A stretch of DNA of 64,000 nt, from NCBI RefSeq assembly GCF_014117325.1, contig NZ_CP059732.1, positions 1,922,001 through 1,986,000 on the forward strand, in the 5' to 3' direction. Below are positions 1 through 64,000 of the stretch, one piece after another. The notes under the pieces were generated by a model. The model was not told where the DNA came from, searched no databases, and was given only the letters and a program-made list of their open reading frames with translations. This DNA is from Spirosoma foliorum (GTDB lineage Bacteria > Bacteroidota > Bacteroidia > Cytophagales > Spirosomataceae). The translations under genes were made by a program, and so were the position numbers. The stretch's first letter is position 1. Each line of letters starts with the position of its first letter.

Positions 1-702
1 GATGCCAAAGGAAACTGGATCGATATCGATCCTAAATTTGACGGTGGGCACAATGGATTTGATTATTACAACGAAAATAATGGCTGGAGTTATTTGTGGA
101 ATGTTCAGCAGGACATTAAAGGGTTGAGAGAATTACTGGGTGGAGCGGATATAATGGAGCAGAAACTCGACCAGCTTTTCCGGGAAGGCCTCGACCGTAG
201 CAAGCCAGTTTTCTGGGAAAAATGGCCAAACCAAACGGGCATGATCGGTCAGTTTGCGATGGGCAATCAGGTGACCTTCTTCATTCCCTACCTCTTCAAC
301 TACACCAACTCGCCCTGGAAAACCCAGAAATACACCCGACTCCTGCTTGACACCTGGTTCCAGGACACCATTTTCGGGGTTCCGGGGGATGAAGATGGTG
401 GTTCGATGTCCTCCTTTGTGGTCTTCTCGGCTATGGGTTTTTATCCTACCACGCCCGGCCTGCCCCGTTACAGCATCACCAGTCCGTTATTCACTAAAGT
501 GAGCATCAACCTGCCTAACGGCAAGACATTCACCCTGTTGGCTCCTAAGTCATCCCGTCGAAATAAGTACATCCAGTCAGCCACCTTAAACGGCAAGCCG
601 TTAAAATCACTCTCGTTTACCCACGATGAGCTGATGAATGGCGGTACGCTGGTGTTGGACATGGGTGAGAAAACCGATAAGAAGTGGGCGATGCAGAACT
701 GA
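1..702 (+). CDS. GH92 family alpha-1,2-mannosidase, C-terminal part (5' end outside window)
   Basis: Reading frame 1 is open from the first base to a TGA at 700-702, so this is the last ~233 residues of a longer protein. The region has the hallmark catalytic-loop motif GDEDGG (bases about 397-414) followed by SSFVVFSAMGFYP, characteristic of the (alpha/alpha)6 domain of Ca2+-dependent GH92 exo-mannosidases, and then a short beta-sandwich tail. Members are usually periplasmic or surface enzymes of about 750 residues that trim terminal alpha-mannose from N-glycan or mannan chains. The next gene begins just downstream on the same strand, so co-transcription is possible. Family assignment is strong; exact linkage specificity cannot be read from this part. 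Confidence 0.88.
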   Translation, partial: DAKGNWIDIDPKFDGGHNGFDYYNENNGWSYLWNVQQDIKGLRELLGGADIMEQKLDQLFREGLDRSKPVFWEKWPNQTGMIGQFAMGNQVTFFIPYLFNYTNSPWKTQKYTRLLLDTWFQDTIFGVPGDEDGGSMSSFVVFSAMGFYPTTPGLPRYSITSPLFTKVSINLPNGKTFTLLAPKSSRRNKYIQSATLNGKPLKSLSFTHDELMNGGTLVLDMGEKTDKKWAMQN

Positions 703-737
703 TTTTTTTAACCACCTACATTAATGCAGTCAACTCT

Positions 738-2507
738 ATGAAATGGATACAGGTTATTGATCCACTTAACAATATAGCTTTGTCCGTACTGGTCGCGGCC
801 GTGCCTATTATCTTCATTTTCTGGGCACTGATCATCAAAAAAATGAGGGGCTATCAGGCAAGTCTGATCGCTATTGTCATTGCTACAGTTATTGCCATTC
901 TGGTGTATGGAATGCCCATAAAACTAGCGGTTCTATCAATTGGGCATGGCGCTTTATACGGCCTGTTTCCAATCTGCTGGCTGGTGGTTATGTCGGTGTT
1001 TCTTTTCAACCTAACAGTCAAAAGCGGCCAGTTCGAAATTATCAAACATTTTATGGCGTCTATCACCTCCGACCGGCGATTGCAGGCGCTGTTGATTGCC
1101 TTTTCCTTTGGGTCATTTCTGGAAGGAACAGCTGGTTTTGGCGCACCGGTTGCCATTACAGCCGCTATGTTGGTAGGTTTGGGGTTTAATCCACTCTATG
1201 CATCGGGGATTTGCCTGATTGCCAATACAGCTCCCGTTGCGTTTGGCTCCATCGGCATTCCAATTACAGTAGCCTCGCAAGTATCCGGCATTCCTGAGTT
1301 GCCCATCTCACAAATGGTTGGCCGGACATTACCAATTCTATCCATCATGCTGCCGTTTTATCTGGTCATGATCATCGCGGGTTTTAAAAAAGCCAGGGAG
1401 ATATGGCCTGCGGTATTGGTATCCGGCGTTTCATTTGCCTTTCTGCAATGGTTTTCATCCAATTATTTAGGACCTTCTCTACCCGATGTAATTGCAGGTC
1501 TGGGCTCAATTGTCTGCCTGATGGTTTTCCTGCGCTTCTGGAAACCTAAAGCCGTATGGCGCTTTGCCAACGAACCTGCCCCTACGTTTGATGCCAGCAT
1601 TACCTACACAAGCGGACAAATGCTTCGAGCCTGGTCGCCGTTTATTGTACTGACTATTATGGTGATTGCCTGGGGGATGCAACCCATTAAGGATGTACTT
1701 AACTCAATTGGTATGTTCCAGTTTGAGTTTCCGGGACTTCACAATGCCATTCAGGGACAAGATGGGGCAGTTCTCTCTAAACTATTTAAAGTCAATTATT
1801 TATCAGCAGCAGGTACCGCCATACTCATTGCTGATCTTGTCGCCATTCCGCTCATTGGCCTGACCTACCGGGAGGGTGCAAAGGTTTTTGGAGCCACATT
1901 GAACCAACTAAAATTCCCCATTCTGACAATTGCCGCCGTATTAGGATTTGCCTACATTTTGAACGATTCGGGTATTACACTAACGCTTGCCGCAGTACTG
2001 GCCAATACGGGATTCATGTTTCCATTTTTCGCGCCAGTGCTCGGTTGGTTAGGGGTGTTCATTACGGGTTCTGATACGTCGGCAAATGCCCTGTTTAGTA
2101 AGCTCCAGTATGCTACCGCAACGTCCATTGGTGTCGATCCGGTGGTAACGGTAGCGGCCAACATATCGGGTGGGGTTGTGGGCAAAATGATTTCGCCACA
2201 ATCCATCGCCGTAGCCGCGGCAGCTGGTAATCTGGTAGGGCAAGAATCTGAATTATTCCGCTTTACGGTGAAGCATAGTTTCTTCATGCTACTCCTGATC
2301 TGCCTGATTGTACTGGCGCAGGCCTATTTACTAAAGTGGACAATTCCTGTGTACGAAATGCTCGGCACGACGAAAACGACTATTAGTCTGGATGCATCAC
2401 GAGGATACGTGTACCTTCTGGGATTGGCTGTTTTGTTAGTCACTCTGGCATCAACCATTGTTATGCTGGTGAAAAAGAAGCCCCAGACACCGAATCTGGT
2501 GAGCTGA
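738..2507 (+). CDS. lctP: L-lactate/glycolate permease, LctP family
   Basis: A 589-residue polytopic inner-membrane protein with about 13-14 hydrophobic segments. Family landmarks are the segment GTAGFGAPVAIT (near residue 140) and FITGSDTSANALF (near residue 440), both typical of LctP/LldP/GlcA proton symporters for lactate or glycolate. I place the start at ATG 738: the longer frame from 684 would overlap the GH92 stop and add a non-hydrophobic leader. Downstream genes for a tartronate-semialdehyde-type reductase and a glycerate kinase favour glycolate or a similar 2-hydroxy acid as substrate, but that is inferred from context only. The C-terminus carries the usual basic tail after the last helix. 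Confidence 0.85.
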   Translation: MKWIQVIDPLNNIALSVLVAAVPIIFIFWALIIKKMRGYQASLIAIVIATVIAILVYGMPIKLAVLSIGHGALYGLFPICWLVVMSVFLFNLTVKSGQFEIIKHFMASITSDRRLQALLIAFSFGSFLEGTAGFGAPVAITAAMLVGLGFNPLYASGICLIANTAPVAFGSIGIPITVASQVSGIPELPISQMVGRTLPILSIMLPFYLVMIIAGFKKAREIWPAVLVSGVSFAFLQWFSSNYLGPSLPDVIAGLGSIVCLMVFLRFWKPKAVWRFANEPAPTFDASITYTSGQMLRAWSPFIVLTIMVIAWGMQPIKDVLNSIGMFQFEFPGLHNAIQGQDGAVLSKLFKVNYLSAAGTAILIADLVAIPLIGLTYREGAKVFGATLNQLKFPILTIAAVLGFAYILNDSGITLTLAAVLANTGFMFPFFAPVLGWLGVFITGSDTSANALFSKLQYATATSIGVDPVVTVAANISGGVVGKMISPQSIAVAAAAGNLVGQESELFRFTVKHSFFMLLLICLIVLAQAYLLKWTIPVYEMLGTTKTTISLDASRGYVYLLGLAVLLVTLASTIVMLVKKKPQTPNLVS

Positions 2508-2546
2508 TTTTATACGTCTATTCCATCCTCAACTAATCTAAGCGTG

Positions 2547-4169
2547 ATGAAACGATTCATTTTCCCTAAAGAAAGTATGCTGGCAATCGTTGGGTTGCTA
2601 TGCATCACAAATTTGAATGCACAGGTCGTCCAGCGGTCCAACGTGCCTGCCCCCAATTTCGAAGTTACCGGGAGTATTTACCCCTGGGAAGTGCACGATG
2701 AGGGTATGGATCTTATTCTCGACAATATGACAAGTATAGCCGGGGTAAATTCTGTCTACCTGATTGCGGTAATGCATCAAGAGCACCGGCCCTTCAACAA
2801 TGACAAATTACCCGGAACATTTACATTTAACCATAACCCGGTTCGTCGGGAATGGGATGCCGAAGATTCCAGGGCGTATTTCCGGCCTACTATGAGTACG
2901 TATGGAAAAATTAAACCTGTGTTCTCGAAGTATAGCTGGCTGAATGAAACCGATTGGCTGAAACTGGTTCTTGATAAAGCGCATGCACGCGGCCTTCGGG
3001 CAGGGGTTGAGGTATCTCATACCTATATTCCGGTAGAGTATCTCAATCAGCATGAAGAGTTTAAACAGCGGGATATTAACAATAATCCCGTTGAGAGACC
3101 CTGCACAAACCATCCAGATGTGCGGGAATATCTTGTCGCTCTTTACGGCGATTTAGCCAAAAACTACGATGTCGATTATGTGCAGACCTGCATGTTGCTC
3201 TTCAGCCGGTCCGACGATCCGGTTAAAGGTGGTACTTGTTTCTGCGAGTCCTGCAAGCTGAAAGCTAAAGCTATGGGATTCGACATGGAAGCCGCAATTC
3301 CTGTTCTGAAAGACAACCCATACGCACAACCTCAGTTGGATAACTGGCGCAATTTCCGGAAAGCGTCTACCACAGAAATCTATAAGTTAGTGACCGACAA
3401 GCTGCATGAGGTAAATCCAAAAATTGATTTCAGGCTGAATGATCTGAATGACAGGACATCTGGACTAGCCCTTGAAGAGTTGAAAAACAACATTAATTCC
3501 GTTCATTTATCCACGCACACAGAGCAAAATGGCTATCAGAAGTCAGATCGAAAGTCCAGGATAGCCACGACCAAGTATTTCATGGGCAACTATATTCCGA
3601 TCATTCCCGGCGTTCCGACCCGCTTACTTACGACTCCTGAAATCGTAAAATCCAGCATCAAAATTTCGGTTGATGGGGGTGCCAAAGGAATCGGCATTAA
3701 ACACTATGATGGCTCACCGTATTCGTTACTACGGGCTGTCCGAAATGGCCTGAACGAAGCGGGCGTTGCTGGATTCTTACCTATAACGGGTATGGAAGTT
3801 GAAACGATGACGTTGAGCGGCTATACGGCTGATAAATTCCTGATAGAGCCATGCGTACAGACAACGACTAAAGGGACCGCAAGGTCGGCTTTTACGAACC
3901 CATCCGGTGTTTATGACATCGTGGTGTCGTATGCGGACGAAAAAGGAGGACAGGGTACTTTGGCTTTATCGGTTGCTGGTAAACAGAAGGCATCGTGGAA
4001 GCTGGCAGATGATGTCGATTGCTGGAAACGGAAAACCATTCCTAAGGTTAAAATCAATACGGGCGATGAAATTGAGATAGCGGGTGTTGCAAATGGCACT
4101 GAAACGGCCCGAGTTGACTTTATTGAATTTATCGCACAGCCCGTAGCTGGTAAGTTAAAAACGCACTAA
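2547..4169 (+). CDS. Secreted TIM-barrel glycoside-hydrolase-like protein with C-terminal sandwich module
   Basis: A 540-residue protein with an N-terminal signal peptide (hydrophobic core ending near NLNAQ). Residues ~35-410 resemble the TIM-barrel putative glycosidases that show repeated motifs such as LRAGVEVSHTYIP and a conserved Cys cluster CFCESC (about residue 230), a signature of poorly characterised glycosyl-hydrolase-like families. The last ~120 residues (DIVVSYADEKGGQGTLALSV and on) look like a carbohydrate-binding-like beta sandwich. ATG 2547 is preferred over the GTG one codon earlier. It sits 37 bp after the permease and before an isomerase-like gene. No specific substrate can be assigned; a periplasmic glycan or glycoside role is inferred from the fold and signal peptide. 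Confidence 0.6.
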   Translation: MKRFIFPKESMLAIVGLLCITNLNAQVVQRSNVPAPNFEVTGSIYPWEVHDEGMDLILDNMTSIAGVNSVYLIAVMHQEHRPFNNDKLPGTFTFNHNPVRREWDAEDSRAYFRPTMSTYGKIKPVFSKYSWLNETDWLKLVLDKAHARGLRAGVEVSHTYIPVEYLNQHEEFKQRDINNNPVERPCTNHPDVREYLVALYGDLAKNYDVDYVQTCMLLFSRSDDPVKGGTCFCESCKLKAKAMGFDMEAAIPVLKDNPYAQPQLDNWRNFRKASTTEIYKLVTDKLHEVNPKIDFRLNDLNDRTSGLALEELKNNINSVHLSTHTEQNGYQKSDRKSRIATTKYFMGNYIPIIPGVPTRLLTTPEIVKSSIKISVDGGAKGIGIKHYDGSPYSLLRAVRNGLNEAGVAGFLPITGMEVETMTLSGYTADKFLIEPCVQTTTKGTARSAFTNPSGVYDIVVSYADEKGGQGTLALSVAGKQKASWKLADDVDCWKRKTIPKVKINTGDEIEIAGVANGTETARVDFIEFIAQPVAGKLKTH

Positions 4170-4175
4170 GCTATC

Positions 4176-4237
4176 GTACCTACAGGATTTATCCCGTGTT
4201 TGATTGACGTAAAGCACGGGATGAATCCCGTGGGTAC
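4176..4237. repeat. Imperfect inverted repeat after stop codon (terminator-like)
   Basis: Arms 4176-4198 and 4215-4237 (23 nt each, three mismatches) flank a 16-nt loop. The hairpin starts seven bases after the stop of the preceding gene. It has no strong T tract, so it could be an intergenic palindromic element or an mRNA 3' end structure rather than a classic terminator. Confidence 0.6.
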
Positions 4238-4358
4238 ATTAAATATATTGCCTTGCATCATAGGTTGGTCTGGAAAGCATGGCGGATATTTCGCTATGCT
4301 TTTTTATCCTGATGAGTTAATTTCTTCCACTACGTTTGACTAATTCACAAACACCTAG

Positions 4359-5288
4359 ATGGGTAAATTATTCCTCTTATTTCCTGCGCTTACCCTTCTG
4401 CTGGTTGTCTCTGCCATTGCCCAGCCAGAAAAAAAGCAACTGGTCGTTAAAGACTATCCAGATTTGAGAGTTGGCTTCTCGACGCAGAACTTTCAGAAGG
4501 CCATGCCCATGACTGTTGAAAGCCTAACCGAATTGATGGAATATGCAGCCAAAGAAGGATACAGTTTTATCGAGCTTCGAGACGATCAGGCAATGCTTTC
4601 AGCTGCCGACTGTAAGGCATTAGCTAAAGTAGCCCAGCAGAACAAATTGGAGGTAATCTACGAAATCCAGAAAAACGTCCTTGACTCAGGCTATTTCGAC
4701 GTATTCAAAAGGGGACTAGCCAATACGCTGTTTTTTCCAAAGCCGGGTATTCTGCGTGCATTACTGTCCAAATCAGAGTTTGAAGCTGATAGCGTAAAAA
4801 AGGGGTGGACTAAAGCGGAGTTGACTCAGTTAATTAAGCTGTCGGACCGTTGTGCTGCCATGGCTAAACAGCAACATATACAGTTCATTCTTGAGAATTT
4901 GAATGAACCTTTTTTTGGGAATGGCTCTACCTATTTTGGCCTTCAGGACTTTTTTAAAGGTACCACCAATGTAGGCTTTCAGTTTGATATTGGCAATCCA
5001 TTTCGGAACTCATCAAAGGTGAAAGCTAATCCTGAAAAAGTAGCTACCTACTTAGCCACGATGAGAAATCGCTGGATTACATCTCATTTCAAAACACTGA
5101 ATTTGGGGGAGTCTCAGCCAATACTTACAGACAATCCCTTGTCGGTCAATACAGTGATTGAGCTAATGGGTAAGCAAAATATACGATACGTTACCATTGA
5201 ACTCCTCCCTGCTGCCGACAAACAACAGTGTTTCAGCAATCACGCCCGAAGTATTCAGTTTCTCAAAGACAAAGGAATTTTTAAATAA
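4359..5288 (+). CDS. Secreted xylose-isomerase-like TIM barrel (sugar phosphate isomerase/epimerase family)
   Basis: A 309-residue protein with a signal peptide (core LFPALTLLLVVSAIA, cleavage near AQP). The rest matches the AP-endonuclease-2/xylose-isomerase-like barrel: likely metal ligands are the Glu in FILENLNEP, the Asp in FQFDIGNP, the His in SHFKT and the Glu in YVTIELLP. Hydroxypyruvate isomerases and many sugar isomerases/epimerases share this architecture; family members with signal peptides are common in Bacteroidota and often unassigned. A nearby reductase and glycerate kinase make hydroxypyruvate isomerase one possibility, but export to the periplasm argues against a cytosolic step. 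Start ATG 4359 directly gives the signal peptide. Confidence 0.7.
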   Translation: MGKLFLLFPALTLLLVVSAIAQPEKKQLVVKDYPDLRVGFSTQNFQKAMPMTVESLTELMEYAAKEGYSFIELRDDQAMLSAADCKALAKVAQQNKLEVIYEIQKNVLDSGYFDVFKRGLANTLFFPKPGILRALLSKSEFEADSVKKGWTKAELTQLIKLSDRCAAMAKQQHIQFILENLNEPFFGNGSTYFGLQDFFKGTTNVGFQFDIGNPFRNSSKVKANPEKVATYLATMRNRWITSHFKTLNLGESQPILTDNPLSVNTVIELMGKQNIRYVTIELLPAADKQQCFSNHARSIQFLKDKGIFK

Positions 5289-5307
5289 ATTTCAACCAAT
5301 AAATAGC

Positions 5308-5416
5308 ACCTCACCGTCGGACCGGCAGATCTTCATGATCGGTATAAGTTAAGGATAATATTGGAAATTATAATTGATCCTGACAACCATAAAAAATGCC
5401 GATCCTCCGGTGGGGT
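5308..5416. terminator. Possible hairpin followed by T-rich run
   Basis: Segments 5308-5330 and 5396-5416 are partly complementary with several mismatches and a long intervening stretch; the second arm is followed by a T-rich run. The rest of the 149-bp gap before the next gene shows nothing else. Weak call. Confidence 0.25.
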
Positions 5417-5437
5417 TTTATTTTAAAAATTAGTTAG

Positions 5438-6331
5438 ATGACTAAAGATAAGGCAATTGGATGGATTGGGACTGGACTCATGGGGAGTCCGATGGTCAAG
5501 CACCTGTTAAATGCAGGCTACAAAGTCAATGTCCAGAACCGCACAAAAAGCAAAGCAACTGAATTGATCGAGCTGGGCTGTACATGGTTCGACACGCCTG
5601 CCGAGGTGGCTGCTAATTCCGACGTAATCGTTACGATCATTGGCTCTCCAGCCGATGTGGAGGAATGTTATTTTGGTCAGGAAGGGATAATCAATGGGAT
5701 GAAGTCTGGTGCCATTTTGATCGATATGACAACGACCAAACCAAGTCTTGCCATAAAGATTGCGGAGGTAGCAGGTATGCATGGTGCCCAATTTATAGAT
5801 GCCCCTGTTTCGGGTGGCGAAGTAGGCGCTATCAATGGCACCTTATCAATTATGATCGGGGGCGATAAAGCGGTGGCGGACTCTGTGCTTCCCTTGTTTG
5901 AGACATTTGGGAAAAATATAGTATTCCAGGGGCCTGCTGGCTCAGGACAACATACAAAAATGTGTAATCAGATTACGATTGCAGGAACTCTCATTGGCGT
6001 ATGCGAGGGCCTTTTGTATGGTTTTAAAGCTGGTCTGGATCTGAATACTTTACTGCAATCTATAAGTAAAGGAGCAGCAGGCTGCTGGAGCCTGGATATT
6101 CTAGCCCCAAAAATCGCAAAGGGTGATTATTCGCCGGGTTTTACCGTCAATAATTTTGTCAAGGATTTGGGCATCGCCCTGGAAGAAGCTGAAGCCATGC
6201 GGTTGTCTTTACCAGGACTTGCCTTAGTCAAACAACTTTATTTATCCATCCAGGCAATGGGTAAAGGCACATTGGGTAATCAGGCCTTATATCTTGTGCT
6301 TGAGAAACTATCGAATCTGAATAAAAACTGA
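5438..6331 (+). CDS. NAD(P)-dependent beta-hydroxyacid dehydrogenase (tartronate semialdehyde reductase / 3-hydroxyisobutyrate dehydrogenase family)
   Basis: A 297-residue cytosolic oxidoreductase. It starts with a Rossmann nucleotide motif GWIGTGLMGSPM, followed by the substrate-binding signature FIDAPVSGGEVGA (around residue 120) and the catalytic-Lys segment GSGQHTKMCNQ (Lys near residue 174). These define the family that includes GarR (2-hydroxy-3-oxopropionate reductase) and MmsB. The glycerate kinase gene begins 32 bp downstream on the same strand, the classic pairing for tartronate semialdehyde to D-glycerate to phosphoglycerate, so a GarR-like role is favoured. No glyoxylate carboligase is visible in the window; it may lie elsewhere. 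Sequence alone cannot separate the two substrate preferences. Confidence 0.82.
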   Translation: MTKDKAIGWIGTGLMGSPMVKHLLNAGYKVNVQNRTKSKATELIELGCTWFDTPAEVAANSDVIVTIIGSPADVEECYFGQEGIINGMKSGAILIDMTTTKPSLAIKIAEVAGMHGAQFIDAPVSGGEVGAINGTLSIMIGGDKAVADSVLPLFETFGKNIVFQGPAGSGQHTKMCNQITIAGTLIGVCEGLLYGFKAGLDLNTLLQSISKGAAGCWSLDILAPKIAKGDYSPGFTVNNFVKDLGIALEEAEAMRLSLPGLALVKQLYLSIQAMGKGTLGNQALYLVLEKLSNLNKN

Positions 6332-6363
6332 CCTGATCTTGAACTTTCCTTTAGCGTTATTGA

Positions 6364-7506
6364 ATGAAACCAATCCGTGTCCTTATTGCTCCAAATGCGT
6401 TTAAGCATAGCCTGAATGCCATAGATATTGCCAGCGCGATTCAGAAAGGATTAGAGCAAAGCCGTCTTAATTGCGTTTGTGAATGCTTTCCGGTGGGTGA
6501 TGGGGGCGATGGTACGGGCGAGTTGATGATCAAAAAATACGACGGATTAGTTGTTTCAGCAGACGTAAATGACCCGTTTGACCGGCAGATAAGCTCGTCG
6601 TTTGGGCTGGTTAATAACGGAGAAACAGCCATCATCGAAATGGCGAATGCATCGGGGCTTCAATTAGTAAAACCGGCTGAATTAGATCCACTACGAGCCA
6701 CATCATTCGGCACCGGCGAACTGATTAAACTTGCACTGGATAAAGGCGTAAAAGAAATTATTCTGGCCATTGGCGGATCGGCTACGGTAGACGGTGGAAC
6801 GGGAATTTTGCGGGCGCTTGGTATCCGCTTTTTAACAGCTGAAGGTACCGTTTTGACCACCCCTGAAAGTCTGACCGAGTTAGCGACAATTGATGTTTCA
6901 GGACTTGATCAGCGGATTCTGGCTTGTGAGCTAAATATCCTTTGCGATGTAGATAATGTGTTAATTGGTGAGCAGGGGTCGGCCGCCGTTTTCGGACCTC
7001 AAAAAGGAGCGACGTCCGGAGGAGTAAAAAAACTGGATGCCAGTATGAACAAGCTCGCCGAAATAGCCTTTAAGCAAACGGGTATTGACATGATACGGGT
7101 GAAGCACGGTGGTGCAGCTGGCGGTGTGGCTGCGGGTCTCTACACGTTTTGCAATGCAAAATTGGTGAACGGCATTGATTTTTTTCTTCAGTTCACTCGT
7201 TTCGATAAAGCACTGGATAAGGCCGATATCGTTATCACCGGCGAAGGCAGTATCGACGAGCAAACCTTACACGGCAAAGGACCATTTGGCGTAGCATTTC
7301 AGGCAAAGCACAAAAATCTACCTGTAATTGGTCTGGCGGGCAAGATTCCGTTGGAACAGAATGAGGAATTAAATCAGTATTTCAATGTCTTACTAGCTAT
7401 TGGTAATGGCCCGACAGACATCGGCACAGCCATGCAGCTTACTGAGCAAAACCTGATACGAACCGCGTGGCAACTTGGTAATTTGTTAGCAATAAAGTCT
7501 CTTTAA
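6364..7506 (+). CDS. glxK: Glycerate kinase (GarK/GlxK family)
   Basis: A 380-residue cytosolic kinase of the glycerate kinase type I family. Recognisable pieces are the N-terminal VLIAPNAFKHSLNA, the GGDGTGELM loop, AIGGSATVDGGTGILRALG (nucleotide/substrate site) and the C-terminal ITGEGSIDEQTLHGKGP. Length and motifs match full-length members that phosphorylate D-glycerate with ATP to feed lower glycolysis. It follows the reductase gene by 32 bp and probably forms an operon with it. The two steps together would convert tartronate semialdehyde (from glyoxylate or uronate breakdown) to 2-phosphoglycerate. The start ATG 6364 gives the expected N-terminus. Confidence 0.9.
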   Translation: MKPIRVLIAPNAFKHSLNAIDIASAIQKGLEQSRLNCVCECFPVGDGGDGTGELMIKKYDGLVVSADVNDPFDRQISSSFGLVNNGETAIIEMANASGLQLVKPAELDPLRATSFGTGELIKLALDKGVKEIILAIGGSATVDGGTGILRALGIRFLTAEGTVLTTPESLTELATIDVSGLDQRILACELNILCDVDNVLIGEQGSAAVFGPQKGATSGGVKKLDASMNKLAEIAFKQTGIDMIRVKHGGAAGGVAAGLYTFCNAKLVNGIDFFLQFTRFDKALDKADIVITGEGSIDEQTLHGKGPFGVAFQAKHKNLPVIGLAGKIPLEQNEELNQYFNVLLAIGNGPTDIGTAMQLTEQNLIRTAWQLGNLLAIKSL

Positions 7507-7530
7507 AAACATACATATCACGGTTTGTAG

Positions 7531-7544
7531 TCAACAATTGTTGA
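7531..7544. promoter_or_regulatory. Perfect 14-bp palindrome
   Basis: The sequence TCAACAATTGTTGA reads identically on both strands. It lies 25 bases after the glycerate kinase stop. It may be an operator-like dimer site or chance; no function is claimed. Confidence 0.25.
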
Positions 7545-7602
7545 AAACACTCAGAGTAACGAAATTTGAAATTGTTCCAGGTATCATTCATTCAACGTCT
7601 GA

Positions 7603-7670
7603 ACTTGTTCTATTCTACTGGAAATTACGTTAAGATTAATCAGAGTCGTGTCCAGTAAAATAGAGCAAGT
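7603..7670. terminator. Inverted repeat between convergent genes (bidirectional terminator candidate)
   Basis: Arms 7603-7622 and 7651-7670 (20 nt, two mismatches) with a 28-nt loop lie between the glycerate kinase on plus and the AraC-type gene on minus, which converge here. Position suits a two-way terminator or an intergenic palindromic element. The rest of this 258-bp gap holds only the small palindrome noted separately. Confidence 0.5.
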
Positions 7671-7764
7671 CCATGTTTTCGTTTACCAAAATTATAGGAC
7701 GTTTTTTTGCTAACTGGCAACTCCAGTTAGCAACATATGAAGTGGCGCTCGTTATTGATAAACG

Positions 7765-8649
7765 TCAGATAATGCTTTCCTGCTTTCGAAATGCGACGGG
7801 CGAAAGGCCATTTTTCTTCTTGAACAGTTTTGAAAAATAATATACTGATTCAAAACCGGTCTGATTGGTAATTTCGCTAATATTCAGATTCGTGTTAATG
7901 AGCAAGTCTCTGGCGCGGGATAAGCGAAGATTAAGATGATACTGATTGGGCGAGACGCCGGTTATACGCTTAAAGGCTTTTCGGAAAGCAGAATAGCCCA
8001 TTGGTAACTGACTGGCTAACTCTTCTACGTCAACCTGCGTTTCGTAGGACTCTTGCAGGATAAACTCTGCTTTCGCGATTAATCTTCCGACCGGGTCGTT
8101 ATCATAAGCTTTAAATCTAGAAATTGTATTTAATACTCCTAATATCTGCAAAGTAATCCCGGCAATTTGCTGGTGATAGCCAACACTAGCAGCCTTCACC
8201 TGATCAAATATCCGGTGTAAGAGTACCAGAATTTCTTTATTTGACTTTATGTCCACAAATGGCCTGGCCGGATTAAAGTTTAGATTCTTCATTAGTTGCT
8301 GTATATAATAGCCGTTGAAGCCTACCCAATATTCTTCCCAACCTGATTTCACATCAGGTTTGTAGCGATGCCACACACCAGGAAAAAGAAAGAAGCATTG
8401 CCCCGCACTCACTTCGGTAGGTTGCAGATTTTCTGCTTCAAATACACCCTTACCTCTGGTTATAAAGATGATGTAATAGTCGTTTAAGATTCTGCCTCTG
8501 TTCCAGGTCAGTTTATGACTGTCAGGATGAGACTCGTTAGGGTAGTTCTGGTTTGGTTCAACTTTTGAGTAACCAACTGTGGTTACATACAGGCCCCAAC
8601 TCTCTTCGGTCTTACTGACGGTTAGGTATTTGAAAAAGTTGTTCAACAT
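7765..8649 (-). CDS. AraC family transcriptional regulator of the PUL
   Basis: A 294-residue cytosolic regulator. Residues ~30-150 form a cupin-like AraC ligand-binding domain (IIFITRGKGVFEAE, PGVWHRYKP), and residues ~190-290 contain two helix-turn-helix motifs (VEELASQLPMGYSAFRKAFKR and ISEITNQTGFESVYYFSKLFKK) ending with the usual SPVAFRK. It is divergent from the SusC gene, with about 430 bp between the two starts, an arrangement typical of a local activator responding to a sugar from the PUL. The start at 8649 is ATG. The ligand cannot be read from the sequence; a mono- or oligosaccharide released from the substrate (for example rhamnose) is inferred from the adjacent rhamnosidase. Confidence 0.85.
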   Translation of the reverse strand: MLNNFFKYLTVSKTEESWGLYVTTVGYSKVEPNQNYPNESHPDSHKLTWNRGRILNDYYIIFITRGKGVFEAENLQPTEVSAGQCFFLFPGVWHRYKPDVKSGWEEYWVGFNGYYIQQLMKNLNFNPARPFVDIKSNKEILVLLHRIFDQVKAASVGYHQQIAGITLQILGVLNTISRFKAYDNDPVGRLIAKAEFILQESYETQVDVEELASQLPMGYSAFRKAFKRITGVSPNQYHLNLRLSRARDLLINTNLNISEITNQTGFESVYYFSKLFKKKNGLSPVAFRKQESII

Positions 8650-8966
8650 GGCCTTCGTCTGGCGGTAAAGTCCTGTGGAATAAAAATCGCTTACAGGATA
8701 GTAAATATCAAAAAGTACAAACTATGTAAAAATCTCCTCTTGTTTATAATCTGACGGATAATGCGTATTGAAGTAGTCAGAGTGTTTTTGCACATAGAAG
8801 TTGACGTATCTGGATTGGTATAAAATGATAGCCAGGAGAAACCCCCGTCAAAGCCATTACAGTTTTGACTTTCTGATTCAATGCATTGACCGCTTGGCGT
8901 AAATCTGGCTTATTTCTTCATCTGAGCCAGGCGCGAATTGTTAAGATTCAACATTGTTTTGTACTT

Positions 8967-8997
8967 TTTGACAAAAAAATAGATTATTTATAGGTTG
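8967..8997 (+). promoter_or_regulatory. Bacteroidota-type promoter candidate for the susC operon
   Basis: TTTG at 8967-8970, a 20-nt spacer, then TAGGTTG at 8991-8997, close to the Bacteroidota primary-sigma consensus TTTG-N19/20-TAnnTTTG with one T missing. It lies about 80 bp upstream of the susC start in the divergent region 8650-9076, which holds no gene; the AraC regulator may bind in the upstream part. Confidence 0.45.
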
Positions 8998-9076
8998 TCC
9001 ATATTGGCAAAATGTAATTTCGGATCAGAAAATTACTGAAACAGTTCTTCGTTTTTTGACCTTAAACCTTAGCCTT

Positions 9077-12000
9077 ATGAGACAATATTACAATCGGGGT
9101 TGGACGTATTGTTCGATCATTCTAACGATAGCTATACTGCTTTTTAATTGTTCCAGAGTTGTAGCACAGACTCAAAAAATCACCGGTACTGTCCGGGATG
9201 TGCAGGGGGCTGCGCTTCCAGGTGTTAGTGTGGTTGTCGCCGGTACATCAACCGGTACGATTACCGATGTCGAGGGAAAATTCTCTATTTCGGCAGCGAA
9301 AGGCAATACACTTAACTTTAGCTTTGTTGGTTACCAGCCTTTCAGTGAAAAAATTGCTAACGCTGACGTACTGAATATTCAACTGGTTACTGATGAGACC
9401 AACTTAAGTGAGGTGGTCGTCGTTGGGTATGGCACCCAAACCAAGCGAGAACTGACCGGGGCTATTAGTAATATCAAAGCCGCTGAATTAAAAGACATTC
9501 CTGCCACCAACATCAGCCAGCGGCTTCAGGGAAAACTGGCAGGTGTACAAATTAACCAGAACACTGGCCAGCCGGGAGCCGAATTGAGCATCAGGATACG
9601 GGGAGCCGCTTCTATCAATGCGGGTAATAACCCCCTGATTGTTGTTGATGGCTTTCCAACAACGAGTGGATTGAACGTAATAAACCCAGATGCCATCGAA
9701 TCCATTACGGTATTAAAAGATGCGGCAGCGGCCTCGCTTTACGGGTCGCGGGCGGCCAATGGGGTTATTTTAGTGACAACTAAGCAGGCGAAGAATGGAC
9801 AACGGAATGTTCAGTTCAGCAGCTTTGTGGGGGTACAGTCCGTTTCAGACCGCGGGAAACCCGATTTGATGAACGCTCCGGAATTTGCCCAGTTCAAGAA
9901 GGAATATTACGAGGATGCCGCTCTGTATGAGGGCTATAAGGGCGGGGTTCCTCAGCAGTACCAGAATCCTTCCCAATACAGTCCAAACGACGGCACAAAC
10001 TGGTTTAATGTTTTGCTGCGAACAGCAGCTATCCAGGATTATAATCTTTCCATTTCTACCGACGCCAAAACCGTTCAATCAGTCGTTCATTTAGGCTACA
10101 ATAAGCAGGACGGCGTCATGCTTAATAATTCAGCCAGTCGCTTTACGGTTCGAGCCAATAATATCTTCTCGGTCTCTCCTAAACTCAGACTTGGCATGAA
10201 TCTGGCAGCTACCCACTATGTTACCAATATAACCCCTGGTTTGGGCGAAGGACGTAACATCATTCAGGTAGCTTATTTGTCCGATCCGACCTTGAAGTAT
10301 AAAAATGATGACGGGACTTATCCAATTGGGTTTGCACCACCGGGCATGTTCTCGACGCCTAATTATTATCAGGTATTGATGCAAACGGTGAATCCAGCTA
10401 AGTACATGGTCCTCATCGGTAATGCGTATGTTGATTATCAGATACTCAAAGGGCTGAATGTTAAATCCAGTATCAACATTAATACCAGCAATGATATTAA
10501 CCGGCTGTTCCAACCCTCCACAATTTTAGGCGGGCCAACACCGGCAGCGTCGGCCAGTGGTAGTTACAATACCGCAAATTATTTATCCTGGTTGTCCGAA
10601 AATACGCTGACCTACAACCGATCCTTCGGCAATCATAATCTGGAAGCACTGCTTGGCTATACGACCCAGAAGGTTAAAATGGAGAATAGCAACATCAACG
10701 GCAGTCAATTCCCGGATAACAGCGTTCAATGGTTAAACGTAGCTGCCAATCGAATCGGTAACGTTGGCGCCAGTGACTATTCGTTGATTAGCTATCTGGG
10801 ACGGCTGAACTACAACTACAAAGGAAACTACCTGCTTTCACTGGCTTTCCGTAGCGATGGTTCGTCAAGGTTTGGGTCTAATAAACGATTCGGAACATTC
10901 CCTTCAGCTTCGTTTGGCTGGGTGGTTTCCGATGAGAAGTTCATGAATCGCTACAAATCCATTAATTTTCTTAAGGTAAGAGCGAGTTACGGTCAAGTTG
11001 GCAATAACAACATTGGTAATTACACGTACCTGGCCGGCGTTAACCCATCGAACTATGTGTTTAATAACGCGTTAGCGTCTGGACGCGTCCTGTCGGGTAT
11101 TGGCAATTCCAATTTAACCTGGGAAACGACTACGGGCTTTGACGCTGGTTTAGATCTTTCGCTGTTAAACAATCGTATTAATTTCACTTACGATTATTAT
11201 TACAAGAAAACAGACGGTCTTCTGTATGCCATCGACATTCCCGTACAGTCGGGTTACTCAGCCGTTTCATCAAACATTGGCCGGTTTGACTTCTGGGGTC
11301 ATGAGTTTGCCATTGACACGCGAAACATAGAAGGGAAGTTTAACTGGAGCACCAGTTTCAATATTTCCTTTAACCGTAACCTGGTTCGTAAACTCGGTAC
11401 CAACAATGCGCCTATTGGCGGCTATCAGGAGTATTGGGATGACAACCGTACAGCGGTGGGTCACCCGATCGGCCTCTTTTACGGCTACGTTAATACGGGT
11501 GTATATATGACTCAGCAGGAATTTGACAGCCAGCCGCATGGCGCTACGTCGATGATAGGTACCGCCCGTTTTGCGGACATCAATGGAGATGGAAAAATCG
11601 ACATCAATGACCGGACGTACATTGGCAATCCAAATCCCGACTTTGTCTACGGAATGACCAATACGCTGAGTTACAAGAAGCTCGACCTATCCATTGTTAT
11701 CGCCGGAACCGTTGGAAATGATATTGCCGATGACGCATTTCAGTCAACCGAAAACATAGATGGTGTATTTAACGTGCGCAAGGGCGTGGCCCGACGGTGG
11801 CGTTCGCCCGAAAATCCAGGAGACGGCATTTATCCCAGAACCCGGGCAGGCACGACGGCCGATTTCCGAAATTTTTCAACCCGTCAGGTTTTCAGCGGAA
11901 CGTATCTGGCCGTTAAGAACATTACGCTTGGGTATCTGATCCCAATCGGCAACAACAAGACCATTAAAAGCTTCCGGGCATATTTCAGCACACAGAACCC

Positions 12001-12136
12001 GGTACTGTTTACCAAGTATCCGGGCATGAACCCCGAAGTTGGTCTGGCCGGTTTAAACGGCCTCAATCAGGGTCGTGACTTTACCGCCTTCCCTATTGCC
12101 AGAGTGTACACCCTTGGCGTTAACGTTAACTTCTGA
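9077..12136 (+). CDS. SusC/RagA family TonB-linked outer-membrane transporter
   Basis: A 1019-residue outer-membrane protein: signal peptide (IILTIAILLFNCSRVVAQ), a carboxypeptidase-regulatory-like domain (TGTVRDVQGAALPGVSVVVAG), a TonB-box-containing region (SEVVVVGYGT), a plug domain with the IRGAASINAGNNPLIVVDGFP segment, then the beta barrel to a terminal aromatic residue (LGVNVNF). It lacks the extra STN domain seen in the 31-34.6 kb SusC, so it is not the sigma/anti-sigma type. I start it at ATG 9077, since the upstream in-frame codon at 9056 adds nothing signal-like. With the SusD gene 18 bp downstream it forms the glycan import pair that delivers oligosaccharides to the periplasm in a TonB-dependent manner. 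Confidence 0.92.
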   Translation: MRQYYNRGWTYCSIILTIAILLFNCSRVVAQTQKITGTVRDVQGAALPGVSVVVAGTSTGTITDVEGKFSISAAKGNTLNFSFVGYQPFSEKIANADVLNIQLVTDETNLSEVVVVGYGTQTKRELTGAISNIKAAELKDIPATNISQRLQGKLAGVQINQNTGQPGAELSIRIRGAASINAGNNPLIVVDGFPTTSGLNVINPDAIESITVLKDAAAASLYGSRAANGVILVTTKQAKNGQRNVQFSSFVGVQSVSDRGKPDLMNAPEFAQFKKEYYEDAALYEGYKGGVPQQYQNPSQYSPNDGTNWFNVLLRTAAIQDYNLSISTDAKTVQSVVHLGYNKQDGVMLNNSASRFTVRANNIFSVSPKLRLGMNLAATHYVTNITPGLGEGRNIIQVAYLSDPTLKYKNDDGTYPIGFAPPGMFSTPNYYQVLMQTVNPAKYMVLIGNAYVDYQILKGLNVKSSININTSNDINRLFQPSTILGGPTPAASASGSYNTANYLSWLSENTLTYNRSFGNHNLEALLGYTTQKVKMENSNINGSQFPDNSVQWLNVAANRIGNVGASDYSLISYLGRLNYNYKGNYLLSLAFRSDGSSRFGSNKRFGTFPSASFGWVVSDEKFMNRYKSINFLKVRASYGQVGNNNIGNYTYLAGVNPSNYVFNNALASGRVLSGIGNSNLTWETTTGFDAGLDLSLLNNRINFTYDYYYKKTDGLLYAIDIPVQSGYSAVSSNIGRFDFWGHEFAIDTRNIEGKFNWSTSFNISFNRNLVRKLGTNNAPIGGYQEYWDDNRTAVGHPIGLFYGYVNTGVYMTQQEFDSQPHGATSMIGTARFADINGDGKIDINDRTYIGNPNPDFVYGMTNTLSYKKLDLSIVIAGTVGNDIADDAFQSTENIDGVFNVRKGVARRWRSPENPGDGIYPRTRAGTTADFRNFSTRQVFSGTYLAVKNITLGYLIPIGNNKTIKSFRAYFSTQNPVLFTKYPGMNPEVGLAGLNGLNQGRDFTAFPIARVYTLGVNVNF

Positions 12137-12154
12137 CCTGACTTTCCGACGATC

Positions 12155-13699
12155 ATGAAAAAAATAATCTTTATTGGGGTTGTAGCCCTCTTACTGACAG
12201 GCTGTAAAGAAAGTTTTCTGGACCTCACGCCACCAACTAATTTAAGTTCGGCTACCTTCTTTCAAACGGAGGATCAGTTCAGACAGGCAGTTAACGCAGC
12301 GTATACACCCTTACGTGAATTGACTAATGTGGGCGTATATGATGATGAAATGCGCTCAGATAATACCTTCTTTACCATCTATCAGGCAAACCGTGGTCTG
12401 GAAAAATCAAGGGAAGCGTTTCCGCAGTTTGCCATCGATGCGACCGTTTCCAGTATTCCAAATGCGCCCGGTAGTCGATGGAACGCCAGTTATCGGGGTA
12501 TTGCTTATGTCAACACAATCATTGACCGGCTGGCCGCCAATACCAGTTTGTCTACTGACGTGAAGAATTCAATTCTGGGAGAAGCCTATTTTTTACGAGC
12601 CTATTATTATTTCGGCCTGGTAACTCATTTTGGTGGAGTTCCTCTTCAATTGAAAGAAGTGGCGAATCCGGAAGAGTCATTTCAAGCCCGGAACACACCT
12701 GCTGAAGTATATGCCCAGATCAAAACGGACGTAAAAAGTGCCATCGACTTGCTTCCTACGGTCACTACTTTCCCGCAAAGCGGACGGGCAACGAAAGGAG
12801 CGGCTAAAATGCTGCTGGCTTACGCGCTGATGTCGGGTGAAAGCCGGGATTATGCCGCTGCCGAAAAAGAACTGGTTGACATTACCAAAATGAATTACGC
12901 GCTGCTGGCCGATTATGCGAAAGTATTTGACCCGGCCAATAAAAATCACCAGGAGTCTATCTTTGATGTGCAGTATATGGCGGATCGGGTGAGTGGACAG
13001 CAAAGCGATTTTGCCTGGCAGTTCATGCCTAAAATGACGAATCCCACATTTCTGATGGGTTTTGATGGCGGACGGATGAACATCTTCAGCGGCTGGAATG
13101 TACCGACGGATGAAATGGTGGCTTCCTATGAGAAGGGAGATGTAAGACTACCCGCTTCGATTGCCGTTGTTGAAGGCGTCATTAGTGGTGTGGAAGATTT
13201 TACGGCTGACTTTATTGGTTCTCCTGTCAATTACACACCGAAAGCGGGAAAAACTTACCGGTACATGATTCGTAAATACTTTCACCCGCCTTACGACATC
13301 GCCTTTAATACGCCTGATAATTTTCCCGTTTACCGCTATTCAGGAGTGTTACTGCTGCTTGCTGAGTGCCTGGTACAGCAAAATAAAGCTGGCGCTGCTT
13401 TGCCCTACCTGAACCAGGTTCGCCGTAGAGCGGGTTTGCCTGAAGCAACGACTGCTACACTGGATATAGTTTCGAATGAAATGCGGCACGAACTCGCGTT
13501 CGAAAATCACCGCTGGCAGGACCTGATCCGGATTGGCAAAGCCATTGAAGTCGCAACGGCCAAAGGGAACCAGCTGAAGGCTCAATACGGCTGGATTCTT
13601 CCATCTGCTTTCAACGTCACTCCGCAAAAGCTGCTGGACCCAATCCCATTCCGGGAGGTGCAGATAAACTCAAAACTGGTACAGAACCCAGGTTATTAG
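12155..13699 (+). CDS. SusD/RagB family surface glycan-binding lipoprotein
   Basis: A 514-residue lipoprotein: the signal VALLLTGC ends in a lipobox Cys at residue ~17, followed by the SusD start KESFLDLTPP. The TPR-rich core has ILGEAYFLRAYYYFGLVTHFGGVPL (residues ~130-155), typical of SusD, and the C-terminal RagB region ends in RELAFENHRWQDL-like and PIPFREVQINSKLVQNPGY-like segments characteristic of the family. It lies 18 bp after susC in the same operon and would act as the lid of the transporter at the cell surface. The stop is TAG. The glycan it binds is not readable; the downstream rhamnosidase suggests a rhamnose-containing one. Confidence 0.92.
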   Translation: MKKIIFIGVVALLLTGCKESFLDLTPPTNLSSATFFQTEDQFRQAVNAAYTPLRELTNVGVYDDEMRSDNTFFTIYQANRGLEKSREAFPQFAIDATVSSIPNAPGSRWNASYRGIAYVNTIIDRLAANTSLSTDVKNSILGEAYFLRAYYYFGLVTHFGGVPLQLKEVANPEESFQARNTPAEVYAQIKTDVKSAIDLLPTVTTFPQSGRATKGAAKMLLAYALMSGESRDYAAAEKELVDITKMNYALLADYAKVFDPANKNHQESIFDVQYMADRVSGQQSDFAWQFMPKMTNPTFLMGFDGGRMNIFSGWNVPTDEMVASYEKGDVRLPASIAVVEGVISGVEDFTADFIGSPVNYTPKAGKTYRYMIRKYFHPPYDIAFNTPDNFPVYRYSGVLLLLAECLVQQNKAGAALPYLNQVRRRAGLPEATTATLDIVSNEMRHELAFENHRWQDLIRIGKAIEVATAKGNQLKAQYGWILPSAFNVTPQKLLDPIPFREVQINSKLVQNPGY

Positions 13700-13819
13700 G
13701 TCGTTGGCGTAAAAAAGGAAGAAATTAACTGTCTATAAATCCAGACCAAGGCTCAGGCTGGATCAGATGGACAAATTAGGATAGTAAATCAGGTCAAATC
13801 AGAGAGCGTTGACATATAC

Positions 13820-16270
13820 ATGGAAAGGATACTGCGCAAAAAAGTAAACGCCATTTTCGCTAATCAGTTACTGGTGTTTACCTTTTGCTTATGGAGTCTG
13901 ACAGGGAAGGGGCAGATAAAAGAGCCGTATCTGCCCTTACATGATGGTGCATTTAAGGCGGTGCGGGTAAAAAATTCTCCCGACCCTATTATCAATTACC
14001 ATTGGAACAACCCAAAGTCAGACGACAGTTTACAGATTTATCCGCTGCTTCCACGCCAGCACATTGCCCGTCCCTCACGCGCTTTTCGAATTGAGAAATC
14101 AGCTATGACAATTCTGGGAACGGGAGACGTGCAATTCGATTTTGGTCAGGTAAATGCGGGATGGCTGGAATTTGATTCAGACGATCTGCAAGGTGAGGTT
14201 TTGTTAAGCATTAGTGAGTATAACGAACCGGCGGTCCTGAACGCGGGTGCTCAGCATCCGGTAAAAACGCTTAAACCCGTACGATATGGTAATACGTACC
14301 GGCTCGAACTGAATCATCAACTGTATGAAGGGGTTCGGTTTGCGTGGTTGCATGTTAAAACGTTCAACAAACCATGGAAGCTGACTAATTTCCGATTGAT
14401 CTGCCAGACCAAGCCCGTTAATTACCTCGGAAGCTTCTCCTGCAATAATACACTGCTCAATCGAATCTGGTATACGGGGGCTTATACGGTGAAGCTCAAT
14501 CTGCTACAGGATTATCTGGGGGCTATCCTGATGGAACGTAGCGACCGGCATTCCTGGACGGGCGATGCCTACCCGTCACAGGCCGCTTCACTAGTGGCTT
14601 TTGGTAATTTCGATTTTGTCAGGAAAAACATTGCCTTCACCTCTTCGCAGGATAATGGAATTCCAGCTTATTCGATGTATTGGGTATTGGGATTACTGGA
14701 TTACTTCACGTATACCGGTGACACCACCTTTTTCAAAAACTACCTCGACAACGCTACAAAGCGGCTGGATAAAGCCTTTCAGCAGTTTGATACCTTACCT
14801 AACCTGAGCTTTATGGGGTGGGATGAGCGACTGGGCGCGGGATTTGAGCGACCGAATATCGCTGAAAGTCAACGGGCTTACCGCTGGTTATGCATTAACG
14901 CATGGTCTAAATTTTCTCAGAATGTGCTAACACTTGGCGACACAGCCCTTGCCGCTAAATACAGCCGGTATGCCGCTGCCAAAAAACAGCAGCTTGTGGC
15001 TAATCAATTCGCGAATTATGGCGTACACGCGCTGGCTGAAGTCTTCAATGCCGGACTGGATCAATCAGCGAGTATTCAGGAACTGGCAAAAAAATGGTTT
15101 CATGATCGGAATGGCCGCCTTTCTTATTCGCCCTTCAATCAGTATTTCATTCTGCAGGGAATGGCCCATGCTGGCTACAAAAATGAAGCGATCACAACCA
15201 TAATAGATCAATGGGGGGGGCAGGTCAGGTATGGCGGCACTACGTTCTTTGAGGTGTTTCGGCCATCCTGGAACGAGGTATTAGCCCCGAACAGTGCTCC
15301 GATTAACAACCAGTGCGGCTATACCAGCTTAACTCATCCCTGGGGGGCAGGCGTATCAAGATGGCTATCCGATGAAATTCTGGGGATACGGCCTGTTTCT
15401 GTTGGCTTTAAAACGTTCAGCATCATTCCCTTTTTGACGAAATCGATTTTCAGCGTGAAAGGGTCGGTGCCCACGCCGTGGGGGATAATAATGGCGTCGT
15501 TTAATTCAGTCACTGGTGACTGCGAGGTACGTATTCCTGCCGGCACAACAGCGGCCAGGCTGGGTCTTCCCAAGAACGGTAAGTATATCAACCGTATAAC
15601 GGTCAATAACCAGATGGTTAGGCTCGCGGCCGAAGATGAACAGTACGCTTATCTTCAAAACCTTTCTACAGGCAGCTATGTCATCAAGGTAAGCTATGGA
15701 AAAGCCTTACCATCCGTAAACACCCAAACAGATAAATGGCAGTACGCTGTAACCGATTTTACTGTCGACTCAATCACTGGTGGGAACTGGAAAAATAGAT
15801 ATGGGAAAGATGGTTATTTTTTTGCGGGGAGTAGAAGCGAAGACAACACACTGAAAAAGCCAGCGTACGTCGATTCGGTGCGGGTAATCAGAGCGATCAA
15901 TCAGTCATGGGAAAATAGAACTACTGACCCTCGCGCTTTGCAACAAGACGAAACCAAGGCAAGAGGGGCCAGTGCCTTCATTACCCAAGACCCTAAAGCC
16001 ACCCTCCAGACCTTCACTCTGGATATTTTTAAACACACCCGCGAACCCTACTACCTGACGCTTTATTTTCTGGACTGGGACCGCAAAGGCAGGCGCTCGG
16101 CTATTGAATTGTTCGACGCTGAAACGCTCGAACTGCTAGCCCCGGTTCAGGTGATCGACAACTACGGAAACGGTAAATACCTGCGATTTAAAGTGGATCG
16201 TTCCGTGCGTGTGCGGGTGAATCATGTACGAGGACCGAACGCAGCATTAGCTGGCCTCTTTTTTAACTAA
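13820..16270 (+). CDS. Secreted GH78-like alpha-L-rhamnosidase
   Basis: An 816-residue protein with an N-terminal hydrophobic segment (NQLLVFTFCLWSLTGKGQ). Order of modules: beta-sandwich domains (~40-190), an (alpha/alpha)6 catalytic barrel (~200-540) and C-terminal beta sandwich (GIRPVSVGFKTFSIIPFL, ~545-640), followed by an extra ~170-residue C-terminal module. In the barrel, the segment MERSDRHSWTGDA (about residue 238) corresponds to the GH78 acidic motif usually reading CPxRERxGWxGDA, and FEVFRPSWNE with TSLTHPWGAG supply further family residues. It would remove terminal alpha-L-rhamnose. Bases 15213-15220 form a run of eight G inside the barrel, in frame here. It lies 120 bp after susD. 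Confidence 0.82.
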   Translation: MERILRKKVNAIFANQLLVFTFCLWSLTGKGQIKEPYLPLHDGAFKAVRVKNSPDPIINYHWNNPKSDDSLQIYPLLPRQHIARPSRAFRIEKSAMTILGTGDVQFDFGQVNAGWLEFDSDDLQGEVLLSISEYNEPAVLNAGAQHPVKTLKPVRYGNTYRLELNHQLYEGVRFAWLHVKTFNKPWKLTNFRLICQTKPVNYLGSFSCNNTLLNRIWYTGAYTVKLNLLQDYLGAILMERSDRHSWTGDAYPSQAASLVAFGNFDFVRKNIAFTSSQDNGIPAYSMYWVLGLLDYFTYTGDTTFFKNYLDNATKRLDKAFQQFDTLPNLSFMGWDERLGAGFERPNIAESQRAYRWLCINAWSKFSQNVLTLGDTALAAKYSRYAAAKKQQLVANQFANYGVHALAEVFNAGLDQSASIQELAKKWFHDRNGRLSYSPFNQYFILQGMAHAGYKNEAITTIIDQWGGQVRYGGTTFFEVFRPSWNEVLAPNSAPINNQCGYTSLTHPWGAGVSRWLSDEILGIRPVSVGFKTFSIIPFLTKSIFSVKGSVPTPWGIIMASFNSVTGDCEVRIPAGTTAARLGLPKNGKYINRITVNNQMVRLAAEDEQYAYLQNLSTGSYVIKVSYGKALPSVNTQTDKWQYAVTDFTVDSITGGNWKNRYGKDGYFFAGSRSEDNTLKKPAYVDSVRVIRAINQSWENRTTDPRALQQDETKARGASAFITQDPKATLQTFTLDIFKHTREPYYLTLYFLDWDRKGRRSAIELFDAETLELLAPVQVIDNYGNGKYLRFKVDRSVRVRVNHVRGPNAALAGLFFN

Positions 16271-16329
16271 TTAAGAAAAATCAGTCCTTCTAAAAAACGA
16301 TAGAATTCATATAAACAAATGGCATTACT

Positions 16330-17142
16330 ATGAAAACAGAAATTACTCCCCAAGAGGTTGCCCGCTACCAACAGGATGGGTTTATTGTCATTGATGATTT
16401 TCTGTCTCCACAGGAATTAGACGAATGGCGCAATGCGTTGGATGAAGCCTTAGCGAACCGGAAAGGGAATAAATTGCCGGATCGGAAGGAGGTCTACGGC
16501 AAGGGTGATGATGCCGATAAATCCTATTACGACAACGTATTTGATCAGTTGCTTAACCTCTGGCAGGACAATCCGGGCATCAGAAAACTCATGCTCGATG
16601 AGCGCATCGGAAAAATGGCAGCCCAACTGGCTGGTGTAGAGGGAATACGGATCTGGCACGATCAGGCGCTTATCAAAAAACCGTGGGCAAATCCAACATC
16701 CTGGCATCTGGATACCCCGTACTGGTCGTTCACGGACCGGAGGGCGTTATCAATTTGGGTAGCGCTGGATGACGCCACGTTGGAAAATGGTTGCCTGTTT
16801 TTTATTCCAGGGTCGCACCAGCAAACCACCTTCGAAAATCCTGGTATCGGCAAGAATATGGGGGCTATTTTTACAACGTACCCACAATTTTATAAAACCA
16901 AATCGGTAGCTGTTCCCATGAAAGCGGGCAGTTGCTCGTTTCACAACGGGCTGACTATCCATGGCGCGCACGCGAATATGACCCCCGGCTACCGACGGGC
17001 AATGACCTGCGCGTATATGCCGGATGGCAATACGTTTAATGGTACCCAGAATATCCTGAGTGACGAAGAAGTAGCTAAATTATCAATCGGCAGTTTATTA
17101 AATAATGATGCGTTAACCCCGTTAATTTATTCCCACTTATAG
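16330..17142 (+). CDS. Phytanoyl-CoA dioxygenase (PhyH) family Fe(II)/2-oxoglutarate oxygenase
   Basis: A 270-residue cytosolic-looking protein without signal peptide. The double-stranded beta-helix iron triad is visible: HLD at residues ~126-128 (SWHLDTPYWS), and a distal His near residue 211 (LTIHGAH), followed by GYRRA, whose Arg fits the 2-oxoglutarate carboxylate site. The segment ENGCLFFIPGSH is also typical of PhyH proteins. These enzymes hydroxylate diverse small molecules. Its position between two glycosidase genes on the same strand suggests it modifies a non-sugar or sugar product of the PUL, for example an aglycone. That is inference; substrate cannot be derived from the sequence. 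The stop is TAG. Confidence 0.8.
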   Translation: MKTEITPQEVARYQQDGFIVIDDFLSPQELDEWRNALDEALANRKGNKLPDRKEVYGKGDDADKSYYDNVFDQLLNLWQDNPGIRKLMLDERIGKMAAQLAGVEGIRIWHDQALIKKPWANPTSWHLDTPYWSFTDRRALSIWVALDDATLENGCLFFIPGSHQQTTFENPGIGKNMGAIFTTYPQFYKTKSVAVPMKAGSCSFHNGLTIHGAHANMTPGYRRAMTCAYMPDGNTFNGTQNILSDEEVAKLSIGSLLNNDALTPLIYSHL

Positions 17143-17196
17143 TCCGTACATATTTTTACCAGTGCAGCGGGCCCCTTCATTCAAAATAAACCGTGT

Positions 17197-19689
17197 ATGT
17201 TTTTAAAACCGTGGTTTCTTATCTGGCTGAGTTTTTTCCAATTGGTGTGGTTGGTCGTGGAGGCTAAAATTCCAGGTATTGACCATAACCGTACGACCAG
17301 TACCATTACGATTACCGTTCCAGACAGGAAACTGTCGATGGTGATTGACTATGCTACCGGCTGTGTTGTGAAAGAACTGAGGATCAATACTGAAAATACG
17401 TTATCGAAAGCGGGGGTTTTTACAGGGATGAAAACTGGAAACAAACAGTACACCTCATCTAAAGTACTGGTCCGGCCTCAAATTCGTGAAGAGTCAACGG
17501 GTCTTACTGTTCAGGGCATAATCTATGGTGATTCGGTAAATAAGGTCACCGAAGACTGGCATTTCCGTTTGCGTGATGACAAAATTATATGGTCAATAAG
17601 TCGCGTATATAGTAGGCCGTTAGAACTTCAGGAGACAGCTTTTCCTCAATGGAATTTTAGTCGTATGGACCAGTGGAAGGGGGGGATACTGGATAATGGA
17701 GGGGTAGTCTGGTGTAAATACTTTAAACAACGCAATGATTCATATGGGGTGCATACGGGTGGTGTTACGTTCTGGAATGATATAACTGGTAACGCGTTCC
17801 GTATTCAGGCCAATTCGAAGAACGCACTCGCTACGAAATACGCTCACAGTCCGCAGGATGAATTCACCTGCACGCATTCGGTAACACCTTCTTACTTACT
17901 ACCGAGGTATGGACTAAGCCGATTTGTTGCCGGTAAAGCAGACATTTTTTCGGACTTTACTACGCAAAATCAGGTAGCGACGGTTCAATTCGAATTGCAG
18001 TATGTAGACTATACGAAAGAATATTCCCGTGGCAGACTTCCCGGTATCGATAGTCTGGCCGTTCGCGAATTGCTCAATACAACAGGACGTTATGGAGTTG
18101 TCGACAATAACATCGTCGGAGGTAATGGCTGGCTGACTAACTGGAAATGCTTACATGAACCTTTTTTTGCCCAGATAGGACTGGCGTTGAATGATCCAAA
18201 TTACACCAGAAATCTAGCCGCTACACTCGATCAGGAACGGGATCAGGCAATGCTGACCAATGGGCGGGTGCTGTCGCGGTGGCATAACGCGCCTGGTGAC
18301 GAAATACCGGGGACCTATAACAAAGAAACAGGTTACTATGAAGCCATGTGGGGCTATACGGTCGACTCGCAGACGGGTTATGTCATTAATACCAGCGAGC
18401 AATTTGCTCAGACGGGTAATCTGGCCTGGCTCCGTTCACACCAAAACAGCTGCGAAAAAGCACTGGATTGGTTGATTCGGCGCGATGCCAACCAGAATGG
18501 CATTTTTGAGATGATGAATACAGGCATTGCCGAGCAGAAGGCCAGTGACTGGATAGATATTGTCTGGGCCAGTTATGAAAATGCGTTCGTCAACGCACAG
18601 ATGTACGAAGCGCTTACACTCTGGGCGGACTGCGAAAAGGTGTTGGGTAATCCTCAGAAGTCTGCTTACTACATAGCTACTGCTGCCCGCTTGAAAAAGG
18701 CGTTCAACCAATCCGTAGAAAAAGGTGGTTTCTGGTCGGAGGCTAACCAGCAGTACGTTTACTGGCGGGATCAGGATGGCTCAGTTCATGGGGATAACCT
18801 GGTCACTCCGGTTAATTTTGCGGCTATCGCCTTTGGCCTCTGTGATAACCCCCAGCGTATCAACCAGATTCTTCAGCAGATAGAGCAGCGTATGACTAAC
18901 GAAAAGCTGTTTCACTGGCCACTTTGCTTTGATTCCTTTAAACGCGAGGAAGTTCAGGGAGGAAACTGGCCGTTTCCTAAATACGAGAATGGCGATATTT
19001 TCCCAACCTGGGGGTACTTGGGAATCCGGGCTTATGCTATATATAATAACCAGACGGCTCTACGCTACATTAACAATTTGCTTACCCAATATCGAAAAGA
19101 TGGGCTTTCCTCTCAGCGATATAGTCGCAAAACCCAACAGGGTCTGGGCGATGATATTCTGGCTGGAATCAGTACGACGGTAACCGCATTGTACCGGGAT
19201 ATTTACGGAATTCGGCCAAAGTGGAACCGGATGGGGCTTGAGCCGCATATGAGCGAACCACTCAATGGTACTGAATTTACCTATACCTTACGAGACACAA
19301 CGTATCAGGTTGGTTTAGGGGCTGATCACTATCGGCTGAGTACCAATGGCTTTTCGGTTACCAGCCACGAGGGGTTTGGCGTTAGCAAAGTAGCCAACAC
19401 ACTATCTTACTTCCACAACAATGAAGATCGTTCGCTACTCCAGATCACTACCCCAGCTACTACGTTTGTGCAGGTTGATATTAAAGCCTGGAAGCCCGAT
19501 TCACGTGCCTGGACAATCAGATCAATGGCTGAACATACCTTTAGAATCACTGATCTGCGTCCGAATGTGCGTTACCGTATCAAAATTAATAACCAGACCA
19601 AGGTCATTAAAGCAAAACCAGGTGGCGAAATAAGCCTGAAACATTATTGCCGAGACACAACGACATTTTATGTGACTAAAGAAGGTTAA
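17197..19689 (+). CDS. Secreted six-hairpin (alpha/alpha)6 glycosidase, GH78/GH94-like architecture
   Basis: An 830-residue protein with a signal peptide (WFLIWLSFFQLVWLVVEA). N-terminal ~280 residues form a beta-rich domain; residues ~300-670 are an alpha-helical barrel with EAMWGYTVDSQTGY, DWIDIVWASYENAF and IFPTWGYLGIRAYAIY, typical of six-hairpin glycosidases; the C-terminal beta sandwich begins near GIRPKWNRMGLEP, as in GH78/GH94-type enzymes. The family cannot be fixed by eye. Given the rhamnosidase two genes earlier, a second exo-acting enzyme on the same glycan is likely. It starts 54 bp after the PhyH gene with ATG 17197 and is followed by a stem-loop. Confidence 0.7.
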   Translation: MFLKPWFLIWLSFFQLVWLVVEAKIPGIDHNRTTSTITITVPDRKLSMVIDYATGCVVKELRINTENTLSKAGVFTGMKTGNKQYTSSKVLVRPQIREESTGLTVQGIIYGDSVNKVTEDWHFRLRDDKIIWSISRVYSRPLELQETAFPQWNFSRMDQWKGGILDNGGVVWCKYFKQRNDSYGVHTGGVTFWNDITGNAFRIQANSKNALATKYAHSPQDEFTCTHSVTPSYLLPRYGLSRFVAGKADIFSDFTTQNQVATVQFELQYVDYTKEYSRGRLPGIDSLAVRELLNTTGRYGVVDNNIVGGNGWLTNWKCLHEPFFAQIGLALNDPNYTRNLAATLDQERDQAMLTNGRVLSRWHNAPGDEIPGTYNKETGYYEAMWGYTVDSQTGYVINTSEQFAQTGNLAWLRSHQNSCEKALDWLIRRDANQNGIFEMMNTGIAEQKASDWIDIVWASYENAFVNAQMYEALTLWADCEKVLGNPQKSAYYIATAARLKKAFNQSVEKGGFWSEANQQYVYWRDQDGSVHGDNLVTPVNFAAIAFGLCDNPQRINQILQQIEQRMTNEKLFHWPLCFDSFKREEVQGGNWPFPKYENGDIFPTWGYLGIRAYAIYNNQTALRYINNLLTQYRKDGLSSQRYSRKTQQGLGDDILAGISTTVTALYRDIYGIRPKWNRMGLEPHMSEPLNGTEFTYTLRDTTYQVGLGADHYRLSTNGFSVTSHEGFGVSKVANTLSYFHNNEDRSLLQITTPATTFVQVDIKAWKPDSRAWTIRSMAEHTFRITDLRPNVRYRIKINNQTKVIKAKPGGEISLKHYCRDTTTFYVTKEG

Positions 19690-19797
19690 TTCATATTATT
19701 TAACCTGATTCATTGACGTTTGCAACGCTTTTTGAAGCTTAAAACTTATTGGTGTCCGGTACGTTTTTTTTAAGTAATGATAGGTTGGTTGCGTAAA

Positions 19798-19822
19798 TGT
19801 CCGACAGGTAATCTGTCGGACA
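19798..19822. terminator. Perfect 10-bp stem-loop after glycosidase gene
   Basis: Arms TGTCCGACAG (19798-19807) and CTGTCGGACA (19813-19822) with the loop GTAAT; only a short T stretch follows. It lies about 110 bp after the stop and before the next gene, suiting a terminator or processing hairpin. The remaining intergenic DNA 19690-19959 shows no gene. Confidence 0.55.
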
Positions 19823-19959
19823 ATTTCTCCTGATTCCCATCAGACTGATCGAAAAAGGCATCAGGCAAAACATGCTATGTTAAAGAAACAACCTAAAAAT
19901 CAGTAGGATATAGCAAGCAATTATGGAGCTTGTTGATCCTTATCACATGTCATACTAAA

Positions 19960-21021
19960 ATGAAAAACCGCTTACCCATTTTGTGTTTATTCGTCTGTTT
20001 TTTAGGGTTACAAAATGCCTTTTCTCAAAATGAGCGCTACGTTGATGGAAGACCAGCGGCTCGTCATCGAGTTGATTGTAATGATCAGGGTATAGTGCTG
20101 CATTATGGCGATGGAAAGGACAGCTGCGATGTGTATGGAGCCAGAGAAGCTGTACTGAATAAAGTTGGTGACACGTATTATTTGTTTTATGACGGAGCCG
20201 GAAAAGACGGCTGGAAAGCCTGCCTGGCCACCAGCGCAGACCTGACAACATGGACGAAAAAAGGCGCTGTACTCGAACTTGGCGATTCGACAAAAAACGA
20301 TGCCAAAAGCGCGTCATCGCCCTGGGTCATAAACAATAAAAATACCTGGCATATGTTTTATCTGGGTACTCCAAATGCAACCCCTGCCCCTGATCGGATT
20401 CCCTCTTTTCCATACCTTACTATGAAAGCCACATCCTCGTCGATTGAAGGTCCCTGGATAAAACAGTATGACCTGCAACCATTTACAACAAAGCCTAATA
20501 CGTTCTACGCCTTAACGGCTAGTCCGGGATTTATTGTCAGGTATAAACAAGAGTTTTTACAGTTTTTCAGTGGCTCGGCTAATAAAAACAAGGTTGTGCA
20601 ACGAACGATTGGTCTGGCAAGAACTAGGGATCTCAATAGTACCTGGAACATTATTGAGACGCCTGTTTTCCCGCAGGAGGAACAGATTGAAAACTCAAGT
20701 CTCTATTATGACAAGAGTCAAAAAATGTGGTATCTGTTCACCAATCACATTGGTATTACCAAAGAAGGGGTTGAGTTCACAGACGCGATTTGGGTATACT
20801 GGACAAAAGATATACTCCACTGGCAAAAAGATAATAAGGCCATTATTCTGGACAAACAAAACTGCAACTGGTCCAAAGGAGCTATCGGCATGCCCACGGT
20901 CGTTCAGGTCGGGAATCGGCTTGCCCTACTGTACGACGCAGCACCCGGCGAAAGTATAAGCCATATGAGACGGAATATTGGACTAGCCTGGATTTCATTG
21001 CCTATACAGATTCACAATTAA
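19960..21021 (+). CDS. Secreted five-bladed beta-propeller glycosidase-like protein (GH43/GH32 clan-like)
   Basis: A 353-residue protein with a signal peptide (LPILCLFVCFLGLQNAFS). The body contains repeated propeller phrases such as GDTYYLFYDGAGKDGWKACLATSADLTTW-like text (split across residues ~75-105), KNTWHMFYLGT and KMWYLFTNHIG, as in the five-bladed families GH43, GH32 and relatives. A start at ATG 19960 gives a clean signal peptide; the TTG at 19930 is less likely. The acidic catalytic triad is not unambiguous by eye, so it might be an inverting glycosidase or a related lyase/phosphorylase. It is followed 3 bp later by the isomerase gene, so they are likely translated from the same message. 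Confidence 0.68.
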   Translation: MKNRLPILCLFVCFLGLQNAFSQNERYVDGRPAARHRVDCNDQGIVLHYGDGKDSCDVYGAREAVLNKVGDTYYLFYDGAGKDGWKACLATSADLTTWTKKGAVLELGDSTKNDAKSASSPWVINNKNTWHMFYLGTPNATPAPDRIPSFPYLTMKATSSSIEGPWIKQYDLQPFTTKPNTFYALTASPGFIVRYKQEFLQFFSGSANKNKVVQRTIGLARTRDLNSTWNIIETPVFPQEEQIENSSLYYDKSQKMWYLFTNHIGITKEGVEFTDAIWVYWTKDILHWQKDNKAIILDKQNCNWSKGAIGMPTVVQVGNRLALLYDAAPGESISHMRRNIGLAWISLPIQIHN

Positions 21022-21024
21022 CGT

Positions 21025-21852
21025 ATGGATATTAAAATACTGAGTCCGCAGTGGGGTCATGAACACCTGCCAGTGGATGACTTTATCGATAAAATCGTTG
21101 AGGCTGGTTATGATGGCGTTGATACCTGGTTGCCAGCGGATCGGAAAACCAAAAGAACGTTTTTGAATAGCCTCGAAAAAAAAGGGCTTGTCTTTGTCGC
21201 TCATCAACATGAAGCAACGGGCAATACGTTTACCGAATTTCAGGCCAGTTTCAAAACAAACTTAAACGCCTGTGCCGAAGCATATCCGGTCCTCATCAAT
21301 TCCCATACGGGTAGAGATTACTTTACGCCGGAACAAAATCTCATCCTTATCGATATTGCTGCGGAGATTTCGGATATAACGAATATTCCAATTGTACACG
21401 AGACCCATCGTGGCCGAATGGGCTATTCACCTCAGTCCACAGACTATTTATTTTCGAAGCGACCCGAGATGGAAATAACGGCTGATTTTTCGCACTGGGT
21501 ATGTGTCACTGAAAGTATGTTAACTCATTTTAAACCTATTGTTAATGAGGCAATTTCCAGAACACGCCATGTTCATGCCCGCGTAGGTTTCGAGCAAGGG
21601 CCGCAGGTAACTGATCCCAGAGACCCGGTATGGGCGTATGCACTCAACCAGTTTTTAGCCTGGTGGGATGCAATCGTGGAAGTAAACACCCATAAACAAA
21701 GGGATGTATTGACATTCACGACGGAATTCGGTCCTTTCCCCTATATGCCACAGGTTCCTTTCACCAGTAAGCCAGTTGCCAGTCAATTTGACATCAACTG
21801 CTTCATGAAGAAATTGATCAGTAATAGATATATTACTGCAAGGACTACCTAG
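21025..21852 (+). CDS. Sugar phosphate isomerase/epimerase-like TIM barrel
   Basis: A 275-residue protein with no signal peptide, so cytosolic. Probable metal ligands of the xylose-isomerase-like barrel are Glu in IVHETHRG, Asp in ITADFSHW, His in RHVHARVG and Glu in FTTEFGPF. It follows the propeller gene by 3 bp, implying translational coupling. A role in converting a sugar or polyol released by the PUL enzymes is likely; which isomerisation or epimerisation is unknown. The stop codon TAG (21850-21852) is the first part of a long inverted repeat. Confidence 0.78.
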   Translation: MDIKILSPQWGHEHLPVDDFIDKIVEAGYDGVDTWLPADRKTKRTFLNSLEKKGLVFVAHQHEATGNTFTEFQASFKTNLNACAEAYPVLINSHTGRDYFTPEQNLILIDIAAEISDITNIPIVHETHRGRMGYSPQSTDYLFSKRPEMEITADFSHWVCVTESMLTHFKPIVNEAISRTRHVHARVGFEQGPQVTDPRDPVWAYALNQFLAWWDAIVEVNTHKQRDVLTFTTEFGPFPYMPQVPFTSKPVASQFDINCFMKKLISNRYITARTT

Positions 21853-21968
21853 TACTTTACCAAACTAGATTCTATTGATTCTACCTTATAGATTAACTAT
21901 TGATTATCAGCATAATACTGTCAATAGAATCCAACAGAATCAACAGGGTCTAGTTTGGTAAAGCACTA
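21850..21968. repeat. Long imperfect inverted repeat overlapping the isomerase stop
   Basis: Arms 21850-21882 and 21936-21968 are 33 nt each with four mismatches, two of them wobble-compatible in RNA. It begins at the stop codon of the isomerase gene, and a GH43 gene runs towards it from the other side, so it may end both transcripts. The rest of 21969-22193 shows nothing recognisable. Confidence 0.65.
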
Positions 21969-22193
21969 GTTTAGTAGCGTTTTAGATGAGAGCCAGGTTT
22001 TTATAGTTCGAAATTATTCTGGTAATATCTCGGGCAGAGAAGTGCTATTTCAGTAAATGGTATGCTCCGACCTCACTAGTTAGTAGAAAATATTCGTCTC
22101 CTTATCAGCGCCATGAACTCTCAACAATGAATGGAATGATGAAGTGGGTAATTCAATAGACGATCTTCACATCATCAACGGTCCAATGCCCTC

Positions 22194-23636
22194 TTAGGGA
22201 GCCCTAAAAGTCCACTTCGAATTATCGCTGTTAAAATCAAATTCTGCCAGGGATGGTGTGCTATCTCCAGAAGATACCAGCGCTAGCTTCCTCCCCGAAT
22301 TTGGTACGAGCTTAGGCATGATTCGGTAAGTGCCATCCGTCAGTTGATCGATTCGCCATAACTGTTCAGGTGAACCGGTAAAGGCCGGTACGGTAATTAC
22401 TTCGGCACTGGCAGTGGCCGCTAAAGCCCGGTCGGTTCCGGCCAGTACAATTTTATAATAGGGCCCACCTAAATACCCGGTGGTATCTGGCGCATCGGTA
22501 ATTGTCCATTGTTGATGAGGCCGGGACATGTAATCGCCGATTCGCAGGTTAATAGTTCCTGTCGGCCAGTTTTTCATCACATCGGCTAACTGCTGAGCCG
22601 GAACGGGCTTTATGGGGTCATTGTTGGGCTGGCCAAATCCGCGTGGTCCAACGGCCATTCGTGTAAAATCAACGGCCAATTCTAAGCTGTATCCTCTTCG
22701 TACGGATTCAATTTCATACGTGCCTTCTTTAAACTTTTCTCCGGCAACCGGCCAGCCATCTTTCCAGACTACGGGAAGGATGCCTAATACGCTTCGACCA
22801 CCCTGCTCCAGATCAGCTTCATAATGGATGGACATTTTTTCCACCCCTTTCTCCAGCATGATGTGGCCAAAATGACCAGGGCCTATTAATCCACCACGGG
22901 TAGCCACCACCAGCTTACCACCACCCTGCAACATGCTTCTACCTACATTGTCGAGGTAAGGGCCGGTTATTTTCTTTGAACGACCCACCACCACATTGTA
23001 GGTCGAGTTAGCACCATCGCAGCAACTGCCATGCGTAGCCAGCAGGTAATACCAACCATCGCGATACACTAATGTGCTGGCTTCACAAACGATGGCTACA
23101 TCGACGGGTTTATTGCCTGGCTTAAGTCCTCCGGTTTTGGGATCTAATTCGATCAGGCGAGTAAAGCCAAAATAGGTGCCGTAGGTGAGCCAAAGGCGTC
23201 CAGTAGTCGGATCGAGCATCACACCGGGGTCAATGGCGTCGTTCTCTTCATAGCCATCTGACGTAGCCACGACAATCGGTTCCGAATACTTAAAATTAGG
23301 TAACTTGGGGTCTAATGTCTTGTTCCACATGGTCAGAATAGCGCCTTTGTGGTTAGGTGAACCACCGGTTGCGCCATAAATCACCAGGTAACGATCCCCA
23401 AGTTTGATGACATCCGGAGCCGCTCCACCACCCGGTCGCACTCCGCCACCATACCAGGTCCAGCCATCGTTGGAAATTAATCCCCCTCCGCCCGTGCCGA
23501 ATGTGTAATACTTGCCGTCGCATTCGGTGACGGTTGAGGGATCATGGATAAAGGGTCTTCCGACCTGAGCGAGTACCGTCTGAGTTATTAATAAGGCGAA
23601 TAAGGTTGTCAGGATAGATACATTCATTCTTTTCAT
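22194..23636 (-). CDS. Secreted GH43-family arabinosidase-like enzyme with C-terminal trefoil-like module
   Basis: A 480-residue protein with a signal peptide (LTTLFALLITQTVLAQ). The GH43 propeller starts with FIHDPSTVTECDGKYY (catalytic-base Asp in HDP), has the internal acidic segment NDAIDPGVMLD and the later EASTLVYRDGWYYLLATHG, which carries the expected catalytic Glu. This matches arabinan endo-1,5-alpha-L-arabinosidase-like subfamilies. The C-terminal ~150 residues, containing HQQWTITD and EQLWRIDQ, resemble a ricin-type beta trefoil. It ends near the inverted repeat at 21.9 kb and is preceded by an interrupted accessory gene in the same orientation. Together with the rhamnosidase it suggests a rhamnose- and arabinose-bearing pectic substrate. 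Confidence 0.82.
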   Translation of the reverse strand: MKRMNVSILTTLFALLITQTVLAQVGRPFIHDPSTVTECDGKYYTFGTGGGGLISNDGWTWYGGGVRPGGGAAPDVIKLGDRYLVIYGATGGSPNHKGAILTMWNKTLDPKLPNFKYSEPIVVATSDGYEENDAIDPGVMLDPTTGRLWLTYGTYFGFTRLIELDPKTGGLKPGNKPVDVAIVCEASTLVYRDGWYYLLATHGSCCDGANSTYNVVVGRSKKITGPYLDNVGRSMLQGGGKLVVATRGGLIGPGHFGHIMLEKGVEKMSIHYEADLEQGGRSVLGILPVVWKDGWPVAGEKFKEGTYEIESVRRGYSLELAVDFTRMAVGPRGFGQPNNDPIKPVPAQQLADVMKNWPTGTINLRIGDYMSRPHQQWTITDAPDTTGYLGGPYYKIVLAGTDRALAATASAEVITVPAFTGSPEQLWRIDQLTDGTYRIMPKLVPNSGRKLALVSSGDSTPSLAEFDFNSDNSKWTFRAP

Positions 23637-23669
23637 GTAAGAGCTTGTTTGGCGTAAACAGACGGCTAC

Positions 23670-24431
23670 TTAATCTTGGTAACGAATACTGAGATTTGTT
23701 ACGGGCAATCCTTTTTCATCTAAAAAACGCATACAGAAATTAGCCATGCCCGGTCCGTTTATGACGGCCCCACGGATGATGTTCTTTCCCTTTTTCAGCG
23801 TTAAACGGGCCGAGGTGCCATTATCGGCAATCATATCGCGGTCACCCTACAGCAACAAGGCTTCCTGCCCATTCAACCACCACATGCTACCGGAATTACA
23901 GCCAGCCGCCAGCCTGACATTTTGGATTTCTTCCGGGCAATCGATAACCGTGACCAGCCAGACAAGGATTCCGAATTTTGGCTGGTTAAGAGCGTAGGTA
24001 AAATGGTATAAATTAAAATTGAATGCCTTGCTGTCTAGTGCATACCACTTCAGTGTCTGATTGCCTACGTTTACCGTTTCCCCATTGCGTGGGACGACCG
24101 TGTAATCGGCAGAAAAATTATCGGTTGAAAAGGCTGTTCGGAGGTAGTTGTCTGTAAAAATATTATTCCGGACAATATCTTTCTTTACCGGTTCCAGTAC
24201 CAGCCAGCGTTGAATAAACCCTTGTGCATCTGGTGCTTTTTGGGCCGCAGAGGCTGTCGTGAAGTGTTTGGAAAGAGTATGGGTTGTATCGCCTTTGATA
24301 GGGATAGGAGGCAGGGGTATTCGTTGCCCCGGACCTGGGCCCTGTGCAAAAGCAGTAAAGCCACTTAGTTGTAATCCTAATAAAACGATAAACGATATAA
24401 ACGGCAATACGTAATTGTATTTTCTGTTCAT
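23670..24431 (-). pseudogene. Secreted PUL accessory protein interrupted by an in-frame TAG
   Basis: From ATG 24431 a signal peptide and then ~195 codons lead to TAG at 23847-23849. Past this stop the same frame stays open for 58 codons (GDRDMIADNGT..., through KKGKNIIRGAVINGPGM) to TAA at 23670-23672, and the text flows naturally from WWLNGQEALLL before the stop. So it reads as one ~252-residue gene cut by a single nonsense codon. The function is not known; the WWLNG and late segment resemble domains attached to secreted carbohydrate-active enzymes in Bacteroidota. It lies 33 bp upstream of the GH43 in the same orientation, and the decayed IS1182-like element begins about 100 bp from its start. 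Confidence 0.7.
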
Positions 24432-24535
24432 AGCCTATTCCATTTGTAATAAGTATTGTTTCTACTTAAAGCAGAACTTGTTACCTTCTACTGGACATTT
24501 CATGTTTCTCAAATAAGCTTTCCCTACTCGGTAAG

Positions 24536-25950
24536 GTGGTACCAACCACTAATTTTTACCACAGATTGACGCAAGATCTTAATCTGTCATTCCTCTATGA
24601 ACTGGTGGCTCCCTATTACGGCAAGTGCGGCCATGAATCGATTGATCCCGTGCTGTTTTTCAAGCTGATGCTGGTCGAGCATCTGGAAAATCTTTCCTCG
24701 GATCGGGCCCTTGGTCGCCATTGCCAGCTGCGGTTGGACATCTTGTTTTTTCTAGATCACGCCCTGGATCAGCCCATGCCTTGGCACAGCACCCTCTCAC
24801 GAACTCGCCACCGCTTACCCGACAGAGTATTTGATGAATGCTTTCAATATAGTCTTAAACAGTGTGCTCAGACAGGCTTAGTTGATGGGCAAATCCAGGC
24901 CATTGATTCGGCTTATATGGAAGCCAATGCCTCCCTGGATACACTGGAGGCCAAAAAGATAGCAAACTGGACTCTGGAAGTTAACCACGAAGTTCCTCAG
25001 CCAGCCCCACAGAAAGTATCGTTTGTGAAGGCTGATCAATATGTTAATCCCAAGCGGGTGGCCCGTAATAATCGAACCCATCAAAGCCTAACCGATCCGC
25101 AGGCTCGGCTAGCCACCAAACCCGGCAAGCCCTTTCGCTTATTTTATTCGGCTAGTATGGTAGTTGATACCGCTCAACATGTAATTACCCATATTCAGGC
25201 TGATGCGGCTGATGAAAAAGACTCACGCTATTTACTGACCTTAGTAGACCAGGCCACGGCTCACTTACGAACCTTAGGTTTACCACTTCAGTGCCGATGC
25301 GGTTTGGCTCAGGTAATAACTACGCTGGGTTGGAAAGCCGGAATATTGAGGGCTTTGTAGCCCTTTTTGGGCAATACACCCCCATTCGGGAACCCTTCAC
25401 GTACGACCCCAAAGAGGATGTGTACCGGTGTTCGTATGGAGCGGTTAAAGAACTATGGGCTTCGGATGATGGGCGGTTATGGCAATTACTATTATTTCTC
25501 CAAATTCAGTGAGTGCAAAGACTGTCCCATCAAAGTGAAATGCTGTGGGAAGAAACAGCGCAAACGGTTGGTGTTTACAATGTATCGCAACCACTACGAA
25601 CGCATGTAGAAGCGGTTGAGTAGTGCCCGAGGTAGACGCCTGAAAAAGTTACGCAGGTCGACGGTTGAACCTGTAACGGTTCGCCGTCGTGGTTGGTAGT
25701 TTATTGAACTACTTTGGCAGGCGTCGTTCCAATGCCCGTGGTCAATCGGCGGCCCACAAACGGATGTTAATGGCAGCTATGGCTTACAACCCAAAGAAAT
25801 GGTTAGTGAAAAAAGATTGGCCCCAAGCTGCTACCCAGGTACTGGCTCTCCATCCAGAGAATCTTTTTGTCTCTTTCAAGTTGGGGCTATGGAAGCGATT
25901 TGAGTTGTGCAACAACCACGCTTGTATTCTTGAACGATATAAGCCGCTTT
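24536..25950 (+). pseudogene. Decayed IS1182-family transposase
   Basis: The first part (24536-~25290) encodes a recognisable IS1182-type transposase N-terminus (ESIDPVLFFKLMLVEHLE, PWHSTLSRTRHRLPD, IQAIDSAYMEANAS). The remainder continues only by changing frames: around 25290-25310 (FGSGNNYAGLES), around 25450 (KNYGLRMMGGYGNYYYF, with KDCPIKVKCCG) and around 25680 (SLLNYFGRRRSNARGQ). A TAG at 25607-25609 interrupts YERM-KRLSSARGRRLKK where Gln is usual in the family. The start at 24536 is only the first GTG; homologous text extends somewhat upstream. Terminal inverted repeats were not found. The element is therefore inactive. Confidence 0.8.
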
Positions 25951-26480
25951 ACCACATTAGGATTGTGGCGGGATAGTACCCCAAAGCAGACCTTCTTTGG
26001 CGCTTCTTAACTTGAGCGATAGAAATCGCTGGCGGCTCAGCCTTCACTTCGACTGCTGTGGTTTGGCTGATGCCTTTAATGGAAGTCACCCGCTCAAAAA
26101 GATGCTTGAGTTCAGGGTCGCCTTCAACAACGCCCGCGATTGATTTATCAGTCGCTTTTAAATCTGCTTTGAGAGCTTTAAGTGAATGAATACAAGCCTG
26201 CTGATTGGCTTTTCGATCTTCTTTATTGACAAATCTTTCCGTATTGGTGAGCGGAGTTTTTAACAACTTGATGGCCTTTGTCAACCGAGCCCGCTGGGTA
26301 GTGAGCCGATCTAACTGACTGATAACCTGCCGTGGTAGCACCTATAACCTCGCATCTTCGCGGTTTTTGTAAGTAAATAAAGCGATTCGCTTCGAATCGA
26401 GTTTATCCGTTTTACCCCAGCATAAACCTAAGCTATCTTTTATATGAGCGGCTCGTTCGACCGCTCAGGCGGCCCTGCAA
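25949..26480 (-). pseudogene. IS110-family transposase fragment (C-terminal part), nonsense-interrupted
   Basis: On the minus strand the frame from about 26480 reads DSLGLCWGKTDKLDSKRIALFTYKNREDARL, hits TAG at 26342-26344, and continues LPRQVISQLDRLTTQRARL to the IS116/IS110 C-terminal signature TSIKGISQTTAVEV and ends near 25949. The neighbouring IS110 copy has Trp at the aligned place (EARLWTPKREV), so TGG to TAG is the likely change. The N-terminal catalytic DEDD part is missing. It overlaps the end of the IS1182 remnant, so one element probably inserted into or deleted the other. Confidence 0.78.
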
Positions 26481-26513
26481 CATTTCTATTTGAGTCGGAC
26501 CGATTTCTATGAT

Positions 26514-27556
26514 TCAGGCAACAGTTGGGGTATAAAAATCTTTATATTTTTCCTTCCGCTGTACACAGGCAAAAACACGATGAATCAGCTTGTTGCAGAT
26601 GTTGTTGATGACTAACATCTCATTCTTGCCTTCAGCGGTTTTTCGTACATAATACGCTTTTAGCTCCTCAGTGTGCTGGATGGCCGACATGGCCCCGTTA
26701 TGTAAGAGTGCTTTTAAGGGTTTATTGGCTTTATTGCTGGTTTTCGCTTTGCCTTTGTATTGGCTAGAGGAGTACACAAAAGGCACAACACCAGCGTGAC
26801 AAGCTAGCTTTTTTGGATCTGTAATGTCTTTAAACTCATTCGTAATAATAAGCAGCTCGGTAGCGATAGCTGGGCCAACACCTTTGACTGACTCTACATA
26901 CGCGTAAAGTTCTTTTAAATAAGGGTCATTCTGAATAGTGCTTTCAATGTCTAGTTTAATTTGCTTAATGTCTTTATCAAGAGCATCCAGTGTCTTCTGA
27001 CAGGATTTTTTAGCTTCGTGATGCGCTTTCTTAGCGATGAACCCGTCTGAATCGGTCAAAGGAGATTGGAGCCGCATCGGCGGTCCGAATTTTGCGGACT
27101 TTTACCAAGCGGCTGCGGATGGCCGTCAACCGATGGCAGCGGCCAACCGTCCAGTTGTTGAATGACCTCTCGCTTAGGTGTCCATAGACGAGCTTCCTCG
27201 CGATTTTTGTAGGCATACAAAGCGATTCGTTGGGCATCGACCTTGTCATTTTTGCCGCGAATCATCCCCAAACTTTCTTTAATATGGATGGGGTGTTCTA
27301 CCCAGACACCCGCTTTGCTTGCTTGTAAAAAGCTAATAATGTGGTTGTTATATATTTCAGTATGCTCCATGCAATACAGGCAATTGACAAAGCTAGCCTC
27401 TGGGCATTGCTGCTTTAAGTGTTTAATAAAGCTTTCAATGCCGTTCTGATCATTCGATGACTGGAAATGAAACAGCAACTTATTAGCCACTACAAGGGCC
27501 TAGTCCAGGGTGGCTTTGGAGATGTCAATGCCAATAAAAAACGTAAAATTTTCCAT
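26514..27556 (-). pseudogene. Second IS110-family transposase, disrupted
   Basis: The reconstructed gene starts at ATG 27556 (MENFTFFIGIDISKATLD, carrying the first catalytic Asp of the RuvC-like DEDD domain). TAG at 27500-27502 follows where Trp is likely, then the frame continues ALVVANKLLFHFQ and KNDKVDAQRIALYAYKNREEARLW. Frameshifts at about 27130-27150 and about 27070 move the reading to PLTDSDGFIAKKAHHEAKK and on to the Tnp20-type core SVKGVGPAIATELLI ending at 26514. One nonsense and at least two frameshifts make it non-functional. IS110 recombinases act with an element-encoded bridge RNA; see the adjacent non-coding stretch. Confidence 0.82.
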
Positions 27557-27879
27557 ACTTTTGAATGAGTTAATACTAATACTCAGGCCAGTAAACTGTC
27601 ACACACTCGATACCTTGCTCATGGGTCTTTAGCCCGAATTTCTATGGCTCCGGCCACCCGGTTGAGTCCTGTGTTTCAGTAATCCAGTGGGGTCCTGAAT
27701 CGATCGGCACCGGCCGCCCGGCATGAGTCGCCAACTCAGCCGAAGACGGTAGGGCTTCTCCACTGGCACTGGTGTACTCTCATTTTGAGAGCATTCCAAA
27801 GTAGGGCATTCTTGAAATATTTACAGGGGACAAATCTAAAGGCCGAAGCGGCCAGCCTTCCAACTGCCGAATGTGCAGC
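27557..27879. ncRNA. Non-coding IS110 flank, candidate bridge-RNA locus
   Basis: No gene is seen in these 323 bp. They lie immediately 5' of the IS110 recombinase gene, where elements of the IS110 group encode their bridge RNA. Two GC-rich near-copies, 27646-27669 and 27706-27729 (GGCTCCGGCCACCCGG... and GGCACCGGCCGCCCGG...), stand exactly 60 bp apart and could form stem-loop parts of such an RNA. This is an inference by position and repeat only; the element itself is decayed and the boundary to the IS3-type remnant is uncertain. Confidence 0.25.
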
Positions 27880-28323
27880 TTAGGATAATTCATGAGCATG
27901 AATCGAATGGCTTGCTAACGGACCGGGCCACAGCGGCTTTTTTTCGATATCAACGCCTAACTCCTGCTCCGCGACTTTAATTAAGGTCGAATAGTACAAG
28001 GCTTTGAATTTAGCCACTTCTAATTCTTGTTCGAGGGCATAAACTTTGGCTCGCAATTCATGTTGGTCCTCACTCTGTAATGGGGCACGACGGGCAGTCT
28101 TTTTATTTTGAACGGGCGGCAGATTGGGTAGTTCAGCGCCTGTTTCTCGGTTTGTTTCAGCCTCTTTCTCTACCTTATCTACCCAATGCCGAACCGCCTT
28201 ACGGTTGACTTCGAACTGGACAGCGGCTTGGTCCAGATTGAGCTTGCCAAGATGAATTTGCTCCACCGTTTGGCGCATGGTGAGTTCATTCTGCTGCGTG
28301 GGTGATAGATTGAGTTGATCCAT
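27880..28323 (-). pseudogene. IS3-type transposase orfA, probably truncated at 3' end
   Basis: A 147-residue frame starting at ATG 28323 with a helix-turn-helix region (QIHLGKLNLDQAAVQFEVNRKAVRHW) and a leucine-rich coiled coil (AKVYALEQELEVAKFKALYYSTLI), like the orfA DNA-binding subunit of IS3-family elements. After the usual ...GVDIEKK the sequence becomes LWPGPLASHSIHAHELS, unlike orfA tails, and no orfB follows, so the element appears cut off by later insertion or deletion. It lies between two IS110 remnants. Without orfB it cannot transpose by itself. Confidence 0.65.
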
Positions 28324-28365
28324 AAGTTAGCCAGTTTGTGGTCAACTTTTCTATACAACAATTCT

Positions 28366-29735
28366 CTAAGATATTGATATTGAATGTGTTGAAAATAAGC
28401 TCATTAACTCGTTCCGACTTAAATCGTGAGCCGCTAAACGCCGTTGCACTTGCCGTATGCCAGCTTTTTTGTTTTTTTGAGCCGTGTCTTTAGCCTGAGT
28501 TTTCTTGTAAGGCTCCCTTTTGGTAATCATGTTCCAACTAATCATCGCTAGTTTTCGGGCGGTAGCGGTGATAGCTGCGACTCGCCCTTTCTTATAGGCA
28601 ATCCGTTTGAAGAAGGGACTCAGTTCATGATTGGCCTGATTGCCAATCGAGTTAGCCGCCTGCCGTAAGGCCGTAGCGATATAGGATTTGCCGGCGGGTG
28701 TGCGATGACTAAGGATACGCCCACCGCTGATTTTATTATTGGGCACTAACCGCATCCAACTGGCAAAGCTTTTGGCGCTGGCAAACTTATGGATATCCTT
28801 GCCCAAGGTAGTTAATAGACAAAGAACTGTATTGTGACTGATACCCGATATGGCAAACAGATCGGTTTGAAAATAAGTCAGCGCAAGCTGGGAGACGTTG
28901 AATGCAGGCATATTCTTGCTACTCTTCTTCTTGTTTTCTGACGGTATTTTTTCAACTGGTTTCGAAACGGACTCCGCAGGCACATTACGAGGTAGAGCCT
29001 CTACGATGACCCTGTCACACTCCAGGAGGGATTTCTGGTAGAACTTATAAAAGCCCAGGGACGCTTGCAATTCAAACAATTGCTTTTGCCGCCACCAACC
29101 CTGAAGAGATTGGGCAATTTCCTCTTTAGACTTTTTCATGCGAATATCTACCAAGGAGGCTAACTCATGCGGATCGCGGTTCCAGCCAGAATCGCTTCGA
29201 TAATGGCCAGGCCGGATTTGCCCGTGATGTCGCGAATGGCAACGTCCAGACGACTATTCATCAGCCGAAGTGCTTTCTGTATTTTGTGGATATAAGCAGC
29301 TTGCTGCTCAATCAGGTGATGGCGATGATAATAGTAAGTACGAAGTTCCTGGAGCGTATCACTCAGCAAAAAACTACCGGACAGTAACCCCAGGGAGTGG
29401 AATCGTTGAATCCACAGACAATTAATGACATCCGTTTTACGGCCCTGTACATTTTTAGTCTGGCTACCGCTCACTAAGAGTACGTCAAAGCCAGCTTCTT
29501 GTAATGCATTAAAAAGTGGTTGCCAGTAACTGCCCGTGCTTTCCATAGCTACAGAAGTAATCTCATACTGCCGCAAATGGTCAATGAGCTGTTGGTGATC
29601 CTGGGTATACACCCCAAAGGATCGGACGTTTTCCTTGTTCTGATCAATGGCTACCTAATGTTCGCGGGAGCCGATATCGATGCCAGCGACATGCGGATTG
29701 ACGATTGATAAGACTGCGGTTGGCTTTCCCATCAT
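28366..29735 (-). pseudogene. Third IS110-family transposase, nonsense plus frameshift
   Basis: From ATG 29735 (or 29732) the protein starts MMGKPTAVLSIV and reaches AGIDIGSREH, then TAG at 29655-29657 precedes VAIDQNKENV, where Trp is usual. The frame then runs through SVAMESTGSYWQPLFNAL to LAGTAIRMS and stops at 29160, while the correct continuation (DPHELASLVDIRMKKSKEE) is in another frame, so one base is missing near 29170. The C-terminal transposase-20 core (LFAISGISHNTVLCLLTTLG, SWMRLVPNNKISGGRIL) ends at 28366. The element is inactive. Its copy differs from the 26.5-27.6 kb one, so these were two independent insertions. Confidence 0.82.
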
Positions 29736-30100
29736 TTTGGCTGATTAACATCATAAACTGACTTCAGGAAATGGATGGGTGAATCAGGATTTTTTATACG
29801 GGATTCTCGGGAAGAGATCACCAGTGAATTCAACAAGTGCCTCTTGAGGAGGCCTTATCCATTCCAGCCCAGATTCCAGGAAGGACTGATACGTACCAAT
29901 AAAAGTTAATGGGTTTATTTCTGACGTCTTAACAAGATAAGCAAAAGGCACAAATCTCCCTACTCCTGTTGTGCTGGGTATTCAATTGTAGCCGCACAAT
30001 CATTCGATTTCAGGACGAGTCAAGTATTAGATAACCTTTAATTAGACAAGACCGGCCGCAACCCATCCTGATACGATTCGTAAATTATGGTGAAGTGATT
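29736..30100. other. Gene-free stretch between IS110 remnant and sigma gene
   Basis: No convincing coding region. A short hairpin GCCTC-TTGAG-GAGGC lies near 29842-29856. As the DNA directly 5' of an IS110 recombinase it might include the remains of that element's bridge RNA, but nothing decisive is seen. Confidence 0.3.
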
Positions 30101-30808
30101 TTAGTTGATAAACTCAGTAAATAGAGTAGAAAACGTGAGACAGCAGAATGTCCAAACGGCTTCCCAACCCGAGCAAAGCTGCCGGAGATTATTCAGCGCT
30201 TTGTAGAGGAGCTTATATACCGAGGGCGAAGTCAACTGCATCACTTCGGCGATTTCTTCGGTTGACAGAGAACTGTAATACTTCAGGAAGATAATTTCGC
30301 GCTGACGGGGTGGCAGTTGGTTGATAAAACGGGCTAAACTCTCTGTAATCGAGTCATCGGTTTGCGTAGCAATGAGTTGTTCTTCAACGGAAAGCTCACT
30401 GTCTTCGTCGGGTGTAGCGTCCGAAAATTGGCGTTGCTTCGTGATGCGCCGGATTAGCTCTCGACGTAGGGCCACAATGAAATACGCTTTGGGGGACGTA
30501 ACGGTTGGCAATTTTGCCGCACTGTCCCAGACCTGAACAAATAAATCCTGCACCGTGTCTTTGACCAATTCTTTATCGGGAACCAGGCGATAGCCGTAGT
30601 TATGCAGCATTTTGCCATAACGCTGGTAGAAACATGATAAAGCTTCTGCATTACTCCTCTGTAATAATAGCCATTGCCGTTGGTCAACGGTATTCGTGTC
30701 AAGTTCTAAAGGGGATAGCCCACTATTTGAAAGAATAGTCGATTGATTATCAATAGGAAAACCAGCTTTCTCCTCAGGAGAATTAGTTGGAAATTTATAA
30801 CTTTCCAT
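30101..30808 (-). CDS. ECF-type RNA polymerase sigma factor (Bacteroidota)
   Basis: A ~235-residue protein; ATG 30808 is preferred over the TTG at 30823. Sigma region 2 is visible (LVKDTVQDLFVQVWDSA) and region 4 (LPPRQREIIFLKYYSSLSTEEIAEVMQLTSPSV..., with a recognition helix) ends near LRQL. A longer than usual N-terminus and a short hydrophobic C-terminus (WTFCCLTFSTLF) are unusual. It lies 137 bp downstream of the STN-bearing SusC and in the same orientation as FecR. In the usual scheme the sigma factor is released by the FecR anti-sigma after the SusC STN domain signals substrate binding, and it then activates the transporter genes. Order here is FecR-SusC-sigma, not the usual sigma-FecR-SusC. 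Confidence 0.85.
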   Translation of the reverse strand: MESYKFPTNSPEEKAGFPIDNQSTILSNSGLSPLELDTNTVDQRQWLLLQRSNAEALSCFYQRYGKMLHNYGYRLVPDKELVKDTVQDLFVQVWDSAAKLPTVTSPKAYFIVALRRELIRRITKQRQFSDATPDEDSELSVEEQLIATQTDDSITESLARFINQLPPRQREIIFLKYYSSLSTEEIAEVMQLTSPSVYKLLYKALNNLRQLCSGWEAVWTFCCLTFSTLFTEFIN

Positions 30809-30959
30809 ATCAACTAAAACCAAGTATTCTCAACAATTGACAATGGTCTTTAAGGTCAAATCAGGCAGGAATTGCAACGTAGATTTCTTGCACTAAAGTA
30901 CGGATTTATTGCACAATATTTCAATAAAACGAACAAAAGCTAGGCAAGGGATTGTACCG

Positions 30960-33900
30960 CTAAAAGCCAAAACTCAAGCCTACATTATAGCCCCGAGTGA
31001 CTGGATAGTTCCCCACATCAATCCCGAATGTAGCATCAGCCAGGCCACCAACGGCGGGGTCTAATCCGCTGTATGTAGTAATGGTAAACAAATTCGTCGC
31101 TGATACCGAGATTCGTAACCGATTCATTTTTAGTCGATTCAATAACACATTCGAAAAACTATAACCTAAATTTAGATACTGCATCCGACCGTAGGACCCA
31201 TGTTCAATATAGTACGAATTAGGTTGCGTGTTCGTACTGAAATTGGTTGCACTCTCGAAAATAGGCACGTTTGTATTGGTATGCGTAGGCAACCACGAAT
31301 CCTTCACCCGCTCACTTATTGCAGCTCCTGTGAACGAGGGGTAGAAGTCAGTAAACCACCGTTGGTTGTTGAAAATCTGGTTTCCCAATGAGACATATAG
31401 ATTGGAGCTCAAGTCGAAGCCTTTGTACTTTATTCCCAGTGTAATACTGCCCGTGAACTTAGGGATGGGGCTGCCCAAAAACGTCCGATCATTGTCGTCA
31501 ATTTTATTGTCGCCATTCAAATCGGCGAAGCGAAAACGGCCAGGAGCGGCTCCTAACTGCGTCGCAGCTGATGCCACTTCTTCCTTGCTGTTGAATAGGC
31601 CAACTACTTGATAACCATAGAACGATGATAAGGCATGACCCGGCTCATTACGTACTACCGGCCCACCAATGCGCGTACCACCGCCCGTGAAATACGGTAC
31701 CAACGGCGCAATGGCCGTAATCTGGTTGCTTAGGAAGCTGCCGATTCCGGTCACTTCATAACTCAAATCGCCAACAAGTTTCCCCCGGGTGGTAAGCAGT
31801 AAATCAATCCCCTGATTGCGCATACTCGCTACATTCAGGAACGGTGCATTGGCTCGAACGCCCACCACGCTTGGTAAGGCCAATTGGTAGAGTAAATCTT
31901 TGGTATCTTTCCGCCAGATGTCGATCATTACCTCCAGGCGATTATTGAAAAACGAACCATCTATCCCGATGTTGGATGTAATGCTCGTCTCCCATTTGGC
32001 ATCTGGATTACCATATTGACTTGGATAGTAACCCGATTCGATGGAATTATTTGTCGCTCCCAGATCGTAACCATTGGCCGTGTTGGTAGAAAATAAATTG
32101 AACTGGTTAGTTGAACTGAGGTAGTTGGAGTTACCCATCAAGCCATAACCACCCCGAATTTTTAGATCCGAAATCCAGGACAGTTTCTTCATGAATTCCT
32201 CAGCAGAAATGCGCCAAGCTACAGAAACCGCTGGAAATACGCCATACCGATTGGCGGGGCCGAATTGGGACGATCCATCCCGACGTACCACCGCCGTAGC
32301 AATATACTTATCGTTATAGGTGTATTTGGCCTGCCCAAATATCGAGTAAAAGTTGTTGCCTTTTCCGTACGTGCTGGACACCTGACGCGTTGCACCGGGC
32401 GTTGTGGTGTTCAGTGTTACGTAGTTAGGGTCGGTGGAGAACGGATTAATACCCGAACCTGCGATACCCCGTCCATTACCCGTGTTGAGTGCTTCCAGCC
32501 CCGCCAGCACACTCAGATCGTGTTTGCCGAACGTTTGCTTATACTGCGCTGTGTTGGTAAAGGTCCAGGCCAGCCCTACATTGGATGCCTCCGAATAGGT
32601 GTAGTTCGCGATATTTTCGGAGTTTTCGTAAGTAGATCGAACGTATGAATTGGCGTAGTTCGTGTAGTATGACCCTCCCAGACTACTCTTCAGTGTTACA
32701 GCAGGAATGGGGTCGTACGCTACGTAAATGTTCCCCAAAATAGTCACCGTATGATTCAAATTATTGGCCTGTCCATCCCGACTGGCTACAGGATTTCGGG
32801 GATTGCTGAACCCCGGAGCGGCTGTGCCCGCATACCCTCCGAACGCATTATAGACAGGAATAATGGGCGCCATCCGAAACGATGACAGAATGTCGTTCTC
32901 ATCCGAAGCAACGCTTGAATTATTGTTGGTACTATTGCCAAGAGCATTCCCCGTTGTGCCCTGCAAGCCCGTCGCCGATACGTAGGCCACCTGGATATTC
33001 TCGCCAAACCGAAGTTTTTTGCTGAGGTCAAATTCGGTGTTGGCGCGAAAGCTATAGCGCGAAAAATCATTGTTACGAACGATACCCGCCTGTCGCTGCA
33101 TACCCAGACTTAGGTAGTACCGACTAGTCTCGGTTCCCCCCGAAAATCCCAGCGTGTGCCGCGTCATGGGTGCCACCCGGGTAATGGCTTTATACCAAAC
33201 AGTTCCCTGCTTATTAGCGGGAATGACGTTATAGATCGCCCTATTGGCCGAATTAACGTTGTAATTAGTCTGTTCAGCAGCTATGTCAATGGATCCAATA
33301 ACGCCTGGTATCTTGCCAACTAGCAGATAATCAGGTAATACGGGCGTTTGGCCCGAACCATACTGACCATTGGCGATACTGGTGAAACTATCTGGCCCTA
33401 CTGTGCCTCCCGTTTGAAAGATGTCATTCCGGCGCGCCTGCCAGGTCCAGTCGGCCTGTTCCTGAGGAGTCAGAATCGGAAGCCCTTTTCCTGGATCCGT
33501 TACCCCATACAAGCCGTCGTAGCTAATGCTCAGTTTCTGGGCCTTGCGCTGACCTTTTTTCGTAGTCAGGACAATTACCCCCGCGGCCGCCCGAGCCCCG
33601 TAGATGGAAGCCGACGCGGCATCTTTTAAAACGGTGGTGGTTTCAAGGTCATTGGGATTCAGAAACTGAATACTCTGGGTAGGCACCCCATCGACAATAT
33701 AAAGCGGTTGATTCCCGCCAAAGGAGCCAAACCCCCGCACCCGGATCTGGCTGGATGTTCCGGGCTGCCCGTTGGTAATAACCGTAACGCCCGCCACGCG
33801 CCCCTGAAGTTGCTGTTCGACATTTGCCGAAGGAACTAGTTGAAGTTGGGCTGGTTTGACCGTCGAAACAGCGCCCGTTACATCCCGACGATTTTCCGTC

Positions 33901-34631
33901 GAGTAACCTGTGATCACGATCTCGTTTAATAGTTTCGTATCCTCCGCCAGCTGTACATTAATTGTTGTGTTTTCGAAAAAAGGATACTCCTGTGTAGTAT
34001 AACCGATGTAGGAAAAAACCAATGTTCCAGCACGTTCTTGAACGGATAAATTATATGTACCATTGAGCGAAGCTGTGGTGCCAGATGTGGTGTTTTTGAG
34101 TACAACGGTAACACCGGGCAATGCCTCTCCAGTTGTGGTTACTACTTTGCCGGTGAGTTGAAAAGTAGGCTGTTTTTCGTCGGGCAACGCTGATTTAGTG
34201 GACTTGGTAGCGGAGAGGCTGGTTGAGTATTTCTGGGCGGAAGCAGTTTCGCGAATCGGTTCTTGGTAAAGAATATAGGTGTGTTTTGTCCGTTGAAATT
34301 TTATGTTGAACGGTGATAGCAATCGGGTTAGAATCCGGTCTAAATTTCTTGGCAAGTTGGTCAATACGTCCGACGAGATAAATTTATTCGCCAGCAAATC
34401 GGTATCGTAGTTGAAAATAACGTGATGGCGAAGCGCTAATTCATTTAGGATCTGACCCAAATTTGCTTTTGCCGATGCGGTCATCACAGACGGTGGAAGT
34501 GAGCCTCTTTTTTTTGAAGGCAGTTGCTGGCCATATGTATCAGTTTGGCCGTTACCTATAAGCCCAAGCAATAGAAGTCCCGCAAAAAAAAGCGTTCTCA
34601 ATCTAATTTTTCTGAGGGTAAATGGGCTCAT
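30960..34631 (-). CDS. SusC-type TonB-dependent transporter with N-terminal STN signalling domain
   Basis: A 1223-residue outer-membrane protein starting at ATG 34631 (the TTG at 34661 is less likely). After the signal peptide (TLFFAGLLLLGLIGNGQ) comes an STN domain (LGQILNELALRHHVIFNYD..., residues ~45-115), then a carboxypeptidase-regulatory-like domain, the NEIVITGYST box, a plug (VRGFGSFGGNQPLYIVDG) and the barrel to NVGLSFGF. STN domains relay substrate binding to a FecR anti-sigma, here encoded immediately upstream. No SusD is next to it. Its barrel shares long identical DNA tracts with the SusC at 43.7-47 kb. The likely ligand is the same as or related to that of the other transporter. 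Confidence 0.92.
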   Translation of the reverse strand: MSPFTLRKIRLRTLFFAGLLLLGLIGNGQTDTYGQQLPSKKRGSLPPSVMTASAKANLGQILNELALRHHVIFNYDTDLLANKFISSDVLTNLPRNLDRILTRLLSPFNIKFQRTKHTYILYQEPIRETASAQKYSTSLSATKSTKSALPDEKQPTFQLTGKVVTTTGEALPGVTVVLKNTTSGTTASLNGTYNLSVQERAGTLVFSYIGYTTQEYPFFENTTINVQLAEDTKLLNEIVITGYSTENRRDVTGAVSTVKPAQLQLVPSANVEQQLQGRVAGVTVITNGQPGTSSQIRVRGFGSFGGNQPLYIVDGVPTQSIQFLNPNDLETTTVLKDAASASIYGARAAAGVIVLTTKKGQRKAQKLSISYDGLYGVTDPGKGLPILTPQEQADWTWQARRNDIFQTGGTVGPDSFTSIANGQYGSGQTPVLPDYLLVGKIPGVIGSIDIAAEQTNYNVNSANRAIYNVIPANKQGTVWYKAITRVAPMTRHTLGFSGGTETSRYYLSLGMQRQAGIVRNNDFSRYSFRANTEFDLSKKLRFGENIQVAYVSATGLQGTTGNALGNSTNNNSSVASDENDILSSFRMAPIIPVYNAFGGYAGTAAPGFSNPRNPVASRDGQANNLNHTVTILGNIYVAYDPIPAVTLKSSLGGSYYTNYANSYVRSTYENSENIANYTYSEASNVGLAWTFTNTAQYKQTFGKHDLSVLAGLEALNTGNGRGIAGSGINPFSTDPNYVTLNTTTPGATRQVSSTYGKGNNFYSIFGQAKYTYNDKYIATAVVRRDGSSQFGPANRYGVFPAVSVAWRISAEEFMKKLSWISDLKIRGGYGLMGNSNYLSSTNQFNLFSTNTANGYDLGATNNSIESGYYPSQYGNPDAKWETSITSNIGIDGSFFNNRLEVMIDIWRKDTKDLLYQLALPSVVGVRANAPFLNVASMRNQGIDLLLTTRGKLVGDLSYEVTGIGSFLSNQITAIAPLVPYFTGGGTRIGGPVVRNEPGHALSSFYGYQVVGLFNSKEEVASAATQLGAAPGRFRFADLNGDNKIDDNDRTFLGSPIPKFTGSITLGIKYKGFDLSSNLYVSLGNQIFNNQRWFTDFYPSFTGAAISERVKDSWLPTHTNTNVPIFESATNFSTNTQPNSYYIEHGSYGRMQYLNLGYSFSNVLLNRLKMNRLRISVSATNLFTITTYSGLDPAVGGLADATFGIDVGNYPVTRGYNVGLSFGF
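32230..32652. repeat. 423-bp tract identical to 44945-45367
   Basis: Base-by-base reading shows the tract is identical to the second SusC gene at a constant offset of 12,715 bp, with divergent DNA on both sides. It lies in the barrel-coding part. Confidence 0.9.
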
Positions 34632-34665
34632 GCTCAAGTTCAGCAAACGGATAAAAAACAAGTCG

Positions 34666-35667
34666 TTAATCTATCAGATAGCCTCCTTTTGTTGCTCTTG
34701 CACGCACATTGTAGATTGTTTGAAGCTGATTATAGAAGGTCTGAATGGAGTCTGTGCCAACCGAGCCTGTAAATCGTTTCCGAAGCAGTTCCGGCCGACT
34801 AACCGTGGTGCGAATACCGTAACTATCCTCTAATTTCTGAAAGACGTTATTTAGTGTTTCTCCGTTAAAAATCAACGTATTGTTCAGCCAGGCCGTGTAG
34901 ATACGTGGGTCTGCCTTTTCTTTCGTCAGATAATTGGTCTTGGGTAATAAAGTAGCTTTTTCGCCGGGCACCAAAATCATATGCTGATCGGTACGGCTGC
35001 GTTCATTCAACTGCACTTTGCCTTCCGCCAGCATCACTTCCGTTTTACCCCGCCGGTCGTTCACGTTAAAAACGGTTCCCACTACGTTTATGTCCAGACG
35101 GGCTGTTTTGACTGTAAACTTCACCAGCTCATTTTGTTGCCGTTGTTTCCTGACTTGAAAAAAAGCTTCGCCCGTTAGCTTTACCTCCCGATTCGACCAA
35201 CTCCGTTTGTATTCCATGCATGAATTGCCGTTCAACGTGACCAGTGAGCTATCTGGCAGGACCACCGTATGCATCTTGCCGAATGCAGTTGAATAAAAAA
35301 CGGGTTGCTGATACCACCAGAAGCCTGCACCTACCATAATTAAGACCGCTACCGATGCGGCAATGGCATACCAGCGTCGCCAGAGGGGAATCACAATGCC
35401 CATCGGATGCTCCAGAACGTCGGGGGCGATCCGCTGCTGAATAAGCTTCCAGTTCTGCTGTAACTCATCGTCAGAAAATACGTCAGGTTGAGCTGATAAC
35501 TGCCTGATAATCTGAGCGGCTTCTTCTATCTCTGCCTGTTTGTAGGGATGTTTCTGCACCCACTCGAGCCAGAATGAATTAGAGGCTTGTGTAGGATTGG
35601 TTACCCAGGCGATAAAGGCATCGTCGGTAATAAAGTCTTGTGTGGAAAATAGCTCGTACGAGCGCAT
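34666..35667 (-). CDS. FecR-family anti-sigma factor
   Basis: A 333-residue inner-membrane protein. The N-terminal cytoplasmic part (~1-85) would hold the sigma factor, a single membrane helix follows (WYAIAASVAVLIMVGAGFWW, residues ~90-110), and the periplasmic FecR domain has VVLPDSSLVTLNGNSCMEY and GEAFFQV, then FNVNDRRGKTEVMLAEGKVQLN, with a C-terminal part (NNVFQKLEDSYGIRTTV) that contacts STN domains. Its stop is about 35 bp from the ATG of the STN-SusC. Together with the ECF sigma at 30.1 kb it forms a trans-envelope sensing relay for the transporter. Confidence 0.9.
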   Translation of the reverse strand: MRSYELFSTQDFITDDAFIAWVTNPTQASNSFWLEWVQKHPYKQAEIEEAAQIIRQLSAQPDVFSDDELQQNWKLIQQRIAPDVLEHPMGIVIPLWRRWYAIAASVAVLIMVGAGFWWYQQPVFYSTAFGKMHTVVLPDSSLVTLNGNSCMEYKRSWSNREVKLTGEAFFQVRKQRQQNELVKFTVKTARLDINVVGTVFNVNDRRGKTEVMLAEGKVQLNERSRTDQHMILVPGEKATLLPKTNYLTKEKADPRIYTAWLNNTLIFNGETLNNVFQKLEDSYGIRTTVSRPELLRKRFTGSVGTDSIQTFYNQLQTIYNVRARATKGGYLID

Positions 35668-35735
35668 ATACTGTAGTAGTTATATCTAGTCTTAAAGTAC
35701 AGAGCCGTCCAGAAATTACCCCTTTATCCTGAAAC

Positions 35736-35761
35736 TTTACTGAATTGTCAGACTCAGTAAA
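35736..35761. terminator. Short hairpin between sugar-dehydrogenase fusion and FecR genes
   Basis: TTTACTGA (35736-35743) and TCAGTAAA (35754-35761) form an 8-bp stem with a 10-nt loop, 28 bp beyond the stop of the upstream gene on the minus strand. It may separate two transcription units. Confidence 0.35.
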
Positions 35762-35788
35762 CTTGCTTTGAGTGTAGCTAGAGAGACC

Positions 35789-38700
35789 TCATTCCTCAAA
35801 CCGGATATTGGTTAATTTGAGAATTTCGTCGTTTGGTTTGGTTGGTTTGATGGCGAAAAAATACACGTCATGACGACCAGAAACCGGTTTGTTGAGCTGC
35901 CCCCTTACCGTTTTTAACGTATCCCAGCCCCTCGTCGGTCCATAGCCTGTTGTACTAATAATTGGGCCCGCCTGCGAATCAATACGTACCTCAATTTCTC
36001 CCGTCTGATTAGCCGATGCGTACTCATACAGAAAGGCTTTAATCCCGGATAAGTCAATGCTTTTTAACAAGATATAAGACTTATGCCCACCTGGCGACAG
36101 GTTATCCCGGAAGCGGGGAAAACCAACGTGGGCGTCTGCGTAGGCGGGTTTCACGTTCGCATTTCGTAGCGTTACTACGTCTGTACCGGTGAGTGGCCCA
36201 ACTACTTTACCGCCCTTATCCGCGTAGGAAGCTATGATTGTGTACTGCCCTTTTACGTCATCTTTCGAATGATCTTTTAGCGATAAGGAACCTTGGATTG
36301 GCAAGAGTGTCTGGCTTTTTTGCTTGTCGGTCAGGGAGAAAATATAGCGCACCATTTCCTGTGCATCCTGCACCGAAAGCTGCGGGTGCGCACTCATCAC
36401 ATGCTCGGTTCCCCACGCACCACCACCACCATTTATAATCTTGGTGCCTAATTGTTCAACAGTTCCAACCTGCTCTTTGTACTTATGCGCAATCGCCAGA
36501 AACGACGGCCCCACTGACACCTTATCGACTGTATGACAAGCCTTACAATCGCTACCCGCTATCAGCGTTTTGCCCAGCGAATTCGTTTCAGCAGCGAGCA
36601 TTGGCGTGTTAGGAGACGTAATGCCCGGTGCGCTCGGCTGGGGATTGTAGGCGTAAACGACTTTAACTCGTTTGGGATCTACTGCTACATCCTCTTTGTC
36701 TTTCACTTTTACAGCATATGTAAACGGCTTGTTCTCCCAGAAAAAGGATTTGTTGCCCGCGCTCGTAATGGCCACCGTTGGCCGGGTGTTTCCTACTTTC
36801 ACCGTTACCGTATCAGCACCAACTAATCCAGCATGATCGGTTGCCTTTAGAATGACCTTGTAAACGCCCGGCTTTTTGTAGGTGTATGTAGCAGTCGGGG
36901 TTGTAGCGCCTACAGTTTTGCCATCGAACAGCCATTGATACGTCACCTGATCATCGTCGTCAAGATCGTGTGAACCCTGGCTTTTGAACGTCACCCGTAA
37001 TGGAGCCTGCCCGTCGGCTTCACGTAAAATGGGATAGTTACGTCGCTCCGACGTCAGGAAGACCATTTTATCGACTCGTGCTTCAGTCGCAGAATCTGCG
37101 ATGCTTGCCTGAGCAACGGGTGCCCGATTGCCGGTATTGTACTCGATTTTCACTAGTCGAGCATCTTCATTATCAGCGCCATAGATCGAGCCGTATTCCA
37201 GCATATACATCACACCATCAGGTCCAAACGCCAGATCAATAGGACGCCGAAAATCGCCGTTGGTAGCCATAAACGATTCACTACGTACATAATTCTCTTT
37301 CTCGTCGAATCGCAGCGCCATCACCCAGTTGCGCATCCAGTCAAATACAAATAAAGCGCCGTCGTAATAATCCGGGAATTTGTTCGTCGACGTAGTATTT
37401 TTGTTGAAGGTGTAAAACGCCCCCGCCATTGCGCTCCGTCCGCCCACACCCAATTCGGGAAACTCCTCCGATGCCGCGTATGGATACCAGATCATGGCGG
37501 GAATGGCGGGTGGCAATTGATTTAGGCCGGTGTTGTTCGGCGAGTTGTTGACGGGTGCCGCCGGGTCGAATTTGGGGCCAGCGGTTTTTGTTGCAAAATC
37601 CCATTTCGCATACGCAAAGTTGTTGCCCATGAAGTAAGGCCAGCCGAAATTGCCTGCTTTCCTGGCCTGATTAAACTCATCGTAGCCACGGGGCCCCTGA
37701 AGGCCATCTTTACCTGCATCCGGCCCAATTTCACCCCAGTATAAGACCGATGTTTTCGGGTTTACCGCAATTCGATACGGGTTGCGACAGCCCATAATGT
37801 AGATTTCTGGTAAAGTTTTATCAGTTCCTTTCGGGAATAAATTACCGTCAGGAATGGTATAAGTGCCGTCTGTCTCGGGATGAATTCGCAGTATTTTTCC
37901 TTTAAAATCGTTTGTGTTGCCCGCCGAGCGTTGCGAATCCAGACTGTAAAATTCCTTGCCTGATCGTTCATCCAATGGAGAATATCCATCGGATGGAAAG
38001 GGGGCGGAACTGTCGCCGGTAGACAGAAAAAGATTACCGTCTTTATCCCAGGCCAGCGATCCGCCGTGGTGCGACCCGCTAGTTTTCTGTACCGGTACTT
38101 TCAGCATTACTTTCTCTGATCCCAAATCCAACGTATTGTCAGGATTCATGGTGAATCGTGAAAGTTGAAAAGCCAGTGTCTCCTCAGTCAGGCCAGCGGG
38201 GGCATAGTACACATAAAGATTACGATTTTGGGCGAATTCTGGATCGAGCGCCAGACCTATCAAACCCGTGCCGCCCATGTTCGTGATCGGGAATTTGTGG
38301 ATCAACATTTTCGTTCCAGTGCGCGGATCAAAGACCGACAGGTTGCCGAACAGTTCTGTAAAAAATACCCGACCATCGGGCGCAATCGCCAGTTCCATTG
38401 GTGAATTCAAATCATTGACCAGCACTGTTTTTACGAAGCGGTTTTGTTCGGGCGTCACTTTGGCGTAGGCTTTCCTATAGTTAAGCGGTTTACCATCACC
38501 AATGGCGTACTTAATGCCGCCCAGCAAATGGCTCAGAAATAACGGCTCACTAAAACTCTCGTCGGTATGGCCTCCACCAGTGTAAAAGGCTCGTCCACCA
38601 TCGAACTCGTGATACCAACTAATGTGATGATTCGAGCCATTGGTACCGCCCTCATAAGTACTTTCGTCCAGATCGGCCAACACGTTTATACCTGAATAGA

Positions 38701-39244
38701 ATGATCGGTAGTTATACCACTCGTCGGTACGTTCCCATTGATCGGGCAGCATTTTCGTTGCCGGATGGTTTTTTTGGGTCACATCAACGGTTGCTTTTCG
38801 TACATTAGGATTGTGCGGATGACTGGAAAAATGAGCGCCCATTAATTTACCATACCACGGCCAGTCGTATTCCGTATCGGCTGCCGCGTGAATACCGACA
38901 TAACCGCCACCCGCCTGGATGTATCGTTCGAATGCCGCTTGTTGCTTACCATTCAAAACATTGCCTGTCGTACTGTTGAAGATAACGGCCGCGTATTGTT
39001 TCAGGTTTTCGTCGGTAAATAAGGCCGCATTTGTCGTGGTATCAACCGAAAAACCATTTACGTTTCCCAGCCTCTGAATCGCGGCAATAGCGAATGGAAT
39101 GGAGGTGTGTTTCCAGCCTTTGGTTTTCGAAAATACCAGTATACGGGGCGCATTAGCAGACTGTCTGACTGTCATTCCCGAATAGAGCAGGAACGTAGCG
39201 CCCATCAACCCTATAAAATAAAGTCTTGCCTTTATTAATGTCAT
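35789..39244 (-). CDS. Secreted multidomain ThuA / sugar dehydrogenase / PKD / cytochrome c / CBM6-like protein
   Basis: About 1151 residues with a signal peptide (ATG 39244 favoured over 39265). Modules in order: ThuA-like domain (~33-250; ILVFSKTKGWKHTSIP, YVGIHAAADTEYDW), GSDH-type PQQ-dependent six-bladed propeller (~270-670; GDSSAPF, GCRNPYRIAVNP, EYGSIYG), PKD domain (~710-800; YQWLFDGKTVG, YTYKKPGVYKVILKATD), a c-type heme segment CKACH near residue 900 and a C-terminal CBM6-like sandwich (SIDLSGIKAFLYEYAS). Such a chain could oxidise a sugar in the periplasm and pass electrons through the attached heme. It follows another ThuA gene. This fusion is known in Bacteroidota proteins, but its substrate is not established here. 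Confidence 0.83.
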   Translation of the reverse strand: MTLIKARLYFIGLMGATFLLYSGMTVRQSANAPRILVFSKTKGWKHTSIPFAIAAIQRLGNVNGFSVDTTTNAALFTDENLKQYAAVIFNSTTGNVLNGKQQAAFERYIQAGGGYVGIHAAADTEYDWPWYGKLMGAHFSSHPHNPNVRKATVDVTQKNHPATKMLPDQWERTDEWYNYRSFYSGINVLADLDESTYEGGTNGSNHHISWYHEFDGGRAFYTGGGHTDESFSEPLFLSHLLGGIKYAIGDGKPLNYRKAYAKVTPEQNRFVKTVLVNDLNSPMELAIAPDGRVFFTELFGNLSVFDPRTGTKMLIHKFPITNMGGTGLIGLALDPEFAQNRNLYVYYAPAGLTEETLAFQLSRFTMNPDNTLDLGSEKVMLKVPVQKTSGSHHGGSLAWDKDGNLFLSTGDSSAPFPSDGYSPLDERSGKEFYSLDSQRSAGNTNDFKGKILRIHPETDGTYTIPDGNLFPKGTDKTLPEIYIMGCRNPYRIAVNPKTSVLYWGEIGPDAGKDGLQGPRGYDEFNQARKAGNFGWPYFMGNNFAYAKWDFATKTAGPKFDPAAPVNNSPNNTGLNQLPPAIPAMIWYPYAASEEFPELGVGGRSAMAGAFYTFNKNTTSTNKFPDYYDGALFVFDWMRNWVMALRFDEKENYVRSESFMATNGDFRRPIDLAFGPDGVMYMLEYGSIYGADNEDARLVKIEYNTGNRAPVAQASIADSATEARVDKMVFLTSERRNYPILREADGQAPLRVTFKSQGSHDLDDDDQVTYQWLFDGKTVGATTPTATYTYKKPGVYKVILKATDHAGLVGADTVTVKVGNTRPTVAITSAGNKSFFWENKPFTYAVKVKDKEDVAVDPKRVKVVYAYNPQPSAPGITSPNTPMLAAETNSLGKTLIAGSDCKACHTVDKVSVGPSFLAIAHKYKEQVGTVEQLGTKIINGGGGAWGTEHVMSAHPQLSVQDAQEMVRYIFSLTDKQKSQTLLPIQGSLSLKDHSKDDVKGQYTIIASYADKGGKVVGPLTGTDVVTLRNANVKPAYADAHVGFPRFRDNLSPGGHKSYILLKSIDLSGIKAFLYEYASANQTGEIEVRIDSQAGPIISTTGYGPTRGWDTLKTVRGQLNKPVSGRHDVYFFAIKPTKPNDEILKLTNIRFEE

Positions 39245-39282
39245 CTTGAAATAAGTTGGAATCATCTAGCCCGATTGTTCAC

Positions 39283-40053
39283 TCAGGGCACTTGAGCTGT
39301 TTTAGCTTTCGTATAATCCAGGGGTTCATTCTTGCCAATACTGTATTGTATACCCGCCAGAATATGTTGCTGAAATAAGGGATCACGGTAGGCTTCGCTG
39401 AGGTGGCCCAGCGCGGTATAAAACGACCGGCCACCATCGAATTTGTGCTTCCAGGCAAGCGGGTGATACACGCCTTCGGTGCCGCCCTGATACGTACTTT
39501 CATCGGCTGTCAGCAGTACATGTACGTCGGTCATGCGTTTTTTGAAATTGTACCATTCATCTTTGCGCTTCCACCGTTTAGGTAGTTGACGTGTTGATGG
39601 GTCATTCACATCGGCGACCTGCACAACGCCATCCACCGGATCAGGCGGGTGATTTACGAAAACGGCACCGGTCAACTGGCCAAACCACTCCCAATCTTTC
39701 TCCGAGGCCGATGCCGAGTGAATACCTACATAGCCGCCACCCGCCTGAATATACCGCTCAAAAGCTGCTTGTTGGGCTGGATTCAGTACGTCGCCGGTTG
39801 TGCTAAGCCAGATAATGGCTGCGTACTTTTTCAGAGTGTTGTCGGTGAAAAAATCTGCATTTTTTGTTGTGTCTACGGCGAACCCATGCTGCTGTCCCAT
39901 TTGTATAATGGCCGCTATACCATCGGGAATTGACTCATGATAGTAACGTAGCGTTTTGCTGAAAATCAGAACTTTAGGTTTGCCGGATTGGGCGAAACTC
40001 AGCATTGAAATGCCTAGTAAAAAGGCCAAAAGAAAGGGCAATATTTTTTTCAT
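39283..40053 (-). CDS. Secreted ThuA-like (trehalose-utilization-type) protein
   Basis: A 256-residue protein with a signal peptide (LPFLLAFLLGISMLSFAQ). The ThuA fold reads ILIFSKTLRYYHESIPDGI (glutamine-amidotransferase-like Rossmann start), YVGIHSASASEKDWEWFG, RKDEWYNFKK and FYTALGHLSEAY. It is clearly homologous to the N-terminal domain of the next protein, so they are tandem paralogs. ThuA proteins have been linked to conversion of 3-keto sugars in trehalose/sucrose-type catabolism; in Bacteroidota many are secreted and unassigned. The gap to the next gene is about 40 bp, so co-transcription is likely. Confidence 0.85.
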   Translation of the reverse strand: MKKILPFLLAFLLGISMLSFAQSGKPKVLIFSKTLRYYHESIPDGIAAIIQMGQQHGFAVDTTKNADFFTDNTLKKYAAIIWLSTTGDVLNPAQQAAFERYIQAGGGYVGIHSASASEKDWEWFGQLTGAVFVNHPPDPVDGVVQVADVNDPSTRQLPKRWKRKDEWYNFKKRMTDVHVLLTADESTYQGGTEGVYHPLAWKHKFDGGRSFYTALGHLSEAYRDPLFQQHILAGIQYSIGKNEPLDYTKAKTAQVP

Positions 40054-40096
40054 ATTTTATTCGTTTCAGGTCATTGACAAGGCAAATCTGTATGCC

Positions 40097-40185
40097 GTTC
40101 GTGGCAATACCCCCAATCTCCTGAAGGGGGCTCATCAGCCGGAGGTTTTAGCCCCCTTCAGGAGATTGGGGGTATTGCCACGAAC
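40097..40185. repeat. Perfect 36-bp inverted repeat after esterase stop
   Basis: Arms 40097-40132 and 40150-40185 are perfectly complementary with a 17-nt loop. The second arm touches the esterase stop codon, so RNA of the minus strand forms a 36-bp hairpin directly after the gene. It may act as a terminator or RNA stabiliser, or be an intergenic palindromic element of the kind scattered in Bacteroidota genomes. Confidence 0.9.
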
Positions 40186-41858
40186 TAAACGCTTCTTTTA
40201 TAGTAAAGAGGCTCCAGCATTTTCCGTGCTTCGCCGTCAGGGTCGTTCCGTACTTCACTGGTTTTGTTGAAGACCATCATCGCGCCTTTGTCGGGCGTAA
40301 AGGTGGGCCAATTGGGGAGTCCTTTATGATTCGGATTGCCGGTTCGGGCGAAATTTATCCAGGCCTGACTCATTTTGTTAGCCAACTCCCGAGCTTCGTC
40401 TCCTCCGCCAGTCATCGTTTCGCAACGGTCGGTATTCGCAAATACAAACGGGATTTCGCTGCAATGGAATGAGCGGGGGCGGCCGTCCAACACGGGCGTC
40501 TGCCAGGAAAAAAGGTAGAGATAAACAGGGGCGGCATTTTGGGCTGCTTTCCGTTCGGCTTGTAGGTAGGCCATTGGATTATACGGAGCTACGTAGGAAA
40601 GCAGTTCAACGGGCTTCGCTTTTGGGTGAACCTTACGTAACACCTCATAAATCTGGATGCTCTTGTCGCCAAAGCGCTCAGCCAGTTTCTTTTTCACCCC
40701 ATCATCATCGATTGATTCCATACCGGGGTTGTTAATACTGGCCGAGGCTTCATTGCGGTTTGTCCCGATGATCATCGGGATATTCGCTGAATAGGCTGGA
40801 ACGGCAGGCTCAAACGGATGGGCAGGCAACACAGTGCCATCCACAACCGGTTGCCACCCCGCCCGACCAACGCCTGGCGGTATTGTGGTTCCCATTTTCT
40901 TCTCGGCAGCCATTCCCGCTTCCGTTATGCGCGCAAAAGGGAGTTTATGAATATCAGCAATGTTCGACCGGTTGAGTTTCAGATCATTCAACACATGCTC
41001 AGCGAGTTGGGCCGCGTAGGTATGCGTTGCCACCTGAACCGTTGAGCTACTTTCCGAAATGCCTTTATGAAACAAACCTTTTGCTGACGGCATTGCCATG
41101 AGCGTCGTTACTTTGGCCGCTCCACCCGACTGCCCGAAAATCGTTACATTGCCCGCATCGCCCCCAAACTGAGCAATGTTGTCGCGTACCCATTCGAGGG
41201 CCGCCACCAAATCAAGCATACCCACGTTCCCCGATTGAGCGTACTGGCTGCCGTAATCAGACATATCCAGAAACCCGAAAACGTTAAGCCGGTGGTTGAT
41301 CGAGACAACAACGACATCACCGAATCGACTTAGATTTTCGCCGTCGTAAGAAGGGTGTTCCTGACTGGAGCCGGAGAAAAAAGCCCCCCCGTGCATCCAG
41401 AATAGAACCGGCCGTTTCTTTCCATCGTTAACGCCCGGCGACCAGACATTCAATCGTAGGCAGTCTTCGCCCTGCAAGCCGTCGTTCCACTGATATAGAA
41501 ATGCGTACTCTTCCGAACTCCAGCCGCCATTTGGTTTCTGGGGACAGACCGGCCCGTAAATGAGTGAGTTACGAACGCCCGTCCAGGGAGCGAGTTTGGC
41601 GGGCGGCATAAAACGAGCCTCTTCTGCGGTGGTTGCTGCGTACGGAATTCCCTTAAAATTGACAATGCCATTATGCGTATAGCCGCGCACTTTCCCCGCC
41701 GTTGTTTCCACCACTGCATTCGATTCCGAAGCGACAACGCTGTCTTTCCGATTGAAACCTGTGGGCTTGGCAACGACTTCTAACGGAATGGGGGAGACGC
41801 CAAAAGTGGTAGCACCAAGGCTAAGCTTTTGAAGGAATTCTCTACGGTTATTACTCAT
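40185..41858 (-). CDS. Secreted type-B carboxylesterase (alpha/beta hydrolase) with Tat-like signal
   Basis: A ~557-residue enzyme starting at ATG 41858 (the ATG at 41909 would overlap a hairpin). The N-terminus NNRREFLQKLSLGATTFG looks like a twin-arginine signal, consistent with an exported folded protein. The nucleophile motif GQSGGAAK (Ser in IFGQSGGAA), the GGAFFSGS oxyanion loop, the acid in NRNEASAS and the late PVYLYLFSW segment are those of carboxylesterase type B. The enzyme could deacylate a glycan or aromatic ester, for example acetyl or feruloyl groups, before sugar oxidation. It is third in the SusC-SusD cluster on the minus strand. Confidence 0.83.
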   Translation of the reverse strand: MSNNRREFLQKLSLGATTFGVSPIPLEVVAKPTGFNRKDSVVASESNAVVETTAGKVRGYTHNGIVNFKGIPYAATTAEEARFMPPAKLAPWTGVRNSLIYGPVCPQKPNGGWSSEEYAFLYQWNDGLQGEDCLRLNVWSPGVNDGKKRPVLFWMHGGAFFSGSSQEHPSYDGENLSRFGDVVVVSINHRLNVFGFLDMSDYGSQYAQSGNVGMLDLVAALEWVRDNIAQFGGDAGNVTIFGQSGGAAKVTTLMAMPSAKGLFHKGISESSSTVQVATHTYAAQLAEHVLNDLKLNRSNIADIHKLPFARITEAGMAAEKKMGTTIPPGVGRAGWQPVVDGTVLPAHPFEPAVPAYSANIPMIIGTNRNEASASINNPGMESIDDDGVKKKLAERFGDKSIQIYEVLRKVHPKAKPVELLSYVAPYNPMAYLQAERKAAQNAAPVYLYLFSWQTPVLDGRPRSFHCSEIPFVFANTDRCETMTGGGDEARELANKMSQAWINFARTGNPNHKGLPNWPTFTPDKGAMMVFNKTSEVRNDPDGEARKMLEPLYYKRSV

Positions 41859-41874
41859 GGTTATATTCGTTTGA

Positions 41875-41906
41875 TGTGATGTCAGTTTCTCAAAACTGAC
41901 ATCACA
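41875..41906. terminator. Perfect 14-bp hairpin between SusD and esterase genes
   Basis: Arms 41875-41888 and 41893-41906 with a 4-nt loop lie in the short gap between the SusD stop and the esterase ATG. In the minus-strand message it could reduce read-through or protect the SusC/SusD part, giving lower expression of distal genes. No strong T tract. Confidence 0.6.
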
Positions 41907-41915
41907 CATTACTTA

Positions 41916-43658
41916 TCAATAGCCCGGATTTTGCGTCAGAACGCTTTTGCCCTGATAATCAATTTGAGTTTGCGGGATTGGGATATATTCGTCTCGACCT
42001 GGGGTGTATTTGCCACCACTATAAGCAACTGGTAACTTCTTTGATTCGTAGGCCAGGAATGCATTTAACACAGTAGAAGCCGTTCCCCAACGAACCAGAT
42101 CAAAGAAGCGGTGACCTTCGCCCGAAAGTTCAAGTTTGCGCTCAAATTGAACCGCCGTTCGGGCCGCGACTTTATCAGTCCAAGGCGTTGTGTAGTTGGC
42201 AATTACGTAGTTCGCGGCATTCTTACCATCAGGCATCTTTACCCACGTATCAGCGTTGGCGGCCCGCGTCCGAATCATGTTGACGTACTTGCGAGCCGTT
42301 TCCAGACTTCCTATTTCAATTTCGCACTCAGCTGCCATCAGCAGTACGTCGGCAAAGCGGATGATGTTGTAATTGATGGCCGAATACGCATCGGTTGACG
42401 TACTAGCATCAGTCAGGATTTTGTCCTGCGATTTGTAGTAGATAAACTTTTTGGGCGAATAGGGCCCAGCGAAACTCTGGTCGCGAATCCAGGCAAAGCC
42501 AGGATGAATCGACCAATCCAGATACGGAATACCCCGACGACCAACCGACCAATCCAGCCGGGGATCAACTGGGCCCGCATCAGGCGTAAATGGCTGATTT
42601 GAGAGAATTCCCTGATCCGTTTTCAACTGGTTTGCATCCGAATTGTAGGAACCATCCAACAAAGGAAGGCCAGTGCCATCCACCCGAAACGAGTTCGCTA
42701 ATTCAAAGCTGGGTGGGAAATAGCCGCAGCAACCCGCCGGACCACTCGAGCCCGTGTTGTATGGGAAATTATTGGCTAGGTCAGTGGCGGCATTATCCGA
42801 ACTACCTGTATTGGCCGCATTCTGAATGGCAAAAATCGACTCAGCGTTGGTTTCTTTGGCCGCGTTAAAAATATCGGTATAGTTCGCTACGAGACCATAT
42901 TTCATTCCGCCTGATGTAACGCCGTTGGCAATCACCTGATCGAAAAGCGCTTTGGCCTCTGTATATTTCTTTTGATACAGGTAGGTTTTCGCCAGATAAG
43001 CCATAGCTGCCCACTTGTTCGCCCGACCGACCAGCGTTTGGGTTTCAGGCAGATTATCGACTGCATATTTGAAATCGGCTTCGATTTTAGGCCATATTTC
43101 AACGTTGTTCGGCACTTTTTCGGCACCCGTTCCGTAGCCCACCGATTCATCTACATAGGGCACAAGATTGAAACTCCGTTTGAGATCGAAGTAATAGTGA
43201 GCACGCAGAAAACGGGCTTCAGCCGATATCCGCTGTTTGTCGGTCGCCGTTACATCGACACTAGCCGATGGAAGCGCACGTAGCACCGCATTTGCCCGGC
43301 TGATTCCTTCAAACATGGCACTCCATTTCTGGCCAATGTCAAAAAGGCTGGGATATAACTGATACGTCATCCAAGGAACGAGGTCGCCGTAATCGCCTGA
43401 ATTTGAGCCCTTATTGGCTTCTCCTCCCGATATACTTCCTCGCAGCCAGTTAAAGGAACTGGTTACCCGCCGGAAGCCGCGCCCGTTCAACTGGGCATAT
43501 GACGACACCAGAATGCCCTCAATACCCGCCTTGGATGTTAACTGGTCGCTGGATAATTGGCCGGTGGGCGCCACCTCCAGAAACTTATCCTGGCAGGCAG
43601 AAGTCGACAACATCAGCGTTGCGGTCACTATGATTAATTTACTGGTAAGATTTTTCAT
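41916..43658 (-). CDS. SusD/RagB family lipoprotein
   Basis: A 580-residue lipoprotein starting at ATG 43658, with lipobox Cys in MLSTSACQDKFLEV. TPR-like features appear at RISAEARFLRAHYYFDL and the C-terminal RagB part ends ...PIPQTQIDYQGKSVLTQNPGY. It starts 17 bp after the SusC stop, giving a SusC/SusD pair on the minus strand. It should bind the glycan on the surface. The SusC gene ends without overlap if this start is used; a TTG start at 43685 would overlap and lack a better signal peptide. Confidence 0.92.
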   Translation of the reverse strand: MKNLTSKLIIVTATLMLSTSACQDKFLEVAPTGQLSSDQLTSKAGIEGILVSSYAQLNGRGFRRVTSSFNWLRGSISGGEANKGSNSGDYGDLVPWMTYQLYPSLFDIGQKWSAMFEGISRANAVLRALPSASVDVTATDKQRISAEARFLRAHYYFDLKRSFNLVPYVDESVGYGTGAEKVPNNVEIWPKIEADFKYAVDNLPETQTLVGRANKWAAMAYLAKTYLYQKKYTEAKALFDQVIANGVTSGGMKYGLVANYTDIFNAAKETNAESIFAIQNAANTGSSDNAATDLANNFPYNTGSSGPAGCCGYFPPSFELANSFRVDGTGLPLLDGSYNSDANQLKTDQGILSNQPFTPDAGPVDPRLDWSVGRRGIPYLDWSIHPGFAWIRDQSFAGPYSPKKFIYYKSQDKILTDASTSTDAYSAINYNIIRFADVLLMAAECEIEIGSLETARKYVNMIRTRAANADTWVKMPDGKNAANYVIANYTTPWTDKVAARTAVQFERKLELSGEGHRFFDLVRWGTASTVLNAFLAYESKKLPVAYSGGKYTPGRDEYIPIPQTQIDYQGKSVLTQNPGY

Positions 43659-43674
43659 GTTGCAGTTTAGTCGA

Positions 43675-46600
43675 TTAGAAGCCAAAACTCACCCCTACAT
43701 TGTAGCCCCGAGTGACTGGATAGTTCCCCACATCAATCCCGAACGTAGCATCCGAGCCGCCACCTACTGCTGGGTCCAGACCGCTGTATTTGGTGATCGT
43801 AAACAAATTCGTTGCCGACACCGACACCCGCAACCGGCTGAGGTTGGCCCGACTTAGCAGTGCATTAGGAAAGGTATATCCCAGGTTCAGATACTGCATG
43901 CGCCCATACGACCCATTTTCAACGTAATAGGAGTTAGGTTGGGTGTTGGTACTGAAATTAGCCGCACTTTCGAAAATCGGTACGTTCGTGTTCATGTTGG
44001 TAGGCAACCACGAATCCTTTACTCTGGAGCTAACAGCGGCCCCCGTAAATGAGGGATAGAAGTCTGTAAACCACCGCTGGTTATTGAAAATCTGGCTTCC
44101 TAACGAAGCATATAAATTGGTGTTCAGATCGAAACTTTTGTATTTCAAGCCCAGCGTGATGCTTCCCGTAAATTTGGGGATCGGACTGCCCAGATACGTT
44201 CGATCATTGTCATCAATCTTTTTGTCGCCATTCAAATCGGCGAAGCGAAAACGGCCAGGAGCAGCGCCCGTTTGGGTCGCAGCCGATGCCACTTCTTCCT
44301 TGCTGTTGAATAGGCCAACTACTTGATAACCATAAAATGACGACAACGTATGGCCCGCTTCGTTACGTACCACCGGCCCACCAATGCGCGTACCACCGCC
44401 CGTGAAATACGGTACCAACGGCGCAATGGCCGTAATCTGGTTGCTTAGGAAGCTGCCGATTCCGGTCACTTCATAACTCAAATCGCCAACAAGTTTCCCC
44501 CGGGTGGTAAGCAGTAAATCAATCCCCTGATTGCGCATACTCGCTACATTCAGGAACGGTGCATTGGCTCGAACGCCCACCACGCTTGGTAAGGCCAATT
44601 GATATAGTAGGTCTTTGGTATCCTTTCGCCAGAAATCAACAACTACTTCCAGGCGATTATTGAAAAACGAACCATCTATCCCGATGTTGGATGTAATGCT
44701 CGTCTCCCATTTGGCATCGGCATTCCCGATCTGGCTTGGGTAGTACCCCGTGGCAATCGAGTTGTTCGTTGCACCAAGGTCGTAGCCGTTGGCCGCATTA
44801 GTAGCAAACAGGTTGAACTGGTTAGTTGAACTGAGGTAGTTGGAGTTACCCATCAAGCCATAACCACCCCGAATTTTCAGGTCTGATACCCATGGCAGAT
44901 TCTTCATAAATTCTTCGGACGAGATACGCCACGCAGCCGAGAAAGCTGGAAATACGCCATACCGATTGGCGGGGCCGAATTGGGACGATCCATCCCGACG
45001 TACCACCGCCGTAGCAATATACTTATCGTTATAGGTGTATTTGGCCTGCCCAAATATCGAGTAAAAGTTGTTGCCTTTTCCGTACGTGCTGGACACCTGA
45101 CGCGTTGCACCGGGCGTTGTGGTGTTCAGTGTTACGTAGTTAGGGTCGGTGGAGAACGGATTAATACCCGAACCTGCGATACCCCGTCCATTACCCGTGT
45201 TGAGTGCTTCCAGCCCCGCCAGCACACTCAGATCGTGTTTGCCGAACGTTTGCTTATACTGCGCTGTGTTGGTAAAGGTCCAGGCCAGCCCTACATTGGA
45301 TGCCTCCGAATAGGTGTAGTTCGCGATATTTTCGGAGTTTTCGTAAGTAGATCGAACGTATGAATTGTTGTAATTCGTGAAATACGTTCCGCCCAGGCTG
45401 CTACGTAGCATGAGGCCTGGAATCACATCATATTCCAGGTAAGCATTCCCCGAACCGAAGACAGTGTAGTTGATATTATTGGCTACACTCTCGCGATTCG
45501 CCACTGGATTTCGGGGATTGTTGAACCCCGGAGCGGCTGTGCCCGCATACCCTCCGAACGCATTATAGACCGGAATAATGGGCGCCATTCGAAATGCAGT
45601 CAATACGTCGTTTTCGTCGCCCGATACACTGGCATTGTTATTTGTGCTATTTCCCAATGAGTTCCCGACACTCCCCTGCAGCCCTGTCGCCGATACGTAG
45701 GCCACCTGGATATTTTCGCCAAACCGAAGTTTTTTTGTGATATCAAATTCGGTGTTGGCCCGCAGGGTGTAACGCGAGAAATTATTGTTTGTAATAATTC
45801 CCGCCTGCTGTTGCATACCCAGACTCAGGTAGTATCGGCTGTTTTCGGTCCCGCCCGAAAATCCCAGCGTATGTCTCGTCATAGGGGCAGTTCGTGTAAT
45901 GGCTTTGTACCAGTCGGTGCCTCGCTTGTTAGCCGCAATCACACTGTAGATCGCACCATTGGCCGGATTGACATTATATTTTGCCGCTTCTGCCGTCAAA
46001 TCGACAGCACCAACAACGCCTGCGTTCTTGCCAACTAATAGATAATCAGGCAATACCGGTGTTTGCCCTGATCCGTATTGACCATTGGCGATACCAGCGA
46101 AGCTATTCGCACCAATAGCCGTTCCCGACTGAAAAAGATCATTCCTGCGCGCCTGCCAGGTCCAGTCTGCCTGTTCTTGGGGATTCAGGATAGATGGGCC
46201 TTTACCCGGATCAGTCACACCATATAACCCATCGTAACTAATACTGAGTTTTTGCGCCTTGCGCTGACCTTTTTTCGTAGTCAGTACAATCACTCCGGCT
46301 GCCGCTCTGGCGCCGTAGATCGAAGCCGAAGCGGCATCTTTCAGGACGGTTGTGGTTTCAATGTCGTTGGGGTTAATGAACTGAATACTTTGGGTAGGTA
46401 CACCATCTACCACGTAGAGCGGTTGATTACCGCCAAACGAACCAAAACCCCGTACCCGAATCTGGCTGGAGGTACCGGGTTGTCCATTGGTGATCACCGT
46501 AACCCCCGCCACCCGACCCTGCAACTGCTGCTCCACGTTAGCCGAGGGAACTAGTTGAAGCTGGGCTGGTTTAACCGTCGATACAGCGCCCGTAACGTCC

Positions 46601-46962
46601 CGGCGGTTTTCTGTCGAGTAACCTGTGACCACGACTTCGCTCAGCGCATTGGCTTCATCTTCAAGTTTTACCTCAATGGAAATGCGGTTGCCAATTATTA
46701 TTTCCTGTGTTTTAGATCCAATTGAGGATATGATCAACACTGGGTTTTCTCCCCGAATGGTCAAGGCAAAATTGCCATTAGCATCAGAAGATGTACCAGT
46801 TTGCGTTCCTTTTAATACGATATTGGCCCCTGGGATTGCGCCATCGCTTCCTGTAATTTTACCCGTTACCCGACGATCCTGAGCGAAAGCATTGAGGCTC
46901 CATAGCAGCAGCATTGAACCCAGAAAAGTAGCCTGCAGTACTCTGTAGAACGATTCTTTCAT
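43675..46962 (-). CDS. SusC/RagA family TonB-linked transporter (no STN domain)
   Basis: A 1095-residue protein: signal peptide (LLLWSLNAFAQ), a carboxypeptidase-regulatory-like domain, the SEVVVTGYST box, a plug (VRGFGSFGGNQPLYVVDG) and the barrel ending in NVGVSFGF. Protein sequence in the plug is almost identical to that of the 31-34.6 kb SusC, but the DNA there differs at many third positions, while several barrel tracts are identical in DNA. It lacks STN, so it is not the direct sensing partner of the FecR. It pairs with the downstream SusD. ATG 46962. Confidence 0.93.
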   Translation of the reverse strand: MKESFYRVLQATFLGSMLLLWSLNAFAQDRRVTGKITGSDGAIPGANIVLKGTQTGTSSDANGNFALTIRGENPVLIISSIGSKTQEIIIGNRISIEVKLEDEANALSEVVVTGYSTENRRDVTGAVSTVKPAQLQLVPSANVEQQLQGRVAGVTVITNGQPGTSSQIRVRGFGSFGGNQPLYVVDGVPTQSIQFINPNDIETTTVLKDAASASIYGARAAAGVIVLTTKKGQRKAQKLSISYDGLYGVTDPGKGPSILNPQEQADWTWQARRNDLFQSGTAIGANSFAGIANGQYGSGQTPVLPDYLLVGKNAGVVGAVDLTAEAAKYNVNPANGAIYSVIAANKRGTDWYKAITRTAPMTRHTLGFSGGTENSRYYLSLGMQQQAGIITNNNFSRYTLRANTEFDITKKLRFGENIQVAYVSATGLQGSVGNSLGNSTNNNASVSGDENDVLTAFRMAPIIPVYNAFGGYAGTAAPGFNNPRNPVANRESVANNINYTVFGSGNAYLEYDVIPGLMLRSSLGGTYFTNYNNSYVRSTYENSENIANYTYSEASNVGLAWTFTNTAQYKQTFGKHDLSVLAGLEALNTGNGRGIAGSGINPFSTDPNYVTLNTTTPGATRQVSSTYGKGNNFYSIFGQAKYTYNDKYIATAVVRRDGSSQFGPANRYGVFPAFSAAWRISSEEFMKNLPWVSDLKIRGGYGLMGNSNYLSSTNQFNLFATNAANGYDLGATNNSIATGYYPSQIGNADAKWETSITSNIGIDGSFFNNRLEVVVDFWRKDTKDLLYQLALPSVVGVRANAPFLNVASMRNQGIDLLLTTRGKLVGDLSYEVTGIGSFLSNQITAIAPLVPYFTGGGTRIGGPVVRNEAGHTLSSFYGYQVVGLFNSKEEVASAATQTGAAPGRFRFADLNGDKKIDDNDRTYLGSPIPKFTGSITLGLKYKSFDLNTNLYASLGSQIFNNQRWFTDFYPSFTGAAVSSRVKDSWLPTNMNTNVPIFESAANFSTNTQPNSYYVENGSYGRMQYLNLGYTFPNALLSRANLSRLRVSVSATNLFTITKYSGLDPAVGGGSDATFGIDVGNYPVTRGYNVGVSFGF
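44945..45367. repeat. 423-bp tract identical to 32230-32652
   Basis: The second copy of the identical tract, in the same orientation and frame as in the other SusC gene. A second identical run of about 230 bp, 44372-44601, equals 31657-31886 at the same offset. Confidence 0.9.
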
Positions 46963-47881
46963 GAATATTGACTTGATTTAGAACATGAATTGAACAGCTG
47001 TCCGAAGCGCGATTCAGGCAACGGAAGTCATGCAGGCCTACATGAATTTCATCCCCTATTCAGCTGTTTTATCTGTCTAGTGCAGGAAAGGGCTGGAATT
47101 ATCCCTTTTCAAGTCAAAATTTTAATAAAATTCTTTTAACGTATTCGATCGATTGAGTTGGACTGGTATCAAACTTTGGTAAATCAGGTTCACTTCCTTG
47201 GCGCATATACACCATTGCAGAGTCTATTAACCGCACCTCTCGGAGACCCAATTCAACAAGCGTCTCATGCCGCTTAAGTAAGGGGAAGTTTTTACCCTGA
47301 ATGTGTAACAATCTATTTCAAGTAGGAAAAATTATATCGAAAAGGTATGCCCGAAAGGAAAGTAGCTTTGCCCCTGAGTAACGTACAGGTCGAGTTATCC
47401 CAAGGAATAGTCTATTGAACGATCGCTGAACAACGAAATGCCTAGTCCTGATTTATCCGGAGGTTTATTTGAACGATTTTATTGTATATTCAAGTTGAAG
47501 TTAATTTCCTGTCTAACAATTTTTTATATTGTTCATAGAATAGGAATCCTTGACTTTTTTGTGAACGATTTTTGGAATGACCCGTCTTGGAAAGTGTTGC
47601 CCTTTCTCGATCTTGGGATCCGCTGATTGTGCGAACAAGAGTTATAACTATGACAACTCTATACCGTAAAAATTGAGACTTTAAAAGCAGAAGATAAATT
47701 TGGGCGTATTGAACAATCGGTACAACTTCATAAAGGGAGGCCACACCTGAGAACTGCCCAAGCTGTCTCGATCAGCTACAGATGTCAATAAAAAAACGCT
47801 TGTGTGCGTAATCATGTTGAGCGACTTTTCGAAGTCAACTTGGCCATTCTTTACTATTATGGATGACGCCTATATTTATAT
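46963..47881. other. Mostly gene-free region upstream of susC, with one short unrecognised frame
   Basis: About 920 bp with no recognisable gene. A minus-strand frame at 47114-47311 (65 residues, with ELGLREVRLIDSAM) might be a gene remnant; I do not recognise it. The part near 46963-47110 should contain the susC promoter, but no clear TTTG/TAnnTTTG pair was seen. The downstream end abuts an insertion sequence. Confidence 0.3.
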
Positions 47882-48933
47882 TAGGACTTACGCAAAAGTG
47901 GTAAATTGAAATAAAAAATAGCTTGAAGGTCACCGCACAACTTTACGGACAGTTTCTACTGAGTAGCCAGATCAACTATACGGCTACCTACTTGGCTGAT
48001 CACCTGGAAGGGATCACCCATGACAATGTGCAGTACTTTCTCAAAGCTAGCCGAGTGGCACCTCGCCAGGTCTGGCAACATGTCCGCCACCAAATTCAAC
48101 TGGATACCGATGGCTATATCCTCTTTGATGATACCGTGCTCAATAAAGAACATAGTCATAAAATTGAACTGGTTCGTCGGCAATACAGTGGAAATGCTCA
48201 TGGAATCATCAAAGGCATCGGTGTGGTTAATTGTGTCTACTTCAATCCTAAAATTAATCAGTTCTGGCTCATTGACTACCGTATTTTTAATCCCGATGAG
48301 GATGGAAAAAGCAAGTTGGATCATGTGTTGGACATGCTTAACCAACTAGCACCCCGCCAGATCAGTTATCGAATCGTCTTAATGGACAGTTGGTATGCTG
48401 TGACCGACCTCTTCAAGTGGCTCATTACCAATGAAAAACTGTTTTACTGTCCTATCAAGAGCAACCGTAAGGTCGATGATTCAGGTGGCAAAGAACCGTA
48501 TCAACCTGTCAGCTATCTGAGCTGGTCAGCTCAACAGGTGCAGCAGGGTAAGCTGGTTAAAGTACACAAGATGCCTCAAAACACCTATCTTAAACTGTTC
48601 CGCGTACTGGTGTCTACCCACCGGACGGACTATATCGTCACCAACGATTTAGCTCAAAATGAGACGAGTGCCGCTGAAGAAAAAAGTGGTATTCGTTGGA
48701 CAATTGAGCAGTTTCATCGAGAAGATAAGCAGATCACGGGTCTGGAATGTTGTCAATGTCGATTAGCTCGTAGTCAACGCAATCACATTGGCTTAGCGGC
48801 TCTGACTTGGTTACGTTTTAAACAGTTGGCTTATCAGACTAAGAAAACGGTTTACCAACTCAAACAAGGCTTATTAGATGCTTACCTTCGTCAAGAGTTG
48901 GCGAATCCTTCAGTTGCCTTTGCGTAAGTCCTA
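47882..48933 (+). mobile_element. Insertion sequence, about 1.05 kb, IS4/IS701-like
   Basis: Terminal inverted repeats TAGGACTTACGCAAA (47882-47896) and its complement (48919-48933) flank one transposase gene. The flanks are AT-rich; no clean target duplication could be set. The stop codon of the transposase lies inside the right terminal repeat. Both ends are intact, so the element may be mobile. Confidence 0.85.
47923..48927 (+). CDS. DDE transposase of the IS4/IS701-like element
   Basis: A 334-residue protein with the catalytic acidic residues probably in ILFDDTVLNK (first Asp), IVLMDSWYAV (second Asp) and WTIEQFHREDKQITGLE (Glu), typical of RNase-H-fold DDE transposases. The first in-frame start is TTG at 47923, 27 bp inside the element, so either TTG is used or the start is non-canonical. 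The reading frame is uninterrupted, unlike the other insertion sequences here. The TAA stop at 48925-48927 is part of the right terminal repeat. Confidence 0.82.
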   Translation: MKVTAQLYGQFLLSSQINYTATYLADHLEGITHDNVQYFLKASRVAPRQVWQHVRHQIQLDTDGYILFDDTVLNKEHSHKIELVRRQYSGNAHGIIKGIGVVNCVYFNPKINQFWLIDYRIFNPDEDGKSKLDHVLDMLNQLAPRQISYRIVLMDSWYAVTDLFKWLITNEKLFYCPIKSNRKVDDSGGKEPYQPVSYLSWSAQQVQQGKLVKVHKMPQNTYLKLFRVLVSTHRTDYIVTNDLAQNETSAAEEKSGIRWTIEQFHREDKQITGLECCQCRLARSQRNHIGLAALTWLRFKQLAYQTKKTVYQLKQGLLDAYLRQELANPSVAFA

Positions 48934-49244
48934 TATATATTAGACCAGCCTGGCACTTATCAACTATAATCCATAGGTTTTATTGATTTTTGGGGTAAGC
49001 AGTAGGAGTAAGCAGTATAATTGCCTAGTTTTAGATAATCCTACCACCGCTTTGCCATGGACTACCTGTGCGACTAATCCATTTCCAATCACTGAGTGTT
49101 GGGCAGATAAGTTTTTTGAGCCAGGTAGGCGCTGGGTTGATGGCTGCCGGACCTAAATACCTTCCCTATTCCTCTTTCGATCTTGCTTGGACTTTTAGAC
49201 CAACTGACTTGCCGTTCGTTGAAAAAAAGCAGGAGATCCGCCCA

Positions 49245-52200
49245 ATGGGTTCCAGGCAGAAACAGCCTCTAACTGAGGGTATCCTTCAACCTGAACAATC
49301 CACTTTAGCAGGGCTTCACCAACAACAGCTCAACCGCTCACCATCACCGGTATGGAAGCGGCTGATTCATGGTCTCATCGTAGCCATTTCCTTATTGACG
49401 ATTTCCCTGGCCCAGCCAGCAACAACCCCGGTTAGCCTAACCCAAGTACCCGAGGATGGGTTTCTGCTCAAAGAAGGGTGGCGACTTCAGCCAGGTGATA
49501 ACCCAAATGGAGCCAGTCCTAAGCTGGATGACCGACACTGGGTTAGCATTGATCCAACCAAAGATATTCGGGAGTTGCCTCAGCTACAGCAGGCGGGTAT
49601 CGGCTGGCTTCGGTTGCATATCCATACCGGACCCGATTTGCCGCCCCTGATGATCAAGCTGTTTCAGTCGGTTGCATCCGAAATTTATCTGGATGGCCGA
49701 TTGTTGTATCGCTTCGGCAAGGTCAGTGCCAACCCCGATAGCGTACAGGCGTATAATCCTGCGGCTGCGTATAGCTTCCCTCTGACAACCTACTCTGATC
49801 ATATACTAGCCCTTCGGATTGCCTGTCAGCCGAGTCAATTTTACTACGCCAACTACCTCAACTGGGATGCGGGAACGGTTCAGTTCTGGTTGTTTCCAAC
49901 CCATGTTCTACCAGCCATCAAACCGGTTGATGTCGAGTCGATTTACCTGAATACATTCCGAATAGGGATCGCGTTCATCCTCTTTATTCTGCATCTGAGC
50001 CTGTTTTTTACGCACCGTAGCCAGCGGGCTAATCTCTATGCGGCCGGCATGTATCTGCTGCTGAACCTAGGCCTTTTGTCCCGGTTTGCCAACGATTTTA
50101 CTCACTCCCTGGGCCTACGGATTCTGGTTTATTATGGATCTAGCATTGATCAGTGGGTGCCAGGCCTGGTAGTCCTGACGTTTTATGGTCTATTCAATTT
50201 TCGCCGTGGGTGGCTGTTTTGGCTGGCCATGGGCAGTATTGGCATTAAGCTTATTCCGTTGTCGGCCGACTTTCAGTGGCTGTCTTATCCTATTAATTAT
50301 TTCCTGCCCCTTGAATTGATCCGCCTTTCTCTGGTGGCGGTCAAGCGTGAGTTAAGGGGAGCTAACATCGTTGCCATTTGCGCATTCTGTAATCTGGGCT
50401 TATGGATTCTATCATCCATCTTATTTTACCTGCATCTCCCAGGTTATAGCCATGAATGGCTGTTTCATGGTTTTTATTTAGCTAGTTTTCTGTGCTTCCC
50501 CCTTACGCTATCGATTCTGCTGGCGTTGGAACATGGCTGGATTAATGGACAACTGGTTGACCGGCTCCGGGAGGTCGAAACGCTATCAACCCAGAATCTG
50601 GCTCAACAGGTTGAGCGACAGCAACTCCTTGCCCGGCAAAATGAACAGTTGGAACTCCAGGTTACGGAGCGCACTCAGGAATTACACCAGCAAGCCAATC
50701 AGCTTCGGCAACTCGATCAGGTCAAGTCTCGCTTTGTCAATAACCTGACCCACGAGTTTCGTACACCGCTCTCGCTTATTCTATCCCCGGTCGCTAAACT
50801 GCTGGAAGAAAAACGCTACGATGGGACACTATTGACACTGGTTCATCACAACGCTGATCGACTCCTGCGACTTATCAACCAGCTCCTGGACTTAGCCAAA
50901 CTGGAGGGTAATTTCATGCCCGTTTCCCTGATGCAGGGAGACGTTGCCGAATTTGCCCAACAGATGGTGGCTATCTTTCAGCGTTCGGCTGAACAGAAAG
51001 GCATCATTCTCCGGTTTAATATAGACGATCTACCCCAGCGAGCATATATCTTCGACGCCGATAAATGGGAAAAGATTTTAATTAATCTGGTGGCCAACGC
51101 CATCAAATTTACCCCATCGGGCGGGCAGGTAACCCTGACGCTCTCGCCTGTCTGGGCGACAGGCGAAATGGTGGGTGTACAGGTTAAGCTGGTCGATACA
51201 GGCATCGGTATGGCTGCCGACCAGTTACCACATGTTTTCGACCGCTTTTATCAAGTAGACGGTTCCAGCACCCGATCCTTCGAAGGGACGGGAATTGGCC
51301 TCGCACTGGTCAACGAACTGGTTGGCTTACTGGGGGGAACCATTCGGGTAGCGAGTGAAGTTGGGGTGGGTACTACGTTCCACTTGATGCTGCCCGTTGA
51401 AGCGGTCTCGGCCACAGCGAATCTACCTGAAAATAGCTGGTCGGTTCCTGAACCAATTGTCGGCCAACTCCTTACTTCACCCGTGAGGAGTCTACTCAGT
51501 ACCCGATTGGGTGATGGAGTGGCCATGCCCAGCATTCTGATCGTTGAAGACAATGCCGAACTGCGGGCGTTTCTGGTAGGTGAGCTGGCCGGCTTGTATG
51601 AGGCATTTCAGGCTGAGGATGGCCAGGCAGGCTGGGAGATTATCCAGACCGAACTACCTGACATTGTCATCACAGACGTGATGATGCCTCGGATGGATGG
51701 CTTTGAACTTACCCGGCTTATCAAAGCCAATGCCGACACAAACCATATTGCGGTGGTGATGCTGACGGCCAAAACGGCTCAGCAGAGTCGTCTGGAGGGA
51801 CTTCAGCAAGGCGCCGACGATTACTTAGCCAAACCCTTTAGTGTGGCTGAGTTGCAACTGCGGGTGGCTAACTTGATTACCCGCCAGCAGAAGCTGGGCG
51901 AATATTATCAGCAGCAGTTTGCCCTGACGGTTCAGGAGTCGCAGGAACTGGTGAAGGTAGTGCCTGAACGGATTCAGGACCCCTTTCTGATCCGGATTTA
52001 TGGGTTGCTAGACCAACATCTGGATGACTCCACGATTGGGGTGGACTGGCTGGCCGATCAGTTGGCCATGAACCGCAAGACGCTTTACCGAAAAATACAA
52101 AGCCTGATTCAATTGTCCCCGGCCGATCTGATTCGTCAGTATCGACTTCGGAAAGCGGCTGAATTGCTGGGATCGGGGAATAATGTAGCGGAAACCGCCG

Positions 52201-52304
52201 ATTTGGTTGGCTTCAATTCACCTTCTCATTTCACGATAGTATTCAAGGATTTCTACCAACAAACGCCTACTGAATACATTGCCAGCCGTGTGAAAAACCC
52301 CTAA
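49245..52304 (+). CDS. Hybrid two-component sensor/regulator with membrane sensor and AraC output (HTCS-type)
   Basis: About 1019 residues (ATG 49245; an upstream GTG at 49068 would add an odd leader). After a signal peptide (LIHGLIVAISLLTISLAQ) comes a periplasmic beta-sandwich resembling 7TMR-DISM extracellular domains (~50-210), a multi-pass membrane region (~225-440), a coiled coil, HisKA with phospho-His near residue 503 (NLTHEFRTPLS), HATPase (NAIKFTPSGGQ, GTGIGLALV), a receiver with Asp near residue 811 (VITDVMMPRMDG) and an AraC helix-turn-helix (~915-1015). It would sense a ligand and activate DNA directly. The following genes encode peptidases, so a peptide-related stimulus is possible. 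It is not next to a SusC/D pair. Confidence 0.9.
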   Translation: MGSRQKQPLTEGILQPEQSTLAGLHQQQLNRSPSPVWKRLIHGLIVAISLLTISLAQPATTPVSLTQVPEDGFLLKEGWRLQPGDNPNGASPKLDDRHWVSIDPTKDIRELPQLQQAGIGWLRLHIHTGPDLPPLMIKLFQSVASEIYLDGRLLYRFGKVSANPDSVQAYNPAAAYSFPLTTYSDHILALRIACQPSQFYYANYLNWDAGTVQFWLFPTHVLPAIKPVDVESIYLNTFRIGIAFILFILHLSLFFTHRSQRANLYAAGMYLLLNLGLLSRFANDFTHSLGLRILVYYGSSIDQWVPGLVVLTFYGLFNFRRGWLFWLAMGSIGIKLIPLSADFQWLSYPINYFLPLELIRLSLVAVKRELRGANIVAICAFCNLGLWILSSILFYLHLPGYSHEWLFHGFYLASFLCFPLTLSILLALEHGWINGQLVDRLREVETLSTQNLAQQVERQQLLARQNEQLELQVTERTQELHQQANQLRQLDQVKSRFVNNLTHEFRTPLSLILSPVAKLLEEKRYDGTLLTLVHHNADRLLRLINQLLDLAKLEGNFMPVSLMQGDVAEFAQQMVAIFQRSAEQKGIILRFNIDDLPQRAYIFDADKWEKILINLVANAIKFTPSGGQVTLTLSPVWATGEMVGVQVKLVDTGIGMAADQLPHVFDRFYQVDGSSTRSFEGTGIGLALVNELVGLLGGTIRVASEVGVGTTFHLMLPVEAVSATANLPENSWSVPEPIVGQLLTSPVRSLLSTRLGDGVAMPSILIVEDNAELRAFLVGELAGLYEAFQAEDGQAGWEIIQTELPDIVITDVMMPRMDGFELTRLIKANADTNHIAVVMLTAKTAQQSRLEGLQQGADDYLAKPFSVAELQLRVANLITRQQKLGEYYQQQFALTVQESQELVKVVPERIQDPFLIRIYGLLDQHLDDSTIGVDWLADQLAMNRKTLYRKIQSLIQLSPADLIRQYRLRKAAELLGSGNNVAETADLVGFNSPSHFTIVFKDFYQQTPTEYIASRVKNP

Positions 52305-52331
52305 TTCCTGCTTTTTTTCCTTCCTACAAGC

Positions 52332-52386
52332 AAAATGCCCCAAACCCGACGACATCTGCCCCGAATCTGACAGGGCATCGGTGGAC
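52332..52386. repeat. 55-bp direct repeat, copy 1
   Basis: Matches 52920-52974 with about six or more mismatches, lying after the stop of the hybrid regulator. Both copies lie just after an AraC-type domain, so they mark the ends of a tandem duplication. Confidence 0.7.
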
Positions 52387-52401
52387 AGTAAGAGACCTTT
52401 G

Positions 52402-52902
52402 ATGTATCAAAAGTGTAGCACTCTAAACCTTTTTTGGTTTCTATCCACACCCGTTTTGAATATCAGTCTTTCCACTTCAATTACACCCCTAATGATTAGT
52501 CGACATAAAACTGGCGATTACGATCAACCCTCTTTGGTGGTGCCCGCTGGCTGTATGCAACCAATCCGAAGCCCCAATACTTTTCTAAAGCGGATTTATA
52601 GTCTGTTGGAGCGAAACCTGGAAGATCCATCGGTCAATGTCGACTGGCTGGCTAACCAATTAGGTATAAATCGGAAAACGCTGTATCGACAGTTGAAGCA
52701 CCTGATTCAACGCTCGCCAACCGATCTGATCCATCAGTTTCGTTTGCAGAGAGCGGTCAGGTTGTTGAGCGTAGATTACACTTTGGCCGAAACGTCCTAC
52801 CTGGTTGGTTTCAACACACCCTCTCAATTCACAATGGTGTTCAAAGAGTTTTACCAGCAAACGCCAACTGAGTACGTAGACATTCGTATTAAACCGGGCT
52901 AA
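52402..52902 (+). CDS. Short AraC-type protein, duplicated C-terminal domain of the hybrid regulator
   Basis: A ~166-residue protein (ATG 52402; GTG 52381 possible). Residues from ~55 contain an AraC helix-turn-helix pair (SVNVDWLANQLGINRKTLYRQL, and YLVGFNTPSQFTMVFKEFY) that aligns with the C-terminus of the preceding hybrid regulator (VDWLADQLAMNRKTLYRKI, LVGFNSPSHFTIVFKDFY). The upstream ~50 residues look non-homologous. The 3' flanks also share a 55-bp repeat. It has no receiver or sensor, so it could bind the same sites constitutively or be a relic. Confidence 0.68.
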   Translation: MYQKCSTLNLFWFLSTPVLNISLSTSITPLMISRHKTGDYDQPSLVVPAGCMQPIRSPNTFLKRIYSLLERNLEDPSVNVDWLANQLGINRKTLYRQLKHLIQRSPTDLIHQFRLQRAVRLLSVDYTLAETSYLVGFNTPSQFTMVFKEFYQQTPTEYVDIRIKPG

Positions 52903-52919
52903 TTAGCCCTTTTTCGGGT

Positions 52920-52974
52920 AAAATGCCCCTAATCTGACGACATCTGCCCCGAATCTGACAAAACATCGGTGGGC
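52920..52974. repeat. 55-bp direct repeat, copy 2
   Basis: Second copy of the repeat at 52332-52386, after the short AraC gene. It contains two copies of AATCTGAC. It might contain a terminator or operator, but no function is proven. Confidence 0.65.
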
Positions 52975-53009
52975 GAAGGCGGAGCTTTGCAGAAATTAAA
53001 TCACTCCTT

Positions 53010-53268
53010 ATGGTAAAATTCTTTATCCTCTTTCCTGTAGTCCTGTTGATGGTTACCCTGTTGATGAATGCTCAACGGACGGCAACCAGCTAATCGACGG
53101 CCTTACACCCGATCAGCGTTTCTTTTTAGTTTATGCGGCTATCTGACGGACCAGGCAACGACAGGAGGCACTGCGCATGCAGGTACTCACCAATCCGCAC
53201 TCGCCCGTCCAATTCCGGGTCAACGGTCCGTTGTCCAATTTCGATGCGTTTTACACCTACTTAACTCT
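53010..53268 (+). pseudogene. Remnant of an M13 peptidase gene (signal peptide joined to C-terminal end)
   Basis: ATG 53010 starts a signal-peptide-like sequence (FFILFPVVLLMVTLLMNAQ). From about 53079 another frame reads NQLIDGLTPDQRFFLVYAAI, TGA at 53144-53146, RTRQRQEALRMQVLTNPHSP and ends with NGPLSNFDAFY. This matches the end of the intact M13 peptidase at 60.4 kb (FTPDQRFFLSWAQVWRANVL, NGPLTNFDAWY), where Trp occupies the TGA place. So most of the gene (about 600 codons) was deleted and a nonsense codon is present. Not functional. Confidence 0.8.
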
Positions 53269-53277
53269 ATCCACACC

Positions 53278-53436
53278 ATGCAACCTTACCAACAACATTC
53301 CGCCCCGCTTACTGCAACGGTGGTTCTGGCCTGTACCGCGCTGGCACTGGCGGTTAGCCTCGCCCTGATTACGGCTGCCCTCTTTATGCTCACGAACCTG
53401 AAGCCACCCCAGATTGCTGTTACGCCTATTTTCTGA
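53278..53436 (+). CDS. Small single-helix membrane protein candidate
   Basis: ATG 53278 encodes 52 residues with one hydrophobic helix (VVLACTALALAVSLALITAA) and a short tail. It overlaps no other gene and lies between the M13 remnant and the DUF885 gene. No family is recognised; it could be a real small membrane protein or chance. The frame also extends upstream as remnant DNA. Confidence 0.35.
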   Translation: MQPYQQHSAPLTATVVLACTALALAVSLALITAALFMLTNLKPPQIAVTPIF

Positions 53437-53483
53437 CCGGCACACAGGAACCCCTCGCTCCTCACTTAAAACTCTGTTCATCC

Positions 53484-55265
53484 ATGCGTACCTGCCTGCT
53501 CCTGTTATTTGTTACCTGCTCTACACTGGCCTTCGGGCAAACACCCGCCCCTGCGTCCCCCGGCTTTCATTCCCTGTTGACAGCCTATTACGAGGATTTT
53601 TTGATCTTGAATCCAACGAAGGCTTCGTACCTGGGCGATTACCGCTACAATGATCAACTCGAGAACACGTTCAGTCAGCTCTACCGCGATCAAATGAAGC
53701 GTTTGTACACGCGGTACCTGGATGGGCTGAAAGCCTACAATGAGCAGCAACTGGGTGACCGGGATCAGCTCAACTACCAGATTCTGCGCTACGACCTAAC
53801 CACCAATCTGGCATCCATGGAGTTTACAGACTATCTGACACCAATGAGTCAGATGTTTGGTTTTCATGTACTTTTTTCGCTGTTAGGATCAGGGGCCGGT
53901 GCTCACCCGTTTAAGTCGGCGAAAGACTACGATGATTTTCTGAAGCGAATTAATGGCTTTGTCGCTCAGACCGATACCGCCATTGCCAACATGCGAACCG
54001 GTATGGCGCAGAATTATGTGCAGCCGAAGGTAGTCATCGGGAAGGTATTACCCCAGATAAAAGCGATGCTCGTTGACGATGTCACGAAAAGTCTCTTTTA
54101 TAAGCCGGTACAAAACATGCCCGCCACCCTCTCGACCGAGGACAAACAACGACTGACGACGGCCTATACCACTGCTATTACGCAGCAGATTATGCCCGCT
54201 TATAGTCGGCTCTATACGTTCCTCCAGAACGAGTATCTGCCCCGGTGCCGCGAAACGGTTGGCATCGAAGCCGTTTCTAACGGCAAGGCCTAGTACGCGT
54301 ACTTAGTTAAATCGTCGACAACCACGGACATGACGCCCGATGAGGTGCATGCCTTGGGGTTGAGCGAGGTGAAACGGATTCGGCAGTCGATAGAAAGCAT
54401 CAGGCAGCAGGTGGGTTTTGCCGACGACCTGAAAGCGTTCTATGCCTACGTCGATACGGACCCTAAATTCTTTCCGTATAAAACGGACGAAGACGTATTA
54501 AATGGGTTTCAAACGATCTACCAGACCCTGAAGCCCCAGTTACCGAGTCTGTTCAACATGGTCCCGAAAACAGCCTTCGAGATTCGTCCGATCGAGAAGT
54601 ACCGGGCTGCTTCGTCACCTGCTCAGTATTGGCCTGGCACACCCGACGGGTCGCGCCCCGGCGTTTTTTATTTCCCCGTGCTCGATGCGGCCAAGTTCAG
54701 TTACTGGGGTATGGAAGACTTGTTTCTGCATGAGGCCATTCCAGGCCACCACTACCAGATATCACTTCAAAACGAAAACACCGCTCTCCCTTCCTTTCAG
54801 AAAATTGGTAATTACGGCGCTTACACGGAAGGCTGGGGGTTATATGCCGAGAGTCTGGGTAAGGCACTGGGTCTTTACACCGATCCTTTCCAGACATTGG
54901 GTCGCTACCAGGGCGAAATTCACCGGGCTATTCGGCTTGTGGTCGATACGGGAATTCACCACAAAGGCTGGACGCGTGAGCAAGCCATTCAGTACAGCCT
55001 GGCTAATGAACCCATCGGGGAGGCTGAGGCTATTCAGGAGGTCGAGCGCTACATTGCCTGGCCGGGACAGGCGGTTTCCTATAAGATTGGCGAGTTGAAA
55101 ATCATGGACATTCGCCAGAAGGCGGAGAAAGCCCTGGGTACTCGGTTCGACATCCGGGCCTTTCACGATCAGGTGCTGAAAGACGGGCCGATGCCCCTGG
55201 CCATTTTTGAGGCTAAAATGGATCGCTGGATCAAGAGTCAGCAGGCCATCGCCGGTAAGAACTAA
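53484..55265 (+). pseudogene. Secreted DUF885-family metallopeptidase-like protein interrupted by TAG
   Basis: One frame of 593 codons with a signal peptide (LLLLFVTCSTLAFGQ) and a single in-frame stop TAG at 54291-54293 after SNGKA; the frame stays open across it (YAYLVKSSTTTDMTPDEVHALG). In DUF885 proteins this place usually reads GKxWYAYL, so the stop likely replaces Trp. The catalytic-type segment LHEAIPGHHYQIS (about residue 416) lies beyond the stop; initiation at ATG 54330 would give only the second half without export. DUF885 proteins belong to a HExxH-like zinc peptidase clan. Whether read-through occurs is unknown. Confidence 0.85.
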
Positions 55266-55303
55266 CAGCAGAAGAAAACGTACCAACCAATTCCAATTCT
55301 CCA

Positions 55304-57433
55304 ATGAACAAACAACTTACCTTCCTTGCATCAATTACGCTGTTGGTTTCCTTAATGGCCGCTACGTCATTCGCCCAATTAGCCGTTACCCAGCAACGCC
55401 AGAATCCATTTTTGTCTCCTTATCTGACACCCCACCAAGCGGTGCCGTTCGACAAGATAACCAATGCCGATTACATGCCTGCCCTTCGTGAAGCACTGGC
55501 TCAGGGTCGGAAAGAGGTTGAGGCCATTGTTAAAAATCCCGACAAGCCCACCTTTGCCAATACAATCGTTGCCCTCGACCGCTCCGGCAGTTTGATGAGA
55601 CGCGTTACCCAGGTCATGTATAACCTGAGTAGTGCCGAGACAACGCCTGAACTCCAGAAGATTGTTAAACAGGCATCGCCAATGATAACCGACTATACCA
55701 ATGACATTACCCTCAATCCAATACTCTATGCGCGGGTTAAATCGGTTTATGAGCAGCGTGCCCGGCTGAAACTGGATCAAGAAAGCAGTATGTTGCTCGA
55801 AAAGTCATACAAGCTGTTTGCCCGAAATGGGGCTAATCTAGACGTAGCAGGGAAAGAACGGCTTCGCGCTATTGATAAGGAAGTAGCCCAGTTGTCGCTT
55901 CAGTTTGGCGAAAATGTGCTGAACGAAACCAACGAATTTAAACTGATCGTATCGGATGAGAAAGACCTGGCTGGTTTGCCCAATTTCGTCCGTGATGCGG
56001 CCAAAGCAACCGCTAAAAAGATGGGCCAGGAAGGATACCTATTCACTTTACAGGCACCCAGCTACGGGCCGTTCATGCAATATGCCGACAACCGCGCCCT
56101 CCGCCAGAAGCTATTCATGGCCTTTAACGCACGGGGTTACCACGGCAATAAAAACGACAATTCGGCCATCATAGACAAGATGGTCAATCTGCGCTATGAA
56201 CGGGCCAACCTGATGGGCTACAAAACTCACGCTGATTTTGTGCTGGAAGAACGAATGGCTGGTTCGCGTGAAAAGGTGCAAAGCTTTCTGGATGAATTGG
56301 TTACGTATGCCCGTCCGGCCGCCGAGCGCCAACTGGCTGAACTGACGACCTATGCCAGAGCCCACGGATTTACAGACGATAAGTTGCAAAACTGGGATAA
56401 TAGCTACTATTCAGATAAACTGAAAAAGGAAAAATATGACCTCGATGATGAGGTACTGAAGCCTTATTTTAAGCTTGAAAACGTCTTGAATGGTGTCATC
56501 ACGGTGGCCAACAAACTCTACGGCATCACGTTCAAAGAACGTACCGATATACCGGTCTATAATTCTGAAGTGAAGACCTTCGACGTTTTTGATAAGGATG
56601 GGAAGTTCCTGGCTGTTTTTTATGGCGATTATTTTCCTCGGGCTGGCAAGCGGAGTGGAGCCTGGATGAATGACATTCAGGGTCAGAAAATTGAGAACGG
56701 CGAAAATGTTCGTCCGCATATTATCAACGTCTGTAATTTCACCCGTGCCACAGATACCAAACCATCGCTGCTGACATTCAGGGAAGTCATTACCTTGTTT
56801 CATGAATTTGGCCACGGCCTGCACGGTATGCTGGCGAATGGTACGTATGAAAGTTTATCTGGTGTGAATGTACCCTGGGATTTTGTTGAACTACCCTCGC
56901 AGGTGATGGAGAACTGGTGCTACGATCCCGAAGCACTCAAGCTGTTTGCCAAACACTACCAGACCGGCGAAGTAATCCCCAATGAACTGATTGAGAAAAT
57001 TCGGGCGAGTCAGAACTTTTTGGCGGGCCTGGCTAACCTCAGGCAGCTTCGTTTTGGCCTGATTGATCTATATTATCACGGGCAGAAGCCAACGGGTGAG
57101 TCCATTGGAGTGGTCGAAAATAAAGTGGATTCGGTGGCGAATCTGTTTCCACATGTCGATGGGATAGCCAGTAGTCCGTCTTTCACGCACATTTTCAACG
57201 GAGGCTATTCGGCTGGTTATTACAGCTACAAATGGAGCGAAGTGCTGGACGCCGATGCTTTCGAGTTTTTCAAGGAAAAAGGTGGCCTGGACAACAAAGC
57301 TGCCGCCGATAGTTTCCGTAAAAATGTACTGGAGAAAGGCGGTAGTGAAAAGCCGATGGAACTCTATAAGAAATTCCGGGGTCGCGAACCATCGCCCAAA
57401 GCCATGCTGCGACGTAGCGGTTTGATCCTGTAA
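55304..57433 (+). CDS. Secreted M3-family metallopeptidase (peptidyl-dipeptidase Dcp-like)
   Basis: A 709-residue protein with a signal peptide (ITLLVSLMAATSFAQ). The M3 zinc motif HEFGH is at residues 500-504 (LFHEFGHGLHGML), with the second Glu side in the following ELPSQVMENW. N-terminal helices (NPFLSPYLTPHQAVPFDKI) are typical of Dcp. Such enzymes release dipeptides from peptide C-termini; export indicates use of peptides in the periplasm or outside. It starts 39 bp after the DUF885 stop, and its upstream DNA and signal peptide are nearly the same as those of the M13 gene at 60.4 kb. Confidence 0.92.
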   Translation: MNKQLTFLASITLLVSLMAATSFAQLAVTQQRQNPFLSPYLTPHQAVPFDKITNADYMPALREALAQGRKEVEAIVKNPDKPTFANTIVALDRSGSLMRRVTQVMYNLSSAETTPELQKIVKQASPMITDYTNDITLNPILYARVKSVYEQRARLKLDQESSMLLEKSYKLFARNGANLDVAGKERLRAIDKEVAQLSLQFGENVLNETNEFKLIVSDEKDLAGLPNFVRDAAKATAKKMGQEGYLFTLQAPSYGPFMQYADNRALRQKLFMAFNARGYHGNKNDNSAIIDKMVNLRYERANLMGYKTHADFVLEERMAGSREKVQSFLDELVTYARPAAERQLAELTTYARAHGFTDDKLQNWDNSYYSDKLKKEKYDLDDEVLKPYFKLENVLNGVITVANKLYGITFKERTDIPVYNSEVKTFDVFDKDGKFLAVFYGDYFPRAGKRSGAWMNDIQGQKIENGENVRPHIINVCNFTRATDTKPSLLTFREVITLFHEFGHGLHGMLANGTYESLSGVNVPWDFVELPSQVMENWCYDPEALKLFAKHYQTGEVIPNELIEKIRASQNFLAGLANLRQLRFGLIDLYYHGQKPTGESIGVVENKVDSVANLFPHVDGIASSPSFTHIFNGGYSAGYYSYKWSEVLDADAFEFFKEKGGLDNKAAADSFRKNVLEKGGSEKPMELYKKFRGREPSPKAMLRRSGLIL

Positions 57434-57518
57434 AGAGTCGTACCATCGAAAATTGAGTCGTTACCCCCAATCAATAGCGTCGGCGCTCATTTCGTGCCCG
57501 ACTTCCCCTCAACTCACT

Positions 57519-58649
57519 ATGTACTCCCCATTCACCATGTTCATTTCCCGATTCATCAGGAAGGCCGGTTTAGGGCTGACCAATGTCGCCACAAACCCAG
57601 TGAGATCAGTCACACTCGCTATCCAATGTCTGTTCATTTGCCTGTCTACAGAACTGGTGGCCCAACCGCAAGCCAACCCGGTAGTGACCGAGTATCCCCA
57701 GGCAGACAGTGTTGAGATCAGTCATTTACTGGCAAACGTATCAGTTGGCGATTTTCAGAGCCGCAAACCTCTTGAAGTTGGTCTGCGATCCAGCTTGGGC
57801 ACAATCTCCTTAAAGGGCAGAGGCCAACAGAAAAACGTCGCCTTTAGCTTTCCGGCTGGCGCACAGGTTGTTGCCAAAGGAATCGGTGTACAGGAATCAG
57901 GTCGGGGAGAATTATCCTGGAATTTTGCCTGGAAGCCCAATACCACCTATCAACTCATGCAGATCGTAGCCCTCTCTGATACGACTGACAAAAAAATGCT
58001 CTACTCGGGCTATCTGTTCCTGCCAGATGAGAACAAGTGGAAACTAATTGGTAGTTGCCTGATTAACGGACAACGAACTCCACTTAAAAACCTAGCCACC
58101 TTTGCTTCAGGTAACGCCGAAGCGGATTCAGCGGCCCGATTCACAGCCGTATGGCTCCGGCGAACCAATCGTAGTTGGAAAAATCTGTTGAGTACCGCTA
58201 TGCCAGCACCCGTAATTACCTTCAAGGGTGCTTACGTTGATAGCGATGAGCAGTACAAGCGGGAAACGAAGCAGATAGAGAACGCCATTGCCGAGGGTAA
58301 ATCAGAAAAGCTTACCTATAAAGACGGTATATATTACGCCATGATGCGGGAAGGCACGGGCAAACAGGTCAGTCTGACAGATTCTATTGTCGTGCTGGTT
58401 AATGGGTATCAGTTTCATACTAAGGCTGTGTTTTGGCAGCAACTCGACAAGCCAATCACGTTTCCATTGACCAGATTAATCAAGGGGTTCCAGATTGGCC
58501 TACCTTTTTGTCGAGTTGGGAGCAAAATCAAGCTGGTTATTCCGTCTTTGTATGCTTACAATATAGCGACGAATAGTCCTTTGTTTTACCCCAATAGTAC
58601 CCTTGCTTTTGAGGTGGAATTGCTTGACGTAAAACCGGCCACCAACTAA
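57519..58649 (+). CDS. Secreted DUF3472-like plus FKBP-type prolyl isomerase protein
   Basis: About 376 residues from ATG 57519 (57537 also possible; the TTG at 57453 is unlikely), with a hydrophobic leader (VTLAIQCLFICLSTELVAQ). Residues ~60-230 (SWNFAWKPNTTYQLMQIVA, LIGSCLINGQRTPLKNL) resemble DUF3472. The C-terminal ~110 residues (YYAMMREGTGKQVSLTDSIVV, IKGFQIGLPFCRVGSKIKLVIPS) are an FKBP-type domain. A folding helper acting on exported proteins is plausible. The DNA before it holds a short match to the 3' end of the lipoprotein gene at 62.5 kb. Confidence 0.65.
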   Translation: MYSPFTMFISRFIRKAGLGLTNVATNPVRSVTLAIQCLFICLSTELVAQPQANPVVTEYPQADSVEISHLLANVSVGDFQSRKPLEVGLRSSLGTISLKGRGQQKNVAFSFPAGAQVVAKGIGVQESGRGELSWNFAWKPNTTYQLMQIVALSDTTDKKMLYSGYLFLPDENKWKLIGSCLINGQRTPLKNLATFASGNAEADSAARFTAVWLRRTNRSWKNLLSTAMPAPVITFKGAYVDSDEQYKRETKQIENAIAEGKSEKLTYKDGIYYAMMREGTGKQVSLTDSIVVLVNGYQFHTKAVFWQQLDKPITFPLTRLIKGFQIGLPFCRVGSKIKLVIPSLYAYNIATNSPLFYPNSTLAFEVELLDVKPATN

Positions 58650-58718
58650 CTCAATTTACGACAAAAAATATGGTCGAGACAGTATGGATGTGCCTGGTAC
58701 TGCTTACGGGTAGCTTTC

Positions 58719-58835
58719 AACATCCGGGCCTTCTACGATCAGGTGCTGAAAGACGGGTCGATGCCTCTGGCCATTTTTGAGACTAAGCTGGATAGCTGGA
58801 TCAAGAGCCAGCAGGCAATCGTCAAAAAGAACTAA
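58719..58835 (+). pseudogene. Fragment of DUF885 3' end (copy 3)
   Basis: About 117 bases match the last ~40 codons of the DUF885 gene at 55.15-55.27 kb, including the TAA stop, with scattered substitutions. It has no start or body of its own. It marks an old duplication of the region. Confidence 0.8.
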
Positions 58836-59382
58836 CAGTCGTCATTCTATCCGGGTGAACGGCAGTCAATCTCGCAACTCGATTTCACCAATGTACCGCT
58901 TCCCTTTTCGATTCCTGACCGATAAGCTGAGTTTCCTGTATTGGCAGGTTTAAGCTTCTGTTCTGGCCCCAATCGGCTCACTCAGATTATCCATCTGCCA
59001 ACCAGTCAAAGTACTGAAACAAACCTACGTAGCCAAAAGAAAAACTAACCAATAAACCTTCCAAACTCATTAACACGTTATCGACTACCACATCCATTGC
59101 CGATACATCTGTCTCGCAACCTGTTTCGGAAGATGAAACCCGTCTATCTGCCCGTTCTGCGACTACCAACAAACGGAAATGATGCCAGTCGATGCGTGTC
59201 AGTTTTTCTATGACTGTGCCGGATGCGGGTCATTAATACGATCCCTGTCGGGTAATTGCTGCGTGTTCTGTTCGTATGGGTCCATAAAATGGCCGCTCAC
59301 ACAGGAACAAAAATTATGTTGACGCTGACAAGCCGTCGGCGGGCTGGGTGTATTCTCTCAATCGTTTAACTACTGGTTATCC
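58836..59382. other. Gene-free stretch before the cyclophilin gene
   Basis: No convincing gene or repeat in these 547 bp. Short frames here have no recognisable family. It should contain the promoter of the cyclophilin gene, but no good TTTG/TAnnTTTG pair was identified. Confidence 0.3.
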
Positions 59383-60112
59383 ATGAATAAAACTTGTAAA
59401 ATTTTAGTATTCAGTTTGTTACTACCAACGCTGGTAGTGGCTCAGAACCCGAAAAAGAAAGATTATCTGGTCACGCTGACTACCGATTTCGGCACGGTGC
59501 ATCTGGTCTTTTTTCAGGATACGCCCCTGCACCGGGCCAACTATATCAAGCTCATCGACCGGCATTATTTCGACGGGCTGCTGTTTCATAGGGTCATCCC
59601 ACAGTTTATGATTCAGTCCGGCGACCCTACCTCACGTACCGCCGTAGCGGGGCAAGCCCTGGGCGAGGCCGACAACGGGACGCTGATCCCGGCAGAGATT
59701 CGGCCCGAACGGTATCACTACCGGGGGGCCATCGGAGCCGCGCGCGCCAAACGGCCCGACAAAGCCTCGAGTGACAGCCAGTTTTACCTGGTTCAGGGCA
59801 TTGTCTGGACCGATTCGTCGCTGAACGACCAGCTTGAACACGGGCTAAAATGGGGCGAGGGTCGGATACCGGGGGGGGCGGGCACCTACCCAAGCCCAGC
59901 GGCAAGTGTATAAAACCATCGGCGGAACTCCATATTTAGATGGAGCCTTTACGGTCTTCGGCGAACTCATCGACAATCTGGCCGTCATCGACAGCATTGC
60001 CAAACAAACCCGCAACCCCGCCGACCGCCCCCTGACCGACCGCCGATTGGCCATGTCGGGCCAGTGGATGAAGAAAAAGAAAATCACCAAACTGTACGGA
60101 TACAGGTATTAG
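59383..60112 (+). pseudogene. Secreted cyclophilin-type prolyl isomerase, out of frame at a G8 tract
   Basis: Starts MNKTCKILVFSLLLPTLVVAQ (signal peptide) and has the cyclophilin core FGTVHLVFFQDTPLHRANYIKL, YFDGLLFHRVIPQFMIQSGDP and SSDSQFYLVQG. After GEGRIPG the frame ends at 59913, while the natural C-terminus (QRQVYKTIGGTPYLDGAFTVFGE to 60112) is in the next frame. The switch is at eight G (59871-59878); seven G would restore a single ~242-residue protein. The gene is GC-rich (45 of 60 bases in the line 59701-59760). Sequence error, decay or phase variation are all possible. Confidence 0.8.
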
Positions 60113-60122
60113 TCATTCCTCT

Positions 60123-60320
60123 TTGGTGGTTTCCTACAAGATTGGCGAGTTGAAAATTAGGACCATTCGCCAGAAGGCGGAGAAAGCCCTGGGTACTCGG
60201 TTCGACATCCGGGCCTTTCACGATCAGGTGCTGAAAGACGGGCCGATGCCCCTGGCCAATTTTGAGAACAAGCTGGATAGCTGGATCAAGAGTCAGCAGA
60301 CCATCGCCAAAAAGAACTAA
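60123..60320 (+). pseudogene. Fragment of DUF885 3' end (copy 2)
   Basis: The last ~64 codons of a DUF885 gene (YKIGELKIRTIRQKAEKALG to QQTIAKKN), almost identical to the end of the gene at 55.07-55.27 kb, preceded by no body. A GTG or TTG start would give a 65-residue peptide, but it is a remnant. Its downstream flank is shared with the 55.27-55.32 kb region. Confidence 0.82.
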
Positions 60321-60360
60321 TAGATAGAACAAAGCATACCAACTCAATTCCAATTCTCCA

Positions 60361-62463
60361 ATGAGCAAACAACTTACATTTCTTTCGGCAGTGATGCTGA
60401 TGGCTTGCCTGATGGCCGCTACGCCCCCAACCGGCAAGCCGGGTAAGCGGCTGCCCCGACTCACCGCAACTGATCGCAGCCCGACCCGACCTATTCCGAA
60501 ACCGGCAGCTCCGAAAAAGCCCTTCATCGATCGGCAGAACATGAACCTCACCGTAAAACCCGGCGACGATTTTTACCAGTATGCCAACGGCGAATGGCTA
60601 AAGAAAAACCCCGTACCGGCGTCAAAAACCAGTTGGGGAAGTGGGAGCATCCTGTACGAGAAAAGCCTCGATGCTATGAAATCACTGCTCGAAGAGGCTG
60701 CCAAAAGCTCCGGCAAAGGACGATTACACCAGATGGTGGGCGATTTCTACGCCAGTGGCATGGATAGTATAGCGATTGAGCAGAAAGGATTTGATCCCAT
60801 CAAGGCCGACCTTGCCCGTGTTGAGCAGGTGAAAACCAAAGCCGAACTGATGAACGAAATTGCGTATCAACGTTCCCAGGGAAGCACGATGTTTTTCTCG
60901 CTGTATGTGACGCAGGATAGCCGAATCGTCAGTAAGTATATAGTTCGGTTTGTGCAGGGAGGCACCACGCTGCCCGACCGTGATTATTACCTTAAAAACG
61001 ATGCCCGCAGCCAGAAAATCCGGGATGCCTATCGGGATAACCTGGCCAAAATGTTTGGCCTGATTGGCGAAGAGTCCAGCCGAGCTGCCACCAACGCTGA
61101 CGCAGTCCTGAAGCTGGAGCTAGCCCTGGCCAACGCACAAATGACCCGCGTAGACTCCCGTGACCCCATCAAAACGTACAACAAACTGACTGTGGCTGAT
61201 TTCTCGAAGCAAACGCCCGGCATCAACTGGCGCGAATGGATGCCTAAACTGGGTATTCCTGAACAAGACACCGTGCTGGTGCAAAGCCTGCCGTTCTACC
61301 ATGCTGTGGATAGTTTGCTGACAGCAACCCCGGTAGAGGCCCTCAAAGCGTATATGCAGTGGAACCTGCTTAAAAACGCAGCTCCATTCCTGAGCACTCC
61401 GTTTGTGAATCAGAATTTTGCGTTCAACAAGGTGCTGTCGGGTCAGAAACAACTGACACCTCTCTGGCAGCGCAGGAGCAACCTGATCGACGGATCGCTG
61501 GGGGAGCTATTGGGGCAACTTTATGTGCAAAAATACTTTAAGCCGGAAGCCAAGCAACGGATGCTGGTGCTGATTGATAATCTTGAGGCCTCGTTCAAAG
61601 ACCACATCAACGCGGTCGATTGGATGACTGCCGACACCAAAAAACGGGCTCTGACCAAGTTAGCCTCGTTTAAGCGCAAGATTGGCTACCCCGATAAGTG
61701 GAAAAATTACGAGGGCGTAACCATCCGGCGCGACGATTTCTACGCCAATGTGCGAGCGACCAGTAAGTGGTGGTACACCGACAATATTAGCCGATTAGGC
61801 AAACCCGTTGATAAAACAGAATGGTTAATGACCCCGCAAACGGTAAACGCTTATTATATGCCCGTAAACAATGAAATCGCGTTTCCGGCGGCTATTTTGC
61901 AGTTTCCGTTCTTCGATGCGGAGGCCGACGACGCGATCAATTACGGGGGTATTGGCACGGTGATCGGTCACGAAATGACACACGGCTTCGACGACCAGGG
62001 CCGCCAATATGATGCTGATGGAACCCTGCGCGACTGGTGGACCAAAGAGGATGCCGCCAATTTTACCAAACGCGCCGATAAAGTAAAAGAGCAGTTCGCT
62101 GGCTTCAGGGTACTTGATTCACTCAAGGTAAACGGCCAACTAACGCTGGGCGAAAATCTGGCCGACCTCGGTGGGCTGGCCATTGCCTTCGACGCGTTTA
62201 AGAAAACCAACCAAGGCCAGGGTGAAACCAAAATCGACAGGTTCACGCCCGACCAGCGGTTCTTCCTGTCGTGGGCGCAGGTTTGGCGGGCTAACGTGCT
62301 GACCGAATCGCAGGCTCAACGGCTATTAACCGATCCGCACGCACCCGATCAGTTTCGCTGCAATGGACCACTTACCAACTTTGATGCTTGGTACAAAGCG
62401 TTCAATGTGCAACCGGCTGAGAAAATGTACAAGGCGCCTGGCCAGCGGATCAAGGTCTGGTAA
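60361..62463 (+). CDS. pepO: Secreted M13-family metallopeptidase (neprilysin/PepO-like)
   Basis: A 700-residue protein with a signal peptide (LTFLSAVMLMACLMAATP). M13_N domain ~70-450 (PGDDFYQYANGEW at its start) and M13 catalytic domain ~490-697: NEIAFPAAILQ, HEMTH near residue 537 (IGHEMTHGFDDQG), the second zinc-site Glu in GENLADLGGL, and NGPLTNFDAWYKAF near the end. These zinc endopeptidases cut short peptides. The gene directly follows the DUF885 fragment and shares its leader DNA with the M3 gene. It is intact here. Confidence 0.92.
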   Translation: MSKQLTFLSAVMLMACLMAATPPTGKPGKRLPRLTATDRSPTRPIPKPAAPKKPFIDRQNMNLTVKPGDDFYQYANGEWLKKNPVPASKTSWGSGSILYEKSLDAMKSLLEEAAKSSGKGRLHQMVGDFYASGMDSIAIEQKGFDPIKADLARVEQVKTKAELMNEIAYQRSQGSTMFFSLYVTQDSRIVSKYIVRFVQGGTTLPDRDYYLKNDARSQKIRDAYRDNLAKMFGLIGEESSRAATNADAVLKLELALANAQMTRVDSRDPIKTYNKLTVADFSKQTPGINWREWMPKLGIPEQDTVLVQSLPFYHAVDSLLTATPVEALKAYMQWNLLKNAAPFLSTPFVNQNFAFNKVLSGQKQLTPLWQRRSNLIDGSLGELLGQLYVQKYFKPEAKQRMLVLIDNLEASFKDHINAVDWMTADTKKRALTKLASFKRKIGYPDKWKNYEGVTIRRDDFYANVRATSKWWYTDNISRLGKPVDKTEWLMTPQTVNAYYMPVNNEIAFPAAILQFPFFDAEADDAINYGGIGTVIGHEMTHGFDDQGRQYDADGTLRDWWTKEDAANFTKRADKVKEQFAGFRVLDSLKVNGQLTLGENLADLGGLAIAFDAFKKTNQGQGETKIDRFTPDQRFFLSWAQVWRANVLTESQAQRLLTDPHAPDQFRCNGPLTNFDAWYKAFNVQPAEKMYKAPGQRIKVW

Positions 62464-62540
62464 GAGCAGAAAAATAGTCATCTATCCACACCATTTTAGC
62501 CCATCAATACCTATCCAAACCTCTTTTACCCCCTTCAATC

Positions 62541-62867
62541 ATGAAAATTTCCTTCGCATCAGGTTTATTGGTTCGTTTTTTATTGGCTGCTTCGTTCAGC
62601 AGTCTTGTCGCCTGTTCACCCGTTTTACAGTCCATCCGCCTAAGTAAACTATCACGTCAACAACCAGCCGAAATCGTGGCCGATGTATCCCCTGAAGCCG
62701 GACCCGAACCGGTATCATTTATGGAGGAGAGCCAGCAACTCGGTGCTGAAGCAACCTACGGTTTTCCACCCCCAATGCCCTCGAGCTACCGATGGGTGTT
62801 CATTGTCAAGAATGGAGATCGGAATACGCCCGGCCTGGGGCATTGGGTTGTTAAGCCCAATCAATAG
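62541..62867 (+). CDS. Small secreted lipoprotein of unknown function
   Basis: A 108-residue protein: signal ending LVACSPVLQ with a lipobox Cys near residue 25, then a Glu-rich stretch, ending SYRWVFIVKNGDRNTPGLGHWVVKPNQ-like text. No family recognised. It lies 77 bp after the M13 gene on the same strand and may be expressed with it. A short copy of its 3' DNA occurs before the 57.5 kb gene. Confidence 0.55.
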   Translation: MKISFASGLLVRFLLAASFSSLVACSPVLQSIRLSKLSRQQPAEIVADVSPEAGPEPVSFMEESQQLGAEATYGFPPPMPSSYRWVFIVKNGDRNTPGLGHWVVKPNQ

Positions 62868-63031
62868 CGTCGATGTGCACTGCTCATTCGCTTAGGTCAC
62901 CATCCGGGTGTTTTCCTGAACGAACGTATGGGTCAAATGAGCTTAATCCGATTGAGTTCGTAACCATATTCAATAGGGTAGGTAGGGTTGTAAATCCAGC
63001 CTGAGCCGCTCATTCATTTACTAAAAAAAAC

Positions 63032-64000
63032 ATGATCATTAACTATTTTACCTATCTATTTATATCCCTATCTGTAGTTGCATTTGGTTTTAAACCACCA
63101 AAACAGAAAACTACTGCAACCACGAATAAAGCATTTGCAGGTTTAGAAGATCGTCTTTTAGATGCTTACTGGAAACAACATCCTTCAGATGGCATATTTG
63201 TCGGCTATGGCAAATATTATGATAAATTAATCATACCCGGCAACGCGTCAGTTGCCAGCGACATTGTATTCGCTAAACGTTGGCTTGATTCCTTAAATAA
63301 AGTAAATGTTTCGAGACTTAGTAACAACAATAAGATAAGCCTGAATATTATTAAAAATCAATTACAAAGTGATATCTGGTACCTGTCTGTTTTCAGGCGG
63401 CAGGAATGGGATGCATCCTTGTACAATATCAGTGCTGAGTGCGACTACATTCTTAATCAGCCCTATGCCCCGCTAGAAAAAAGGCTTGCCATTCTTACTA
63501 ATCATTTACAACATGTGGATGACTATTACAAAGCGGCTACTCATATGCTTCATAAGCCAACAAAAGAACATATTGAACTGACAATTAGGCAAAATCAGGG
63601 GGGGGCTCACTCTTTTTGGAGCTGCGTTAAGCGACTCCATAAGCATTTCCCATTTAGGAGCAGCGGATAAAGTTCGTTTACAGAAAAATGTAGAAAAAAC
63701 AATTAAGGCAATCAATACATATGTAGTCGGTTTGAAAGCTATAGTTGCGGACAGAAACTACGTCTTTAGAAGTTTTAGAATTGGTAAAGATTTATATGCG
63801 ACAAAATTTAAGTTTGACCTTACTACAAATTTTACGCCTGTAGAAATATATGAGAAGGCGTTGACAGACAAAAAAATGTATCAGCAAAAAATGACTATTC
63901 TCGCTAATGGTTTGTGGCAAAAATATTACGGCAGCCGGCCGAAGCCCGCTGAAGACAAGCAGTTAATGAAACTGGTATTGGATAAAGTAGAGGTACAACA
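63032..64000 (+). pseudogene. Second DUF885-family gene, out of frame at a G8 tract, cut by window end
   Basis: Starts at ATG 63032 with a signal peptide (FTYLFISLSVVAFGF) and DUF885-like text (LDAYWKQHPSDGIFVGYGKY). The frame leaves the family after NQGG at eight G (63598-63605) and stops at 63670; in the next frame the protein continues LTLFGAALSDSISISHLGAA to the window end. Seven G would join them. Base composition is lower in GC than its neighbours (21 of 60 in the line 63061-63120), suggesting different origin. The rest of the gene is outside. Confidence 0.78.

Follow-up and report, generated by a model that had tools for sequence, protein, structure and literature searches.

The locus and its two SusC genes

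The window is a stretch of 64,000 nucleotides from the genome of Spirosoma foliorum, a soil bacterium. On its minus strand lie, in this order, gene B, a SusD gene, the genes of a carboxylesterase and a ThuA protein, a large gene for a ThuA, sugar dehydrogenase, PKD, cytochrome c and CBM6 protein, fecR, gene A and an ECF sigma gene (Table 1). B is paired with the neighbouring SusD gene as in other SusCD systems, whereas A is not. A is adjoined by the genes for the FecR anti-sigma factor and the ECF sigma factor, which are neighbours of the transducer type. In the genome of the window 15 FecR genes were found, 14 of them next to a SusC gene. When these 14 FecR-linked SusC genes were inspected for a SusD gene within 2.5 kb downstream, 13 had one and A alone had none. 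With regard to a polysaccharide utilization locus, in which a SusCD pair is accompanied by glycan-active enzymes, the domains encoded by the eight genes of the locus include esterase, CBM6, sugar dehydrogenase and ThuA, and the domain search detected no glycoside hydrolase among the eight.

Table 1. Genes, shared tracts and upstream elements of the locus (positions in the window)
Feature	Position	Strand	Remarks
Gene A, 1,233-aa SusC/RagA-family TonB-dependent protein, putative sensor	30960..34661	-	TIGR04056 812 bits (cut-off 368); Plug, CarboxypepD_reg, barrel; putative signalling-type extension at the N-terminus; without its own SusD
Gene B, 1,095-aa SusC/RagA-family protein, putative importer	43675..46962	-	TIGR04056 814 bits (cut-off 368); followed by SusD
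SusD of gene B	41916..43685	-	PF07980 154.5 bits
Carboxylesterase-family protein	40185..41909	-	PF00135
ThuA-domain protein	39283..40053	-	PF06283
ThuA, glucose/sorbosone dehydrogenase, PKD, cytochrome c and CBM6 protein	35789..39265	-	domain matches
FecR-type anti-sigma factor	34666..35667	-	PF04773, PF16344; 4 bp before A
ECF sigma factor	30101..30823	-	TIGR02937 83.7 bits (cut-off 42.9)
423-bp converted tract in A	32230..32652	-	140 whole identical codons, 671-810
423-bp converted tract in B	44945..45367	-	exactly identical to the tract in A
230-bp converted tract in A	31657..31886	-	codons 926-1001
230-bp converted tract in B	44372..44601	-	exactly identical to the tract in A
71-bp identical run in A	31933..32003	-	partner 44648-44718
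65-bp identical run in A	32098..32162	-	partner 44813-44877
Unconverted island in A	32653..32789	-	codons 625-670, adjoins the 423-bp tract; in the window and S. agri A groups with A and B with B
N-terminal part of A (STN-like and NTE), separate ancestry, not converted	33915..34661	-	codons 1-249; NTE clade of 7 A genes 100/99 (long branches meet there)
Promoter-like element AGGGRTRAT-N12-CTRYACT ahead of fecR-A	35696..35723	-	upstream alignment and genome search
Same promoter-like element ahead of the B operon	47079..47106	-	upstream alignment and genome search

The distribution of the locus was followed by its FecR orthologue in 222 genomes of the family, with a threshold of E<=1e-85 and no more than 9 scored candidates in each genome. 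Within this scope it was found in seven, three of Spirosoma and four of one other genus, namely Dyadobacter koreensis, Dyadobacter sp. CY347, D. soli and a genome with the same genus code (G093). The gene set was the same in all seven, except that the two ThuA genes of D. soli form one open frame. The sigma gene follows A in the window and in S. agri; the other five genomes have it in divergent orientation, with the dehydrogenase gene on one side and fecR on the other. In the six genomes besides that of the window, no frame resembling the SusD of B was found after A. No SusD domain was detected downstream of A in the 10 frames scanned there out of 22 (at least 180 amino acids, within 5 kb), and these 10 include every same-strand frame except the known sigma gene. 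A B-like SusC gene with its SusD gene is widespread without the rest of the locus (81 loci, some of them duplicates and some partial), and among these 81 loci relatives of the esterase and ThuA genes occurred only in those of the three named Dyadobacter genomes.

Within the genus, 36 Spirosoma genomes were compared, that of the window included. A, B and the linked fecR (66-84% identical) were also present in S. agri and S. arboris, and eight other Spirosoma genomes had FecR matches that were only 35-38% identical (E<=1e-60). The gene pairs are called A0/B0 for the window, A2/B2 for S. agri and A3/B3 for S. arboris.

The DNA upstream of B aligned in the seven genomes in one block, AAAGGGATAATy, followed by 12 bases and CTGyACT. 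In G093 the chosen gene start cuts the block in the alignment, and the full match was found in the whole-genome search. The element is also present ahead of fecR in four of the seven genomes (window, S. agri, S. arboris and D. koreensis); none was found at that place in the remaining three, even with up to 3 mismatches allowed. When 14 whole genomes were searched for the 12-spaced element, the seven genomes with A gave 11 matches, all ahead of B or fecR, which are not independent since the pattern was derived from these same sites. The seven Spirosoma genomes without A gave 1 match, and this near-absence elsewhere is independent. Other spacings gave 5 more matches and the reversed control gave 3. 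The element is a putative working promoter of the ECF sigma factor of the locus. The sequence-only reading had taken A and B to be differently regulated. Such a separate regulation was not supported, as the two genes belong to one locus conserved in seven genomes and have the same promoter-like element before both operons here.

Shared tracts of A and B in Spirosoma genomes

A and B were compared base by base. The 423-bp and the 230-bp identities, which had been noticed in the sequence-only reading, were reproduced exactly, with their constant offset of 12,715. Besides the two runs of 71 and 65 bases, further exact runs of at least 41 bases were found at 31570-31619 (50 bases) and 32807-32855 (49 bases), and two of 41 bases each at 30988-31028 and 31507-31547. 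The divergence of the flanking DNA was confirmed as well, as most 50-base steps outside the longer runs were 52-88% identical. From the 3' end, which the two genes share, the likeness extends to about 33,950 and then fades. The two copies are direct repeats on the same strand, 12.7 kb apart.

To place this identity among the other SusC genes of the 8.85-Mb single-contig genome, which has at least 56 SusC matches (56 scored of 136 first-look candidates), 55 SusC genes were compared; one gene was split into two matches and the longer half was used. Among the 1,485 pairs the longest exact run was that of A and B with 423 bases, followed by 104 and 35 bases in the second and third pair. An unlinked pair with 91% amino acid identity (L043/L044) was considered as a second converted pair, but its longest run was 104 bp and its identity was scattered, with no convincing tract. 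In a permutation of the sites that are polymorphic in the six Spirosoma genes, the identical run of A0/B0 covered 183 sites, whereas the maximum in 10,000 shuffles was 27. For A2/B2 of S. agri the run covered 164 sites against a maximum of 47 in 10,000 shuffles, and for A3/B3 of S. arboris the shuffling test was not significant. No such run was found by this test in the six orthologous and cross pairs A0-A2, B0-B2, A0-A3, B0-B3, A0-B2 and B0-A2.

The related genomes had been suggested as a check. At the third codon positions of A codons 685-804, A0 and B0 are 100% identical and A2 and B2 90-100%, whereas the orthologues A0-A2 and B0-B2 share only 40-75%. The converted stretches overlap, with 140 identical codons in the window pair (671-810) and 136 in the S. 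agri pair (735-870). In the tract tree A0 and B0 are identical and A2 groups with B2 (99/93); in the island tree A0 groups with A2 (100/100) and B0 with B2 (100/99). The quartet sites from codon 250 on, counted between the window and S. agri, were 125 of the gene-tree type, 203 of the conversion type and 13 of the cross type. Between the window and S. arboris the corresponding counts were 53, 206 and 44. In the S. arboris pair no run of identical codons reaches a length of 14, yet this excess of conversion-type site patterns is present. As no such run is left, its conversion events look older than those in the window and S. agri. A3 groups with its own B3 (94/87) even in the islands, which was counted against our best explanation.

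The pattern is that of concerted evolution. The paralogues are more alike than the orthologues in sharp-edged tracts, and this recurs in the window and in S. agri with different tract sequences. Two other causes for the identity were weighed. Purifying selection might keep A and B identical without any conversion, since both are SusC proteins with conserved segments. This was rejected as a sole cause and is extremely improbable, because the orthologues diverge within the tract; its third positions are 40-75% identical between the species, much like the rest of the gene, and the strong selection at all sites that the sequence-only reading had named as a refuting alternative is itself refuted by this free variation. 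An assembly error, the other alternative named there, might have arisen as assemblers can be confused by repeats. We regard it as very unlikely, with hardly any weight left to it, since the genome is in a single contig, each copy has its own flanks, and the S. agri assembly has its own near-identical pair of different sequence at the same place. Taken together, these comparisons of genomes show that the cause of the A/B identity is recurrent ectopic gene conversion. Since A and B are alike within a species in the tract and the orthologues diverge between the species, they further show separate conversion in at least the lineage of the window and that of S. agri, with older traces in S. arboris. 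The gene conversion proposed from the window thus holds by third-position identities, run test, tract and island trees and quartet sites, and it is also recurrent.

The four Dyadobacter-type genomes were analysed in the same manner. Their A/B pairs have 67-69% nucleotide identity. In five of six comparisons conversion-type sites were not above cross-type sites, the exception being soli-koreensis with p=0.031 at third positions and 0.36 at amino acids. The run of identical sites in the CY347 pair was reached in only 17 of 2,000 shuffles and the other three pairs were unremarkable; for one B orthologue pair the run was reached in 47 of 2,000 shuffles. In each of the 11 comparisons B was the better conserved of the two genes. 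By these sequence patterns the four genomes keep the locus without clear conversion, so conversion is not essential for its function or for keeping it.

Ancestry of gene A and the barrel model

A and B are 97% identical in the plug and 87% in the barrel. Other SusC proteins in the genome of the window match the N-terminal extension of A (NTE, codons 168-249) at identities of up to 50%. B is not among the eight best matches of this NTE and reaches 24-42% identity in 25-residue windows. The NTE tree unites the seven A genes in a single clade (100/99), with the caveat that long branches come together in it. In the tree of plug and barrel the Dyadobacter-type A genes stand apart, and the Spirosoma A genes group with the Spirosoma B genes and 15 single B-like genes (100). 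A single A clade for the barrel was rejected with a p-AU of 5e-103, obtained on a quick tree for a group that was tested after being seen. By these trees and identities A is shown to be chimeric: a B-type barrel is joined to an N-terminal part whose ancestry is separate.

The N-terminal part is STN-like. PF07660 was matched weakly by five of the seven orthologous N-terminal pieces at E<=1 (best 1.2e-6), and Pfam gave no match to it in A0 itself. Three of the six full-length A proteins matched weakly, none at the gathering score, and an STN profile search against the PDB gave nothing significant. The block FNYDTDLL is common to all seven A N-termini.

The direction of the copying was approached by windows. 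In codons 150-249, A0 was nearer than B0 to the Dyadobacter-type A genes in all four windows, whereas in plug and barrel it was nearer in only 9 of 40 windows, farther in 18 and equal in 13. In net terms A was thus overwritten by B in Spirosoma, in plug and barrel only, and the N-terminus kept its separate ancestry. Remnants of the old A may survive in a few windows, for example 400-424 and 1000-1024. For the single tracts the B-like and A-like sites were 12:5, 9:5, 21:14, 19:8, 12:13 and 34:31, and 2:6 leans the other way; these counts are biased by the longer branch of A and fix no direction. The fixed A/B sites of Dyadobacter, only 33 in number, were uninformative for the direction.

The tracts were then mapped on an AlphaFold model of B (mean pLDDT 70.3, pTM 0.68), with the barrel strands assigned from the secondary structure of the model. 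The 423-bp tract covers strands 7 to 12 of the barrel; the 230-bp tract begins at strand 15 and reaches into loop 9. From codon 250 on, 40 amino acid differences between A and B are common to the window and S. agri pairs: 24 in loops (455 positions), 11 in strands (358), 5 in turns (45) and 0 in the plug (125). They gather in loop 3 (11), strand 6 (4), loop 7 (4) and turn 10 (4). Only 13 differences are common to all three Spirosoma pairs from codon 168 on, 9 of them in the NTE. A limitation of the tracts to the loops contacting SusD or the ligand was considered and was not seen on the B model. As modelled, the tracts and islands have no clean split into SusD-facing and ligand-facing parts. 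For comparison, in the available portion of PMC7782687 the loops L6 and L7 (hinge loops) of Bt1763 make most SusD contacts in the open state.

Possible roles of the copying

There are known cases both of gene conversion among outer-membrane paralogues and of SusC proteins that signal through anti-sigma factors. In the SusC proteins of ECF-controlled PULs the STN takes part in anti-sigma signalling and is preceded by the NTE, according to the accessible text of PMC7782687; in A the STN-like part comes first, before the NTE. B resembles the SusC/RagA and SusD transporters such as Bt1762-63 in family, NTE and SusD partner, whereas A differs from them in having no SusD gene and in the converted DNA it shares with B. 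A resembles the transducers of the FecA/FoxA type and the STN-bearing SusC proteins of ECF-controlled PULs in its putative signalling-type N-terminal domain and in the adjoining FecR and ECF sigma genes. In such transducers one receptor both transports and signals, as described in the available parts of PMC11637429 and PMC11658791, whereas here a putative signalling copy without SusD and a copy with SusD are encoded by two different genes. Comparable to the role proposed for A is PrhA of Ralstonia, a TonB-dependent receptor by which sugars set off an anti-sigma/ECF sigma cascade, but the accessible portion of PMC11925246 mentions no converting importer partner.

Concerted evolution of prokaryotic paralogues has been described for 26 genes (PMC6053082), which like A and B are more alike within than between species; TonB and Bacteroidetes are absent from its main text as far as that was available. 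Likewise, the bab outer-membrane proteins of Helicobacter undergo gene conversion and are more alike within species, according to the accessible part of that literature. The variants of ragA of Porphyromonas gingivalis, a SusC homologue, were ascribed to allele exchange or gene conversion. In the available text of PMC5266723 this is an exchange between strains, unlike A and B, which are two paralogues of one locus. In the accessible portions of the open-access literature, PMC5266723 and PMC11868660 included, we found no report of gene conversion between SusC paralogues. Nor did these portions contain a precedent for repeated conversion in which an importer SusC is the donor and a SusD-less signalling SusC of its own locus the recipient.

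In the explanation that we prefer, A and B are two SusC paralogues within one conserved locus. Pieces of plug and barrel have repeatedly been copied between the direct repeats by ectopic gene conversion, presumably through ordinary homologous recombination. At the cell surface A would sense without a SusD and pass its signal via FecR to the ECF sigma factor; the latter would transcribe the B-SusD operon and fecR-A from the shared element. The conversion would keep the ligand-binding barrel of the sensor similar to that of the importer, while the N-terminus and some barrel islands would stay specialised. The simplest reading makes A a putative sensor of the substrate, probably a nutrient, that B would import; both outer-membrane proteins would then see one ligand and selection would favour the copying. 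The sequence-only reading had suggested that a barrel segment is copied between sensing and importing proteins. The DNA fits this, and the sensing and importing roles are suggested by domains and neighbours. Overall, we consider it probable that the locus holds a split sensor/importer SusC pair whose barrels are kept similar by recurrent conversion.

We are more hesitant about the purpose. The repeated importer-to-sensor conversion might keep both barrels recognising the same changing ligand, a co-specificity set at the level of the DNA in a split trans-envelope signalling system whose sensor SusC lacks a SusD and whose importer SusC has one, both within one regulon. This is a serious but tentative proposal, which we rate slightly below an even chance. 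The conversion might instead be real but neutral, close and similar genes recombining until they have diverged, with selection only removing the copies that spoil the N-terminus or the islands. This accounts for most of the DNA too, and on why conversion occurs we give it nearly equal weight. The copies are 12.7 kb apart on one strand, the Dyadobacter-type pairs at their lower nucleotide identity are without clear conversion, and the tracts do not clearly match functional loops. However, three Spirosoma lineages have retained a B-like barrel in A, and in seven genomes the N-terminus of A remains distinct, which fits the survival of a matched sensor without being decisive. An unlikely reading is that A is a second importer that borrows the SusD of B, conversion keeping the SusD docking surface alike. 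It would agree with the lack of a SusD gene for A in all seven genomes and with the position of loops L4-L6 and L8 of the B model within converted tracts, L6 and L7 being the hinge loops of Bt1763 in the text available from PMC7782687. However, fixed A/B differences are kept in loop L3 and in part of loop L7, and A follows fecR directly and has a putative signalling-type N-terminus.

When a single receptor imports and senses, as in iron-uptake signalling, the two jobs cannot drift apart; split over two genes, they can. The locus described here is a natural case in which two such genes were brought back into step again and again in Spirosoma, with no clear sign of this in the Dyadobacter-type genomes, and this contrast makes the role of conversion in matching sensor and importer testable. 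The repeated copying between A and B may be a way by which the bacterium keeps its sensor matched to the transporter that it switches on.

Surroundings of the locus

Genes A and B share the window with a further SusC/SusD pair, adjoined by a rhamnosidase-like gene, and with a hybrid two-component sensor that has an AraC-type output. Transposase genes lie on both sides of the A/B locus. A near-identical version of the promoter-like element, in which the spacer is 10 bases long (AGGGRTAATCGCARCCGTCCTGYACT), was found in one copy each in four other Spirosoma genomes.

Features and their coordinates (L, extracted loci; G, genomes compared, with contig and position)
Feature	Source	Coordinates
SusC/SusD pair with rhamnosidase-like gene	window	9056-13699
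Hybrid two-component sensor	window	49068-52304
IS701-family transposase gene, about 1 kb upstream of B	window	47923-48927
IS110-type transposase gene	window	28366-29154
DUF772 transposase gene	window	24536-25360
10-base-spacer element		G001:C1:5401167; G007:C4:1286425; G015:C1:1710949; G022:C1:2883440
ECF sigma gene	window	30101-30823
ECF sigma gene	L040	2635-3324
ECF sigma gene	L203, L205, L207, L210	
Gene A	window	30960-34661
Gene A	L038	15611-19279
Gene A	L040	4827-8471
B-like susC	S. telluris, L053	5591-8331
B-like susC	S. telluris, L052	5342-7867

Gene variants and domain order

S. telluris has B-like SusC genes that are split in two frames or truncated. In D. soli (L205/L206), a single open frame of 1,365 aa takes the place of the separate ThuA and ThuA/dehydrogenase genes. 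The STN-like part of A is located N-terminally to the NTE in all three loci tabulated. This order is the reverse of that in the STN-bearing SusCs described in PMC7782687, where the NTE comes first, followed by the STN.

Position of the ECF sigma gene

When the locus was compared in 7 genomes, the ECF sigma gene was found 3' of A in the window and in S. agri, whereas in the other five, S. arboris plus four of Dyadobacter type, it is divergent and lies in the interval between the dehydrogenase gene and fecR. We conclude from this difference that the sigma gene was relocated within Spirosoma.
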